DNA of 64,000 nt from positions 62,001 through 126,000 of the forward strand of contig NZ_PYGE01000004.1 of assembly GCF_003014555.1 (NCBI RefSeq), written 5' to 3'. This DNA is from Haloactinopolyspora alba (GTDB taxonomy: Bacteria > Actinomycetota > Actinomycetes > Jiangellales > Jiangellaceae). Shown one piece after another: positions 1-64,000 of this stretch. The notes beneath the pieces are model-generated. The model was not told the DNA's origin. It searched no databases and was given only the letters and a program-made list of their open reading frames with translations. Position 1 is the first letter of the stretch; each line of letters opens with the position of its first letter. The translations under genes and the position numbers were made by a program.

Positions 1-69
1 ATGACCGACCTGATACGACGGTTCTCGGTTTGACTTATGGTGGCTCCGGCAACTGGCGAGGCGTGAGGG

Positions 70-1692
70 GTGAGACACCGCGTGGACAACGCCCGAGGTG
101 GCTCCGGCGCGCGGCGCTCTCGACTGAACTCGCGCCGACGGCAGCGGAACGAGCGGTACGGCCGGTTCATCGGACTGACCGCGCTGGGGACCCTGCTCCC
201 CGGCAGTGGGCTGGTCGCGGCCGGCAGGCGCCGGCTGGGCACGTTCATCCTGATCCTGCTCGGGCTCGCGCTCGTGGTCGCATTGGCGGTCGTGGTGCTG
301 GTCCCGCAGTCCCGCCTCGCTTCGTACGCAGGCGACCGGCAGATGATGCTGCTGCTCGGCGGCGGGCTCGCCATCCTGGCGGCGGTGTGGATGCTCATCG
401 CGCTGGGGACGCATCGTTCGCTCGAGCCGGACGGGCTGTCGCCGGGACGCCGCTTCGGCGGGGCGCTGGTGGTGGTGCTGGCCGCGTCGCTGGTGGTCGC
501 GCCGATGGCACTCGGGTCGCGGTACGCGTTCACGCAGCGCGACCTGATCGGCTCCATCTCGTCCGGCGGGGAGAGTCACACGACGCCGGAAATCGACGAG
601 AAGGACCCGTGGGCGGACAAACCCCGGCTGAACGTGCTGTTCCTGGGTGGCGACGCCGGCGATGGTCGGGAAGGGTTGCGTCCGGACACGCAGATCGTCG
701 CGAGCATCGACACCGACACCGGCGAGACGACGATGATCTCGTTGCCCCGGAACCTGGAGAACGTGCCGTTTCCCGAGGACAGCCCGCTGCACGAGGTCTA
801 CCCCGACGGCTTCCAGGGGCCGGGGGACCAGCTGGAGTGGATGCTCAACGCGGTCTACCGCAACGTCCCGAACGCTCACCCCGAGGTGTTCAAGGGCGTC
901 GAGCACCCGGGGGCCGACGCGAACAAGTGGGCCGTCGAGGGCGCGCTCGGCATCGACATCGACTACTTCATGCTGGTCGATCTGGCCGGCTTCGAGGCCG
1001 TCGTCGACGCTCTCGGTGGCATCACCCTGGACGTTCCCCACGACATCCCGATCGGCAACAAGACCCTGCCGAACGGTGAGTGCTCCGAGCCAAGGGGATA
1101 CGTCGAGGCCGGCGAGAACCGGCACCTCGACGGCGACGAGGCGCTGTGGTTCGCGCGGTCTCGTTGTCCGGGCGACGACTACGTGCGGATGGCGCGCCAG
1201 CGGTGTGTCATGGACGCGATCGTGGCCCAGGTCAAACCGACGACGCTGATCAGCCGCTATCAGAAGCTCGCCAACACGGCCGGCGACATCATCACCACCG
1301 ATGTGCCGGAGGGCATGTTCCCCGCCCTGATCGAGCTGATGCTCAAGGTGCAGAACGCCAGCCTCGAGAGCCTCACCCTGGACCGGGAGTTCTTCGAGAG
1401 CATGGGCACCACCTCGGGCGATCCGGACTACGACGCGCTGCACGAGCGCGTCGACGAGATCCTGAACGGTTCGTCGGGACAGTCGTCGCCGGGCGAGTCG
1501 CCGACCGGCTCCGGCGAGAACACGTCCGAGACCGACGACACCACCGAGGCGGCAGAGCGCACCTCCGGCGACGGCGCCGGCACGATCACGCAGGTCTCGG
1601 AGAGGACCAGCGACACCGGGTCCGAAGACGGCTCCGGCGACGGGGGCGAGGCCGAAGCGGACGAGCCGGTCGATGCCGGCAAGGTCTGCTGA
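70..1692 (+). CDS. LytR-CpsA-Psr (LCP) family cell-wall glycopolymer ligase
   Basis: This is a membrane-anchored LCP protein, a family that transfers undecaprenyl-phosphate-linked glycopolymers to peptidoglycan. The N-terminus is basic. Hydrophobic segments lie at about residues 36-52, 57-79, 92-112 and 130-150, more than the usual single anchor. The extracellular LCP domain spans about 185-385, with recognisable blocks LNVLFLGGD, RPDTQIVASID, TMISLPRNL and ALWFARSR. The last 85 residues form a Ser/Thr/Glu/Gly-rich, probably disordered tail ending in a Cys. I used the GTG at 70, although an internal GTG at 82 is also possible. The exact glycopolymer substrate cannot be read from the sequence. 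Confidence 0.9.
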   Translation: MRHRVDNARGGSGARRSRLNSRRRQRNERYGRFIGLTALGTLLPGSGLVAAGRRRLGTFILILLGLALVVALAVVVLVPQSRLASYAGDRQMMLLLGGGLAILAAVWMLIALGTHRSLEPDGLSPGRRFGGALVVVLAASLVVAPMALGSRYAFTQRDLIGSISSGGESHTTPEIDEKDPWADKPRLNVLFLGGDAGDGREGLRPDTQIVASIDTDTGETTMISLPRNLENVPFPEDSPLHEVYPDGFQGPGDQLEWMLNAVYRNVPNAHPEVFKGVEHPGADANKWAVEGALGIDIDYFMLVDLAGFEAVVDALGGITLDVPHDIPIGNKTLPNGECSEPRGYVEAGENRHLDGDEALWFARSRCPGDDYVRMARQRCVMDAIVAQVKPTTLISRYQKLANTAGDIITTDVPEGMFPALIELMLKVQNASLESLTLDREFFESMGTTSGDPDYDALHERVDEILNGSSGQSSPGESPTGSGENTSETDDTTEAAERTSGDGAGTITQVSERTSDTGSEDGSGDGGEAEADEPVDAGKVC

Positions 1693-1705
1693 CCCTCACC
1701 GGCCG

Positions 1706-2010
1706 TCACTCGTAGAGCACGTAGTCCGGCGTCGGCTGTAGGGCCAGGACCTGCTGCGGTGTGATCAGTTCAGACCGGGAGGATTCTGTGACCGTCGCCG
1801 TCGTACCGCTGCGTGAGCTCGCCGAGCTCGCCGAGCTCGGCGGCGGCGCGGTCGAGGCCGGGCGGTGAGCCGTCCGAACGACGGCGAACGCCCGCCCGCG
1901 AAACCGATCAGCCGGTGTTCGGGCAGCACGCTGGTTCCGCCGCCGGGCAGGGTCGCCGCGTCCGGCGCACCGGGAGGTGGACGCGTTCCCGACGGCGGGC
2001 GGCTCCGGCC
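1706..2010 (-). pseudogene. Decayed remnant of a conserved actinobacterial secreted/lipoprotein-type family
   Basis: Three reading frames on the minus strand hold consecutive pieces of one protein. Frame A (about 1955-1860) reads LPGGGTSVLPEHRLIGF followed by FGRLTA. A shift to a second frame gives LDRAAAELGELGELTQRY and then DGDGHRILPV, ending at a TGA near 1767. A third frame gives LITPQQVLALQPTPDYVLYE and a genuine-looking stop at 1706-1708. From memory of this family, intact members have roughly 200 residues between the ILPV-like block and the C-terminal PDYVLYE block, and these are missing here. The gene therefore looks inactivated by a frameshift and a large internal deletion. No signal peptide or start is visible. 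The function of intact homologues is unknown to me. Confidence 0.6.
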
Positions 2011-2018
2011 GAGGACGG

Positions 2019-2498
2019 TCAGGCGGGTTCCTTCGGTGGCGTGAGCGGACGGTAGCCGCGGTCGTCGTTGAGCCGTTTCCGCAGCTCGCGGGCGAGGGGC
2101 CGGGCTTCGACGCCGAGGGCGCTGGTGCGGACGAGGCTCTGCCGCCCGCCGGCGAGGTCGATCGAGACGATGGATCCGTCGGTCTGCACGCGGCGGACGT
2201 CGCGCCAGGCGCCGCGGCGCGCCCCCAGGCGGTAACCGGTCGTGTTGGTGAACCCTTCGTCGTCGAGCACCAGCCGCGTCCCGCGGCCGAACACCCGCAG
2301 CACGCCGACGACCAGGACGACGGCGCACAGCAGCCCGGCGACGGCGATCAGCACCACCGCCGCGACGGTGAGCCACGTCGGGAGGTCCGCCGCGAGCAGC
2401 AGACTCAGGGCGATGGTGAGGACGCCGACGCCGACGGCGCCGACGCCGACACCGCGGACCGCCACCGCCGTCGGCGGGCCGTAAACCGTGCGAGTCAC
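2019..2498 (-). CDS. Small membrane protein with PH-like cytoplasmic domain
   Basis: An unnamed protein of about 159 residues. Two hydrophobic segments sit in the N-terminal half: an Ala/Gly/Val-rich stretch ending LLLAADLPTW, then a second ending LVVGVLRVFG. A soluble domain follows (RLVLDDEGFTNTTGYRLG, then WRDVRRVQTDGSIVSIDL) and resembles bacterial PH-like domains of short actinobacterial membrane proteins. I chose the GTG at 2498 because a GGAGG precedes it, though spacing is short. An upstream ATG at 2537 would add 13 residues. The gene is monocistronic and its 3' end abuts the pseudogene. The function is not known. Confidence 0.75.
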   Translation of the reverse strand: MTRTVYGPPTAVAVRGVGVGAVGVGVLTIALSLLLAADLPTWLTVAAVVLIAVAGLLCAVVLVVGVLRVFGRGTRLVLDDEGFTNTTGYRLGARRGAWRDVRRVQTDGSIVSIDLAGGRQSLVRTSALGVEARPLARELRKRLNDDRGYRPLTPPKEPA

Positions 2499-2540
2499 GC
2501 CCTCCAGTGTGACACCGTGCAGGTCACCGTGTGGCACCGG

Positions 2541-2735
2541 TCATCGTGTGGCACCGGCGGTGCCGGTGTGCGTCAGCCGGGTGCGGCTCTCGGCGATCAT
2601 GCGGCACAGCGGGCACAGGTCCATGCCGTGCCGCCGGCTCCAACCGTTGAGGACGGTGCGCGCGTCGTGCGGGGTCGACCCGACGTTTCCCAGGTCGCCG
2701 CACTGATCGCAGACGATGGCTACCTGTGCGCTCAT
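2541..2735 (-). CDS. Small zinc-ribbon-like protein, 64 aa
   Basis: A short protein with two CxxC pairs, CDQCG near residue 9 and CPLCR near residue 41. This layout suggests one structural zinc site. The start ATG at 2735 is supported by a GAGGAG ribosome-binding site seven bases upstream. The reading frame continues upstream without homology-like content, so the short form is preferred. No partner is evident. The downstream gene at 2498 runs the same way across a gap of about 40 bases and may be cotranscribed. The function is unknown. Confidence 0.65.
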   Translation of the reverse strand: MSAQVAIVCDQCGDLGNVGSTPHDARTVLNGWSRRHGMDLCPLCRMIAESRTRLTHTGTAGATR

Positions 2736-2917
2736 CTTGCTCCTCGTTCTCCGCGTCCATGCCCTTCGAGGCAGTGGTCTCACTCGAGTCAAGTCTGCCT
2801 GACAGTGAGTGATCACGCCGGAAAACCCGGTGAATCCACGGTCGCGCGCAGGTGTCGACGCAGGCGCCGGAGGTGGTCCCGGCACTCGGCCGTGCGGACC
2901 ACCTCGGGCGCGTTGAG

Positions 2918-3010
2918 CGGAGGGCATGGGATTCGAACCCATGAGGACGGAGAGGGCCCCGCCCTAGAACTTTTCAAGAGTTCCCCGTTCGGCCACTCCG
3001 GCAGCCCTCC
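2918..3010 (-). tRNA. tRNA-Ser (anticodon UGA)
   Basis: The minus strand folds as a class II tRNA. The acceptor arms GGAGGGC and GCCCTCC pair, with discriminator G. The anticodon stem GAACT/AGTTC encloses the loop CTTGAAA, giving anticodon TGA. A long variable arm and a T-loop GGTTCGAATCC are present. The length of 93 nt fits tRNA-Ser. The CCA end is not encoded. The isoacceptor reads UCA and related serine codons. Confidence 0.96.
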
Positions 3011-3134
3011 CGGCCCTGTCAGTGTGCCACGGCCCGCGGGTGCGGATCGAGCCGCCGGAACGTCAGCAGGACCGACCGCCGCCGCGACCACTGCGGCACG
3101 GGCGGCCGACGGTGTTGTGACAGGATCGCAGGCG

Positions 3135-3980
3135 GTGACCGAGGAGCCCGAACCGATGCGCGACGGGGCCGCTCTGCCCGGCGGGAACGTCAGCGGCGCT
3201 CGCCGCAGCGGCGACGTGGTGCTGCGCCCGGCCGGTCCCTGGACGCCGGCGGTCCACGCGCTGCTGGGTCATCTGCAGCGTGCCGGGCTCGACGGCGTCC
3301 CGCGGGTCGTCGGCGTCGACGAGGGCGGACGCGAGATGCTGACGTACATACCGGGCCGCAGCATCGACCCGGACGCGGAGATCGTCAGCGACGCGCTCCT
3401 GGTCAGCGGCGTGCGGTGGCTGCGCCGGTTCCACGACGCGGTCCGCGACTTCCGGCCGGCCGGTCCGGTGCGGTGGCGGCACGGCACGCGGGAACTGGCT
3501 GCCGACGAGATCGTGTGCCACAACGATCCGGGCGCCTACAACTGGATCGCCGACGGCGACCGGGTGGTGGGCGTCATCGACTGGGACATGGCCGGTCCGG
3601 GTGTGCCCACGGACGACCTCGCGTTCATGGTCTGGATGTCGTTGCCGTTGCTGCGCCCGCTGCCGCTGCACGACGTCGTCCGTCGGCTGCGGCTGATGGC
3701 CGACGCCTATGGCGGACCCGCGCCGGGTGAGATCCTGCGACAGGTCGATCGGCGGATGACTCTGGCCGCCGACAACATCGAGGCCGGGCAGCGACGGGGC
3801 GACCCCGGCCTGCTCAATCTGGCCGCGATCGGTGAGCCGGAGCGCACCCGTACCGCGCTGCGCGGACTGCGGGCCAGGCTGCCGGAAATCGAAGCGGCGG
3901 TGGCATCATCCGGCTCCGCCGGCGGGGTCGGGCCCGGTGGCGACGGGACGACGCGGATCGGCGGACCACTGGGACCATGA
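3135..3980 (+). CDS. Phosphotransferase (APH/choline-kinase fold) family protein
   Basis: About 281 residues with an aminoglycoside-phosphotransferase-type kinase fold. The catalytic loop is HNDPGAYNW (Brenner-type HxDxxxxN) and the metal-binding motif follows as VIDWDMAGPG. N-terminal nucleotide-binding strands carry GDVVLRPAGPW. The substrate is unknown. Such proteins are usually small-molecule kinases and need not confer resistance. The start is the GTG at 3135, and an internal ATG at 3156 is an alternative. The gene runs from near the tRNA. Its last 75 bases overlap, in antisense, the 3' end of the converging sulfurtransferase gene. Confidence 0.8.
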   Translation: MTEEPEPMRDGAALPGGNVSGARRSGDVVLRPAGPWTPAVHALLGHLQRAGLDGVPRVVGVDEGGREMLTYIPGRSIDPDAEIVSDALLVSGVRWLRRFHDAVRDFRPAGPVRWRHGTRELAADEIVCHNDPGAYNWIADGDRVVGVIDWDMAGPGVPTDDLAFMVWMSLPLLRPLPLHDVVRRLRLMADAYGGPAPGEILRQVDRRMTLAADNIEAGQRRGDPGLLNLAAIGEPERTRTALRGLRARLPEIEAAVASSGSAGGVGPGGDGTTRIGGPLGP

Positions 3981-4760
3981 ACCCGGGTACAGTGCCGCGT
4001 CGATGCCGGCCGCCGCGAGCGCCGCGACCTCGTGCGCGGCGGTGACGCCTGAGCCGCAGTAGACGGCGACGGGACGGGAGCCGTCCGCGCCGAGTTCGGC
4101 GAAGCGCCGCCGCAGCTGTTCGGCGTCCAGGAAGTGGTGCGCCTCGTCGAGGTTGCCGGTGGTCGGTGCGCTGCGTGCGCCCGGGATGTGACCTGCGCGC
4201 GGATCGACGGGCTCGGCCTCGCCCCGGTAGCGCTCGCCGGCGCGGGCGTCCAGCAGCACGCCGTGGCCGGAGTGCTCGCCGGCGTCTTCCGGTCCGATGA
4301 CCGGCATCCCGCCCGAGGTCAGTTCGACGTCTCCGGGTTCGGGCACCACCTCGCCGCGTTCGACCGGGAGGCCGGCCGCCCGCCAGGCAGGGAGTCCGCC
4401 GTCCAGGATCCGCACATCGCTCAGACCGGCCCACCGCAGCAGCCACCAGGCTCGTCCCGCCGAGGTCCCGCCGGCGTCGTCGTAGACCACGCAGGTGTCA
4501 CCGGCGCGGACTCCCCATCGCCGCGCCGCCGCCTGCAGGTCGGCCACGTCGGGCAGCGGGTGCCGGCCGGCCTCCGCCGACGCCGGCGCAGCCAGCTCCG
4601 TCTCGAGGTCGACGTACACGGCGTCCGGCAGGTGCTCACGCAGGTAGTCGTCGCGTCCGTGCGGGTTGCCGAGTGCCCAGCGCACGTCCAGCAGTACGGT
4701 GCGCTCACCGGAGTCGAGGCGGCGCCGCAGCGTGTCGACGCCGATCAGCACGTCGGTCAT
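3906..4760 (-). CDS. Sulfurtransferase (two-domain rhodanese, SseA/TST-like)
   Basis: About 284 residues in two rhodanese modules. The inactive N-terminal half (about 1-130) carries LLDVRW and GHIPGA-like features. The catalytic C-terminal half ends in the active-site loop CGSGVTA, the classic thiosulfate/3-mercaptopyruvate sulfurtransferase loop. It should move sulfane sulfur to cyanide or thiol acceptors in the cytosol. The ATG at 4760 follows GGGAG. An ATG at 4775, overlapping the upstream stop as ATGA, would add five residues. It is the last gene of a tight three-gene unit with the unknown protein and the acyl-CoA ligase. Confidence 0.88.
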   Translation of the reverse strand: MTDVLIGVDTLRRRLDSGERTVLLDVRWALGNPHGRDDYLREHLPDAVYVDLETELAAPASAEAGRHPLPDVADLQAAARRWGVRAGDTCVVYDDAGGTSAGRAWWLLRWAGLSDVRILDGGLPAWRAAGLPVERGEVVPEPGDVELTSGGMPVIGPEDAGEHSGHGVLLDARAGERYRGEAEPVDPRAGHIPGARSAPTTGNLDEAHHFLDAEQLRRRFAELGADGSRPVAVYCGSGVTAAHEVAALAAAGIDAALYPGSWSQWSADPRRPVATGPDPAGGAG

Positions 4761-4771
4761 GGCCGCTCCCT

Positions 4772-5356
4772 TCATCCGAGCGTGTCCGCGGGGGTGTCGT
4801 CCGGCAGGCGGGTCCACGTCTCGTGCGTCGCGATGAACGCGCTCGAGTGCGGCTGCTCGCCGTCGCCGTTGATCTCCGGACGGGCGAGCACCCGGGCGCC
4901 GTCGACCTCGAGCGTGGCGTCGGTGCAGAACGTGAGCAGGTTCGTCAAGGTCCACGACGCCGCGCCCAGGCGCCACCGCAGCGCGAGACCCGGGCGCGAC
5001 TGCATCGGTTTGCTGATGGCCGCGATGACGCTGGAGCCGTCGGAGCCGAGCACCCGGGCGCGGGCGCTGTCGTGCCCGATCTGCCAGTCGAGCACGTCGC
5101 AGTCCACCGGCTCGGCGATCTCCGGGAGCCCGTCCAGCTCGGGGAAGTGCCGGGTGAACGTCTCGGCCAGCCAACTGCCCAGCTCACGGTCCGGCGTCAG
5201 CAGGCGCACGGCCTCGTCGCCGTCGACCCAGGCCAGAACCGCCACGCCCGGGCCGCGCACGCTCCATTCGGCTTCCCACAGCGAGACGAAGCCCGCGCGG
5301 GACTCGGCGCGGAACAGTGTCGCTCCCGGGTTGGCACCGATGAACTCGACTGGCAT
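4772..5356 (-). CDS. Conserved hypothetical protein, about 194 aa
   Basis: I do not recognise a named family. The protein is soluble and acidic, with no signal peptide or membrane segment. It has several Trp-rich strands (WEAEWSVRG, RWRLGAASWTL) and a conserved-looking DWQIGHD block, suggesting a beta-rich fold. The ATG at 5356 overlaps the stop of the acyl-CoA ligase by one base (TGATG), and a GTG at 5359 is the alternative. Its own stop overlaps a possible sulfurtransferase start. The coupling argues that all three genes are translated together, but no shared pathway is obvious. Confidence 0.7.
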   Translation of the reverse strand: MPVEFIGANPGATLFRAESRAGFVSLWEAEWSVRGPGVAVLAWVDGDEAVRLLTPDRELGSWLAETFTRHFPELDGLPEIAEPVDCDVLDWQIGHDSARARVLGSDGSSVIAAISKPMQSRPGLALRWRLGAASWTLTNLLTFCTDATLEVDGARVLARPEINGDGEQPHSSAFIATHETWTRLPDDTPADTLG

Positions 5357-6984
5357 CACTCGAGGGTAGTGACGTTCAGGTCGTCGTGTGCGTATGCCGT
5401 GCGGATGATCTTCTTGTCGAACTTGCCGACGCTGGTCTTCGGGATCTCGTCGACCACCGCCCAGCGCTCGGGCAGTTGCCAGCGCGCGACCCGTCCGGCC
5501 AGGTAGTCGCGCAGCTCCGGTGCCGCCGCCTTCTCGCCGTCCTTCAGCACGACCGCGGCGAGCGGACGTTCACCCCAGGTGTCGTCGGGCACGGCCACGA
5601 CGGCGGCCTCGGCGACGGCCGGGTGGTCCATCAGCTGGCCCTCCAGGTCGACCGAGCTGATCCACTCACCTCCGGACTTGATGACGTCCTTGACCCGGTC
5701 GGTCAGCCGCAGATAGCCGTCCGGGGTGATCGACCCGACGTCACCGGTGCGCAGCCACCCGCCGTCGAAGGACGTCTGGTCGTCCTCACCGTGGTACGCG
5801 CCGGTGATCCACGGGCCGCGGACCTCCACCTCGCCGACCGACTCGCCGTCCCAGTCGACGATCTCCCCGTCCGGGCCCACCAGGCGGGCCTCGACCGGTG
5901 CGACGAAACGTCCCTGCGACAGCCGGTAGCGACGGGCGTCCTCGCCGGTCACACCGGCCGGCGGCCGCGCCAGCGTGCCCAGCGGGCTGGTCTCGGTCAT
6001 GCCCCACGCGTGCAGCAGCGTGATGCCGCGCTCGTCGTAGGCGCGCAGCATGCCCGGCGGGAGGGCAGAACCGCCGACGACCAGCTCGGTCAGCGACGAG
6101 ACGTCGGTGCCGGGGTTCTCGTCCAGGTGACGTTGCAGGCCGCCCCAGACGGTGGGGACGCCCGCGCCCTTGGTGGGGCGCACCTGCTCGATGAACCGCG
6201 CCAGCGGATCCGGCGCGAGGAAACGGTCGGGCATGGCCAGCGACGTGCCGGTGGCGAACGCGGCGTACGGCAGCCCCCAGGCGAGCACGTGGAACTGCGG
6301 CACGACGGTCAGCAGCAGGTCGTGCGCGTGCAGCGCGAAGACGTCCGGCAGCGACTGGGTGATCGCGTGCAGGTAGATGGACCGGTGGCTGTAGACGACG
6401 CCCTTCGGGTTCCCGGTGGTGCCGGACGTGTAGCACATGGCCGCCGCGGCGCGCTCGTCCACGTCCGGCCAGTCGACCGTGCCCAGGTGGGCGGCGACGA
6501 GCTTCTCGTAGTCGTGCACGCCGACGCCGGTGCCTTCGAGCACCGACAGGTCGGCCTGTCCCGCGACCACGACGTGCCGGACGCTCTTGAGCGACGGCAG
6601 CAGCTTCGCGAACCCGGGCAGCAGCGAGTGGTCGACGATGACGACGCGGTCGGCGGCGTGGTTGGCGATGAAGGCGATCTGCTCGGGGAAGAGGCGGATG
6701 TTGAGCGGGTGTACGACGCAGCCCATGGCGGGGATGCCGAGGTAGGCCTCGACGTGCTCGGCGTTGTTCCACATGAACGTGGCGACCCGGTCGCCGGGGC
6801 GCACACCCAGTTCGCGCAGCCCGGCGGCCAGGCCTGCGGCACGGGTCGCCACGTCGGCGAAGGTGACCGACCGCGCCTCCTCGTCGGTGGCGGTGACGAT
6901 CCGGGCGGTGGCGTGCACGGTCGCACCGTGCTCCAGCAGGCGACGGATCTGCAGCGGAACGTCCATCATCGTGCTCTCGGTCAC
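5356..6984 (-). CDS. Long-/medium-chain fatty acid-CoA ligase (AMP-forming)
   Basis: An ANL-superfamily adenylating enzyme of about 542 residues that activates a fatty or aryl acid to its CoA thioester via an acyl-AMP. The P-loop-like motif is [19 protein letters not shown]. Other core motifs are the WGMTE type ([12 protein letters not shown]), the hinge block GWLRTGDVG and [19 protein letters not shown], and the catalytic Lys near the C-terminus in KTSVGKFDK. The start GTG at 6984 is set by GGGGAGG upstream; the frame stays open much further without family-like sequence. It heads the unit with the 4772 and 3906 genes. Chain-length preference cannot be read. Confidence 0.9.
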
Positions 6985-7192
6985 GGCAGCCTCCCCAGTG
7001 AGGACATGACGACACGGCCGGCGGCGGAGCCGACATCCACGCCAACCCTGCCGCAGAATCCGCGACCGGGGAAGCCGCGGTCCCGCATTCCGCGGGTGAA
7101 GGACGGCAGAACATGTGCATACCGCGCCATGTCCGGTGAATTCTCCGGCGATTAACACGGCCGACATGTCCGTGTCGTCGCGACACGACCTT

Positions 7193-7219
7193 GTAACCAG
7201 GTGCGCGTCCTCATGAAAC
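7193..7219 (+). promoter_or_regulatory. Possible GlnR-type half-box pair upstream of ammonium transporter
   Basis: GTAAC at 7193-7197 and GAAAC at 7215-7219 are 22 bases apart, two 11-base steps, resembling spaced GlnR half-sites used in actinobacterial nitrogen genes. The intervening repeat position is degenerate, so this is only suggestive. The rest of the 6985-7351 gap between the divergent ligase and transporter shows nothing else I can name. Confidence 0.3.
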
Positions 7220-7351
7220 GTCCGGCACGGACGCTGACGGACGTCTGCGTTGCCGCAGTGTGGCGGCTCGACACACGGCGGACCGGACGTGGCCGTACAT
7301 CGGCGCGTCGTGGTCCGGCCGGCGTATCTGCGATGGGAGGGACGGCACTCG

Positions 7352-8698
7352 ATGGATACCGGAGACACCGCCTGGATCCTCGTTTCCACGGCGCTCGTCA
7401 TGCTCATGACCCCGGGCCTCGCCCTGTTCTACGGGGGCATGGTCCGCGCCAAGAGCGTCATCAACATGATGATGATGAGCTTCGGCGCGCTCGGCGTCGT
7501 CAGCGTGCTGTGGATCATCTTCGGCTACTCGGTGGCGTACGGCGAAAGCATCGGCGGAATTCTCGGCAACCCGGGCGACTTCTTCGGCCTTTCCGGGCTG
7601 CTCGACAGCGCTGACGGCATTCCGACACTGGTCGACGTCGGGTTCCAGGCCATGTTCGCGGTCATCACGGTCGCCCTGATCTCGGGATCGATCGCCGACC
7701 GCGCGAACTTCTGGACGTGGCTGGTCTTTGCCGCGATCTGGATGACGGTCGTCTACTCCCCGGTCGCGCACTGGGTGTGGGGTGTCGGCGGCTGGATCGG
7801 TGACGAGCTCGGCGCGGTGGACTTCGCCGGCGGCACGGCGGTGCACATCAACGCCGGAGCGGCCGGGCTGGCGCTGGCTCTGGTGCTGGGACGCCGCCGC
7901 GACTTCGGCAAGGGTTCGCACCGGCCGCACAACCTGCCGCTGGTCATGCTCGGAGCGGGACTGCTGTGGTTCGGCTGGTTCGGCTTCAACGCCGGCTCGG
8001 CGTACGGCGCGAACGTCGCGGCCGGCGTCGCCCTGGTCAACACGATCGGCGCCACCGCCGCGGCGATGCTGGCCTGGCTGGTCGTCGAGAAGCTGCGTGA
8101 CGGGCACGCGACGTCGCTCGGCGCGGCCTCCGGCGTCGTCGCCGGCCTCGTGGCCGTCACCCCGGCGTGCGGCGCGCTGAACCCGATGATGTCGATTGTG
8201 CTCGGCATCGCGGCAGGCGTCGTCTGCTCGCTGACGGTCAGCCTGAAGTTCCGGCTGCGCTACGACGACTCGCTCGACGTGGTCGGCGTGCACCTGGTCG
8301 GCGGTCTGGTCGGCACGGTCGCGATCGGCTTCCTGGCGACGGCGGACGCGCCGGACGGTGTGGACGGGCTGTTCTTCGGCGGTGGCCTCGACCTGCTGGG
8401 ACGGCAGATCCTCGGTGCGGTCGCCGTGCTGGCCTACTCGTTCGTCGTCACGTACGCCATCGGATGGGTGCTGCAGAAGACGATCGGGTTCCGCGTCGAG
8501 GACGACCACGAGGTCGTCGGCGTCGACCGCATCCACCACGGCGAGTCCGGCTACGAGATCGGCAACGAGGAGGTCCCGGACGACGTGCTCGCCCGGGTCG
8601 AGGCCCCGGCCGCCGGCGCGGGCGCCGCAACCGCCCCGCCGGCCGCCTCCGGCCGGGTGCTGGGTTCCTCCGAGGGCGGGATGTCGCCGGCCACCTGA
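7352..8698 (+). CDS. amt: Ammonium transporter (Amt/MEP family)
   Basis: A polytopic channel of about 448 residues that conducts ammonium/ammonia across the cytoplasmic membrane. It starts directly in the first transmembrane helix (MDTGDTAWILVSTALVMLM). It has the family block FYGGMVRAKS and the twin pore histidines in GTAVHINAGAAG and VVGVHLVGGLVGT. The C-terminal regulatory tail includes VDRIHHGESGYE, followed by about 40 Ala/Gly-rich residues. The ATG at 7352 follows GGGAGGG. Unusually, no glnK (PII) gene lies beside it. Nitrogen control is plausible from the weak GlnR-like box upstream. Confidence 0.95.
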   Translation: MDTGDTAWILVSTALVMLMTPGLALFYGGMVRAKSVINMMMMSFGALGVVSVLWIIFGYSVAYGESIGGILGNPGDFFGLSGLLDSADGIPTLVDVGFQAMFAVITVALISGSIADRANFWTWLVFAAIWMTVVYSPVAHWVWGVGGWIGDELGAVDFAGGTAVHINAGAAGLALALVLGRRRDFGKGSHRPHNLPLVMLGAGLLWFGWFGFNAGSAYGANVAAGVALVNTIGATAAAMLAWLVVEKLRDGHATSLGAASGVVAGLVAVTPACGALNPMMSIVLGIAAGVVCSLTVSLKFRLRYDDSLDVVGVHLVGGLVGTVAIGFLATADAPDGVDGLFFGGGLDLLGRQILGAVAVLAYSFVVTYAIGWVLQKTIGFRVEDDHEVVGVDRIHHGESGYEIGNEEVPDDVLARVEAPAAGAGAATAPPAASGRVLGSSEGGMSPAT

Positions 8699-8796
8699 TC
8701 TCCCTCATCCGAGGAGCCGGATCAGCTGTGCGGCTTGGTCCGTGGGTGTCCTCAGGACTGCCGTCCTGGCCCGCCGCGCTGGGGTGCTTGTTCGGG

Positions 8797-8838
8797 CGCT
8801 GGAGAGTTGACGGCGAGAACGCTGTCAACTCTCCAGCG
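8797..8838. terminator. 15-bp perfect inverted repeat after amt
   Basis: The arms CGCTGGAGAGTTGAC (8797-8811) and its exact complement (8824-8838) flank a 12-base loop. The stem would be very stable. There is no U-tract, as is common in high-GC actinobacteria. It sits about 100 bases after amt in a 349-base gap that otherwise holds nothing I recognise. It is most likely a terminator, though an operator for the downstream dehydrogenase operon is an alternative. Confidence 0.55.
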
Positions 8839-9047
8839 GGCCGACACGTACCGGCCAGTGCTGCGTGACCGGGGTCGGGACGCCGACCCAGCAGCCCGCC
8901 CGAGACGTGCTCTGTTCGCAGTGCGGCCGGCGGCACCGTTCCGCGGCGGAGTCAGCAACGTCCGGCACTACGGCGAACGCCGTCCACGAGCGTCTATGGT
9001 GAGGAACGTCCCTGCGAGCGACCTCGTCGAAAAGGTGACTCGACCCG

Positions 9048-10652
9048 ATGACCGTGGCACACGAGACCATCACATTGACCGGCAACCTCATCATCGGCGC
9101 GCAGGACGTCCGCGGCACCGACGGTGAGATCGCCGCGGTCGACCCGCGTACCGGACAGGCGCTGGAGCCGTCCTACGGGCTCGGCGGCGCCGCGGACGTC
9201 GAACGCGCCACGACGCTGGCCGCGGAGGCGTTCGCCACGTACCGGCAGACCGACCCTGACGTCCGCGCGGGCTTCCTCGAGCGGATCGCGGAGCGCATCG
9301 ACGGGCTGGGCGAACAGCTCACCGAGCGGGTGCAGGCCGAGACGGGCCTGCCGCGTGCCCGGGCCGAGTCCGAGCGGGCGCGGACGACGAACCAGCTGCG
9401 GCTGTTCGCCTCGGTGCTGCGCGAGGGCAGCTGGCGCGGCGCGCGCGTCGACCCCGGGCAGCCGGAGCGTGAGCCCGTGCCCAGGCCGGACGTGCGCCAG
9501 CGCGCGGTCGCCCTCGGCCCGGTGGCCGTCTTCGGCGCGAGCAACTTCCCGCTCGCGTTCGCGGTGGCCGGCGGTGACACCGCGTCGGCTCTGGCGGCTG
9601 GCTGCCCGGTCGTGGTCAAGGCCCACGAGGCGCATCCCGGGACGTCGGAGCTGGTCGCCCGGGCGATCCAGGCCGCGGTGCGCGACAGCGAACTGCCGGC
9701 CGGGACGTTCTCGCTGCTGTTCGGCTCCGGCCCGGGCCTCGGCACGGCCCTGGTGACCGACCCGCGGATCAAGGCCGTGGGCTTCACCGGGTCGCGGTCG
9801 GCCGGGCTGGCGCTGACCGCCGCGGCTGCCGGCCGCGCGGAGCCGATCCCCGTGTACGCCGAGATGTCGAGCGTCAACCCGGTGTTCATCCTGCCGGACG
9901 CGCTCCGGCAGCGGCCGGAGGAGCTGGGCGCCGCCTACATCGCCTCGGTCACCACGGGTGCCGGGCAGCTGTGCACCAGCCCCGGGCTGGTCTTCGTCCA
10001 GGACGGCGAGGGCGCGGACGAGTTCCTGGCCGCGGCGGCGGAGGCGACCGGGCACACGGCGGCGGCGCCGATGCTCACGTCCGGTATCCGGGAGGCCTAC
10101 GACCGTGGGGCGGACGCGCTCGCGTCCCGCGAGTCGGTACAGCGTGTCGCGGTGGGCTCCGCCGCCGACGACATCGCGTGCGCCGGACAGGCGCGACTGT
10201 TCGCGACCACCGGTGACGCGTTCCTCGCCGAACCGGAGTTGCACGGGGAGGTCTTCGGCGCGACGTCGCTGGTCGTGCTGGTGCGCGACCGCGCGCAGCT
10301 CGAGCGGGTCGTGGACGCGCTGGAGGGCCAGTTGACCGCCACGATCCACGCCACCACCGCCGACCACGACCTGGCCGGCGGCCTGCTGCCGGCGTTGGAG
10401 CTCAAGGCCGGTCGGGTGCTGTTCAACGGCTGGCCGACGGGTGTCGAGGTGGGTCACGCCATGGTGCACGGCGGTCCGTTCCCGGCGACCTCCGCGCCCC
10501 GGACCACCTCGGTGGGAACGCGTGCCATCGAACGGTTCCTGCGGCCGGTCGCCTACCAGAACGTCCCCGGGGAGCTACTGCCCGACGAGCTGCGTGACGG
10601 CAACCCGCTCGGTCTGTGGCGGCGGGTCGACGGCGAGCTGGGCCGGCACTGA
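9048..10652 (+). CDS. Alpha-ketoglutaric semialdehyde dehydrogenase (2,5-dioxopentanoate dehydrogenase type)
   Basis: An NADP-type aldehyde dehydrogenase of 534 residues. The overall sequence (opening TGNLIIG, then FGASNFPLAFAVAGGDTASA and VVVKAHEAHPGTSE) matches the KGSADH branch that oxidises 2-oxoglutarate semialdehyde to 2-oxoglutarate. This is the last step of oxidative pentose, glucarate or hydroxyproline catabolism. The catalytic residues are Glu in VYAEMSSVNP and Cys in GAGQLCTSPG. No upstream partner such as a sugar dehydratase lies next to it. It is followed after 28 bases by an amidase gene. The assignment to KGSADH rather than another ALDH rests on recognition of the subgroup. Confidence 0.85.
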   Translation: MTVAHETITLTGNLIIGAQDVRGTDGEIAAVDPRTGQALEPSYGLGGAADVERATTLAAEAFATYRQTDPDVRAGFLERIAERIDGLGEQLTERVQAETGLPRARAESERARTTNQLRLFASVLREGSWRGARVDPGQPEREPVPRPDVRQRAVALGPVAVFGASNFPLAFAVAGGDTASALAAGCPVVVKAHEAHPGTSELVARAIQAAVRDSELPAGTFSLLFGSGPGLGTALVTDPRIKAVGFTGSRSAGLALTAAAAGRAEPIPVYAEMSSVNPVFILPDALRQRPEELGAAYIASVTTGAGQLCTSPGLVFVQDGEGADEFLAAAAEATGHTAAAPMLTSGIREAYDRGADALASRESVQRVAVGSAADDIACAGQARLFATTGDAFLAEPELHGEVFGATSLVVLVRDRAQLERVVDALEGQLTATIHATTADHDLAGGLLPALELKAGRVLFNGWPTGVEVGHAMVHGGPFPATSAPRTTSVGTRAIERFLRPVAYQNVPGELLPDELRDGNPLGLWRRVDGELGRH

Positions 10653-10680
10653 CGCCCTGTCTCCGAGGGAGGATGACCGG

Positions 10681-11499
10681 ATGATGCGGGTCGCGCTCAC
10701 CCAGCTGGCCGCTGACGTGGACGCCGAGCGGAACCTCGACACCGTCCGGAGGCTGACGACGGACGTCGAGGCCGACCTGATCGTGCTGCCGGAAGCGACG
10801 ATGCACGACTTCGGCGACCCGTCCACCCCGCTCGGTCCGCCGGCGCAGGCGCTGGACGGCCCGTTCGTGACGGCGCTGGCCGCGCTCGCGCGCGAGCATG
10901 CGGCCACGGTCGTCGGTGGCATGTTCGAACGCTCCGACGACCCCGAGCGCCCGTACAACACGCTCGTGGCGCTCGGCCCCGACGGGACGCTCGTCGCGAC
11001 CTACCGCAAGGCGCACCTGTACGACTCGTTCGGATACCGCGAGTCCGACCGGTTGCTCGCCGGTGCGCCCGTCCCCGTGGTGCTGACGGTCGGCGACGTC
11101 ACGATCGGCCTTCTGACCTGCTACGACCTGCGATTTCCCGAGCAGGCGCGGGCGTTGGTGGACGCCGGCGCCGACGCGCTCGTGGTGCCGGCCGCGTGGG
11201 TGCGCGGCCCGTTGAAAGAGGACCACTGGGAGACGCTGCTGCGCGCCCGCGCCATGGAGAACACCGTCTACGTGGCCGCCGCGGCCCAGTGCGGACGCAA
11301 GTACTGCGGGCGCAGCATGCTCGTCGACCCGCTGGGTGTGGCGGTCGCCGCGGCGGGCGCGGACGAGAGCAGCACGCAGGCCCGGCTGGACCCGGCGCAG
11401 ATCGCGGCCGCCCGCGAGCGCAACCCGGCGCTGCACCACCGCAGGGCCTGGCCCGTCGCCCCCGCCCGGCCGGCGGACGGCGCGCGAGACCCGTCGTGA
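10681..11499 (+). CDS. Carbon-nitrogen hydrolase (nitrilase superfamily amidase)
   Basis: About 272 residues with the complete Glu-Lys-Cys triad of the superfamily: Glu in VLPEATM, Lys in YRKAHLYD and Cys in LTCYDLRFP. The pattern resembles the omega-amidase/deaminated-glutathione amidase branch, but the substrate is not certain. The ATG at 10681 follows GGGAGG. It lies 28 bases after the KGSADH gene and 19 bases before mobA, so it is probably cotranscribed. If it is an omega-amidase, its product 2-oxoglutarate would match that of its neighbour, but that link is inference. Confidence 0.85.
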   Translation: MMRVALTQLAADVDAERNLDTVRRLTTDVEADLIVLPEATMHDFGDPSTPLGPPAQALDGPFVTALAALAREHAATVVGGMFERSDDPERPYNTLVALGPDGTLVATYRKAHLYDSFGYRESDRLLAGAPVPVVLTVGDVTIGLLTCYDLRFPEQARALVDAGADALVVPAAWVRGPLKEDHWETLLRARAMENTVYVAAAAQCGRKYCGRSMLVDPLGVAVAAAGADESSTQARLDPAQIAAARERNPALHHRRAWPVAPARPADGARDPS

Positions 11500-11518
11500 C
11501 GCCACCGCGGAGCGCGCG

Positions 11519-12136
11519 GTGACACCGCCGTGGGCGGCGCTCGTGCTCGCCGGAGGAGGCGCGCGCCGGCTCGGCGGGCGGGACAAGCCGGCTCTCGTCG
11601 TCGGCGGACGGACGCTGCTCGACCGTGCCGTCGACTCGTGCGTCGATGCCGGCGAGCTGGTGGTGGTGGGGCCGCCGCGGCCGACGGACGGGACGCCGCT
11701 GCGCTGGACCCGCGAGGAACCGCCGGGCAGCGGGCCGCTGGCGGCGCTGGCGGCCGGGCTGGACGCGCTGCTGACCGACCCGCCGGTCGTCGTGGTGCTG
11801 GCGGCCGACCTGCCCGCGGTCACGCCGGAGCTCGTGCGCGGACTGGTGGAGGCGCTGCCCGCGGAGGCGGACGCGCTGCTCGTGACCGATGCCGACGGCC
11901 GGTTGCAGCCGTTGCTCGGCGTGTACCGGAGGCCGGCGCTGACCGCGGCCCTGCGCGGCGTGGGCGACCCGAGGGGCCGGCCGTTGCACCGGATCCTGCC
12001 GTCGCTGACCGTGGCCACGGTTCCGGACGCGCGGGCCTCGTCGGACATCGACACCGCTCAAGACCTGGCACGATGGCAGACTCGTCCCGCCGAAGGGAAC
12101 GACGGCGCACCGACCGACATGGAGCGTGATGACTGA
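11519..12136 (+). CDS. mobA: Molybdenum cofactor guanylyltransferase (MobA)
   Basis: A 205-residue nucleotidyltransferase predicted to attach GMP to molybdopterin, forming the guanine dinucleotide cofactor. The N-terminal signature is LAGGGARRLGGRDKP, followed by the product-binding segment PPGSGPLAALAAGL and the metal-binding strand VLAADLPAVTP. The GTG at 11519 is the start that leaves the Rossmann strand intact. The stop overlaps the start of the DUF6457 gene by one base, so translation is coupled. This pairing is common for molybdenum-cofactor genes in Actinobacteria. Confidence 0.87.
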   Translation: MTPPWAALVLAGGGARRLGGRDKPALVVGGRTLLDRAVDSCVDAGELVVVGPPRPTDGTPLRWTREEPPGSGPLAALAAGLDALLTDPPVVVVLAADLPAVTPELVRGLVEALPAEADALLVTDADGRLQPLLGVYRRPALTAALRGVGDPRGRPLHRILPSLTVATVPDARASSDIDTAQDLARWQTRPAEGNDGAPTDMERDD

Positions 12137-12399
12137 TGGAGCCGTGGGTGGCCGCACTGTGCGAGCAGCTGGGCGTGCCGGTCGACGACGTCGACGTCGG
12201 CGCGATCCTGGAGCTCGCCAAGGACGCCGCGCACCAGGTGGAACGCCCGGCCGCGCCGGTCACCGCGTTCGTCGCCGGGTACGCGGCGGCGTTGAAGGGC
12301 GGCGGCCAGGCGGCGGTGGCGGCGTCCGTCGGTACCGCGAGCGAGCTGGCGTGGTCGTGGAACGCCGGGCCGGACCCGTCGACTCCGACGCTGTCCTGA
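12136..12399 (+). CDS. DUF6457 domain protein linked to molybdenum-cofactor genes
   Basis: An 87-residue helical protein (MEPWVAALCEQLG, then ILELAKDAAHQVERPAAP and VTAFVAGYAAALKGG) that matches the small DUF6457 proteins I recall beside MobA/MoaA in actinobacteria. No catalytic motif is visible. The ATG shares its A with the mobA stop (TGATG), so it is translationally coupled. A role in Mo-cofactor handling is inferred only from this neighbour. Confidence 0.75.
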   Translation: MEPWVAALCEQLGVPVDDVDVGAILELAKDAAHQVERPAAPVTAFVAGYAAALKGGGQAAVAASVGTASELAWSWNAGPDPSTPTLS

Positions 12400-12454
12400 T
12401 CTGGCCGCGTGGCCCGCGCGCCGGCCCGCGAGCTGTCCGCTAGCGTCGAGGACC

Positions 12455-13561
12455 GTGGAGACCAAGGGTTCTGTCCACCTGCCGAACGTGGACGAGGAGA
12501 TCGACCCGCTGCGGCAGTTCAGCAAGCGCGTCCTGATCGCGGTCGGGGTGCTGCTGGCGACCGGCCTGATCGTGTGGCTGGACCGCGACGGCTACACCGA
12601 CAGCATCGACGGCAACGTCAGCCTGCTCGACGCCTTCTACTACACCACGGTCACGCTGTCGACCACCGGCTACGGCGACATCGCGCCGATCACGGACGAG
12701 TCGCGGCTGATCAACATCGTTCTCATCACCCCGATGCGGGTGGCGTTCCTGATCATCCTGATCGGCACCACGCTGGAGACCCTGACCGCCCGCAGCCGGG
12801 AGCAGGTGCGGCTCAACCGCTGGAGGAAGAAGTTGCGTGAGCACACCGTCGTCATCGGTTACGGCGTCAAGGGGCGCAGCGCGGTCGCGACGCTGCTGGC
12901 CAACTCGGTGCCCATCGAGTCGGTCGTGGTGGTCGACCCGGACCCCGCGGCCATCACCGAGGCGAACGACGCCGGCCTGGTCGCGGTCCTCGGTGACGCC
13001 ACCCGGGCGGACGTGTTGCGCCGTGCCGGGGTGCCGGCGGCGCGCAGCGTCATCATCACCACGGCTCGTGACGACTCCAGCGTCCTGGCGACGCTCACCT
13101 GCCGGCAGCTCAACCCGGAGGCGGAGATCATCGTGTCCGTCCGTGAGGCGGACAACGTGAACCTGGTGCGGCAGGGCGGTGCGAACGAGGTGGTCACCTC
13201 GTCGGACGCGGTGGGGCGCATCCTCGGTCTGGCCACCGTCAGCCCGGCACTGGGGCACGTCCTCGAGGACCTCACCACGTCCGGCAAGGGCCTCGAGGTC
13301 TCCGAGCGTGAGGTGCTGCCGCGTGAGGAGGGCAAGCAGCCGCGCCAGCTCAACGACCTGGTCGTCGCCGTCATCCGGGACGGAGCGGAGCTGCCGTTCC
13401 ACTCCCCGGCCATCGGGCACCTGGTGCGTGGCGACCGGCTGATCGTCGTCCGCGCGTCGGCCAGCTTCCCGTGGGCGCGCCGGACGGAGCAGGGATCCGG
13501 CGGCGGCGACGGCGACACCGAGCCCGAGGACCCGGCGGACCGGCCGCCGGGCGGCGTCTGA
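12455..13561 (+). CDS. Two-TM potassium channel with RCK (TrkA-N) domain
   Basis: A 368-residue K+ channel. TM1 lies at about residues 25-43. A pore helix is followed by the selectivity filter STTGYGD (about 70-76). TM2 is at about 88-108, then a cytosolic RCK Rossmann domain begins with VVIGYGVKGRSAVATLL and VVVVDPDP. A TrkA-C-like segment ends near 345, and a Pro/Asp/Glu-rich tail closes the protein. This is the MthK/Kch architecture, where ligand or nucleotide binding to RCK gates the pore. The GTG start at 12455 begins the only frame containing TM1. It lies 55 bases after the DUF6457 gene. Confidence 0.92.
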   Translation: METKGSVHLPNVDEEIDPLRQFSKRVLIAVGVLLATGLIVWLDRDGYTDSIDGNVSLLDAFYYTTVTLSTTGYGDIAPITDESRLINIVLITPMRVAFLIILIGTTLETLTARSREQVRLNRWRKKLREHTVVIGYGVKGRSAVATLLANSVPIESVVVVDPDPAAITEANDAGLVAVLGDATRADVLRRAGVPAARSVIITTARDDSSVLATLTCRQLNPEAEIIVSVREADNVNLVRQGGANEVVTSSDAVGRILGLATVSPALGHVLEDLTTSGKGLEVSEREVLPREEGKQPRQLNDLVVAVIRDGAELPFHSPAIGHLVRGDRLIVVRASASFPWARRTEQGSGGGDGDTEPEDPADRPPGGV

Positions 13562-13576
13562 GCCGAAGGAGAGTCC

Positions 13577-14554
13577 GTGCGTGCTGTGACGATCACCGAG
13601 CCGGGCGGTCCGGAGATGCTGGCCGTCTCCGAGGTCGCCGATCCGGTCTGCGGGCCGGACGACGTCCTGGTCGACGTGGCCGCCTCGGCCCTGAACCGCG
13701 CGGACGTGCTGCAGCGCCAGGGCCGGTACCCGCCGCCCGACGGCGCACCCCCGTGGCCGGGACTGGAGTGCAGCGGAGTGGTCCGCGCGGTCGGCGACCG
13801 GGTGGAGGGCGTGCGCGTCGGCGCCGAGGTCTGTGCGCTGCTCGCGGGGGGCGGGTACGCCGAGCGGGTGGCGGTGCCGGCGGGGCAGGTGCTTCCGTTG
13901 CCGGCGGGGGTCGACGTGGTCACCGCGGCGGCGCTGCCGGAGGCGATGTGCACGGTCTGGTCGAATCTGTTCATGACGGCCGGGCTCGCCGCGGACGAGG
14001 TCGTGCTGGTGCACGGCGGCGCGAGCGGGATCGGCACCGCGGCCGTCCAGCTCGCCCGTGCCCGGGGCGCGCGGGTCGCGGTGACCGCCGGCTCGGCGCC
14101 GAAGCTGGAGCGTTGTGCCGAGCTGGGCGCGTCGATCCTGGTGAACTACCGGGACGAGGACTTCGTCGACCGGGTGCGAGAGGCCACCGGTGGTCACGGC
14201 GCCGACGTCGTGCTGGACATCGTCGGCGCGAAGTACCTGAGCCGCAACGTCGACGTCCTGGCCGCGGACGGCAGGCTGGTGATCATCGGCCTGCAGGGCG
14301 GCCGGAAAGCTGAGCTCGACCTGGCGGCGCTGATGACCACACGCGCCAGCGTGTCCGGCACGACGCTGCGCGGGCGCTCGGCGGCCCGGAAGGCGGAGGT
14401 CGTCGCGCAGGTGCGGCGGCACGTGTGGCCGTTGCTCGAGTCCGGCGACGTGGTTCCGGTGGTCGACCGGACCTTTCCGATGTCCGAAGCCGCGCAGGCG
14501 CACCGCGACCTGGAGTCCGGTGCGCACGTCGGGAAGATTCTGCTGGTCAACTGA
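13577..14554 (+). CDS. NAD(P)H quinone oxidoreductase (medium-chain reductase, PIG3/TIGR02824-like)
   Basis: A 325-residue zinc-independent medium-chain dehydrogenase/reductase. The N-terminal GroES-like domain runs to about 120 (LNRADVLQRQGRYPPP and GLECSGVVRAVG). The cofactor domain contains LVHGGASGIGTAAVQLARARGA (split here: LVHGGASGIG then TAAVQLARARGA). The block AALPEAMCTVWSNLF is typical of the PIG3-type quinone reductases. It probably reduces quinones using NADPH. The GTG at 13577 follows AAGGAGAG. The gene is 15 bases after the channel gene and probably shares its transcript. Confidence 0.88.
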   Translation: MRAVTITEPGGPEMLAVSEVADPVCGPDDVLVDVAASALNRADVLQRQGRYPPPDGAPPWPGLECSGVVRAVGDRVEGVRVGAEVCALLAGGGYAERVAVPAGQVLPLPAGVDVVTAAALPEAMCTVWSNLFMTAGLAADEVVLVHGGASGIGTAAVQLARARGARVAVTAGSAPKLERCAELGASILVNYRDEDFVDRVREATGGHGADVVLDIVGAKYLSRNVDVLAADGRLVIIGLQGGRKAELDLAALMTTRASVSGTTLRGRSAARKAEVVAQVRRHVWPLLESGDVVPVVDRTFPMSEAAQAHRDLESGAHVGKILLVN

Positions 14555-14655
14555 GCGTGCCGGTGTGGGCCGCGCGGCGCGACGGTTTGATCACGCTCGT
14601 GACTTCTCGTGCCACGGGTGGTCACGATGCTTGACATGAGGCGTACGCTGGCCGC

Positions 14656-15207
14656 GTGGTCATGCCTCTGGAGTCCGAGATCGACCGGCCGGTGACGCAC
14701 CGGCACACCGCGCGGGTGGTTCTGACCGGTCCGGACGCGCGTGTGCTGCTGTTCGAGGACAGCGACCCGTCCGCGCCGGGCTCACCGACATTCTGGATCA
14801 CGCCGGGCGGGGGTGTCGAGCCCGACGAGTCGCTGCTCGCCGCGGCCGCGCGCGAGGTCGCGGAAGAGACCGGACTGCACGTGGGCGCTGCCGACCTGCG
14901 CGGGCCGGCGGCCGAGCGCACCGTCGTGCACGGCTACTCCGACCACATCGCCGTGCAGACCGAGACGTTCTTCGTGGCCGCCACGCCCGAGGTCGAGGTC
15001 GACCCGGCCCGATGGACCGACGAGGAGCTGCGGACGGTCATCGGGTACCGCTGGTGGAGCCTCGACGAGCTGCGCCACACCGACCGGCCGGTGTGGCCCG
15101 TCGGACTGGCCGACCTGGTGGCGGCGGTGGACGTGCCGGGCGTGTGGCCGGTGCCGCTGGGCGTGGCCGAGGAGTCCACGGTGCACACCGATCACTCCAC
15201 GCGCTGA
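14656..15207 (+). CDS. NUDIX hydrolase
   Basis: A 183-residue protein with a full NUDIX box: GGGVEPDESLLAAAAREV followed by AEETGL. The Nudix fold spans about residues 18-150 and ends in a substrate-side block WWSLDELRHT. It would hydrolyse a nucleoside diphosphate linked to another group; the substrate is not evident. The GTG at 14656 is used, and an ATG at 14662 is an equal alternative. About 100 bases separate it from the reductase gene, so it probably has its own promoter. Confidence 0.88.
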   Translation: MVMPLESEIDRPVTHRHTARVVLTGPDARVLLFEDSDPSAPGSPTFWITPGGGVEPDESLLAAAAREVAEETGLHVGAADLRGPAAERTVVHGYSDHIAVQTETFFVAATPEVEVDPARWTDEELRTVIGYRWWSLDELRHTDRPVWPVGLADLVAAVDVPGVWPVPLGVAEESTVHTDHSTR

Positions 15208-15298
15208 GGTCGCGTTCGATCGGCGGAATCGCGGCGGCGGGTATCGAATCCGGCACCAGGTGTGCGCGGACCGTCACGAGCGCGTCACGATGGGGAGT

Positions 15299-15871
15299 AT
15301 GACGGAGCCGAACGAGAACGCCGAACAGCAGGCCGGTGGGGGCGACAATCGCAAGGTCGTGGTCGTCGGGCCGGAAGGAATGGCCGTCGAGGGCGCGCCC
15401 GACAGCGACGACGAGCAGCGCTCGCTGACCGACCTGGTCGAGCAGCCGGCCAAGGTCATGCGGATCGGCAGCATGATCAAACAGCTGCTGGACGAGGTCA
15501 AGGCCGCACCGCTCGACGACGCCAGCCGCCGGCGGCTGGGCGAGATCCACCGCGCGTCGCTGGACGAGCTCGAGGACGGTCTGGCCCCCGAGCTGGTGCA
15601 GGAGCTCGAGCGGCTCGCGTTGCCGTTCAACCAGGACGCCGTGCCGACCGACGCCGAGCTGCGGGTCGCGCAGGCCCAGCTGGTGGGGTGGCTCGAAGGC
15701 CTGTTCCACGGCATCCAGACGACGCTGTTCGCGCAGCAGATGGCGGCGCGTGCGCAGCTGGAGCAGATGCGCCGGGCACTTCCGCCGGGCGCGCAGATTC
15801 CGGGGCAGACCCCACCGGGGCACCAGAGCCAGGGTGAGGGTGAGGGACCGAGCAGCGGGATGTACCTCTAG
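15299..15871 (+). CDS. bpa: Bacterial proteasome activator (Bpa/PafE)
   Basis: A 190-residue ATP-independent activator of the actinobacterial 20S proteasome. The helical core is strikingly conserved: LTDLVEQPAKVMRIGSMIKQ, ELEDGLAPELVQELERL and VAQAQLVGWLEGLFHGIQT. The C-terminus ends GMYL, where the mycobacterial protein ends GQYL; the penultimate-Tyr tail docks into proteasome alpha-ring pockets. The ATG at 15299 is preferred, and an in-frame ATG at 15290 adds three residues. The protein implies that the genome carries a 20S proteasome, which is not in this window. Confidence 0.95.
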   Translation: MTEPNENAEQQAGGGDNRKVVVVGPEGMAVEGAPDSDDEQRSLTDLVEQPAKVMRIGSMIKQLLDEVKAAPLDDASRRRLGEIHRASLDELEDGLAPELVQELERLALPFNQDAVPTDAELRVAQAQLVGWLEGLFHGIQTTLFAQQMAARAQLEQMRRALPPGAQIPGQTPPGHQSQGEGEGPSSGMYL

Positions 15872-15877
15872 GTCGGT

Positions 15878-15947
15878 GTCGTCGGGGTGGGCGCGGCCGT
15901 GTCCGGCACCGCCACACCGGAACGCGGCCCGCGCCGACCCCGACGAC
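15878..15947. terminator. Bidirectional terminator between bpa and the converging 15958 gene
   Basis: Arms at 15878-15896 and 15929-15947 pair at 18 of 19 positions (GTCGTCGGGGT... against ...ACCCCGACGAC), with a 32-base loop. The position between two converging genes suits a terminator for both. Confidence 0.65.
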
Positions 15948-15957
15948 CCGAGAGGCG

Positions 15958-16413
15958 TCAGGCTGCGGCGGTCACGTGCCGCTCGATGACCGCGGCCAGC
16001 CGCGGCAGCGCCTCTTCGACGTGCTTCTGAGCCTGTGGTCGCAGCTTCGCGTAGACCTTCTTGACGCTGTCGCGCTGCGAGGCCTGCGCCCGGTCGTCGG
16101 TGACGCCTAGCAGCGCATTGGCGACCTCGGCCGGCCGCTGCGCGAAGTACTGCTCGAGCGAGCCGCTGCCGCCGGCGCGGAAGTCCGCGTAGAAGGGCTC
16201 GGTGCGCTCGACGAACGCGTCGAGCATGCTGTCGATGGCGTCCGGGACGAACTGGGCGTTCATCTTCTTCAGGACCGAGTAACCGCCCTTGACGGCCATG
16301 CCGGAGACGCCGCTCTTCTCCGCCACTTCCGCGTCGACCAGCTCGTGGAGGTCCCGCACCACGGCCGGGCGCCGGCTCGGCTCCAGCAGCGCCTGCTTCA
16401 GCGTGTCTGTCAT
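15958..16413 (-). CDS. Conserved actinobacterial protein (DUF6918-like)
   Basis: About 151 residues, all-helical and soluble. Recognisable blocks are MTDTLKQALLEPSRRPAVVRD, shortened here to LKQALLEPSRRPAVV, then VSGMAVKGGYSVLKKM and FVPDAIDSMLDAF. I associate these with the uncharacterised DUF6918 family, with moderate certainty. No catalytic motif is apparent. The ATG at 16413 is chosen because the blocks begin there and AAGGGCAG precedes it; the frame extends 21 codons upstream without family-like sequence. It converges on bpa. Confidence 0.75.
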   Translation of the reverse strand: MTDTLKQALLEPSRRPAVVRDLHELVDAEVAEKSGVSGMAVKGGYSVLKKMNAQFVPDAIDSMLDAFVERTEPFYADFRAGGSGSLEQYFAQRPAEVANALLGVTDDRAQASQRDSVKKVYAKLRPQAQKHVEEALPRLAAVIERHVTAAA

Positions 16414-16521
16414 CGATGGTCTGCCCTTCGTATGGGAAATGATCATGTCATGGCGCGCCCCGTCACTGTAGAACACCGATGGTGCCGCTTCGACGATCCC
16501 GGTGGCGCCATCGTTCCGGGG

Positions 16522-17337
16522 CTAGGCCCCGGGCGGGAAGAACCGCTCGAGCAGTCCGGCCAGGCCGTCCTCGGTGACGTCACCGCAGACCTCGTCCGCG
16601 ACGGCCTTGACGTCGTCGGCGGACTGGCCCATGGCCACGCCGAGGCCGGCCCAGGTGAGCATCTCGAGGTCGTTGTGTCCGTCGCCCACGGCCAGCGCGT
16701 CCTCGGCGGCCACGTCCAGCCGCTGTGCGACGTGGCGCAGACCGGAGGCCTTCGTGACGCCGGCGGGCATGATGTCCAGCCAGGCGGAGTATCCGATGGC
16801 GTAGTCGATGCTGCGCAGCCCCGACTGTGCGGCGATCTCGGACAGCCGGTGCCGGTCGCCGTCCGGCCACCGGACGACGAGCCTGGTCACCGGGTTGGCG
16901 ATCAGGTCGTCGTGGTCGACGACAGTGACCTCGCCCTCCAGCTCGCCGACCGGGAACTCGCCGGTCACGCGGAAACCCCGGCCGAGCTCCTCGACCGCGA
17001 GCAACGCGTCCGGGACCTGCTCGGTGAAGTACCGGACCGGATCGCCGACGTCGAACGTCTCGACGTGGACCGGCTCGCCGGTGGCGACGTCGACGATGAC
17101 GGCGCCGTTCGAGCAGACGGCGAACCCTTCCTTGAGGCCGAGCGGCTCGAACAGGTGCACCGTGGAGTGCACCGAGCGACCGGTGGCGACGACGACGTGC
17201 GAGCCGGCCTCGGTCACCCGCCGGACGGCGTCCGTGACGGCCTCGGTCGGCATCGCCTGGAAGCCCTCGTAGCCGACCACCGTGCCGTCGAGATCCAGGG
17301 CGACCAGCGTCGGCCGCCTCCGCCTGCGGCCGCTCAC
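16522..17337 (-). CDS. HAD-superfamily hydrolase, Cof type
   Basis: A 271-residue phosphatase with the HAD catalytic motifs: DLDGT at about 14-18 (nucleophile Asp), VATGRS (motif II), Lys in GVTKASGL (motif III) and GDGHNDLEM (motif IV). The insertion between motifs II and III marks the Cof/type IIB group that acts on small phosphorylated metabolites. The GTG start at 17337 overlaps the serS stop by four bases (GTGA), so it is translationally coupled to serS. The pheA-serS-HAD order is conserved in related genomes as I recall. The substrate is unknown. Confidence 0.9.
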
Positions 17338-18605
17338 GTGCCGGCCGGTGTCAGCAGCTCACGGCCGCCGAGGTAGGGGCGCAGGGCGACGGGGACGCGT
17401 ACCGAACCGTCCGGCTGCTGGTGGTTCTCGAGGATGGCGACGATCCACCGGGTGGTGCCCAGCGTCCCGTTCAGCGTGGCGACGTGCCGCGTGCCGCCGT
17501 CGGTGCGCTCGCGCACGCCGAGCCGGCGGGCCTGGAACGTCGTGCAGTTGGAGGTGGAGGTCAGCTCGAGCCAGCGCGACTGCGACGGCAGCCAGGCCTC
17601 GCAGTCGTACTTGCGCGCGGCGCTCGCTCCGAGGTCGCCCGCCGCGGTGTCGATGACCCGGTACGGCACCTCGATGGCGGCCATCATCCGCTCTTCCCAG
17701 CCGAGCAGGCGCTCGTGCTCGTCGACGGCGTCCTCGGCGCGGCAGTACGAGAACATCTCGACCTTGTGGAACTGGTGGACGCGGATGATGCCGCGGGTGT
17801 CCTTGCCGTACGAGCCGGCCTCCCGCCGGTAGCACGCCGACCAGCCCGCATACCGCAGCGGGCCGTTCGACAGGTCGACGATCTCGTTCGAGTGGTACCC
17901 GGCCAGCGCCACCTCGCTGGTGCCGACGAGGTACATGTCGTCGGCCTCGATGCGGTACACCTCGTCGGCGTGTGCGCCGAGGAACCCGGTGCCGCTCATG
18001 ATCTCGGGGCGGACCAGCGTCGGCGTGATCATCGGGGTGAACCCGGCCTCGGCGGCCGTGGCGAGAGCGAGGTTGAGGATGGCGAGCTCGAGCTGCGCAC
18101 CCACGCCGGTCAGGAAGTAGAACCGCGCGCCCGAGACCTTGGCCCCCCGCTCGGTGTCGATGGCGCCCAGGCTCTCGCCGATCTCGAGGTGGTCGCGAGC
18201 CTGTTCACCGGTGCCGAGGTCGGGACGCTCGCCCACCTCGCGCAGGACGGTGTAGTCGTCCTCGCCGCCGGCCGGAACACCGTCGACGATGACGTTGGAC
18301 GGGACCAGCGCCAGCTCGTCGAGCTCGCGCTGAGCGTCGTCCGCCGCCGCTTCGGCATCTTTCACCTGCGCCGACAGCTCTTTCGCCCGGACCAGCAGCG
18401 CCTGCTTCTCGTCGCCGGAGGCGCTGGGGATGTCCTTGCTGAGGGCCTTCTGCTCGGCGCGCAGCCGTTCGAACTCGGTGAGGGAGGACCGGCGTGCCTC
18501 GTCGGCGGCGAGCAGCTGGTCGACGACGTCGACGCTTTCGCCGCGCGCTCGCTGCGAGGCGCGTACACGGTCGGGGTCCTCACGGATGAGACGCAGATCC
18601 AGCAC
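17334..18605 (-). CDS. serS: Seryl-tRNA synthetase
   Basis: A 423-residue class II synthetase. The N-terminal coiled-coil arm that grips the long variable arm of tRNA-Ser spans about 30-105. The catalytic core contains [13 protein letters not shown], motif 2 ([20 protein letters not shown]) and motif 3 ([16 protein letters not shown]). The start is the GTG at 18605, giving [14 protein letters not shown], the standard N-terminus; the frame remains open upstream only as antisense coincidence. It overlaps the HAD gene by four bases and follows pheA by 47. Confidence 0.97.
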
Positions 18606-18652
18606 CCTTGAGAGGGTATCCGCAGCACCCGGTCCGGTGCTCGGGGGTGTTG

Positions 18653-19597
18653 CTAACCGCGCAGCTGCTCCAGCCAGGCGGCCGCGTCGCGGAAGTCGGC
18701 GTTGGACGTTCCCTGCCGGATCGGCGGCCGGACACCGTCGGCACGCGGGTACGAGCCGAGGAACCGGACGTCGGCGCAGACCCGCCGCAGCCCCATCATC
18801 GCCTCCCCGACCCGCGCGTCGGCGACGTGTCCCTCGAAGTCGATGGCGAAGCAGTACCGGCCCATGCCGTTGCCGGTCGGCCTGGACTCGATCCGGGTCA
18901 GGTTGACGCCGCGGGTGGCGAACTGCTCGAGAATCTCCAGCAGCGCGCCCGGGTGGTCGTCGCGGATGTAGGCGACCAGGCTGGTCTTGTCCGAGCCGGT
19001 CGGTGCGGTCGGGGTGCGCGGCGGGGAGACGAGGACGAACCTGGTCAGCGCCTCGGCGTCCTCGCCGATGTCGTGGGCGAGCGTGTCCAGGCCGTAGCGC
19101 TCGCCGGCCAGCGGCGCGGCGATGGCGGCGTCGTAGGGGTGCCCGTCCGCGCCCGGCGCGCTCTCGGCCACCGCCACCGCGGCCGCCGCCGTCGACGAAC
19201 CCAGCTCGACGACCGCGTCCGGCAGCTTGGTGCTGACCCAGGTGCGGCACTGGGCCTCGGCGACCGGATGCGTGACGATGCGGCGAACGGAGCCGAGGTC
19301 GGTGCCGGGCCGCGCCATCAGCACGAACGTCACGGGCAGCAGCACCTCGGCGGAGATGGCCAGCGCCTCGCCGCGGATCAGTTCGTCCAGGGTCGCGTTG
19401 ACCGACCCCTCGACGGAGTTCTCCAGCGGCACCACCGCGCCGGTCGCCTCGCCGGTGCGAACGGCCGCGATGGCCGCGTGCACCGTCGGGTGCGGATCGA
19501 GCCGCTCGCCGGCGACAGCCGGCAGCCGCAGCGCCGCGGCCTCGGTGAACGTGGCCTCAGGACCCAGATAGGCGTATCGCGTCGTTCCCACCACCAT
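18653..19597 (-). CDS. pheA: Prephenate dehydratase
   Basis: A 314-residue monofunctional enzyme that converts prephenate to phenylpyruvate in phenylalanine biosynthesis. The catalytic half has [29 protein letters not shown] and the TRF motif (LTRFVLVS). The C-terminal ACT domain (about 205-285) carries [20 protein letters not shown] and the ESRP phenylalanine-binding motif. No chorismate mutase domain is fused. The ATG at 19597 is followed immediately by the family start [11 protein letters not shown]. It is the first gene of the pheA-serS-HAD set. Confidence 0.96.
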
Positions 19598-19706
19598 TGC
19601 AGCCTAACCACGCGGCGCCACCGCACGTGGGGTGGTCGGCGCATCGTCGCGCACGGCACCGCCGGGGCGCGTATGACAGCCTGGCCACAATTCGTGCAGG
19701 TGACGC

Positions 19707-22088
19707 GTGACCGCCGCGGAGGTGCGGATACGGTCGACGGTGATGATTGCAGACCGGGCCGGCCGCGGTGGCGGGAGCTCTCCACGGCGAGGAGTGCACC
19801 CGCGCCGTCTCGGTGCGCGCCTGCTGCTGATGGTGCTGGCCGTCGCGTGCCTCGCCCCGTTCGGCTCGGCGACGGCGGCCGTGGCGGGGACGTCCGCGGC
19901 CACCGACGATGCCGGCAGCACCGCGGACGGCGCGGCGAACCCGCCGTCGCGGGTGGTGTTCGTCGGCGTCGCCGGGTTGGCCTGGCCCGACATCACCGAG
20001 CAGGACATGCCGAACCTGCACCGCATGGCCGGCTCCGACGCCGCCGGCTCGCTGACCGTGCGCACCGTGAGCTCGCACACCTGCGTCGTCGACGGCTGGT
20101 TGACGGTCGGCGCCGGCAGCCGCGCGTCGGACGTCAGCGACACGAACGGGGACGAGCGCGAGGACCGGTTCTGCCGGCAGCCGCCGGAGCCCGCGCCCAC
20201 CGACGACGGTGGTGTCGCCGTGCCCGGGTGGACGGCGCTGCGCCAGCAACAGCAGGACAACTCCTACAACGCGCGGATCGGCCTGCTCGGCGACCGGCTG
20301 GGTGAGATCGGCGTCTGTGCGACAGCCGTCGGTCCCGGCGCGGCCATGGCCCTCGCCGACTCCGCGGGGCGCGTCGCGTCGTACCATCCGTCCCCCGGTG
20401 GCATCGACCGCGCGATCATGACCGAATGCCCGGTCACCGTGGTCGACCTGGGCGGGCTCCCGCCGCCGGCGCCCTCCGGGGCCGAGGAGGCCGAACAGCG
20501 CGCGGCGGAGCAGACCCGGCAGCAGGTCGCGGCGGGCGTGGACGACATCGTCGGGCAGATCGTCGACTCGCTGCCCGACGACACCGCGCTGCTGGTCACG
20601 GGGCTGTCCGACAGTGCGGCGACGTCGGTTCCGTCGCCGGAGGAACCGTCCCCGATCCCCCCGGCGGGGTTGCGCGTCGCGCTGGCCTCCGGGCCGCAGA
20701 TCGAGGGCGGTTCGTTCGGTTCCACCTGGCTGACCTCCTCGTCCACGCACTGGCAGGGGCTGGTCCAGCTCACCGACGTCGCGCCGACGCTGCTCGGCTA
20801 TGCCGGCGCCGACGAGCCGTCCCGGGGGTTCGACGGCCGGTACTGGCGTTCGTCGTCGGCGCATCCGTCGTCAGCCGCGGCGACGATCTCCGAGCTCGTC
20901 GGCGTCGACCGCGCCGCCGAGATCTACCGGGTCCAGTCCGGGCCGTTTTTCCAGATCCTGGGCATCGGCCACCTCGCGGTGGTCGCGGTCGCGCTGCTGG
21001 TGCTGTGGCGGCGCCGGGGCGCGAGCCGGTCGGGCACGTTCCGGGTGATCCAGGTGGTCGCGCTGGTCGCGGCGGCCGCGCCGGTGGCGTCGTACCTGGC
21101 CAACCTGAGCGGGTGGTGGCGCTACGAGCAGCTGAACGTGGTGCTGTGGTCGTCGATCGCCATGGCGACGCTGGTGCTGACGGTGCTGGCGCTGGCCGGA
21201 CCGTGGAGACGCCGGGTCTACGGCCCGCCGGGCGTGGTCGCGGGCGTCACGGCGACGGTGCTGGCCATCGACGTCGCCAGCGGGTCGAGCCTGCAGCAGT
21301 CCAGCCTGCTGGGACTGTCGCCGCTGGTGGCCGGCCGGTTCTACGGGTTCGGGAACATCCCGTTCGCGATCTTCGTGGTCGCCAGTCTCGTGGCGGCCGC
21401 CGCGCTCGGGCAGTGGCTGCTCGATCGCGGGCACACCCGCCGGTTCGCGGCGACCGGGGTGGCCGTCGTCGGGCTGGTCGCGGTCGTGATCGACGGAGCG
21501 CCGCAGGCCGGCGCGGACGTCGGCGGCATCCTGGCCGCCATTCCGGGTTTCGCCGTCCTGGTGCTCGGTACCCTCGGCGCCCGCGTCACGGTGGTGCGGG
21601 TCGCGCTCGCGGGGGTCGGCGCGACCGTGCTGTTCTTCGTCCTCGCCTGGGTCGACTGGCTGCGTCCGCCGGGGGCGCGGACGCACTTCGGCGGCTTCTT
21701 CGCCGACGTGCTCTCCGGCGACGCGCTGACGGTCATCCTGCGCAAGGCCGAGGCCTCCGTCGGAACGGTCGAGCGCTGGCCGATCTACGGGCTGCTGGTG
21801 CCGATCGGGTACGTGATCATCATCTGGCTGACCCGCTCCACCGACGTGCCGGCGACCAGCGAGGCCGTCCGCCGGTGGCCGTTGTTCCGCTATGCGGTGT
21901 GGTCTGCCCTGCTCAGCGGTGCCGCGGGGTTCGCGGCGAACGACTCGGGGGTCATCATTCCCGCGCTGCTGCTCACCGCCGGGATCCCGCTGGGAGTGAG
22001 CACCGTGGCGGCGGCGCATCGGCAGGCCGGCCCGGCCGAGACCGGCTCCGAGCTCGTCGAGCGTGCCGGCGGGTCAGCGCCGACGTAG
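19707..22088 (+). CDS. Large membrane protein with alkaline-phosphatase-like extracellular domain
   Basis: A 793-residue actinobacterial membrane protein. After a basic N-terminus and a signal anchor at about 35-58, a domain of about 370 residues resembles alkaline-phosphatase-superfamily phosphodiesterases (VVFVGVAGLAWPDI, then MPNLHRMAG, CVVDGWLTVGAGSRA and LTDVAPTLLGYAG). From about 415 on there are roughly ten hydrophobic helices. The function is not established; a cell-envelope phosphodiesterase role is inferred from the fold. GTG at 19707 is used, and ATG at 19743 is an alternative. Its 3' end overlaps the converging glycosyltransferase by 15 bases. Confidence 0.78.
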   Translation: MTAAEVRIRSTVMIADRAGRGGGSSPRRGVHPRRLGARLLLMVLAVACLAPFGSATAAVAGTSAATDDAGSTADGAANPPSRVVFVGVAGLAWPDITEQDMPNLHRMAGSDAAGSLTVRTVSSHTCVVDGWLTVGAGSRASDVSDTNGDEREDRFCRQPPEPAPTDDGGVAVPGWTALRQQQQDNSYNARIGLLGDRLGEIGVCATAVGPGAAMALADSAGRVASYHPSPGGIDRAIMTECPVTVVDLGGLPPPAPSGAEEAEQRAAEQTRQQVAAGVDDIVGQIVDSLPDDTALLVTGLSDSAATSVPSPEEPSPIPPAGLRVALASGPQIEGGSFGSTWLTSSSTHWQGLVQLTDVAPTLLGYAGADEPSRGFDGRYWRSSSAHPSSAAATISELVGVDRAAEIYRVQSGPFFQILGIGHLAVVAVALLVLWRRRGASRSGTFRVIQVVALVAAAAPVASYLANLSGWWRYEQLNVVLWSSIAMATLVLTVLALAGPWRRRVYGPPGVVAGVTATVLAIDVASGSSLQQSSLLGLSPLVAGRFYGFGNIPFAIFVVASLVAAAALGQWLLDRGHTRRFAATGVAVVGLVAVVIDGAPQAGADVGGILAAIPGFAVLVLGTLGARVTVVRVALAGVGATVLFFVLAWVDWLRPPGARTHFGGFFADVLSGDALTVILRKAEASVGTVERWPIYGLLVPIGYVIIIWLTRSTDVPATSEAVRRWPLFRYAVWSALLSGAAGFAANDSGVIIPALLLTAGIPLGVSTVAAAHRQAGPAETGSELVERAGGSAPT

Positions 22089-22829
22089 CCGCTCCGGAAG
22101 CGCCGGCCGGACGCCGCGGGTGGTCAGCGCACGCAGCACGTGCGCGTACTGCCGGCCGCGGTGCAGCTGGGCCTGCAGGTCCGTCCCGGTGACGCGGTGG
22201 TGGAACTGCACGTCCACCTCGACCACCCGGAAGCCCTGGCGTAACAGGTCGATCGTGAGCCCGGTTTCGACGCCGAACCCGGGCGCCAGCGGCAGCGCCG
22301 CGGAGAACGCCGCGCGGGTGAGACAGCGCTGCCCGGACAGGGGCTGCGTGGGCGACCAGCCGGTCGCCCGGGCCACGCCGGTGCGCGCCAGGTCGACGAC
22401 GAGACCGCGGCCGCCGCCGGCGCTGCGCTGGGCCGGCAGCACGGCGATCGTCATGTCGGCGGTGCCGTCCACGATCGGCTCGACCAGCGGGTGCGCGTTC
22501 GCGGCGGTCTCCTCGAGGTCGCCGTCGAGGAACAGCAGCGCCCTGGGTGCGGTGCGGGCGGGCTCGCGTGCCTCGATCGCCGCGACCGCGGTGGCGCCGG
22601 TCTCCATGGCCGCCGCCTTGCCGCGGTTGCGCGAGTGCCCGACCACGACGGCGCCCGCTTCGGACGCCGCCGTGGCGGTGTCGTCGGCCGAGCCGTCGTC
22701 GACCACCACGACGAGATCGACGGACGGCAGGCTCCGTGTCGCCGTCACCGTGGCGCCGATGCGTTCGCGCTCGTCCTTGGCCGGGATGATCGCGGCGACG
22801 TCGGGCGTGGGCGTCTCGTCGTTCGTCAT
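22074..22829 (-). CDS. Glycosyltransferase family 2 (dolichyl-/polyprenyl-phosphate sugar synthase-like)
   Basis: About 251 residues with a GT-A fold. The motifs are IIPAKDERERIGATV, VVVVDDGSADDT and the metal-binding LFLDGDLEE. No membrane helix is evident. The short length fits GT2 enzymes that charge a polyprenyl phosphate or make glucosyl-3-phosphoglycerate. The neighbour is a converging membrane phosphodiesterase-like protein, so an envelope role is possible. ATG at 22829 is the first start in the conserved region; the longer open frame upstream is antisense to neighbours. Confidence 0.85.
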   Translation of the reverse strand: MTNDETPTPDVAAIIPAKDERERIGATVTATRSLPSVDLVVVVDDGSADDTATAASEAGAVVVGHSRNRGKAAAMETGATAVAAIEAREPARTAPRALLFLDGDLEETAANAHPLVEPIVDGTADMTIAVLPAQRSAGGGRGLVVDLARTGVARATGWSPTQPLSGQRCLTRAAFSAALPLAPGFGVETGLTIDLLRQGFRVVEVDVQFHHRVTGTDLQAQLHRGRQYAHVLRALTTRGVRPALPERLRRR

Positions 22830-22915
22830 GACGGCCCAGCTTAGACGGGGAACCGGCGCCGTGTCCGGGTGGTGTCCCGGTGCGCCGGCGCCCGCGCCGG
22901 CCTCCGCGCCTGCGG

Positions 22916-23398
22916 TTACGGGAGCCGGGTCGCCTCGGCGAACAGCGCGGCGAACCGGTGCAGGTACAGCGGCCATCCGGCGTCGTCGTCGACACCGGCG
23001 CGGACGTTCTCCCACCCCGGACCGTGCCGGTCCAGGTTGCGGTGCTCCAACTCCACCCGGGTCCGGTCCGGGGTCTCCGCGACGAACCGGACCTCGACCT
23101 CGCTGGCCTTCTCCGGATCCGTCTCGAGCTGCCAGGTGGGACCGATGTCCCAGCTGAACACGACCCGGTCCGGTGGTTCGTAGGCGAGGATCCTGGCCCA
23201 GCGGCACACGCTTCCGTCGGTGCCGCGGTCGTAGATGTGCCCGCCGACCCTCGGCTCGAACACCGTCTCGGCGATGCTCACGTCCATCAGGTTGTGCTCC
23301 GGCGGTTTGAAGTCCCCGAACCGTGCGGTGAAGACCTCGAAGGCCCGCTCGGCCGGGGCGTGCACGACGATGTGCCGCTGGACGGTGGTGTCGGTCAT
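22916..23398 (-). CDS. SRPBCC (AHSA1-like) domain protein
   Basis: A 160-residue START-fold protein of the activator-of-Hsp90-ATPase-homologue-1 type. It opens with TVQRHIVVHAPAERAFEVFT and includes VGGHIYDRG, RILAYEPPDRVVFSWDIG and VEVRFVAETPDRTRVELEHR, the usual strand blocks. The family binds hydrophobic ligands in a cavity; the ligand is unknown here. Its ATG overlaps the stop of the ArsR regulator by four bases (ATGA). ArsR-SRPBCC pairs are common, with the SRPBCC gene as the regulated partner. Confidence 0.9.
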   Translation of the reverse strand: MTDTTVQRHIVVHAPAERAFEVFTARFGDFKPPEHNLMDVSIAETVFEPRVGGHIYDRGTDGSVCRWARILAYEPPDRVVFSWDIGPTWQLETDPEKASEVEVRFVAETPDRTRVELEHRNLDRHGPGWENVRAGVDDDAGWPLYLHRFAALFAEATRLP

Positions 23399-23730
23399 TC
23401 CTTCTCCTTGTCCGGTTCGTCGTTGCCGTGCTCGACGACGTCCTTGTACGCCGCGAGCGCCCGGTTCCAGTACTGGTCGAGCTGGTCACGCAGTGCACCG
23501 ACGGCCGCGGGATCGAGCCGGTAGATCCGCTTCGTCCCGGCGGCGCTGTCGTCGACCAGGCCGGCCTCCTTCAGAACCTTCAGGTGCTGGGAGACGGCCG
23601 GCCGGCTCACCGGCAGCGCGGCCGCGAGCTCACCGACCGCCTGCGGTCTCTGCGCGAGGCGCTCGACGATGGCGCGCCGGGTGTCGTCGCCCAGCGCTTC
23701 CCAGGCACGGGCAACTCGGTAAGTGTCCAC
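23395..23730 (-). CDS. ArsR family transcriptional regulator
   Basis: A 111-residue winged-helix repressor. The helix-turn-helix lies at about 30-55 (QAVGELAAALPVSRPAVSQH, then LKVLKEAGLV), followed by the wing AAGTKRIYRLDPAA. It lacks the metal-binding CxC of arsenic/cadmium sensors, so a non-metal signal is likely. It is coupled by ATGA to the downstream SRPBCC gene and probably controls both. The next gene upstream, arginine deiminase, is divergent, leaving a shared control region at 23731-23840. Confidence 0.92.
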   Translation of the reverse strand: MDTYRVARAWEALGDDTRRAIVERLAQRPQAVGELAAALPVSRPAVSQHLKVLKEAGLVDDSAAGTKRIYRLDPAAVGALRDQLDQYWNRALAAYKDVVEHGNDEPDKEKE

Positions 23731-23840
23731 GAACGGTAAGTCTCCACGAACGCAGTGCGCCCGTCAACAGACGCACGCGCCCACACACCAGCCACACACC
23801 ATGAGCCGGGCCGGCGCGCCGTCGCGTAGCCTCAGCGACG

Positions 23841-25052
23841 ATGACCACTTCGTCCACGCGCGTGGACGCCGTCGACAGTGAGGTCGGACGGCTCCGGACC
23901 GTCCTGCTTCACCGGCCCGGCGCAGAGCTGCAACGGCTGACGCCACGCAACAACGACACGCTGCTGTTCGACGGCATCCCGTGGGTCGGCCGGGCCCAGG
24001 AGGAGCACGACGCGTTCGCGGACGTGCTGCGCGGACACCAGGTCGAGGTGCTCTACCTCGCCGACCTGCTCGCCGAGACCCTCGCCGTCCCGCAGGCACG
24101 CCGGGCCTGCATCGACGCGGTGCTGACCGATCCACGCCACGGCGACACGCTGCGGGCCGTGCTCCGCGCCCACCTCGACGATCTGCATCCGGACGATCTC
24201 GCACAGGTGCTGATCGCCGGGCTCGCGCACGACGAACTGCGCGGTGGCCGGGGCCTGGTGTACGACCTGATGAACCGGCGCGACTTCGTCGTCGACCCGT
24301 TGCCGAACCTGCTGTTCACCCGCGACTCCGCGGTGTGGATCGCCGACCAGGTGGCGGTCACGAGCCTGGCGATGTCCGCCCGCCGGCGCGAGACCAGCCT
24401 GACCGCGGCGATCTACCGGCATCACCCGCGCTTCGCCGGTACCGAGGCGGTGTACGGGCCGGACCTCGAGAGCCTCGAGGGCGGTGACGTGCTGCTGCTC
24501 GGCCCGGGTGTGGTGGCGGTGGGGACCGGCGAGCGGACCACCCCGGCCGGTGTCGAGCGGCTGGCGCGGAACGTGCTCGGGCAGGGCCTGGCGCACACCG
24601 TCCTCGCCGTTCCCATCGCGCAGGACCGGGCCACCATGCACCTCGACACGGTCTGCACCATGGTCGACGAGGACGCGATCCTGGTGTATCCGAACGTCGC
24701 CGACGAACTGACGGCCGTCGCGCTGCGCTGGGCCGACGGCGACCTCGTGGGGCAGCCCTCGGAGCCGTTCGTGGACGCCGCCGCCACGGCGCTCGGCATC
24801 GACGCGCTGCGCACCATCGAGACCGGCCTGGACCCCGTCACGGCCGAGCGGGAGCAATGGGACGACGGGAACAACACGCTGGCCATCGGTCCCCGGCTGG
24901 CCGTGGCGTACGAGCGCAACGTCGAGACGAACGCACGGCTGGAGGAGTCGGGCATCGAGGTCGTGCGGATCCCGGGGAGCGAACTCGGTTCGGGCCGCGG
25001 TGGTCCCCGGTGCATGTCCTGCCCTGTTCGGCGTGAAACAGCACGTCGATGA
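23841..25052 (+). CDS. arcA: Arginine deiminase
   Basis: A 403-residue amidinotransferase-fold enzyme that hydrolyses L-arginine to citrulline and ammonia. Family blocks are [17 protein letters not shown] and [15 protein letters not shown]. The catalytic residues visible are Asp in EGGDVLLLG, His in [11 protein letters not shown] and the nucleophile Cys in [10 protein letters not shown] near the C-terminus. The rest of the ADI pathway (arcB, arcC, arcD) is absent nearby, so it is an isolated arcA. The ATG at 23841 is the first in frame. Confidence 0.95.
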
Positions 25053-25250
25053 CCGGGTTGTCGGCTGCTGTCGAGCCCGGGATGACTGGGGGTCCGATCC
25101 GGGGACAACAGGCGTCATCCGAAATCCCACGGCATCCCACCGCGTCGAGACCTGACTGTAACGGTATGAAGATGAAGAAGTTTTCTGCGGGTGGATCTTT
25201 CGGGCCATCGACCGGGTAATCTGGGTCGGACCCCGGTCGCTCGTGTTCCC

Positions 25251-25292
25251 CCGTCGTGAGCGGCCGGGGCCTTTGGCGTCCGCTCACGACGG
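25251..25292. terminator. 13-bp perfect inverted repeat between converging arcA and DUF5926 gene
   Basis: CCGTCGTGAGCGG (25251-25263) pairs exactly with 25280-25292 around a 16-base loop. Its position between two converging stops supports a shared terminator. The rest of the 273-base gap includes an A-rich patch near 25165-25185 and no recognisable gene. Confidence 0.6.
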
Positions 25293-25325
25293 CTCGGCGT
25301 CACCGTGGACCGGTGTCGGTCCTCG

Positions 25326-26246
25326 TCACCGGATGGTCACCTGACGGTTGGCCAGACCCGCACGGGCGCGCCGCTGCTCACGGCTCAACGGCGCCGTCTC
25401 GGCCAGGGCCTCGTCCAGGCGTGCGCCGAACTCGGCGGCCGGCTGTTCGACGTCGCCGGCGCGGGTCCCCTCCACCAGGTCCCAGACCGGAACCAGCAGC
25501 CCGTGGGTGCGGAACGTCCCCAGCAGCCGGGTGCCTTCGCCGAGGGTGTCGGCGTCGGCGGCGTGCAGCCGCGCGAGCGCGTCCAGCAGCGGCTCCTCCT
25601 CGTGCGGCAGCACCCACCGGACCTGGTCGCGGTCGTCGAGGCTGCACCAGTACGCACCGGTGACCGAGTCGAGGCGTGCCGTCGGCACGACGGCCTCGTT
25701 GGCCTCCTCGAGCGAGGCGCGCGCCTCGGCCGGCGTCTCGGATTCGGGGTCGATCCAGAAGTCGAACGTGTCGTGGACCGTCACGACGAACTCGGCGTCG
25801 AGGTCGAGCAGGTCGTGCAGCCGGGGCGCGTCGGACGGCAGCGGTCCGGGCACGACGGACGAGCCCGGCTCGGCGGCCAGCGCCGTGGCCAGTGTGTGGC
25901 CGAGGTCGGCGCTGGCGTCACCGCCGCCGGCGACGGTCTGCAGCGCCAGTAGCACCTGGCCGTTGTCGCGCACCAGCGCCGGCATCGCGCCCGGAAGCAG
26001 GGTGCAGGCCAGGACGTCCCGGTCGGCGTGCTCGCCGGCGAGCACCAGTGGTGCGGTGGCCGCCGAGATGATCTCGCGCATGGCCACCCAGTCGCATTCG
26101 CCGGGCAGACCGGCGAACGGACGGGCGACGTAGGTCCGTTCGGCGGCACGTGTGTGCTTGCCGTGACAGACCTTGTATCGCTTGCCGGAGCCGCAGGGGC
26201 ACGGTTGCCGAGGGCCGACCTCGGGGATCTCAGTACTCGCATTCAC
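25326..26246 (-). CDS. DUF5926 family protein with SEC-C zinc motif
   Basis: About 306 residues. The N-terminus carries a SEC-C-type metal-binding motif, RQPCPCGSGKRYKVCHGK, as in the SecA tail. The remainder (FAGLPGECDWVAMREIISAA, then TFDFWIDPES) matches the actinobacterial DUF5926 family. No enzymatic motif is visible. The GTG at 26246 is chosen because it precedes the SEC-C motif by about 12 residues; the frame continues upstream through the next gene's antisense. It follows the RsbW-like gene by 40 bases in the same direction. Confidence 0.88.
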   Translation of the reverse strand: MNASTEIPEVGPRQPCPCGSGKRYKVCHGKHTRAAERTYVARPFAGLPGECDWVAMREIISAATAPLVLAGEHADRDVLACTLLPGAMPALVRDNGQVLLALQTVAGGGDASADLGHTLATALAAEPGSSVVPGPLPSDAPRLHDLLDLDAEFVVTVHDTFDFWIDPESETPAEARASLEEANEAVVPTARLDSVTGAYWCSLDDRDQVRWVLPHEEEPLLDALARLHAADADTLGEGTRLLGTFRTHGLLVPVWDLVEGTRAGDVEQPAAEFGARLDEALAETAPLSREQRRARAGLANRQVTIR

Positions 26247-26286
26247 GGCAGGCGAGCGTATCCGCATCCGGGGGCGGCGGTCAGCT

Positions 26287-26751
26287 TCACGCCGGGCGCG
26301 GCGCGTCCGGCTCCCACGGGCCGACGACCGCGTGGACGGTGACGGCGGCCGGCTCGGTGCGCACGCCCCACTCGAGGGCGACCGCGTCGACGATGGCCAG
26401 CCCGCGGCCGGCGTCCTCGGCGGTGGCCGGCTGCTGCAGCCTGGGGTGCTCGGCGCCACCACCGTCAGTGACATCGATCATGACGGTTTCGCCGACGACG
26501 GTCCAGCGGAGGCTGACGCCGCCGGGGGCGGTGCCGCCGTTCAACGGCCGTGCGTGCAGCACGGCGTTCGTCACGAGCTCGGTGACGACGATGAGTGCGT
26601 TCTCGACGACCACGGGCGTGAGACCCGCGCCGTGAAGGCTCTCGGCGATGTGATGGCGGGCGCGCGGAACGCTGCCGACCGTGCTGGTCAGCTCGATGGC
26701 GCCGGCGCCGTCCGTCGGGGCCGCGTGATTCACGGTGACGACTCGGCCCAC
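26287..26751 (-). CDS. RsbW-like ATP-binding protein (anti-sigma/serine kinase type)
   Basis: About 154 residues with a GHKL ATPase fold. The N-box is VVTELVTNAVLHA, the G1-like segment is DVTDGGG, and the G2 segment is AGRGLAIVDAVA. Stand-alone proteins of this kind are anti-sigma factors or switch kinases, usually partnered with STAS proteins, none of which is adjacent. The GTG at 26751 is chosen because AAGGGAG lies eight bases upstream; an ATG at 26778 would place that site inside the gene. Confidence 0.85.
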   Translation of the reverse strand: MGRVVTVNHAAPTDGAGAIELTSTVGSVPRARHHIAESLHGAGLTPVVVENALIVVTELVTNAVLHARPLNGGTAPGGVSLRWTVVGETVMIDVTDGGGAEHPRLQQPATAEDAGRGLAIVDAVALEWGVRTEPAAVTVHAVVGPWEPDAPRPA

Positions 26752-27099
26752 AGGTCGCTCTCCCTTCGCCGAACCCATGCCACACCCGAATGCAGTGGTG
26801 CCCACTATGGCGCTCGTTCAAACCTCCACGATAGTGAAGCACGTGCCACGGCGCTGTGTCCATATATTGAGATTCAGCTTTACGATTTCTCACTCTGCGT
26901 CATGGACGTACTTGCTGCTCGGTTGCGGTCACTGTCACCCTGGGTTACCAGCGGATATGCAGATGCACGCGCAGCCGGGACGCGCACAGCCTAGCGTGTG
27001 TGATGCCCTCCTCGCGCTGGTATGTCCGAGCGTGCCTCTTCCTTCCGTGTCGAAGTGGCCCGTGGACCGCTAAGTTAGTGCGGGGCGGAGAGGATGACG
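26752..27099. other. Divergent intergenic region, relatively AT-rich
   Basis: This 348-base gap separates the divergent RsbW-like and flavohaemoprotein genes. It is visibly richer in A/T than its surroundings (about 26815-26900). It must hold both promoters. I could not assign a specific operator; no clear NsrR or DevR site is seen. Confidence 0.5.
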
Positions 27100-28527
27100 A
27101 TGTGGACTCACTCCCGGTCTTCGGGACGACGCGGGGCGAAGAGCGGACGCACCGGGGGCGCGACGGGCGACGCCGTGATAGACGCGGCCGGTGTCGAGGC
27201 GCGCGCGCTCGACGAGACCGGCGCGTACACCGAGCCTGACGAGGCCTCGCTGCTGGGCGTCGATCACGTCCCGGTGCAGGCCGAGACATCGGCGGACAGC
27301 GACCACCGGATGGCGGAGGTCCACGAGTTGCACGGGGAACGCGAACGCGACGACGGCCACGCGTACACGAACGGCGCCGCACCGGCCGCCGAGGCGCAGC
27401 CACGCAACACCACCGGGCTCGACACCGAGGCGCTACGCGAGACCCTCGCGCTGGTGGGCGACCGCATCGACGAGCTCGGCTCCGACTTCTACGCCCAGTT
27501 GTTCGCGCTGGCGCCCGAGACCCGCGAGATGTTCGGCGCCGGCATGGCGGTGCAGCGGTCCCGGCTGCTCGGCGCCCTCGTGCACATCGTCGGCACCGCG
27601 GACGACCGTGACGACCTGGTCCCGTATCTCGAGGGCCTGGGGCGCGACCACCGCAAGTTCGGGGTCATCGATCAGCACTACGCCCCGGTCGGCTCGGCGT
27701 TGATCCTGGCGCTGCGCAACATGCTGGGCATTCAGTGGACGCCGCGGCACGAGCAGGCGTGGATCCAGGCCTACGACTGGATCGCGACGACGATGTCCGG
27801 TGCGGCTCAGCGCGACGCGGTCATCGCCCCGCCGTGGTGGGACGCCGAGGTCGTCTACCACCGCCGGGTGCTGGACGATCTGGCGGTCATCCAGGTGCGC
27901 CCGCACACGGACTACCCGTACCGGCCCGGACAGTACGCGTACCTCACGACCCCGCGCCGGCCCAAGATCTGGCGTGCGTACTCCATGGCCTCCGCGCCAC
28001 GCGACGACGGCCTGCTGGAGTTCCACGTCCGCACGGTCGGTGCCGGCTGGGTCAGCAGCGCCCTGGTCTGGCGCACCGAGCCGGGTGACGTGCTGCACGT
28101 CGGGGCGCCGCAGGGCCACGACATCGCCAGTCCGCGCTCCGAGAGCGACCTGCTGTGCATCACCGGCGGCACCGGCATCGCGCCCATCCTGGCCACGCTG
28201 CAGGAGCTCGAGCAGCGCCAGGACGGGCGCCGGGTGCACGTGTTCTACGCCGGGCGCGACCGCGACAGCCTCTACGCGCTGCCGCACCTGGAGTCGATCG
28301 GCGTGCGCTACCGCCGGCTGACCGTGGTTCCGGTGGTCTCGCCGGAGGGTCCCACCGACCGCAGCCCGCACCTGATGGGCAACATCGTCTCCGCGTACGG
28401 CGACTGGCGGCGGCACCGTGTCTACGTCGCCGGTCCGTCGTCGATGGTGTCCACCAGCATCGAGCGGCTGCGCGAGCAGGGTGTCGCCGAGGATCAGATC
28501 GTCTTCGACGATTACGGTCTCTGGTGA
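27100..28527 (+). CDS. Flavohaemoprotein (globin-FAD-NAD fusion) with long N-terminal extension
   Basis: A 475-residue, three-part protein. The globin domain (about 105-235) has the proximal His in LGRDHRKFGV. The FAD-binding barrel follows with RPGQYAYLTTPRRP and WRAYSMASAPR (RxYS motif). The NAD domain has CITGGTGIAPILATLQ, FYAGRDRDSLY and a C-terminal VYVAGPSSMV. This resembles nitric oxide dioxygenases. The first 100 residues are low-complexity, charged and absent from classical Hmp. The start ATG at 27100 is preferred because GGAGAGG abuts the earlier ATG at 27094. Confidence 0.88.
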   Translation: MWTHSRSSGRRGAKSGRTGGATGDAVIDAAGVEARALDETGAYTEPDEASLLGVDHVPVQAETSADSDHRMAEVHELHGERERDDGHAYTNGAAPAAEAQPRNTTGLDTEALRETLALVGDRIDELGSDFYAQLFALAPETREMFGAGMAVQRSRLLGALVHIVGTADDRDDLVPYLEGLGRDHRKFGVIDQHYAPVGSALILALRNMLGIQWTPRHEQAWIQAYDWIATTMSGAAQRDAVIAPPWWDAEVVYHRRVLDDLAVIQVRPHTDYPYRPGQYAYLTTPRRPKIWRAYSMASAPRDDGLLEFHVRTVGAGWVSSALVWRTEPGDVLHVGAPQGHDIASPRSESDLLCITGGTGIAPILATLQELEQRQDGRRVHVFYAGRDRDSLYALPHLESIGVRYRRLTVVPVVSPEGPTDRSPHLMGNIVSAYGDWRRHRVYVAGPSSMVSTSIERLREQGVAEDQIVFDDYGLW

Positions 28528-28537
28528 CGTATCCGCT

Positions 28538-28578
28538 CGTCTAGGTCTGTCTAAGGTCAGCTCTAGACACTCCTAGAG
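28538..28578. repeat. CTAG-rich cluster downstream of the AAA ATPase gene
   Basis: Three CTAG tetramers occur within 36 bases (28541, 28563, 28573). They form CGTCTAG and the small hairpin CTCTAG-acactc-CTAGAG (28561-28578). The cluster lies between the converging flavohaemoprotein and AAA genes and resembles clusters at 29819 and 37130. Confidence 0.6.
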
Positions 28579-28602
28579 AGCACGAGAGCCCGCGTGACCT
28601 CG

Positions 28603-29799
28603 TCAGGTGGTCGCGTGTGTGCGCAGATAGATGCCGAAGTGCGGCACCGTGAACGCGATGGTTCCGCGTTCGGCGGAGTACACCAGCCCCTTCTTGATCA
28701 GCGAGTCACGCGACGGCGACAGCGACGACGGCTTGCGCCCGAGGTACGTGGCGACGTCGGAGGTCGGCACCGCGCTGTCGTTCTCGTCCGACAGTGCGGC
28801 CATGGCGCACAGGTAGTCGCGCTCGGCCGGCGTGGCGCGCTCGTAGCGCGAGCCGAAGAACCCCACCGCCAGCTCGGCCTGTGCGTCCGGGGAGGCCACC
28901 CGCACGTCGTCGGCCGCGATCGGGTCCGTCGGCGCGTGGTCCCAGGTGACCTTGCCGTAGGCCTGGACGAAGTACGGGTAGCCCTCGGTGACCTCGTACA
29001 GCGCGTCGAGGGCCGACTGCTCGTAGCTGACCCCCTCTTCCGCGGCCGGGGAGACCAGGGCGTAGCTCGCGGCGTCGCGGTCCAGCCGGTCGATGCGGAC
29101 GTAGCGGAACAGCCGCTCGGAGTACGACTTGGACGCGGACAGCACGGCCGGCAGGTGCGGGAGCCCGGCGCCGACCACGACCAGCGGCAGTCCCTGCTGC
29201 GACAGCTCGTGGCAGGCCGCGCACAACGCCGAGACGTCCGCGGGCGGCACGTCCTGCATCTCGTCGACGAACACGGCGATGCCGACGCCGACGTCACGCG
29301 CGACAGACGCCGCGTCGACCAGCAGCTCGACCAGGTCGACCTCGAGGTCGCCGGTGTCGGCCCGGCCGGTGGCCGCGGGCACGTCGATGCCGGGCTGCCA
29401 GCGGTCGCGCAGCTTGGCGTCGTCGCCGGCGGAGCGCAGGGCGAAGGCCTTGAGCACGCCCAGGAACGTGTCGACCGCGTCCGGGTCGCGGTGCCGCGGC
29501 GACAGCTCACGCACGGCCATGTGCAGGGCTCCGGCGAGCGGGCGCCGCAGCGACTGGTCGGGCCGCGCCTCGATCTTGCCGGTTCCCCACATCCGGTTGA
29601 TGGCCTGCGAACGCAGCGAGTTGAGCAGCACCGTCTTGCCGACGCCGCGCAGCCCGGTCAGCACCAGCGAGCGCTCGGGGCGGCCCCGGGCGATGCGCTC
29701 GAGGACGACGTCGAACTGCTGGAGCTCACGGTCGCGGCCGGCCAGCTCTGGTGGGCGCTGACCGGCACCAGGGGCATACGGGTTCCGCACCGGATCCAT
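28603..29799 (-). CDS. AAA ATPase, ORC/Cdc6-like architecture
   Basis: About 398 residues. A leading RNPYAPGAGQRPPEL segment precedes the ATPase. The Walker A is GLRGVGKTVLLNSL and the Walker B is VFVDEMQDV. A sensor-like VVVGAGLPHLP and a lid region follow, and a winged-helix-like C-terminal block begins PTSDVATYLGRKPSSLSPSRD. Widespread actinobacterial proteins of this type are annotated simply as ATP-binding. The C-terminal wing suggests DNA contact. ATG at 29799 is used, and GTG at 29808 is an alternative. It stands alone and has CTAG-rich repeats on both sides. Its function is unknown. Confidence 0.82.
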   Translation of the reverse strand: MDPVRNPYAPGAGQRPPELAGRDRELQQFDVVLERIARGRPERSLVLTGLRGVGKTVLLNSLRSQAINRMWGTGKIEARPDQSLRRPLAGALHMAVRELSPRHRDPDAVDTFLGVLKAFALRSAGDDAKLRDRWQPGIDVPAATGRADTGDLEVDLVELLVDAASVARDVGVGIAVFVDEMQDVPPADVSALCAACHELSQQGLPLVVVGAGLPHLPAVLSASKSYSERLFRYVRIDRLDRDAASYALVSPAAEEGVSYEQSALDALYEVTEGYPYFVQAYGKVTWDHAPTDPIAADDVRVASPDAQAELAVGFFGSRYERATPAERDYLCAMAALSDENDSAVPTSDVATYLGRKPSSLSPSRDSLIKKGLVYSAERGTIAFTVPHFGIYLRTHATT

Positions 29800-29818
29800 G
29801 ATCGTCACTGTATGGGGT

Positions 29819-29850
29819 CGTCTAGCTCGAGCCGTAGATTTCGCTAGACG
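29819..29850. promoter_or_regulatory. Inverted repeat CGTCTAGC-N16-GCTAGACG before the AAA ATPase gene
   Basis: Perfect 8-base arms at 29819-29826 and 29843-29850 sit 20-50 bases upstream of the ATPase start, where promoter or operator sequences are expected. The arms contain the CTAG core seen in the downstream cluster, which points to a shared DNA-binding protein, possibly the ATPase itself. That last step is speculation. Confidence 0.45.
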
Positions 29851-29878
29851 GACGGATACGCGTGTCGCGCCGCCCCTA

Positions 29879-29937
29879 CCCCATGATCATCGGCACTTGG
29901 CCGTCATATAGGCCGGAAAGTGCCGATGATCATGGGG
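29879..29937. terminator. 20-bp perfect inverted repeat after the GH51 gene
   Basis: CCCCATGATCATCGGCACTT (29879-29898) pairs perfectly with 29918-29937. The 19-base loop contains two GGCC blocks able to form an inner stem. It starts 18 bases beyond the GH51 stop, so terminator function for operon A is likely. Its length and perfection also fit a dispersed palindromic repeat family. Confidence 0.65.
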
Positions 29938-29955
29938 ACATGGGGTGCGGTTCGG

Positions 29956-31464
29956 TCAGGTGGTCGTGAGCCGGATCGCGGTCCAGGACACCGCGGGCAG
30001 CGTCGCGGCGAGCGTCCCGGCGGTCAGTTGGACGTCTGCCGTGGGGTGCGGGGTGACCCGGTCCGGCTGCTGCTCGGTGTTGGTGGCCCGGACATCGGCG
30101 TCGTGGACGGTCCAGGCCTCGGCGACCTCGTGCGCGGCGAGCCCGCGCAGGTCGACCGTGACGCGCAGGTCGTCCTCGGTGGACCGGTTCACGACGAACA
30201 ACGTCAGCGTGCCGGCGTCGTCGTCGTGGGTCGCGACGGCATCGACCACGTCGACCTCGCCGAACCGCGCGGTGCGCACCGACGGGGACGAGTTCCGCAC
30301 CTGCAGCACCTCGCCGGACGCCAGCCGCGAGGTGAGTGCGAACGGATGGAACGTCGTCTGCCGCCACGCGTCGCCGCCGGGCTCGCTACGGATCGGGGCG
30401 ATCACGTTCGCCAGCTGCGCCTGGCACGCCACCGCGACCCGGTCGGTGTTCCGCAGCAGCGAGATCAGCAGGTTGCCGACCACCACGGCGTCGGCGACGT
30501 TGTACTCGTCCTCGATGATGCGCGGAGCGACCTCCCAGTCGGTCGGGTTTCCGGTCTCGCGGTGACGGCTCTGGTACCAGACGTTCCATTCGTCGAACGA
30601 GACGCCGATCCGCTTCCGGCTCCCCCGCTTCGCCGCGACGTGGTCGGCGGTCGCCGTCACGGCGGCGATGAACCGGTCCATGTCGACCGCCGAGGCCAGG
30701 AACGACGACAGGTCACCGTCGAACTCCTGATAGTAGGCATGGCAGGAGATGTGGTCGACGAGGTCGAACGCCTCGTCCAGCACCTCGGCCTCCCAGGAGC
30801 CGAACGTCGGCATGCCCGAGCCGGAGCTGCCGCACGCGACCAGCTCCAGGTCGCCGTCGATCATGCGCATCGCGCGCGCCGTCTCGGCCGCGAGCCGGCC
30901 GTACTCCCGGGCGGTCTTGTGCCCGATCTGCCATGGGCCGTCGAGTTCGTTGCCCAGGCACCACAGGGCGATGCCGTACGGTTCCGGCGAGCCGTGCTCG
31001 TGCCGGAGCCGCGACCAGCGGGTCCCGCCCGGGTGATTGGCGTACTCGAGCAGGTCGATCGCCTCCTGCACGCCGCGGGTGCCCAGGTTGACCGCCATCA
31101 TCGGCTCGACACCGGCCTTGCGCGCCCACCGGGCGAACTCGCCCAGGCCGAACTCGTTCGTCTCGATGCTGTGCCAGGCCGGGTCGAGGCGCCGGGGACG
31201 CTGGTCGACGGGCCCGACGCCGTCCTCCCAGCGGTACCCGGAGACGAAGTTCCCGCCCGGGTAGCGCACGAGGGACACGCCCAGCTCACGGGTCAGCTCC
31301 AGGACGTCCTTGCGGAAGCCGTCCTCGTCGGCGGTGGGATGGTCCGGCTCGAAGATCCCGGTGTAGACGCACCGCCCCATGTGCTCGACGAACGAGCCGA
31401 AGGTCCGCCGGTTCACCGGAGCGACCCGGAACGCCGGGTCGATGGTCAGGGTCGCGTTCAGCAC
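29956..31464 (-). CDS. abfA: Alpha-L-arabinofuranosidase, GH51
   Basis: A 502-residue intracellular enzyme that removes terminal alpha-L-arabinofuranose from arabino-oligosaccharides. The TIM barrel carries SLVRYPGGNFVSGYRWEDGV, the acid/base Glu173 in CLGNELDGPW and the nucleophile Glu292 in SFDEWNVWY. A C-terminal beta-sandwich follows. There is no signal peptide. The GTG at 31464 follows GGAGAA and starts the standard N-terminus (LTIDPAFRVAPV). It is the last gene of operon A after an ABC importer, which explains a cytosolic role acting on imported oligomers. Confidence 0.95.
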   Translation of the reverse strand: MLNATLTIDPAFRVAPVNRRTFGSFVEHMGRCVYTGIFEPDHPTADEDGFRKDVLELTRELGVSLVRYPGGNFVSGYRWEDGVGPVDQRPRRLDPAWHSIETNEFGLGEFARWARKAGVEPMMAVNLGTRGVQEAIDLLEYANHPGGTRWSRLRHEHGSPEPYGIALWCLGNELDGPWQIGHKTAREYGRLAAETARAMRMIDGDLELVACGSSGSGMPTFGSWEAEVLDEAFDLVDHISCHAYYQEFDGDLSSFLASAVDMDRFIAAVTATADHVAAKRGSRKRIGVSFDEWNVWYQSRHRETGNPTDWEVAPRIIEDEYNVADAVVVGNLLISLLRNTDRVAVACQAQLANVIAPIRSEPGGDAWRQTTFHPFALTSRLASGEVLQVRNSSPSVRTARFGEVDVVDAVATHDDDAGTLTLFVVNRSTEDDLRVTVDLRGLAAHEVAEAWTVHDADVRATNTEQQPDRVTPHPTADVQLTAGTLAATLPAVSWTAIRLTTT

Positions 31465-31540
31465 GTGGTGTTCTCCATTCGGGTGTTCGGGGTGCACCGG
31501 CGGCGCTGCCGGGGCTGACGTGGTGGCGGCCGGCGTCACC

Positions 31541-32464
31541 TCACCCCTTGATGCCGGCGTCGCCGACGCCACGGATGACGTGGCGCTGGAACAGCGCGTA
31601 GACGACCAGCAGCGGCAGCCCGCCGAGCACGGCCGAGGCCATCACCTGGGCGTAGCGCAGGCCGTAGGAGCCCTGCACGTTCGCCAGGCCGACCGGGATG
31701 GTCATCATCTGCGGGTCGGTGGTGACGATGAACGGCCACAGGAAGTTGTTCCAGGCCTGGATGAACGTGAAGATCGCGACGGCGACGAGGATCGGCTTGG
31801 ACATCGGCAGGATGACGCTCCAGACGATCCGCAGCCGCGACGCGCCGTCCACCCGGGCCGCGTCCTCGTAGTCCCTGGAGACGCCGTCGAAGAACTTCTT
31901 CAGGATGAACACCATGATCGGCGCGACGACCTGCGGAAGGGCGATGCCCCAGTAGGTGTCGACCAGCCCCAGCGTCACCATCTCGTCGAACAGCGGCACG
32001 ATGAGCACCTGCGGCGGCACCAGGATGCCGGCGACGACGATCGCGAACAGCACCGACCGGCCGGGGAACCGGGTGCGCGAGAACCCGTATGCGGCGAGCA
32101 CCGACACCACGAGCGTCAGCACGGTGACCAGGACCGAGACGACCGTGCTGTTCCAGAACCAGCGGACGATGTCGCCGTTGGAGAGCACGCTGGTGTACGC
32201 GTCCACGGTCACCGTCGAGGGAAGCAGCGAGAGCGGGATCCGTGTCGTCTCGGCCTCGGGCTTGAGCGACGTGGACAGCGCCCACGCGAGCGGGATCAGC
32301 CAGACGACGGCGAGCAGTGCCGCGCCGACCGCGACCGCCGCCGAGCCGAACGACCAGCGTGGCCCGGCTCCGCGGGCGGGGCGTGCGGCGCGGGCGGACG
32401 AGACGCCGGCACCGGGCTCACCGTTCCGGGCCGAGCGCGAACCGGCGACGTTGACCTGGGTCAT
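31541..32464 (-). CDS. Carbohydrate ABC transporter permease (MalG type), operon A
   Basis: A 307-residue inner-membrane permease with six predicted helices. The EAA loop EDAARVDGASRLRIVWSVIL contacts the ATPase. An N-terminal cytosolic stretch of about 40 Ala/Arg-rich residues precedes TM1. It pairs with the MalF-type permease, whose stop overlaps this start (ATGA); AAGGAGGAG precedes the ATG at 32464. No ATP-binding subunit gene is in the island, so a shared MsiK-like ATPase elsewhere is expected. Predicted cargo is alpha-arabino-oligosaccharides, from the GH51 gene that follows. Confidence 0.93.
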   Translation of the reverse strand: MTQVNVAGSRSARNGEPGAGVSSARAARPARGAGPRWSFGSAAVAVGAALLAVVWLIPLAWALSTSLKPEAETTRIPLSLLPSTVTVDAYTSVLSNGDIVRWFWNSTVVSVLVTVLTLVVSVLAAYGFSRTRFPGRSVLFAIVVAGILVPPQVLIVPLFDEMVTLGLVDTYWGIALPQVVAPIMVFILKKFFDGVSRDYEDAARVDGASRLRIVWSVILPMSKPILVAVAIFTFIQAWNNFLWPFIVTTDPQMMTIPVGLANVQGSYGLRYAQVMASAVLGGLPLLVVYALFQRHVIRGVGDAGIKG

Positions 32465-33399
32465 TGCGACTCCTCCTTGCGTCCCGAGAAGAGCCGGAAC
32501 TGGGCGACCGAGATGAGGATGATCACGGCGAAGAACATGTACGAGATCGCCGAGGCGTATCCGATGCGATAGCTCGTGAAGCCGGTCTCGTAGATGTACT
32601 GGATGATCGGCCGGGTCGAATTGTTCGGCCCGCCGTCGAGCATCAGATAGATCTGGTCGAAGATCTTCAGCGACGCGACCAGCTGCAGGACGACGATGAG
32701 CCCGGTGGTCCGGCGCAGCATGGGCAGGGTGACGCGCCACAGCCGCTGCCGCGGGGACGCGCCGTCGACCGCGGCGGCCTCGTAGAGGTGCTGCGGAATG
32801 CCCTGCAGCGCGGCGAGATAGAGCAGGAAGTTGAAACCGACGGTCCACCACGTCGTGGTGATGACCACCGAGAGCATCGCGACGCTCTCGTCGTTGAGCC
32901 AGCCCACCTCGGGCAGGCCGATGCCGGTGAGGAAGGCGTTCACCAGCCCGAAGCCCGGCTGGTACATCCACACCCAGATGAGCGTGACCACGGCGACGGG
33001 CAGCACGAACGGGGCGAAGTAGGCGAACCGAAGGAGCCAGCCGAACCAGCCGCTGCGGTTCGCGAGCAGCGCCATCACCAGCGCGATCGCGACCAGTGGC
33101 GGCGTGCTCATCAGCGTGAACGCCACGGTGTTCCACAGCGAGTCCCAGACGGCGGCGTCGCCGATCATCTCGGTCCAGTTGTCGAGTCCGAGGAAGGAGG
33201 CCTCACCGCCGGCGAGGCTGACGTTGAAGAAGCTCTGCCACAGCCCGGACACGACCGGCCAGATCATGAAGGCGGCGAAGAGCGCGAGGAAGGGCAGGAC
33301 GAACCACAGTCCCGCCAGGCGTTCGGTCCGGGGCGAGCCGGTCCGGGCCGTTGCCGTGCCCGACCGTCCCGCGGCGGTGCTCGATACGTTGACTGCCAT
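32461..33399 (-). CDS. Carbohydrate ABC transporter permease (MalF type), operon A
   Basis: A 312-residue permease. TM1 starts in LAGLWFVLPFLALFAAFMIW, and the EAA loop is LYEAAAVDGASPRQRLWRVT. The periplasmic-side segment LDGGPNNSTRPIIQYIYE is typical of the sugar CUT1 family. It lies 22 bases after the solute-binding protein gene and overlaps the MalG-type gene by four bases. Confidence 0.94.
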   Translation of the reverse strand: MAVNVSSTAAGRSGTATARTGSPRTERLAGLWFVLPFLALFAAFMIWPVVSGLWQSFFNVSLAGGEASFLGLDNWTEMIGDAAVWDSLWNTVAFTLMSTPPLVAIALVMALLANRSGWFGWLLRFAYFAPFVLPVAVVTLIWVWMYQPGFGLVNAFLTGIGLPEVGWLNDESVAMLSVVITTTWWTVGFNFLLYLAALQGIPQHLYEAAAVDGASPRQRLWRVTLPMLRRTTGLIVVLQLVASLKIFDQIYLMLDGGPNNSTRPIIQYIYETGFTSYRIGYASAISYMFFAVIILISVAQFRLFSGRKEESQ

Positions 33400-33421
33400 G
33401 TGAGTCTCCGTGGGGAAGAGG

Positions 33422-34732
33422 TCAGACCGGGGACGGGGTGTCCAGGAGCTTGAGCACGGCGGCGCGGAACTGCGCGACGGCCTGCTCGGGGGGCAGGTCT
33501 CCGGAGGTCACGCCGGCGAACGCGGCGGCGGCCTCGCTCTGCATCTGGGAGCCGGATCCGCTGAACCACGCCTGCGGATCGAACTGCACGTCGTCGGCCA
33601 CCTCGCGGTACTCCGACTGCGGGGTGAGGGCCAGGTACTCGTCGCTGGTGGCGACGGGCTGGTAGGCGGGGATGTGTCCGCCCGCGGCCCAGTCGACGCT
33701 GTGCTCGAGCATCCAGGCGATGTACTCGACGGTGGCGCGGGTGTCCTCGGTGCTGCGGTCGCGCTGGTGCGGCAGCACGAAGGTGTGCGAGTCGCCGGCG
33801 GTGCGGATGGAGCCGTAGACGTCGGGGAACGGCGCCATGCTGAACGGCAGCTCCGCGGTCGTGTAGGTGGTCACCTCCCACTCGCCGTTGAAGCTGAGCC
33901 CGGCCTGGCCGTTGGAGAACATCGCCACGCAGGCCGGATAGTCGGCGAACCTGGGCAGCAGGCCCTCGTCCGCGAGGTCGCGCATCAGCGTGAGCACCTG
34001 CACGGCCTTGTCGTCGTCAAGGATCAGCTCGGTGCCGGACTCGTCGAAGAACTCACCGTCGAGCTGGCGGTACAGCGAGTACCACAGCCGCCACGGGTTC
34101 GTCGTCTCGACCGACGCCCCGAACTGCCCGGTGACCTCCCGGACGGCGCGCAGCGCGTCCACCAGGCCGTCGACGCCGGAGAACGGCGCCAGCCGCCCGT
34201 CCGCGTCGAGCAGCCCGGCCTCGGCGCAGATCTCGGTGTTGTAGTAGGTGACGAACGGGTGGGTGTCGAGCGGGACGGCGTAGAGGTCGCCGTCGACGAG
34301 ACACCGTCGCCAGACGTCCGGGAGGAACTTTTCCTCGGTGATGCCCGCCTCGGTGAGCATGTTCCGTGGGAACGGGTCCAGCAGCGTGGTGGGGCTGAAC
34401 CCGCGCAGCCGTGACAGGTGCAGCGTCGCGACCTCGGGCGCCCGGCCGCCGGCTGCCGACATCGCGAGCTTGGTGTAGAACGGCGCGCCCCACGCGAACG
34501 TGTAGGCCTGCAGGGCCGTCCGGGGGTGTTCGTCCTGGAACTGCTCGTGCATCTGCACCAGGCGGGCGCCGTCCCCGCCGCCGAACAGGTTCCATTGCCT
34601 GACGCGTGCCCGTCCCGCGGCGACGTCCGGGGCGCCGCAGCCCGCCAGCGCGAGGCCGGTGGCGGCCGAGCCGGCGAGGAACGCCCGCCTGCTGAGTGGC
34701 GACGGGTGTCGTGCCCGTCCGTGAGTACCCAT
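33422..34732 (-). CDS. Sugar ABC transporter solute-binding lipoprotein, operon A
   Basis: A 436-residue CUT1 binding protein. The N-terminus has a twin-arginine motif (SRRAFLAGSAATGLAL) followed by the lipobox LAGC, so it is probably exported folded by Tat and lipidated. Blocks such as MHEQFQDEHP and FSNGQAGLSFNGEWEVT fit the family. It captures oligosaccharides for the two downstream permeases. It is first in operon A, with a palindromic operator about 55-67 bases upstream. Confidence 0.92.
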   Translation of the reverse strand: MGTHGRARHPSPLSRRAFLAGSAATGLALAGCGAPDVAAGRARVRQWNLFGGGDGARLVQMHEQFQDEHPRTALQAYTFAWGAPFYTKLAMSAAGGRAPEVATLHLSRLRGFSPTTLLDPFPRNMLTEAGITEEKFLPDVWRRCLVDGDLYAVPLDTHPFVTYYNTEICAEAGLLDADGRLAPFSGVDGLVDALRAVREVTGQFGASVETTNPWRLWYSLYRQLDGEFFDESGTELILDDDKAVQVLTLMRDLADEGLLPRFADYPACVAMFSNGQAGLSFNGEWEVTTYTTAELPFSMAPFPDVYGSIRTAGDSHTFVLPHQRDRSTEDTRATVEYIAWMLEHSVDWAAGGHIPAYQPVATSDEYLALTPQSEYREVADDVQFDPQAWFSGSGSQMQSEAAAAFAGVTSGDLPPEQAVAQFRAAVLKLLDTPSPV

Positions 34733-34785
34733 CCGTGACTCCTCCCGACCCGTCCTGGCGGCGGTTCATGTCGAGGTGACGGCAG

Positions 34786-34799
34786 TGTGAGCGCTCACA
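34786..34799. promoter_or_regulatory. LacI-type operator TGTGAGCGCTCACA before operon A
   Basis: A perfect 14-base palindrome with the central CG of LacI/GalR operators, followed on the minus strand by CACACT, a possible -10. A TTGACG lies slightly upstream (34815-34810). The site is 54 bases from the SBP start, so binding would block transcription. The likely regulator is the LacI protein encoded just upstream (34944-36008). Near-identical sites occur in the ara operon at 56236 and 57352. Confidence 0.8.
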
Positions 34800-34867
34800 T
34801 TCGGGTGAGCGTCAACAGGTCCGTGCTCGTCGTTTCCGGGGCCGACGAGGCGTCGGCGCCATGATGT

Positions 34868-34881
34868 CTACATCGATGTAG
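34868..34881. promoter_or_regulatory. Second palindrome CTACATCGATGTAG in the operon A control region
   Basis: A perfect 14-base palindrome in the LacI-to-SBP gap (34733-34943), unlike the TGTGAGCGCTCACA site. It may bind a second regulator or lie downstream of the LacI gene by chance. It has no terminator-like loop. Confidence 0.4.
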
Positions 34882-34943
34882 GAAGGAATGATGCCGAGCG
34901 GTGCCGGAGACGTCAACCCCCTCGCGGCACGTACGCGGATCGC

Positions 34944-36008
34944 TCAGGACAGCTCGCCGCCGACCGTCGACTCCCGGGGCTGCAGCGTGAAGTGCGCGAA
35001 GATCTCCCGGTGGGCGTCCGCGTCGTCGTCCGTCGACATCCGTCTGACCAGCAGTTCCACGGCCGTGCGGGCGATCTGCTCGCGGCCCGGGTCCACCGTC
35101 GTCAGCGTCGGCGTGCTGTAGCGCGCCTCCTCGATGTCGTCGAAGCCGACCACGGCGACGTCGTCGGGCACCCGGATGCCGTGCCGCAGCAGCACCCGCA
35201 GCGCGCCCAGGGCGAGGGTGTCGTTCATGGCGAACACGGCGTCGAACCGGACGCCGGAGTTCAGCAACCGCACCATCGCCTCGGCGCCGGTCGAGCGGTG
35301 CCAGGCTCCGGCGTCGGCGACCAGTTCGGGTGTCTCGTCGATGCCGGCGTCGCGCAGTGCCTGCAGGTAGCCCTGGTACCGCAGTGCCGCCGTGCCCATG
35401 AGCTCGCCGGAGTGGGTGCCGATGACGGCGATCCGCCGCCGGCCGGTCGCGGTCAGGTGCTGGACGACCGCCCGCGCGCCCGCGACGTTGTCGATGGTCA
35501 CGTGGTCGACGGGGCCGTGGAAGATCCGTTCGCCGAGCAGCACCATGGGGAACGACACGTTCAGGTGCTCCGCGTCGTCGGGCCCCATGGCCAGCGGGCT
35601 GAAGATCACGCCGTCCACGAGGTGGCCGCGCAGCCCCGAGAGCACGGTCAGCTCCCGCTCGCGGTCGGCGCCGGTCTGTTCCACCAGCACCGTGAGCCCG
35701 TTCTCGCGGGCGATGCGGATGACGGCCTCGGACAGCTCGGCGAAGTACGGCAGCCCGAGCTCCGGCACGGCGAGCGTGATGATGCCGCTGCGCCCTGCCC
35801 GCAGGTTCCGCGCCGTCAGGTTCATCCGGTAACCGAGCTCGTCGATGGCCTCGACGACCTTGGCCCGCGTGTGGTCGCGGATGTAGGGGTAGCCGTTGAC
35901 GACGTTCGACACGGTCTTCACCGACACGCCCGCACGCTTCGCGACATCGCGCATGGTGACGGGCGCGCCGTCCGGACGGCGTTCCGGGGCGTCGGTCACG
36001 ATCGCCAT
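34944..36008 (-). CDS. LacI family transcriptional regulator of operon A
   Basis: A 354-residue repressor. The helix-turn-helix and hinge lie at about 18-65 (VTMRDVAKRAGVSVKTVSNV then VNGYPYIRDHTRAKV). The periplasmic-binding-type sensor carries LVDGVIFSPLAMG, VTIDNVAGARAVV, FAMNDTLALGALR and VVGFDDIEEARY. It is encoded upstream of and in the same direction as operon A, so control of that operon is likely. The inducer is probably arabinose or an arabino-oligosaccharide. ATG at 36008 is used, and GTG at 35996 is an alternative start. Confidence 0.93.
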   Translation of the reverse strand: MAIVTDAPERRPDGAPVTMRDVAKRAGVSVKTVSNVVNGYPYIRDHTRAKVVEAIDELGYRMNLTARNLRAGRSGIITLAVPELGLPYFAELSEAVIRIARENGLTVLVEQTGADRERELTVLSGLRGHLVDGVIFSPLAMGPDDAEHLNVSFPMVLLGERIFHGPVDHVTIDNVAGARAVVQHLTATGRRRIAVIGTHSGELMGTAALRYQGYLQALRDAGIDETPELVADAGAWHRSTGAEAMVRLLNSGVRFDAVFAMNDTLALGALRVLLRHGIRVPDDVAVVGFDDIEEARYSTPTLTTVDPGREQIARTAVELLVRRMSTDDDADAHREIFAHFTLQPRESTVGGELS

Positions 36009-36080
36009 CGTAGGGCGCGCGGCACCGTCCGCGGATCGGTGTCGGCGCCACGGTGTACGGGTCGAGGACAGGACGCCACA

Positions 36081-36641
36081 ATGAGCCGCATGACTGAGGA
36101 CACCGCCGCCCGCTACCGCCGTCTCGCCGCCGACCTGACCCGCCGGGTGGAGACGGTGCCGGCGGCGCGCTGGGACTCGCCCTCGCCGTGCGCCGAGTGG
36201 ACCGCCCGCGGCGTGCTCGGGCACGTCATCGAGGCGCATGAGCGCGCGCCCGGTTTCGTCGGCCTGCCCTGGCCGCCGGGGCCGTCCGTGGACGACGACC
36301 CGGTGGCCGCCTGGGCGCACACCCGCGACCGGACGCTGGAGATGCTCGAGGACCCGTCGCGCGCCGAGCTGGAGCACGACGGCGTCTTCGGCCGCACGTC
36401 GCTGGCCCAGACCGTCGGCACGTTCGTCTGCTTCGACCTGATCGTGCACGGATGGGACATCGCCCGTGCGACCGGCGGCGACGAGACCATCCCGCCGGGG
36501 GACGTCGAGGACGCGTTCGCGTTCACCGCGCGCCTGGGCGACATGATGCGTACGCCCGGCGTGTTCGGCCCGGCGGTACCGGTTCCCGACGACGCCGACC
36601 GGCAGGCGCAGCTGCTGGGTTGGCTCGGCCGGCAGCCCTGA
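36081..36641 (+). CDS. TIGR03086-type DinB-like metal-binding protein
   Basis: A 186-residue four-helix-bundle protein of the mycothiol-dependent maleylpyruvate isomerase/DinB group. It shows RYRRLAADLTRRVETVPAAR, the SPCAEWTARGVLGHVIEAH block with a metal-ligand His, and FDLIVHGWDIARATG with a second His. The substrate is unknown; some relatives use mycothiol. ATG at 36081 has AGGACAGGAC upstream, and ATG at 36090 is an alternative. It is divergent from the LacI gene with only 72 bases between. Confidence 0.85.
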   Translation: MSRMTEDTAARYRRLAADLTRRVETVPAARWDSPSPCAEWTARGVLGHVIEAHERAPGFVGLPWPPGPSVDDDPVAAWAHTRDRTLEMLEDPSRAELEHDGVFGRTSLAQTVGTFVCFDLIVHGWDIARATGGDETIPPGDVEDAFAFTARLGDMMRTPGVFGPAVPVPDDADRQAQLLGWLGRQP

Positions 36642-36683
36642 CCGCCGGCCCATCCGGGTTGCACCGGGGTTCACAATGGGTGG

Positions 36684-37085
36684 ATGGTCTCCATCGAGCT
36701 GGCCCGGAAACTTCGCGAGGCGGGCCTGAAGTGGGAGCCGCAGCCGGGTGACCGGTTCGTCATCCCCGATCGCGGCATGGACGACGACGTCTTCGTGGTG
36801 AGCCAGATGGTCGTGGACGTCCACGACTTCCCCGAGGGGCGTGTGCTCGGCTTCAACGGCACCGTCGAATGGGCGCTGGACAGTCTGGAGAAGGACAGCG
36901 CGCTGTGGTTGCCCAGCGAAACCCAGCTACGCGACCGGCTCGGCGGCTCGTTCGTCAGCCTCACGAGTGCGGACGACGGGTATCACGTCACGCTGGACAT
37001 CGCCGGGCGTCGGCAGGACGTCGTCGACGACGATCCGGCGGAGGCGTACGGCAAGGCGCTGCTGTACCTCGCCTCCGGCGAGTAG
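36684..37085 (+). CDS. Conserved actinobacterial hypothetical protein, 133 aa
   Basis: A soluble acidic protein (SIELARKLREAGLKWEPQPG, then DRFVIPDRGMDDDVFVVSQM) ending DPAEAYGKALLYLASGE. I recall close relatives in many actinobacteria, often carrying a misleading pilus-assembly label. No motif supports pilus function. It follows the DinB-like gene by 42 bases on the same strand. The function is unknown. Confidence 0.8.
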   Translation: MVSIELARKLREAGLKWEPQPGDRFVIPDRGMDDDVFVVSQMVVDVHDFPEGRVLGFNGTVEWALDSLEKDSALWLPSETQLRDRLGGSFVSLTSADDGYHVTLDIAGRRQDVVDDDPAEAYGKALLYLASGE

Positions 37086-37129
37086 CGGAGCCGGGGCCGG
37101 CTGTCGTCCGGCATCGGCCCGTATCCGGC

Positions 37130-37168
37130 CGTCTAGGGCCGTCTAGGAAATTCCGTAGAGATCTCTAG
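37130..37168. repeat. CTAG-rich cluster
   Basis: CGTCTAG occurs twice, ten bases apart (37130 and 37140), followed by a third CTAG in TCTCTAGA at 37165. It lies between the 133-aa gene and the palindromic element at 37180 and resembles the clusters at 28538 and 29819. Confidence 0.55.
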
Positions 37169-37179
37169 AAGTGCTGAGA

Positions 37180-37233
37180 GTGATCGCCAGGGTTGTGCTG
37201 TCGCGTCGGCGGCAGCAGAACCCTGACGATCAC
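37180..37233. terminator. Palindromic element at the end of operon B, related to the one at 52290
   Basis: Arms at 37180-37200 and 37213-37233 match at 19 of 21 positions around a 12-base loop. Read on the minus strand it contains GTCAGGGTTCTGCTGCCGCC and CGACAGCA, the same words as the element at 52290-52333. It sits between converging genes and likely terminates operon B. Confidence 0.7.
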
Positions 37234-37268
37234 CGGTCGAGGTGACCGGTCAGGTCACCGGGTCAGCA

Positions 37269-40200
37269 TCACCGGGCGACGTCCGATCGGGCCGCCGCGG
37301 CCAGCACCTGCTGTGCCTCCTGCCTGGTGAACAGCTCCTCGGCCCGCCACGCCTCGACGAGGTCACGGACCGTCCGCACGAACGCGCCGTGGTCGTCGAA
37401 CGGGCGCTGCTGATCGACCAGGTCGAGGAAGGTGCAGCCGTCGCCGCGGTCGTGGTTCGGAACGCCGGAGTCGTCGTCGCCGAACGCGATCGACTCGTCC
37501 GCGGAGTGCCCACCCGGACACGCGTCCGCGCCCGGGTTCTCGGCCACGGTCACCGTCGCCCGTGCCCGGATGCCGGTGCCGTCCACGGTCCCGCCGACGG
37601 TGAACTCTCCCGGCGCCACGTACTGCGCCGGTTCGACGGCGTCCCAGGTCACCGGTATCCGGCTGTCCTTGGAGCCGTCGTTGTAGGTGGCGACGACGGT
37701 CGCGGGCAGGCTCGGCGCGACGCCGACCCGGGTGCGGACCGACACGTCGGCCACGCTGGTGATCTCGACCGCGTCGGTGACCCGGACCCAGACCGTGGCC
37801 TCGACCGGCAGGGTGGTGTCCTCGGCGATCCCGGAGACGGTGAAGCTGGTGCCGCCTTCGGCCACCTGCCCCGGCTCGACGCTCGCCCAGGAGACGGACG
37901 ACCGCGCAGTGGAGCCGTCGGCGTACTCCAGGGTGACCGTCGACGGAAGGTCAGGGAGCTCACCCTCGAGGGTCGGGGTGTGGACCGCTGCGACGTCGAC
38001 CGGCTGCTCGGCGAGGATCTCCCACTCACTCACCCCGACGGCGGAGTAGCTGGTGCCGTCGGCGTTCGGCGCCGCGTCGAACGTCGCCCGCAGCCGGGTG
38101 GTCGTGACCGGGTCGAACGTGGTGGTGTTCGTTCCGGTGCGGGCGGTTCCGTACCCGCTCGGGTTCGGCAGGTCCGTCCACGCCTCGGCCGAGCCGTCCC
38201 AGTACTGCACCGACCACGACTCCGGCACCGCGACGCCGTCACCGGTTCCGGCGGCGGTGTCCGTCCAGAACATCATCTCCGACCCGCTCACCCGCACCGG
38301 CTCCGGCCAGGTGTACTGCAGCCACTGGCTGGCCGGGCGCTCGCCCGACCAGGTGGCCCACACCTCGGCCTGGTCGCCGCCGGAGTTGGTGCCGCGGCCG
38401 TTGTTGACGGCGTCGACGCTGTTCCAGTCGGCGGTGTACGACGCCGACGCAGTGGCGTCCCCGGCGACGTTGACCCCGCCGTCACCGCCGTCCACCTCGA
38501 CGACCACCTGCTCGGCGGAGTCGAGCTCACCGTCCGAGGCGCGGAGCTCGAGCGTGTAGGTGCCGGGCTCGGTGAACCGCGCCACCGTCGTGGCCGCCGA
38601 CGGATCGTCGAAGACCACGGTCGCGCCTTCCGGCGCGCCGGCGACCTGCCAGGTCGAGGACAGCTCACCGGCGGGCAACGCGTCGTCCTCGACGATGCCG
38701 GTCAACCGGGCCCGGCCGGCCCCGGAGCCACCGGAGTCCTGCCATGCCCGTACGTACGGCGCCTTGTTCTCGCCGGCGGGCGCATCCGCCGCGGTGGCGA
38801 ACGCCTGGAACTCGGTGAGACCGGTGGCGTGGGCGGGCCGGTGCGTCATCCGGACCCGCAGCTTCTGGGTGGTGACCGCCGGGAAGCGCACCCGGTTCCG
38901 GTTCGCGCGCGGATAGCTCGGCGACTTCACCTGGCCCGCCACGTCGCGCCAGGTGTCACCGTCCAGGTACTGCACGGTGTACATCGCCGGTTCCGCGTAT
39001 CCGCCGTCCGACTTGTCGCTGTAGAAATGCAGACGGACGTCGTCCACCGTGGTCGGCTCGCCGAAATCGAGCTGGAAGGTGTCCGCCGGATTCGGTGAAC
39101 CCTGCGAGCCCCAGAACGGCTCGTTGATGGTGAAGCCGTCCACGGCGCCGCCGGGTCCGCGTCCTTCCGCCGAGAACGAGGCCGAGGCGGTGGCGTCGGC
39201 GGCCAGGTTCGGCCCGCTGCCGGCGGCGGTGATGTCGCGGCCCGCCTTGGCGAACATGTCGACGACGCGGGAGTCGTCGCCGAAGCCGACCTCGTCCGCC
39301 GCGGCGAGGGTGGCGGTCGTGCTCGACAGCACTCGCGCGTCGCCGCCGTCGGGGAAGGTGACCTCGCCGGTGGCGGGGTCGTAGACGAGATGTGTCAGCG
39401 TGTCGACGGTGAAGGCGTGCTCGCCGTCGAGGTACACCGAGTACCCCTCCGGCACGCTCTCGCCGTACGGGCGCTCACCGTCGCCGGGCTCGTCCCAGGT
39501 GATCGAGAGGTCGGTCCCGTGGTAGTTGATGTCGGTGACGGTGAAGTGCGGCCAGTCGATGTCGATCGGCGACAGTTCGACCTTGTCGTCCGAACGTGGC
39601 CGGAAGCCCATCGCGTCCTCGATGACCGTCCAGTTCGTCGTGCCGAGGATCGTGTGGTGGATCCACGAGCGGTATCCGATGTTCTGCGGGTCGGCGCTGC
39701 CGTCCGCCCAGAACTCGTTCTGGTCCGGCCAGCGGTTGTCGCCGTCGACGTAGTGCGCCCACGCGTTCCACGACAGCAGTTTCTTGTACCACTCGTTGCC
39801 GATGTACTGGTTCGGGTAGTCGCGCAGCACCGAGGAGAGGAACCGGAACGTCACGGTCGAGTTGATGACGGAGAAGTTGTTGCTGCCCGGATGGCCCTGC
39901 TCGGCGGCCTCGGCCTTGTCGGCCTGGTTCGCGGTGTAGAAGGGGAAGATCGGGTACTCGCCCGCGTCCGCCCACAGCCGCAGTGCCTCGAGGTACTGCG
40001 GGTCCTCGTCCGGCTTCGGCATCAGCCCGACGGCGTACGGGTAGTAGTTGTTGATCTCCTTCCACGGCACCAGGTCGCCGGACTCGACGTGGCGATGTTT
40101 GACCAGCTTGTCCTCGGGATCCCACAGATGCTCGAGGACGGCGTCGCGCACGCGCTGCGCGATCGCGCGCATCTCGTCGGCCTTCGCGGTGTCGCCCAGG

Positions 40201-41705
40201 GTCTCGTACGCGTCGGCCGCGGCCTTGGCGTTGCTGTAGACGTAGGCGGACTCCGCCCGGTCGAGGTTGCCGGGGCGCCAGTCGAACGAGACCGCGTCGG
40301 CGTCGTTGCCGGTCATCGCGCCCCAGTCGTACTCGATCAGGCTGTTGCCGTCGGTGTCGTAGTGCTCCAGCTGCCCCTTGACGTCCTTCTCCGCGTACCG
40401 GGCGAGGTTGCGCACGATCTCGGTCGGGCCGCCGTGCACCTGGTACGACTGCCAGGCCGACTCGGACAGGTACTGGGTGTAGCTGTTCGACCAGTTCTCG
40501 GGGTCGCCGGGGTTGTCGGTGTACTTGGTGTTGCGCGACGTCTCTCCCGCGGAGACCCAGGGGCCGTACGAGTAGATCGGGTTGCGCAGGTACTTGAGGT
40601 CGTCGACGAACATGCCGATGGTCAGCACGATCGCGTTGTTGTAACCCAGCACGCCTTCCATCGAGGTCGGGAACTGGTAGTCCTGGCCGGGGATGTTCGC
40701 GTCCAGGAAGTTGTACCGCAGCAGCCACCAGCGGTAATAGAGGGTCTTCTCGATGTTGTCGTCGGGAATGTCGATGTACGGCAGGTTCTCCGCCCACCAG
40801 CGGTTGTACTCCTGCACATGGTCGCGGTAGGCGTCCCGCGGAGCGGCCGCCCGCACGGTGTCGTAGGCGGTGCGCGACTCCGGGATCTCCTCGGTGACGA
40901 ACCCCAACTGGACCTTGGTCCGGGCGGAGCCTCCCGCGGGCACCGTGACGGTCCCGGTCAGCGCGCCGTCGGCGGGCTCCAGGCCATCACCGGAGAACCG
41001 GGGGAAGACCGTGGTCAGGTCGTTGCGCGCGGGCACGGTCCCGGTCAGCTCCGCGCCCTCGGGCTCGGTCGTGTACGGCGACGCCGCGCGCACCGCCACG
41101 TCCAGCCCGGTGGTGCCCGGGTTCCGGATCTCGAGGTTCGTCACGGCCACGTTGGCGTCGGTGATGTACTTCGTCTGCACCACGCGCAGGTCCAGCCCGT
41201 CCGCGGTGAACTCACTGCGCCAGTAGCTCGGGGTCTGGAGCCGGGCGTCGACGTCCTCGTTCAGGGTGACCGTGGTGCCGTCCACCGCGAGCTCGACGGT
41301 GTAGGCGTCGCGGCCGTCGATGCTCTCCCAGTAGGCGACGTCGCCGCCGAACCCCAGCTCGGAGGCGTCGTGTTCTTTCATGAACACCGCGCGGCCGCGG
41401 GTGAACAGCCAGTCGCCGGACGGGTCCGCGCCGTGCCGGGCCAGCATCCGGTCCATCCAGAAGCTGGTGCCGTCACCGCTGGCGAGGTCGGCCTGGTACA
41501 TCTCGCGCATCGTGCCGTTCACGGTGAAGTCGGTCGGCAGGTCCGGCACCGGAGTGTCCGAGCCGGTGTAGGTCGGGTATCCGATCGCGCTGTTGTCGGC
41601 GGGCGCCGGCGCGGCCGTGCCCATGGACGCGAGCATGCCCGCGGCGATGCTTCCCGCTGCCAGCCGGCGTGCGTGTCGTCGTGCGTGTCGTCTTCGTGTG
41701 TGCAC
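37269..41705 (-). CDS. Giant secreted multidomain glycosidase, probable GH121-type beta-L-arabinobiosidase
   Basis: A 1478-residue secreted protein. Layout: signal peptide 1-36; beta-rich N-domain about 40-290; (alpha/alpha)6-type barrel about 300-715 (YYRWWLLRYNFLDANIPG, PTSMEGVLGYNNA); discoidin-like domain 832-972; PKD/Ig-like 983-1072; second discoidin-like 1078-1232; two Big_4-type Ig domains 1235-1388; and a C-terminal helical FIMAH-like domain 1425-1478. It directly follows GH127 in an SBP-permease-permease-GH127 operon. This is the order of the Bifidobacterium HypBA locus, where the large enzyme (HypBA2, GH121) cuts beta-arabinobiose from extensin. Candidate active-site acids are Glu350, Asp482 and Glu664. 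The GTG at 41705 has GGAGG seven bases upstream. Family assignment is inference. Confidence 0.7.
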   Translation of the reverse strand: MHTRRRHARRHARRLAAGSIAAGMLASMGTAAPAPADNSAIGYPTYTGSDTPVPDLPTDFTVNGTMREMYQADLASGDGTSFWMDRMLARHGADPSGDWLFTRGRAVFMKEHDASELGFGGDVAYWESIDGRDAYTVELAVDGTTVTLNEDVDARLQTPSYWRSEFTADGLDLRVVQTKYITDANVAVTNLEIRNPGTTGLDVAVRAASPYTTEPEGAELTGTVPARNDLTTVFPRFSGDGLEPADGALTGTVTVPAGGSARTKVQLGFVTEEIPESRTAYDTVRAAAPRDAYRDHVQEYNRWWAENLPYIDIPDDNIEKTLYYRWWLLRYNFLDANIPGQDYQFPTSMEGVLGYNNAIVLTIGMFVDDLKYLRNPIYSYGPWVSAGETSRNTKYTDNPGDPENWSNSYTQYLSESAWQSYQVHGGPTEIVRNLARYAEKDVKGQLEHYDTDGNSLIEYDWGAMTGNDADAVSFDWRPGNLDRAESAYVYSNAKAAADAYETLGDTAKADEMRAIAQRVRDAVLEHLWDPEDKLVKHRHVESGDLVPWKEINNYYPYAVGLMPKPDEDPQYLEALRLWADAGEYPIFPFYTANQADKAEAAEQGHPGSNNFSVINSTVTFRFLSSVLRDYPNQYIGNEWYKKLLSWNAWAHYVDGDNRWPDQNEFWADGSADPQNIGYRSWIHHTILGTTNWTVIEDAMGFRPRSDDKVELSPIDIDWPHFTVTDINYHGTDLSITWDEPGDGERPYGESVPEGYSVYLDGEHAFTVDTLTHLVYDPATGEVTFPDGGDARVLSSTTATLAAADEVGFGDDSRVVDMFAKAGRDITAAGSGPNLAADATASASFSAEGRGPGGAVDGFTINEPFWGSQGSPNPADTFQLDFGEPTTVDDVRLHFYSDKSDGGYAEPAMYTVQYLDGDTWRDVAGQVKSPSYPRANRNRVRFPAVTTQKLRVRMTHRPAHATGLTEFQAFATAADAPAGENKAPYVRAWQDSGGSGAGRARLTGIVEDDALPAGELSSTWQVAGAPEGATVVFDDPSAATTVARFTEPGTYTLELRASDGELDSAEQVVVEVDGGDGGVNVAGDATASASYTADWNSVDAVNNGRGTNSGGDQAEVWATWSGERPASQWLQYTWPEPVRVSGSEMMFWTDTAAGTGDGVAVPESWSVQYWDGSAEAWTDLPNPSGYGTARTGTNTTTFDPVTTTRLRATFDAAPNADGTSYSAVGVSEWEILAEQPVDVAAVHTPTLEGELPDLPSTVTLEYADGSTARSSVSWASVEPGQVAEGGTSFTVSGIAEDTTLPVEATVWVRVTDAVEITSVADVSVRTRVGVAPSLPATVVATYNDGSKDSRIPVTWDAVEPAQYVAPGEFTVGGTVDGTGIRARATVTVAENPGADACPGGHSADESIAFGDDDSGVPNHDRGDGCTFLDLVDQQRPFDDHGAFVRTVRDLVEAWRAEELFTRQEAQQVLAAAARSDVAR

Positions 41706-41758
41706 GTGTTGACCTCCGTTGGATCTGGGCCGGTGGCCGTGATCTGACCAGAGACGGT

Positions 41759-43717
41759 TCAGGTGTGTTCGTCGGCCGGACCTCCTTCGGGCGTGAGGGT
41801 GGGGAGCCAGACCCGCATGGTCGACGGGCCCCGCTCGGCCCACGTGAAGTACGGGACCAGCGGGATCCGCGCCGGCGTGCGCGTACCGGACGACGAAGCC
41901 GGCGACTGATACGGCCAGGACGCGTCGCCGACCTGTTCGTACGAGCCGGCGACCGTCACCGTGCCGTCGGCGTCCGCCGGGGCGGACGCGGCATCGACCC
42001 GGACGTCGTCGACCTCGTGGCCGGCCGGCAGGTCGGGCGATTCCACGCACATGACCAGCGGGCCCCGTTCGACGGCCGCGGTGCCGCGGACGGCGTCGAT
42101 CCGCGGATCGGCCGCGACCCAGCGCGGCGACGTCGGCAGCTCCAGCCGCACCACCTCGCCGACCGCGAACCGCCTGTGCACGTCGGCGGTACCGGGCTCG
42201 ACCGGACGCCGGCGACCGTCAGGCTCGACGAGCACGCCACCCCGTGTCGCCCACGCCGGAACCCGCAGCGACAGCGTCCAGGGCGTGCCGGGCGCCTCGG
42301 TGATGCGCACGGTCACGACACCGTCGTGCGGATAGCCGGTGGTCGTCTCGAAGCCGACGGGTGCGCCGTCGTCGAGGTGCGTCGAGACCACAGCGTCCGC
42401 GTACTGGTGGATCTGCAGGCCCGACGGTCCCGCCGTCACCAGGTACGTCGCGAGGCCGGCGAGGGTGCGTGCGACGTTGGGTGGGCAGCACGACACCGCG
42501 AACCACGGCGCGCGCATGCTGGACGCCGCCCGCGGGCTGTCGGTGTCCGCGGCCGGGACGGCGCCGCGGCGGCGCTGATGCAGCGTGTTGGCGTAGAAGA
42601 ACGACCTGCCGTCCGCGGCGGGTGACGCGGCCACCACGTTGTACAGGGTGCGTTCGGCCAGGTCGGCGAACCTGGGCTCGCCGGTGGCCAGCAGCAGCCG
42701 CCAGCTGAGCATCACCGACGCGACGCCCGCGCAGGTCTCGGAGTACGCGCGGTCGGGCGGCAGCACGAAGTCGTCGCCGAACGCCTCGTCCATGTGCTGC
42801 GAGCCCATGCCGCCGGTGATGTAGGTGCGCCGCGCGACGGTCGCCTCCCACTGCCGGACCACCGCGTCGAGCAGGTCGTCGTCCCGGCTCTCGACGGCGA
42901 CGTCGACCGCTCCCGACGCGAGGTAGAGCGCACGCACCGCGTGCCCGCGGAACACGTCCGCCTCGCGCACCGGGACGTCGTCCTGGTAGTACGTCCGGCC
43001 GAACTCGATGTCGGCCAGCGTCCCGTGTCCCCGCCGCTCGACGAACGCCACGGCCTGGTCGAGGTAGCGCTGCTCCCCGGTGTAGCGGGCGAGCTCGACC
43101 AGGGCCATCTCGATCTCCGGGTGCCCGCAGACGCCGTCGAGCCCGTCCGGGCCGAAGACGTCGCAGACGTGGTCGGCCGCGCGCCTGGCGATGGTGACGA
43201 ACACGTCGTCGGCGCCGGCGGTGCGAGCACGGGCGACACCGGCCTGGATCAGGTGGCCGTAGCAGTAGAGCTCGTGCCCCCACTCGAGGTCGCTGTACCG
43301 ACCGGGCTGGCCGGGCCGGCCGAACGCGGTGTTCAGGTAGCCGTCGTCCTCCTGGACCGGCGCGATGATCGCGGTGAGCTCGCGGATCGCCGCGTCCGGC
43401 CCCGGGTCGCCGGTCCGGCCGTGTTCCCAGGCCATCGCTTCGATCAGCTTGTACACGTCGGAGTCGGAGAACTCCCGCCCGCGCCGGTCGCGCGGCAGCC
43501 GCCCCTCGACGGCCGCCCGGAAGTTGTCGATCCAGCCGACGTGGTGCATCCAGCGCAGGCAGTGCTCGAGCGTCGCGGCGGCGTTCGTGCGCTGCCGCTC
43601 GCCCCAGAAGCCTCCGGTGATGCGTACCTCGCCGATCCCGAGCGGACGCAACCGCCCGCGGGACGGCGCGACCGGAAGCGCGGACTCGTGGACTCCGGAC
43701 AGGGGATTCGCCGTCAC
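41759..43717 (-). CDS. hypBA1: Beta-L-arabinofuranosidase, GH127
   Basis: A 652-residue cytosolic enzyme of the former DUF1680 family that releases L-arabinose from beta-1,2-linked arabinofuranosides. The zinc-cysteine active site is recognisable: Glu327 and Cys329 in YSETCAGVAS, Cys410 and Cys411 in SCCPPNVART. The N-terminal blocks ITGGFWGERQR and DSDVYKLIEAMAW fit the family. There is no signal peptide, so it acts on imported beta-arabinobiose. GTG at 43717 is preferred, with a GTG six codons upstream also possible. It follows the permease genes and precedes the giant secreted enzyme. Confidence 0.93.
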   Translation of the reverse strand: MTANPLSGVHESALPVAPSRGRLRPLGIGEVRITGGFWGERQRTNAAATLEHCLRWMHHVGWIDNFRAAVEGRLPRDRRGREFSDSDVYKLIEAMAWEHGRTGDPGPDAAIRELTAIIAPVQEDDGYLNTAFGRPGQPGRYSDLEWGHELYCYGHLIQAGVARARTAGADDVFVTIARRAADHVCDVFGPDGLDGVCGHPEIEMALVELARYTGEQRYLDQAVAFVERRGHGTLADIEFGRTYYQDDVPVREADVFRGHAVRALYLASGAVDVAVESRDDDLLDAVVRQWEATVARRTYITGGMGSQHMDEAFGDDFVLPPDRAYSETCAGVASVMLSWRLLLATGEPRFADLAERTLYNVVAASPAADGRSFFYANTLHQRRRGAVPAADTDSPRAASSMRAPWFAVSCCPPNVARTLAGLATYLVTAGPSGLQIHQYADAVVSTHLDDGAPVGFETTTGYPHDGVVTVRITEAPGTPWTLSLRVPAWATRGGVLVEPDGRRRPVEPGTADVHRRFAVGEVVRLELPTSPRWVAADPRIDAVRGTAAVERGPLVMCVESPDLPAGHEVDDVRVDAASAPADADGTVTVAGSYEQVGDASWPYQSPASSSGTRTPARIPLVPYFTWAERGPSTMRVWLPTLTPEGGPADEHT

Positions 43718-43782
43718 TCGGGGCGCACCTTTCACTCGGCGATCGGGACCGCTGGTGGTCGACTCGGTGTCCTGCAGCGGCC

Positions 43783-44619
43783 TCATCCCTTCAGCGCCCC
43801 GGACATGAAGCCGCGGATGTAGTGCCGCTGCAGGAGGAGGAACAGCGCCAGGCACGGCACGGCGAGCACCACCACGCCGGCCTCGGTGGCCCCGTAGTCG
43901 ATCGCGCCCATGCTCTGCTGGCGCAGGTTCGCGATCGCGAGGGGCAGCGGCGCCTTCGAGCTGTCGCTGATCAGGATGAGGGGGGCGATGAAGTCGTTCC
44001 AGGCGGCGAGGAAGGCGAACAGGCCGACGGTGATGAGGCCGGGCTTCACCGCCGGGAGCAGGATCCGGCGCAGCGCACCGAACGTGCCGCACCCGTCGAC
44101 CTGCGCGGACTCCTCAAGCTCGCGTGGCACCGCTTCGAACGAGATGCGCATCATGAACGTCGCGAACGGCAGCTGGTACATCGCCAGCACCAGGCTCAGC
44201 CCGATCAGCGTGTTCGACAGGTTGAGGTTGCCGAGCAGCACGTACAGCGGGATGAGCAGGGTCGCGTACGGGACCATCAGGATCGCCAGCGTCAGCAGGA
44301 ACAGCACGTTCTTCCCCGGGAAGTCGAACCGGGCGAACGCGTACCCGCCCAGCAGCGAGACGCCCAGGGTCAGCACGACCGTCGCGATCGAGACGTACGT
44401 GCTGTTCCACAGGTACTGCCACAGTCCGGCGTCGTACTCGAGCAACGTCCGGTAGTTGCCGAAGCCGAAGCCCTCGTCCTGCGCGGTGCCGGCCTGCGGT
44501 GAGACCGACGCGAACGCGCTCCACACCAGCGGGAACATGAAGATGACGGCGAGTCCACCGGCCAGGACGTAGTACGGGGTGCGGCCCAGGTGGGAGGTGA
44601 GCTTCATGCGTGGCTCCAT
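43783..44619 (-). CDS. Carbohydrate ABC transporter permease (MalG type), operon B
   Basis: A 278-residue permease with six helices. The EAA loop is LEESAQVDGCGTFGALRRIL. An ATG at 44607 (MKLTSH) is an alternative start. It starts one base before the stop of the MalF-type gene region, so the two are tightly packed. Predicted cargo is beta-arabinobiose, from the GH127 gene that follows. Confidence 0.93.
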   Translation of the reverse strand: MEPRMKLTSHLGRTPYYVLAGGLAVIFMFPLVWSAFASVSPQAGTAQDEGFGFGNYRTLLEYDAGLWQYLWNSTYVSIATVVLTLGVSLLGGYAFARFDFPGKNVLFLLTLAILMVPYATLLIPLYVLLGNLNLSNTLIGLSLVLAMYQLPFATFMMRISFEAVPRELEESAQVDGCGTFGALRRILLPAVKPGLITVGLFAFLAAWNDFIAPLILISDSSKAPLPLAIANLRQQSMGAIDYGATEAGVVVLAVPCLALFLLLQRHYIRGFMSGALKG

Positions 44620-44620
44620 G

Positions 44621-45568
44621 TCAGGCCTCGTCCGCTCGGCGCAGCCCGAGGAACTGGGCGATGTTGAGGATCAGCAGCACGACGAGGACGATCATGGAGA
44701 TCGCGGCGGCGGTGCCGAGGTCGAGGCGCTGGAAAGCTTCGCGGTAGATCAGCTGCACCACGGTGACGGTGCTGTTGTCCGGCCCGCCCTTGGTGAGGAT
44801 GAAGAACTGGTCGAACGCGAGCAGCGAACCGGTGACGCACAGGATCAGCGTCAGCGCGATCGACGGGCGCAGCAGCGGCAGCGTGATGCTGCGGAAGGTC
44901 TGCCAGCGGCTCGCGCCGTCCATCCGGGCCGCCTCGTACACGTCGTGCGGGATGCCCTGCAGGCCCACCAGCAGGATGAGCATGTAGAAGCCGGCGAACT
45001 TCCAGACGATCAGGAACACCGTCGACCACAGCGCCGAGGTCGACGTGCCGAGGAACGATATCGGCCCGTCGGCGAGGCCGAGCCACTCCAGGATCGGCCC
45101 GATCGGGCCGATGGAGGGGCTGTAGAGGCCCCAGAACAGCAGTGAGGCCGACGCCAGCCCGAGTGCACTGGGCAGGAAGAACACCGTCCGGAAGAAGCCG
45201 ACACCGGGACGCTGCTCCTGGACCATCAGCGCCAGCAGCAGCGCCAGCCCGAGCAGGATGACGGTGACGATCACGGTGTACAGCAGCGTGAACCGCACCG
45301 CCGGCCAGAACAGCGCGTTGTCCGCGACGGCGGTGTAGTTGTCCGGGAGGTTCAGGCCCTGGTCGCCGCGCAGCAGCGGCCAGTCGCTGGCCGACATCCG
45401 GCCGACGAGCAGCAGCGGCACGATGAAAAGCACCAGCACGAACAGCGCTGTGGGGCTGGCGTAGCCGATGCCCTTGAGTGCACGTGAACGCCACCAGGGT
45501 GTCCGGCGAGTCGGGGCGCGGTCCCGGACGGGCGACGCGACCGGACGGTCTGTCACCTGTGACTGCAT
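44621..45568 (-). CDS. Carbohydrate ABC transporter permease (MalF type), operon B
   Basis: A 315-residue permease. TM1 is YASPTALFVLVLFIVPLLLV, and the EAA loop is VYEAARMDGASRWQTFRSIT. The TKGGPDNSTVTVVQLIYREA segment is typical of CUT1 transporters. It follows the SBP gene by 15 bases. As in operon A, no ATPase gene is present. Confidence 0.94.
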   Translation of the reverse strand: MQSQVTDRPVASPVRDRAPTRRTPWWRSRALKGIGYASPTALFVLVLFIVPLLLVGRMSASDWPLLRGDQGLNLPDNYTAVADNALFWPAVRFTLLYTVIVTVILLGLALLLALMVQEQRPGVGFFRTVFFLPSALGLASASLLFWGLYSPSIGPIGPILEWLGLADGPISFLGTSTSALWSTVFLIVWKFAGFYMLILLVGLQGIPHDVYEAARMDGASRWQTFRSITLPLLRPSIALTLILCVTGSLLAFDQFFILTKGGPDNSTVTVVQLIYREAFQRLDLGTAAAISMIVLVVLLILNIAQFLGLRRADEA

Positions 45569-45583
45569 GGTTCTCCTTCGCCG

Positions 45584-46897
45584 TCAGCTGCTCAGCGAGC
45601 TGCTGACCGCCTCGTTGTTCTCCTCGAGCTTGGTCTCGTCGCCGTAGACGGCGTCGCGCATCAGCGTCAGCCACGGCCCGTTCGGGTCGTTGAACGTCTG
45701 CCCGAAGTTCAGCGAGTACGGCGTCCGGCCGCTGGCGAGTAGCTCGTTGACGGTCACCAGCCGCGGGTCCGCGTCGGAGTGCTTGTTGCTGGCCAGGTCG
45801 GTCCTGGCGACGACGTCACCGTTCGCCGCGACCACGTCGATCTGTGCTTCGTCGCCGAGGGACCACGCCAGGAAGTTCCAGGCCTGGTCGACGTGCTCGC
45901 TCGCGGCCGAGATGCCGATGGCGTCGCCGCCGACGAAGGTCGACTCGCCGCCGTCCGGGCCGGGAATCGGCGCCACCCCGAAGTCGAGGTCGTCGGGCAT
46001 CAGGCCGAACGTCGTGGACGGCATCGGCATCACGCCGATGTTTCCCTCGGGGAAGTAGCCGGTCCATGTGGTGCCGGTCTCGTCGCGCGCCCCCGGAGCG
46101 GTGACGTCGTCGGCGGCCCAGCCGCGGTACACGTCGTAGACCTGCTGGGCGACGTCGGAGGCGAGGTTGGCTTCGGTGCCGTCGTCGTTCATGACGTCCT
46201 CGCCGGCGGCCCAGATCGACGGCCACCAGGTGAACACGCCGCATCCGCCGCAGTTGCCGCCGAAGAACGTGCCGTGGACGTCGTCGCCGAGCGCGTCGAT
46301 GGCGCGGGCGTGCTGGTCCCACTCGGCGAGGGTGGTGGGCGGCTGCTCGGGATCCAGCCCGGCCTTGGCGTACAGGTCCTTGTTGTAGAACAGCACCGAC
46401 AGGTCGAGGGTGTGCGGGACGACGTACTTGCTGCCCTCGAACGTGCCCGCGTCGATGTGCGCCGGGGCGAGGGCGTCGGCGTACGGCAGCGACTCGATCC
46501 GGTCGGTCAGGTCGGTGAACAGCCCGCTGGACGTGTAGTTCGGCACGAACACCACGTCGGAGGCGAACAGGTCCGGCAGTTCACCGGAGCCGGCGGCGGC
46601 GCCGACCTTGGCCTGGTAGTCGTCGGTGGGGATGACGGTGAGCTCGATCTGGTTCTCGTGGCTCTCGTTGTAGGCGGCGACGAGTGCCTCGCTCTGCGCC
46701 TGCGTCGCGGCGCGCGTCCACATGGTCAGGGTGGTGCCGTCGTCGACGCCGTCGGGGCCGCCGGCTCCGGTTTCGCCGGAGGTCTCGCCGGAGCCGCCGG
46801 ATCCGCAGGCGGTCACGAGGCCGACGGCCGCGATGGCCGCGATCGTTCTCGTGCTGCCGCGGCCGGGGTGTCGCCGCGCTCTGGTCGCTGTCCGCAT
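45584..46897 (-). CDS. Sugar ABC transporter solute-binding lipoprotein, operon B
   Basis: A 437-residue binding protein. The signal peptide ends in the lipobox VTAC followed by a Gly/Ser/Glu linker. The mature part opens with TTLTMWTRAATQAQSEALV, typical of CUT1 proteins. A CGGCGVF segment with paired cysteines is visible mid-protein. It is the first gene of operon B and is divergent from the LacI gene at 47158. It should deliver beta-arabino-oligosaccharides. Confidence 0.92.
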   Translation of the reverse strand: MRTATRARRHPGRGSTRTIAAIAAVGLVTACGSGGSGETSGETGAGGPDGVDDGTTLTMWTRAATQAQSEALVAAYNESHENQIELTVIPTDDYQAKVGAAAGSGELPDLFASDVVFVPNYTSSGLFTDLTDRIESLPYADALAPAHIDAGTFEGSKYVVPHTLDLSVLFYNKDLYAKAGLDPEQPPTTLAEWDQHARAIDALGDDVHGTFFGGNCGGCGVFTWWPSIWAAGEDVMNDDGTEANLASDVAQQVYDVYRGWAADDVTAPGARDETGTTWTGYFPEGNIGVMPMPSTTFGLMPDDLDFGVAPIPGPDGGESTFVGGDAIGISAASEHVDQAWNFLAWSLGDEAQIDVVAANGDVVARTDLASNKHSDADPRLVTVNELLASGRTPYSLNFGQTFNDPNGPWLTLMRDAVYGDETKLEENNEAVSSSLSS

Positions 46898-46982
46898 TGT
46901 CCATCTCCCTCGCGTGGACGGTGTGTCGAGGCCGGTCGGACGGGCGTCGGTGCCTGGCCGCCACAGAAAAGACCGAAAAGGA

Positions 46983-47103
46983 TTTCAGTGCAACATAGAG
47001 GGGTTGGCCGGACGCGTCAACCCCTGTTTCAGCGGTACTTTCGCGTCATACGTGCATAGGAAGGCGTCGGCTACCGAAAGCCGGCAACCCTACTTTCGGT
47101 GCA
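46983..47103. promoter_or_regulatory. Divergent control region with repeated TTTCRGTGCA sites, operon B/LacI
   Basis: TTTCAGTGCA at 46983-46992 and TTTCGGTGCA at 47094-47103 are matching copies. The second is also the right arm of an inverted repeat ACCGAAAG-N12-CTTTCGGT (47073-47100). A good -10, TATACT, lies at 47110-47115 for the LacI gene. One copy lies close to each divergent gene, as expected for autoregulation. Confidence 0.6.
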
Positions 47104-47157
47104 TCGCTGTATACTGAACGCGCTCAGCTGGGTGGACCGACGACGAGGAGCGCGACG

Positions 47158-48186
47158 ATGGTCGAGGGGACACGGCCGGCCGGTGCTCGCGCGGTGACGC
47201 TCAGCGACGTCGCCCGGCTGGCGGGCGTGTCCGTCCCTACGGCGTCGAAGGCGCTCAACGGGCGTAGTCAGGTCCGCGCCGAGACGCGCGAGCGCGTGTT
47301 CGAGGCGGCCGAGCAGCTCTCGTTCCAGCCGAACCAGCTGGCGCGCGGGCTGCTGGCCGGGCGCAGCGGCACCGTGGGACTGCTCACGAGCGACCTCGAA
47401 GGACGCTTCAGCATCCCGATCATGATGGGCGCCGAGGACGCGTTCGGCGCCGGTCAGGTGGCGGTCTTCCTCTGCGACGCCCGCGGTGACGCCATCCGCG
47501 AGCAGCACCACGTGCAGGCGCTGCTCAGCCGCCGCATCGACGGGCTGATCGTCGTCGGCAGCCGCACCGATCCACGGCCGTCGCTCGGGCCGGACCTTCC
47601 GGTTCCGGTCGTGTACGCGTACGCGCCGTCGGATCAGGCGGACGACACGTCGATCGTGGTCGACAACGTCGGTGCCGGCAGGCAGGCGGTGGAACACCTG
47701 CTGGCGTGCGGCCGGCGCCGGGTCGCGCACGTCACCGGCGACCCCGGGTACGGCGCTTCCCGCGAGCGGGCCGAGGGCGCTCTCGCGGCGCTGGACGAGG
47801 CGGGCACCGCCCTGGTCGGCGGCGTCCGGTACGGAACCTGGTCGGAGGGGTGGGGGCGCGCGGCCACGTCGATGCTGCTCGACCAGCACCCGGACGTGGA
47901 CGCGATCCTGGCCGGCAGCGACCAGGTCGCCCGCGGCGTCGTCGACGTGCTACGCGAACGCGGCCGGGAGATCCCCGGCGACGTCGCGGTCATGGGCTTC
48001 GACAACTGGGAGATCCTGACCACGAACGCCAGGCCGCCGCTGACCAGCATCGACATGAACTTCGAGCGGCTCGGGCGGGTGGCCGCGCAGCGCCTGTTCG
48101 CCGCCATCGACGGCGCGCCGCCCGGTGGCGTCGAGGCGTTGCCCACCCGGCTGGTCATCCGCGAGTCGACCGCGCCGCAGACCTGA
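47158..48186 (+). CDS. LacI family transcriptional regulator of operon B
   Basis: A 342-residue repressor with HTH at about 13-60 (VTLSDVARLAGVSVPTASKA then LNGRSQVRAETRERV). The sensor domain has FLCDARGDAIREQHHVQALL, IDGLIVVGSRTD and VMGFDNWEILTT. GAGGAG precedes the ATG. It is divergent from operon B, so control of that operon is expected, with beta-arabinobiose or arabinose as the probable signal. It converges on the next LacI gene with 12 bases between stops. Confidence 0.93.
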   Translation: MVEGTRPAGARAVTLSDVARLAGVSVPTASKALNGRSQVRAETRERVFEAAEQLSFQPNQLARGLLAGRSGTVGLLTSDLEGRFSIPIMMGAEDAFGAGQVAVFLCDARGDAIREQHHVQALLSRRIDGLIVVGSRTDPRPSLGPDLPVPVVYAYAPSDQADDTSIVVDNVGAGRQAVEHLLACGRRRVAHVTGDPGYGASRERAEGALAALDEAGTALVGGVRYGTWSEGWGRAATSMLLDQHPDVDAILAGSDQVARGVVDVLRERGREIPGDVAVMGFDNWEILTTNARPPLTSIDMNFERLGRVAAQRLFAAIDGAPPGGVEALPTRLVIRESTAPQT

Positions 48187-48198
48187 CGCCGGTCGAGG

Positions 48199-49209
48199 TC
48201 ACCGGCCCGTCGGGGCCGCGGTGCTGTCGCGCCGGGCCAGCCGTGGCGGCAGCAGGGTCAGCCCGGGCGCCTCGCGTCCGTGCAGCTTGTTCATGACCAT
48301 GTCGACGGCGCGGCTGCCGATCTCGGCCGCGGGGATCGCGATGGACGTCAGCGGCACCCGCATCCGCTCGGCGACGTCGTCGGTGCACATCGAGACGATC
48401 GAGATGTCGTCCGGGACCTTGCGGCCCATGCTCGACAACGTCTCGAGCAGCATCGGCGCCGCGTGCTCGTTGTGCACCACCAGCGCGGTCAGCTCGGGCA
48501 ACTCGGCGAGCAGCGCCTCGACCGCGGTGGCGACGCCGGCGTAGGTGAACTCGCAGGGTCGCACGGCGACGCGGGCGCCGTGCCGTTGCGACGCCGCGGT
48601 GAACCCCTCGATGAAGCGGTCGGCGAATCCGGTCCGCCGCGAGTACACGCTGGGCGGCTGGCCGACCAGGCCGACGTGCCGGTGACCGAGCTCGGCGAGA
48701 TGGTCGACGGCGAGCTCACCGGCCGCGACGAAGTCGAGGTCGACACTGGTCAGCTCGCCGGCGTCCCCGGCGACGCCGATCAGCACGCACGGCCGGTCGA
48801 GTGTGCGCAGCACCGGGATGCGGGCGTCCTCGCGTTCGACGTCCATCACCACCAGCGCGTCGGCCATGGACCCGGTGGCCACCCGCGAGATTCCGTCGCC
48901 GCCCTCGTCGTGGGTGAGCAGCAGGACGTCGTGGTCGTGCCCGCGTGCGGCGGTGACCACCCCGGTGGCGAACTGCAGCAGCGTCGGCACGTGCATGTCG
49001 TCGCGCAACGGCAGCATGAGGGCGACGACGTTGGACTTGCTGCTGGCCAGGGCGCGGGCGCCGGCATGGGGCCGGTAGCCCAGCGTGCGGATGCTGTCGT
49101 CGATGCGGCGCCGGGCGGACTCCGAGATCGGGCGCTTGCCGCTGAGGGCGTACGACACCGTGCTGGGTGCGACGCCGGCGTGCCGAGCCACGTCGGCGAT
49201 GGTTGCCAT
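48199..49209 (-). CDS. LacI family transcriptional regulator of the GH3 gene
   Basis: A 336-residue repressor. The HTH is at residues 2-50 (ATIADVARHAGVAPSTVSYA then LSGKRPISESARRRI). The sensor has VVALMLPLRDDMHVPTLLQF and SMADALVVMDVE, and a C-terminal SIVSMCTDDVAERM. ATG at 49209 begins at the canonical LacI N-terminus. It is divergent from the GH3 gene and shares a 147-base control region with a perfect operator palindrome. Confidence 0.93.
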   Translation of the reverse strand: MATIADVARHAGVAPSTVSYALSGKRPISESARRRIDDSIRTLGYRPHAGARALASSKSNVVALMLPLRDDMHVPTLLQFATGVVTAARGHDHDVLLLTHDEGGDGISRVATGSMADALVVMDVEREDARIPVLRTLDRPCVLIGVAGDAGELTSVDLDFVAAGELAVDHLAELGHRHVGLVGQPPSVYSRRTGFADRFIEGFTAASQRHGARVAVRPCEFTYAGVATAVEALLAELPELTALVVHNEHAAPMLLETLSSMGRKVPDDISIVSMCTDDVAERMRVPLTSIAIPAAEIGSRAVDMVMNKLHGREAPGLTLLPPRLARRDSTAAPTGR

Positions 49210-49237
49210 GGCACCAAGGATAAGTCCCGCACGGATC

Positions 49238-49279
49238 TTGACACCGGCAGATGTCGCTGCCACTGTCGAAGCGCTTCGA
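49238..49279 (+). promoter_or_regulatory. Promoter plus LacI operator TCGAAGCGCTTCGA before the GH3 gene
   Basis: TTGACA at 49238-49243 is followed after 17 bases by CACTGT (49261-49266), a plausible -35/-10 pair. The perfect palindrome TCGAAGCGCTTCGA (49266-49279) covers the expected start of transcription, so repressor binding would block the GH3 promoter. Confidence 0.7.
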
Positions 49280-49356
49280 TACAGCCATGAGGCCGGACGC
49301 CGCATGTTTCGACAGCCGGCGACACCGGCCCCAGAACGAGAGGTGGTCGATCGATC

Positions 49357-52281
49357 GTGGCTCGTCTCCGCCGGCTCCTCGGCGTTCTCGCCGTTCCACT
49401 CCTCGCCGCGCCCGCGTTGTCGCAGGCGGCGGCCGCCCAGGAGCCCGACATGCCGTTCCGGAACCCGGATCTCCCCGTCGACGAACGCATCGACGACCTC
49501 CTCGGCAGGTTGACGCTGGAGGAGAAGGTCTCGCTGATGCACCAGTGGCAGCCGGCGATTCCACGGCTGGACATCCCGGCCTTCCGCACCGGAACCGAAG
49601 CCCTGCACGGCGTCGCCTGGCTCGGTGAGGCCACCGTGTTCCCGCAGGCCATCGGCCTCGGCAGCACGTGGAACCCGGAGCTGCTCGAGGATGTCGGCTC
49701 GGTCGTGGGAACCGAGGCGCGGGGGTTCAACGCGATCGATCCGGACTACCACGGGCTCAACCTGTGGGCTCCGGTCGTCGACCCGCTGCGTGACCCCCGA
49801 GCCGGACGGAACGAGGAGGGCTACTCCGAGGACGCGCTGCTCACCGGTGTGATGTCCACCGCCTACGCGCAGGGCATGCGCGGCGACCACCCCGATTACC
49901 TGAAGAGCTCACCGATGCTCAAGCACTTCATCGGTTACAACAACGAGGTCGACCGGTCGACGACGAACTCCAGCATGCCCGCGCGGATGCTGCAGGAGTA
50001 CTACCTCGAGTTCTTCCGCCCGGCCATCGAGTCCGGAGCCGTCAGCGGCATCATGGCCTCGTACAACTTCGCCAACGGGCGGCCCGCCCACCTGTCGCCG
50101 CTGATCGAGGACGAGGTCCGGTCGTGGAACGACGTCTTCGTCGTCAGTGACGCCTACGCGCCGACCAACGTGACCGGGTCGCAGAACTACTACGACACCC
50201 CCGCCAAGAGCCACGCCGCCCTGGTGAAGGCCGGCATCGACAGCTTCACCGACCGCGGCGAGGACTCCTCGTTCACCACCGCGAGCATCACCGCCGCGCT
50301 CGACGCCGGCCTGCTGACCGAGTCCGACCTGGACCGGTCGCTGCGGAACATGCTGCGGGTCCGCTTCCGCCTCGGCGACTTCGACCCGCCCGGGCTCAAC
50401 CCGTACGAGGACATCGGCCCCGAGGTCATCAACGCCCCGGAGCACCAGCAGCTGGCGCGTGAGGCCGCGACCGAACAGACCGTCCTGCTCAAGAACGAGG
50501 GCGACGCGCTGCCCCTGGACGAGGACGGCGCCGGCGACGTCGCCGTCATCGGACCGCTGGGCGACACCCTCTACGAGGACTGGTACAGCGGCACCATGCC
50601 GTACAAGGTCACCCCGCTGGACGGGCTGCGTGAGCGGCTCGGCGCCGACCGGGTGTCGGCACACGAGGGTGTCGACGAGATCGCGCTGCGCGTCGCCGAG
50701 ACCGGCGACTACGTGACCGCACCCACCGACGAGTCCGGCGGGCAGCTGACCACGAGCGGATCCGGCGTCGGGACCGCCGAGACGATGTCGCTGTTCGACT
50801 GGGGCCAGGGCGTCTACGCGCTGCGCACCGAGGCGAACGGCAAGTACGTGTCGCGCGGCTGGGACGACGTCCTCCGCAACGATCAGGTGCAGCCGAACGG
50901 CTGGCAGGTACGCGAGACGTTCACCTTCACCGACGCCGAGGACGGCACGGTCCTGGTGCGCAACGTGCAGAGCGGCAACTACCTGACCGTTGGCGCCGAC
51001 GGCGGCCTCACCACCGGGACGGCGGACGCCGCCGAGGCCACCCGGTTCGTCCGCGAGACGGTGAGCAGCGGCATCGACGAGGCCGTCGCCACCGCCGAGG
51101 CCGCCGACACCGTCGTCATGGTCGTCGGGAACAACCCCTACATCAACGGTCGCGAGACCGACGACCGCGAGGACATCAGGCTGCCGGCCGCGCAGCGCGA
51201 GCTGATCCGCGCCGTCACCCGGGCCAACCCGGACACCACCCTCGTCGTCGAGTCCAGCTACCCGCTGGCGATCAACTGGGCCGACGAGAACGTGCCGTCG
51301 ATCCTGTGGACGTCGCACGCCGGCCAGGAGACCGGTCACGCGCTCGCCGACGTGCTGCTCGGCGACGTCTCTCCGGCAGGCCGGCTTCCGCAGACCTGGT
51401 ACCGCTCGGTGGACGAGCTGCCGAGCATCCTGGAGTACGACATCGCCCGCGGCGACACGACGTACCTCTACTACGACGGCGACCCGCTGTACGCGTTCGG
51501 GCACGGGCTGACCTACACCGACTTCACCTACTCGCAGCCGCGGGTCAGCAGCTCCACGCTCGACCCGGACGGGACGGCCGAAGTCAGCGTCGACGTCACG
51601 AACACCGGCGACGTCGACAGCGACGAGGTGGTGCAGCTCTACAGCCGGGCGCTGGACTCACCGGTCGAGCAGCCGAACCGGGAACTTCGCGCGTTCGAGC
51701 GGGTGCACGTGCCGGCCGGCGCGACGCACACCGTGACGTTCGACGTGTCCGGCGCGGACCTGCGGCACTGGGACGTGGTGTCGGACCGGCTCGTGCCCAC
51801 GGCCGGGCGGCACGAACTGCTGGTGGGAAGCGCGTCCGACGACATCCGCGGCACGGCGAGCGTGCGGGTGCCGGGATCGGTGCAGCAGCCGACGCGGCAC
51901 CTGGCCCGTGAGGCCGAGAACGTCGCCGACTTCGACGACTACCAGGGCGTGGAGATCGTCGACCGGTCGAAGACCGCCGGCGACTCCGTCGGCGCCCACG
52001 CGGGCGACTGGGTGGCGTTCGAGCAGGTGGCGCTCAGCCGCAGCATCCGTGAGCTGCGCCTCGAGGTCGCGCGCGAGGCGAGCGGCACGGCTCGGGTCCA
52101 GGTGCGGCTCGGCTCCGCCGACGGGCGCTTGCTCGGTTCGGCGGACGTCGCGAGCACCGGCGACCGCTACGCCTACGAGACGGTGCCGGTGCCGCTGGAC
52201 GAGGTTCCCGGCGGCCGGCACGACCTGGTGCTCGTGTTCGGCGGCGAGATGCGCGCGTCGACGGTGCGGCTGTCGCGCTGA
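49357..52281 (+). CDS. Secreted GH3 glycosidase with internal fascin-like insert and C-terminal CBM6-like domain
   Basis: A 974-residue exo-glycosidase. The signal peptide is residues 1-27. The GH3 N-domain carries the nucleophile Asp265 in FVVSDAYAP. The GH3 C-domain is split by about 130 residues (440-570) resembling a fascin/beta-trefoil unit (NGKYVSRGWDD, SGNYLTVGADGGL), then continues with GNNPYINGRETDDREDIRLP and its likely acid/base Glu. A fibronectin-III-like domain (about 735-850) and a CBM6-like domain (about 850-974, from REAENVADFDDYQG) follow. Beta-glucosidase, beta-xylosidase or beta-L-arabinopyranosidase activity cannot be told apart here. The GTG at 49357 is the only start that keeps the signal peptide. 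Confidence 0.88.
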   Translation: MARLRRLLGVLAVPLLAAPALSQAAAAQEPDMPFRNPDLPVDERIDDLLGRLTLEEKVSLMHQWQPAIPRLDIPAFRTGTEALHGVAWLGEATVFPQAIGLGSTWNPELLEDVGSVVGTEARGFNAIDPDYHGLNLWAPVVDPLRDPRAGRNEEGYSEDALLTGVMSTAYAQGMRGDHPDYLKSSPMLKHFIGYNNEVDRSTTNSSMPARMLQEYYLEFFRPAIESGAVSGIMASYNFANGRPAHLSPLIEDEVRSWNDVFVVSDAYAPTNVTGSQNYYDTPAKSHAALVKAGIDSFTDRGEDSSFTTASITAALDAGLLTESDLDRSLRNMLRVRFRLGDFDPPGLNPYEDIGPEVINAPEHQQLAREAATEQTVLLKNEGDALPLDEDGAGDVAVIGPLGDTLYEDWYSGTMPYKVTPLDGLRERLGADRVSAHEGVDEIALRVAETGDYVTAPTDESGGQLTTSGSGVGTAETMSLFDWGQGVYALRTEANGKYVSRGWDDVLRNDQVQPNGWQVRETFTFTDAEDGTVLVRNVQSGNYLTVGADGGLTTGTADAAEATRFVRETVSSGIDEAVATAEAADTVVMVVGNNPYINGRETDDREDIRLPAAQRELIRAVTRANPDTTLVVESSYPLAINWADENVPSILWTSHAGQETGHALADVLLGDVSPAGRLPQTWYRSVDELPSILEYDIARGDTTYLYYDGDPLYAFGHGLTYTDFTYSQPRVSSSTLDPDGTAEVSVDVTNTGDVDSDEVVQLYSRALDSPVEQPNRELRAFERVHVPAGATHTVTFDVSGADLRHWDVVSDRLVPTAGRHELLVGSASDDIRGTASVRVPGSVQQPTRHLAREAENVADFDDYQGVEIVDRSKTAGDSVGAHAGDWVAFEQVALSRSIRELRLEVAREASGTARVQVRLGSADGRLLGSADVASTGDRYAYETVPVPLDEVPGGRHDLVLVFGGEMRASTVRLSR

Positions 52282-52289
52282 GCCGTGTT

Positions 52290-52333
52290 CGTCAGGGTCC
52301 TGCTGCCGCCAGAGCGACAGCAGGACCCTGACG
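52290..52333. terminator. 16-bp palindromic element between the GH3 and araA genes
   Basis: CGTCAGGGTCCTGCTG (52290-52305) pairs perfectly with 52318-52333 around a 12-base loop. It lies between converging stops. Its words recur in the element at 37180-37233 on the opposite strand. Confidence 0.7.
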
Positions 52334-52339
52334 GACGGT

Positions 52340-53848
52340 TCACAGACCCTCGGCGAGGCGGTAGTAGGCCTGGTTCCAGCGGATCTCGTTGGCGAAGTCC
52401 CGGGTTGTCGTGCGGTCGTCGATCACCAGCAACTCGGTGCGCAGCATCTCCGCGAGCGCATTCAGCTCGTCGACGCCCACGGCGGCCGACAGCACGGTGT
52501 GGTGCGGCCCGCCCGCGGTCAGCCAGGACTCCGCCGAGGTCGACAGGTCCGGGCGCGGCTGCCACACCGCCCGCGCCACGGGCAGGTTCGGCAGCGGCTG
52601 GTCCGGCTCGACGACGTCGATCTCGTTGGCGACCAGCCGGAACCGGTCGCCCATGTCGGCGATGCCGACGACCACCGCAGGGCCGGGTGCGGCGTCGAAC
52701 ACGAGCCGCACCGGGTCCTCGCGGTCGCCGATGCCGAGCGGATGGATCTCGCACGACGGGGTGCCACCGGCGATGGTGGGACAGACCTCCAGCATGTGCG
52801 CGCCCAGGATCTTCGGCTCGCCGGGACCGAAGTGGTACGTGTAGTCCTCCATGAACGACGTGCCGCCCGGCAGCCCGGCGGCCATCGCCTTGACGGTGCG
52901 CAGCATGACCGACGTCTTCCAGTCGCCCTCGCCGCCGAAGCCGTAGCCGTCGGCCATCAGCCGCTGCACGGCCAGGCCCGGCAGCTGGCGCAGCCCGCCG
53001 AGGTCCTCGAAGTTCGTGGTGAACGCCCCGTACCCGCCCTCGGTGAGGAAGCTGCGCAGCCCCGCCTCGATCCGGGCCGCGTAGCGCAGCGACTCGCGCC
53101 GGTCGCCGTCCTTGCGCAGCGCCGGCGCCAGGTCGTAGACGTCGTCGTACTCCGCCACCAGGGTGTCGACGTCGGCGTCGGGCACGGTGTCGACCACCCG
53201 GACGAGGTCGTTGACGCCGTACGTGTTCACCGACACGCCGAAGCGGCGCTGCGCGTCGACCTTGTCGCCCTCGGTCACGGCGACGCCGCGCATGTTGTCG
53301 CCGAACCGGACCACGCGCAGCGAGCCGAGCTCGGCGCGGCCGGCGGCGGCCCGCACCCACGACGCGACCCTGCCGGCCACCGCCGGATCGTCGACGTGGC
53401 CGGCCACCGTGGTGCGGGCGACACCGAGCCGCGACTGGATGTAGCCGAACTCGCGGTCGCCGTGCGCCGCCTGGTTCAGGTTCATGAAGTCCATGTCCAG
53501 CTCGGACCACGGCAGCGACATGTTGGCCTGGGTGTGCAGGTGCAGCAGCGGGGTGCGCAGCTCCTCGAGCCCGCTGATCCACATCTTCGCCGGTGAGAAC
53601 GTGTGCATCCACGCGATCAGCCCGACACAGGTGTTCGCCGCGTTTGCTTCCAAACAAACGCGGCGGATGGCGTCCGCGTCCGTCAGCACCGACTTCCACA
53701 CGATCCGTACCGGGATCTCCGGGCGTTGGTCGAGCGACGCGGCGATCTCGCGCGCCTGCGCGGCCACCTGCTGCAGCGTGTCGTCGCCGTAGAGCCCCTG
53801 GCTCCCGGTCAGGAACCAGATCTCGCGGTCACCGAACACGGACTCCAT
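52340..53848 (-). CDS. araA: L-arabinose isomerase
   Basis: A 502-residue enzyme converting L-arabinose to L-ribulose. Family blocks are [44 protein letters not shown] and [14 protein letters not shown]; Mn-binding Glu/His residues of the family fall in these (for example the Glu in GGEGDW and the His in CEIHPLG). ATG at 53848 is set by GAGGAGG upstream and by the conserved EIWFLTG start; a start at 53869 would swallow that ribosome-binding site. It is the last gene of the LacI-araB-araD-araA operon. Confidence 0.97.
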
Positions 53849-53858
53849 CGTTTCCTCC

Positions 53859-54533
53859 TCAGCGGGCACGGGCCGTGGCCTGGCCGTAGGCGTTCTGATA
53901 GCGGTCGTACAGGCTGTCGACGTCGGCCGGCTCGATCGGCTCGGGCTCGCCGAGCTGGCGCGCGACGTGCACGGTCTTGGCGACGTCCTCGCACATCACC
54001 GCGGCCTTCACCGCCGCGCGCGCGTCCTTGCCGATGCTGAACACGCCGTGGTTGCGCATCAGCACCGCCGGCGAGCGGTGCCCGTCGAGGGTGCCGACGA
54101 TGCCGCGGCCGATGGAGTCGTCGCCGATCAGGGCGAACGGTCCCACCGGGATCTCGCCGCCGAACTCGTCGGCCATCGCGGTCAGCACGCACGGGATCGC
54201 CTCGCCGCGGGCCGCCCATGCGGTGGCGTACGTCGAGTGGGTGTGCACGACGCCGCCGACGCCGGGCATGTTCCGGTAGACGTAGGCGTGCGCGTCGGTG
54301 TCGCTGGACGGCGCGTGCCGGCCGTCCACCAGCGTGCCGTCCAGGTCGCAGACCACCATCGACTCCGGCGTCAGGTCGTCGTAGGAGACGCCGCTGGGTT
54401 TGATGACGAACAGGTCGGCGCCGGGCACCCGGCCGGACACGTTCCCCGACGTCCAGGCCACCAGGTCGTTGCGCACCAGTTCGGCATGCAGGTCACAGAC
54501 CGCGCGGCGCAGCTCGTCCACGGCGTCGGTCAT
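53859..54533 (-). CDS. araD: L-ribulose-5-phosphate 4-epimerase
   Basis: A 224-residue class II aldolase-like epimerase forming D-xylulose-5-phosphate. Motifs are [32 protein letters not shown] and the zinc-ligand [13 protein letters not shown], with a further His in [13 protein letters not shown] at 54533 follows GGGAGAG. An ATG at 54566 overlaps the araB stop (ATGA) and would add eleven residues. araA follows after 10 bases. Confidence 0.95.
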
Positions 54534-54562
54534 CGCGCTCTCCCGTCTCGTCGTCGCTGTGC

Positions 54563-61656: not shown

Positions 61657-63676
61657 GAACTGCGGTGGTGGTGCGGTGTCGCGGACAGCCGTGTCCGCTG
61701 GCGTCGGCCGTGGGCCGGTGGTGGGCGACGGTGTCGCGTACGGCCGGGTGGAGGTGTTGGCGCCGGGCGCGGTGGATCCGGTGTTGCTGGCCGCTTACGA
61801 CGAGGGCGTGGCGCACGGATGGGTGAACCCGCACGATCCTGCCGACGCAGCGGTGTCCACGCCGCTGGATGGTGTGGATCTGCGTGCGGAGTTCCCGCGG
61901 CTGTTCGCCGACGACGGCGACCCGAATCTCGGGGCCGACAGCTGTGGTGCCGCTGCCGCCGATCCGCCTGTCGCCTCGCTACCCGCCGCCGCGCGACCCG
62001 CCGTCGATCCGCCCGGCACCCGTCCGGTTGCCGTCGATTCCCCCGCCGCCGCGCCGCTCGCCGCGGCTGAGGCGGCGGTGGTCGAGGTGCCGCGGGTGTT
62101 ACCGGCCGCGGTGGCGGACATGGCGCCGGGTCCGGAGCTGGCGGGCGTCCTCGACGGTGTCGACGTCGCGGAGTTGGGGGCGTTCGAGCTGGTCGAGGCC
62201 GCCGCGGCGTGGCAGCGCCTCACCTCGTGGGCACTGGCCGCGCAGGCGGGCGTGCTGGCGGAGTTGACCCGTCGGACGGCGATGCGCCCGGCCGGCGATA
62301 CCGGCTACCGGTCGGTGAACCCGGTCACGAACACCGCGATGGATGTCGCAGGGCGCACCCACACCACGACCCGGCAGGCCGAGAACGCCGTCGGGCACGC
62401 TGTGCAACTGGTCGAGGACTTTCCCGCCACCCACGCCGCGTTGGCCGCCGGCATGATCGACGAGCGCCGTGCCCGGGTGATCACGGCCGAGCTGGGCGGG
62501 CAGGACCCGGCGATCCGGCGCCGGGTCGAGGCCTCGGTCTTGCCCGAGGCCGGCGACCTCGACTCCGTCCTGCTGCGGCGGAAGGTGAAACACCTGCTGC
62601 AGCAGCTCGCCCCGGTCGAGGCCGAGCAGCGCTGCCAGCAGGCCAGGCAGCGCCGCTACGTGCGCGACAGCCCTGCCGAGGACGGCATGGCCCACCTCGA
62701 GGCGTTCATGCCCGCCGAGGACGTCGCCGCTGTCATGGCCACCCTCAACGCCGCCGCCGAGACCGCGAAACGCCGCGACCGGGAATCCAGCCGCGAGCCG
62801 CGCACGCTCGACCAGCGACGAGCCGATGCCCTGGCCGAACTCGTCTGGAACTCGCTGACCACCGGCCATCTCGGTGCTCGCCCCGACGTCAGCCACGGCA
62901 ACAACGGCGACAGTGGGCATGACGGACACGACGACGGACACGACGACGGACACGGCGACGGAAGCGGCGGTGGGCGTCGCGATGCCGACGGCCACGACCG
63001 TCACGGTCATGCAGGCGGCACCGCGTCGCCGGGTGGTGCGCCGGTGGGTACGGCGCTGGCCCATGCACACGGCCGTCCGGTCACCGTGCACGTGACCATA
63101 CCGCTGACCACGCTCCTCGGACTCGACGAACACCCGGCCCACCTGGACGGCTACGGCCCCGTCCCGGGCCAGATCGGCCGCCACCTCGCCGCCGGTGGCC
63201 TGTGGCAATGGGTCGGCACCCATCCCGCCACCGGGCAGGTGCTCGACCACGGCCTCACCCGCTACCGTCCACCCCAGGCCCTCATTGATCACGTCGTGCT
63301 CCGTGACCGCGAATGCCGCTCACCCGGCTGTCACCGCCCCGCTATGGCCTGCGAGATCGACCACCGCGACCCGCACAGTCGCGGTGGCCCCACCTCCGCC
63401 TGCAACTGTCTCCCGCTGTGCAAGACCCACCACCTGCTGAAACATCACGGTCGATGGCGCCTTGTCCGGCTCCAGTCCGGGGCGTACGAATGGATCTCAC
63501 CCTCGGGACACCGCTACACCAAGCCCCCCGAGTCCATCGGCCCGATCACCGGAACGCACCCGGACGTCGAGCCAACCGGTGTCGGGCCGCCCCGGTTGAA
63601 ACCACCACCCAGCCCTGTTGATCCGACGGTCCGGGCCGACCCGCCCGGTCCGTGCGACGACGTCCCGCCGTTCTAG
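61649..63676 (+). CDS. 13E12/DUF222-type HNH endonuclease domain protein
   Basis: A 675-residue protein. After an Ala/Pro-rich stretch, the helical DUF222 region spans about 170-400 (ELGAFELVEAAAAWQRL, MIDERRARVITAELGG). A His/Asp/Gly-rich low-complexity insert follows at about 415-460. The C-terminal HNH nuclease is CRSPGCHRPAMACEIDHRDP, then CNCLPLCKTHHLLKHHGRW. These 13E12-repeat proteins are multicopy in actinobacteria. Their target is unknown. ATG at 61649 is chosen because MFENC is a typical opening; the frame extends 81 codons upstream through promoter sequence. Confidence 0.88.
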   Translation: MFENCGGGAVSRTAVSAGVGRGPVVGDGVAYGRVEVLAPGAVDPVLLAAYDEGVAHGWVNPHDPADAAVSTPLDGVDLRAEFPRLFADDGDPNLGADSCGAAAADPPVASLPAAARPAVDPPGTRPVAVDSPAAAPLAAAEAAVVEVPRVLPAAVADMAPGPELAGVLDGVDVAELGAFELVEAAAAWQRLTSWALAAQAGVLAELTRRTAMRPAGDTGYRSVNPVTNTAMDVAGRTHTTTRQAENAVGHAVQLVEDFPATHAALAAGMIDERRARVITAELGGQDPAIRRRVEASVLPEAGDLDSVLLRRKVKHLLQQLAPVEAEQRCQQARQRRYVRDSPAEDGMAHLEAFMPAEDVAAVMATLNAAAETAKRRDRESSREPRTLDQRRADALAELVWNSLTTGHLGARPDVSHGNNGDSGHDGHDDGHDDGHGDGSGGGRRDADGHDRHGHAGGTASPGGAPVGTALAHAHGRPVTVHVTIPLTTLLGLDEHPAHLDGYGPVPGQIGRHLAAGGLWQWVGTHPATGQVLDHGLTRYRPPQALIDHVVLRDRECRSPGCHRPAMACEIDHRDPHSRGGPTSACNCLPLCKTHHLLKHHGRWRLVRLQSGAYEWISPSGHRYTKPPESIGPITGTHPDVEPTGVGPPRLKPPPSPVDPTVRADPPGPCDDVPPF

Positions 63677-64000
63677 GAACCCCGGGTGCCTTTTCCGCCG
63701 ACGTCCTCGCCGACCAGGGCGGTGACGGCGGTGTCGATGGCCGCGAGCGCACGATCGGCGTCCTGCTCGGCCACGACCGCGTGCAGGTGCTCGGCCGACA
63801 GCGGCGCCAGCACGACATGGGCCAGGGCGTCGGCGTCGTCGCCGGGACGTGCCGCGGCGAGCAGCAGGGCCGTGTGGCGATGCCAGAAGCGATACGCGCC
63901 GATGCGGTAGCGCGCGCCGGGTGCGGCGGTCTCGGACATCCGCACCAGGTCGAGGTGGGCAAGGACGTAGTGCGCGTACGCGTCGACGAAGGCCCTCAGC
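63673..64000 (-). CDS. TetR family regulator, C-terminal part (truncated by window edge)
   Basis: The minus-strand frame runs off the end of the window with no stop. The visible 108 residues (FVDAYAHYVLAHLDLVRMSE, then RIGAYRFWHRHTALLLAA and LAHVVLAPLSAEHLHAVV) match the ligand-binding C-terminal half of SbtR-like TetR regulators. The DNA-binding half lies beyond 64000. Its stop overlaps the converging HNH gene stop by four bases. Confidence 0.8.
   Translation of the reverse strand, partial: LRAFVDAYAHYVLAHLDLVRMSETAAPGARYRIGAYRFWHRHTALLLAAARPGDDADALAHVVLAPLSAEHLHAVVAEQDADRALAAIDTAVTALVGEDVGGKGTRGS

Follow-up and report, generated by a model that had tools for sequence, protein, structure and literature searches.

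The window, a 64,000-nucleotide stretch of the Haloactinopolyspora alba genome, carries on its reverse strand a series of five genes encoding a substrate-binding lipoprotein (SBP; 45584-46897), ABC permease A (44621-45568; PF00528), ABC permease B (43783-44619; PF00528), a 675-aa cytosolic GH127 β-L-arabinofuranosidase (41759-43786), and a secreted protein of 1478 aa (37269-41705). A LacI-family regulator gene (47158-48186, forward strand; PF00356, PF13377), which is kept beside SBP genes in relatives, diverges from this series. Each of these genes was found where an earlier, sequence-only reading had placed it, through matches far stronger than chance would give. The distances from the SBP gene to the last gene (15 bases, 1 base, an ATGA overlap, and 53 bases) are so short that the five genes likely form a single operon. 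The surrounding region is an arabinose-glycan island. It contains, all on the reverse strand, araA (L-arabinose isomerase; 52340-53869; NF002795, 794 bits), araD (L-ribulose-5-phosphate 4-epimerase; 53859-54533; NF005123, 383 bits, and its start site), and araB (L-ribulokinase; 54563-56248; TIGR01234, 808 bits), each above the cut-off of its model and headed by another LacI-family regulator gene (56293-57348). A secreted GH3 (49357-52281) is also encoded there. Beside the operon lies a separate α-arabinofuranoside gene cluster (29956-36020), in which ArfA, a GH51-type arabinosylfuranosidase scoring above cut-off, is accompanied by a permease, an SBP, and a LacI regulator.

The gene for the large secreted protein starts with GTG preceded by GGAGG, and its product has a signal peptide and a catalytic region at approximately residues 33-825. 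The sole NCBIfam family found for it by hmmscan was HypBA2 (NF041578), with 1154.9 bits, a score that, as in every genome searched, stayed below the 3200-bit equivalog cut-off of a model spanning the bifidobacterial full length. Using phmmer, the best PDB match was HypBA2 itself (6M5A; 728.7 bits over residues 34-825), followed for the catalytic region by the GH142 structure 5MQR at 63.9 bits. An AF2 model of residues 36-830 (pLDDT 76.3, pTM 0.81) revealed an (α/α)6 barrel with flanking β-sandwiches, for which the top PDB fold was again 6M5A (E 3.9e-57, TM 0.86) and the second 5MQR (E 1.7e-19). Profile, PDB sequence, and fold comparison all put HypBA2 first, identifying the 1478-aa protein as a predicted GH121 β-L-arabinobiosidase. 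The sequence-only reading had regarded a best match to a family of another linkage specificity, or a loss of the conserved acids, as evidence against this assignment; GH142 was a distant second, and the acids were conserved. In HypBA2, the residues Glu383, Asp515, and Glu713 are completely conserved in GH121, and their mutants are dead (Glu383, Glu713) or nearly dead (Asp515) (PMC7263609). Mapping from 6M5A to the window protein with a chain offset of 31 placed them at Glu350, Asp468, and Glu664, all invariant across 36/36 distinct GH121 homologues aligned. Two of the three candidate acids proposed earlier, Glu350 and Glu664, are therefore retained, and the third acid is Asp468 in place of Asp482, which lies 14 residues past Asp468 in an LDRAE motif and is Glu in a divergent clade. 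Elsewhere in the genome, a 1101-aa protein (G000:C5:166500-168500; L071, approximately 8500-10400) contains a distant GH121-like barrel of 24% identity that lacks the three acids and was rejected as a second GH121.

The adjacent cytosolic enzyme matched all three GH127 Pfam domains, namely the catalytic (PF07944), middle, and C-terminal domains (PF20736, PF20737), and showed no visible signal peptide. In the alignment to 4QJY, 6EX6, and 3WKW, the E/C/CC metal site noted previously was confirmed at all four positions (Glu350/Cys352/Cys433/Cys434 in the 675-aa reading), together with the acid/base Glu334; their counterparts in HypBA1 are Glu338/Cys340/Cys417/Cys418 and Glu322. Four substrate residues of HypBA1, His142, Tyr145, His194, and Arg273, differ in GH146 (PMC10850190), and their equivalents could be aligned by eye in the window GH127. 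All four are likewise matched in 6EX6, an aceric acid hydrolase, and hence split GH127 from GH146 without fixing specificity inside GH127. The window enzyme is slightly closer to the Geobacillus GH127 (4QJY) and to 6EX6 than to HypBA1, and its own specificity must therefore be judged from the context.

Part of that context is provided by the SBP, whose lipobox reads VTAC and whose best solved relative was 6LCE/6LCF at 350 bits, the next structure reaching 80 bits. 6LCE has been identified as a Bifidobacterium β-arabinobiose-binding protein that binds β-Ara2 exclusively (PMC8106489). The import step of the sequence-only reading gains from this match, which lies far above those to other SBPs, and the assignment of the SBP and permeases as a predicted β-arabinobiose-type importer is supported; the SBP, as a probable β-L-arabinobiose-binding protein, and the secreted enzyme, through HypBA2, would separately point to the same disaccharide. 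This agreement also bears on the possibility that GH121 has drifted to another β-L-arabinofuranoside, such as that of rhamnogalacturonan II (RG-II) or arabinan, with GH127 working on the resulting product. Such drift could be argued from the next fold to GH121, a GH142 of RG-II degradation, and from the score of 348 bits that GH127 attained against the aceric acid hydrolase model, but the SBP matches a β-Ara2-binding protein and the catalytic acids of GH121 together with their surroundings match HypBA2; we rate such drift very unlikely. The operon contains no ATPase gene, and MalK-type ATPases are encoded elsewhere in the genome. A shared ATPase (MsiK) encoded away from the importer operon is usual in actinomycetes.

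Scanning positions 36600-47300 revealed a sole promoter-like site, TTGACG-17-TATGTT (46992-47020, reverse strand), located upstream of the SBP gene, where 0.3 sites were expected. The putative LacI-type operator CTGAAATCCTTTTCGG (46973-46988, reverse strand) sits three bases downstream of the -10 element, and no other site in the whole 5.5-Mb genome matched CNGAAANNCTTTTCGG with one mismatch allowed. The strict motif GAAA-N4-TTTC occurred in 16/17 LacI-SBP intergenic regions examined. In Kibdelosporangium-type loci (L024-L026) and in a genome of the same family (G010, L068), GH121 stands apart from the ABC genes and has the motif upstream of itself, which would tie GH121, the importer, and GH127 into one regulon. 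LacI control of the operon through this one predicted operator, single in the genome and conserved in relatives, is thus supported, in keeping with the earlier proposal.

Taken together, we consider it probable, at about 0.88, that this is a LacI-controlled operon for the β-L-arabinooligosaccharides of plant hydroxyproline-rich glycoproteins (extensins etc.), homologous to HypBA of Bifidobacterium longum. The sequence shows how the genes are ordered, which families they belong to, the catalytic residues, the conserved operator, and araBDA close by; the substrate, transport direction, inducer, ATPase partner, and enzyme activities are what we infer. The secreted GH121 would clip arabinose pairs from hydroxyproline-rich plant wall proteins, and the lipoprotein and two permeases would bring β-Ara2 in, with energy from a shared ATPase of the MalK/MsiK type whose gene lies outside the operon. 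Cytosolic GH127 would then cut β-Ara2 to two L-arabinoses via a Zn-bound cysteine nucleophile, and arabinose would enter the pentose phosphate pathway through AraA, AraB, and AraD, encoded nearby. Repression by LacI would act at the single operator just downstream of the -10 element, from which β-Ara2 or arabinose would probably release the protein. The order of events proposed in the sequence-only reading, with cleavage outside the cell, uptake, and hydrolysis in the cytosol, is supported by the family matches of GH121, the SBP, and GH127. Hydroxyproline O-arabinosylation is known from small peptide hormones as well as extensins (PMC8012813), and the locus was found in streptomycetes whose names refer to potato scab (S. 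europaeiscabiei, L012; S. caniscabiei, L018). The main targets of GH121 might accordingly be O-arabinosylated signalling peptides (of CLE/PSY type, with tri-arabinosylated Hyp) or lectins instead of structural extensin, the operon modifying plant signals besides feeding the cell. However, import, GH127, araBDA, and LacI control look nutritional, and deletion of the Xanthomonas homologues left virulence unchanged (PMC6085000), making a signalling role very unlikely.

The description of the operon as "complete" did not hold, as the locus encodes neither a HypAA-type GH43 nor a GH146. No GH43 was present in the window cluster; GH43 genes occur elsewhere in the genome, the best match to the GH43 of the same-family genus g3 being 34%. 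Three PF07944 proteins were found in the genome: the GH127 of the operon, a paralogue of it that is cytosolic, and a secreted protein of 905 aa, for which the best solved relative is a GH127, not a GH146. The genome thus contains no clear GH146, and "complete" is too strong a term.

A broader view of gene content came from relatives, with 22 loci recovered in a single scan of genome contigs. GH121 is rare, being detected at E 1e-80 in 3/396 phylum genomes, the window's own included. In Streptomyces (L007-L022, L027), the ABC-GH127-GH121 order of the window is kept in 15/17 loci as far as contigs reach, with the same operator and with identities to the window of 74-77% for the GH121 catalytic region and 83-88% for permease B. 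Twelve Streptomyces loci have a GH146-type gene directly downstream of GH121, that of L015 being cut by the contig end; the 738-aa GH146 product of L008 (14121-16337) matched BT0349 (5OPJ) with 272 bits. Some GH146 enzymes remove Araf-β-Hyp, the residue left by GH121 (PMC10850190), and the Streptomyces downstream GH146 is likely the remover of this last Araf-β-Hyp. Two Streptomyces also carry a second GH121, 56-58% identical to the window's, across the LacI gene (L019:1020-3338, L022:875-3193). The genus g3 (L069, L070) has orthologous LacI, SBP, permeases, GH127, and operator, along with a GH121 only 38-39% identical to the window's that keeps the three acids and matches 6M5A with 370 bits. 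This divergent GH121 is adjoined by GH43, with GH146 nearby (L069:8041-16045, L070:3156-11222), both of which the window locus lacks, and it possibly represents a subfamily of GH121 that has a HypAA-like enzyme as its partner.

In phylogenetic trees, the window GH121 clustered with Streptomyces and excluded G010 (100/100), as did the SBP (98/98), whereas permease B fell within its own family (96/87), as, weakly, did LacI (91/88). Since only GH121 and the SBP group with Streptomyces, the idea that the operon was acquired as a whole from that genus by a recent horizontal transfer was rejected, and the operon history looks, from these trees, at most mosaic. A plasmid search returned nothing above 80% coverage.

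The C-terminal half of GH121 contains one confident F5/8C domain (838-956) and two Big_4 domains; a PKD-like stretch (approximately 1000-1072) and a second discoidin-like stretch (approximately 1080-1230) fell below Pfam cut-offs. Of the domain set listed earlier, one discoidin and both Big_4 domains were recovered, the second discoidin is weak, and the FIMAH-like label was dropped, with no FIMAH match to the C-terminal module up to E 1 or E 5 in Pfam searches. This module (residues 1386-1478, core approximately 1402-1478; 37272-37550, reverse strand) matched no family of Pfam or NCBIfam at an E of 0.05 or lower and is, by these searches, an uncatalogued domain and the least expected part of the system. 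It spans approximately 80 aa with the pattern DSGVPN...DGCT...HGxFVRHV, and in an alignment of 23 copies, Val30, Asn32, Val61, and Ala86 (numbered within a 93-residue stretch) were invariant. Its AF2 model (pLDDT 88.9, pTM 0.79) comprises two short strands and three helices, and comparison of this fold with the PDB gave nothing below E 1.8. Ten copies were found in the H. alba genome (the window and L072-L080), mostly on large secreted proteins; g3 genomes hold up to 20, and at least one copy was present in 37/198 class genomes. Secreted GH146 enzymes end in this domain in the other 11 of the 12 Streptomyces loci (L015 excepted). A deletion-fusion, in which GH121 took its tail from a downstream GH146 gene that has since been lost, was weakened as an explanation by the G010 GH121, which bears this tail without a GH146 next to it, and further by the ten genomic places at which the tail occurs. 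As the domain sits on large secreted proteins, we tentatively suggest, with a good deal of doubt, that it may be a module, undescribed so far, that retains secreted proteins of actinobacteria at the surface or sorts them to the wall, replacing the FIVAR-transmembrane anchor of HypBA2 and placed in this lineage on GH121, not on the GH146 partner as in most Streptomyces loci.

The system itself is known; our analysis adds its regulon, the variants in gene content, and the domain at the tail of GH121. The HypBA cluster of B. longum JCM 1217 (BLLJ_0208-0213; PMC7263609, PMC8106489) shares with the window the SBP, two permeases, GH127, GH121, and LacI, and in both the described cluster and the window operon an ATPase is absent. 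HypBA2 likewise has the catalytic acids, and its catalytic region is followed by F5/8C and Big_4 domains. However, B. longum has the GH43 HypAA, which the window locus lacks, and HypBA2 (1943 aa) ends in its FIVAR-transmembrane anchor, whereas the window GH121 ends in the uncatalogued helical domain. In Xanthomonas euvesicatoria, XeHypBA1/XeHypAA/XeHypBA2 (PMC6085000) resemble the window in combining GH121 with an arabinofuranosidase partner and in a GH121 without a membrane anchor. There, GH121 is paired with XeHypBA1 (GH146 per PMC10850190) and GH43, in contrast to the GH127, ABC importer, and araBDA of the window, and the organism cannot use L-arabinose (PMC6085000). GH121 homologues in actinomycetes were noted earlier (PMC6085000), Streptomyces CAZyme surveys list GH121 (PMC6998099, PMC13403950), and the BauR regulon has been described in bifidobacteria (PMC5928203); in the open-licence literature, we found no paper on this operon in actinomycetes. 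The β-arabinooligosaccharide pathway of gut bifidobacteria and Xanthomonas would thus extend to a regulated, arabinose-linked actinomycete operon with testable features, including a single operator, a matching β-Ara2 importer, and lineages differing in helper enzymes (GH43, GH146). The tail domain, which recurs on many secreted proteins of Jiangellaceae, could be a new way to keep enzymes near the cell.
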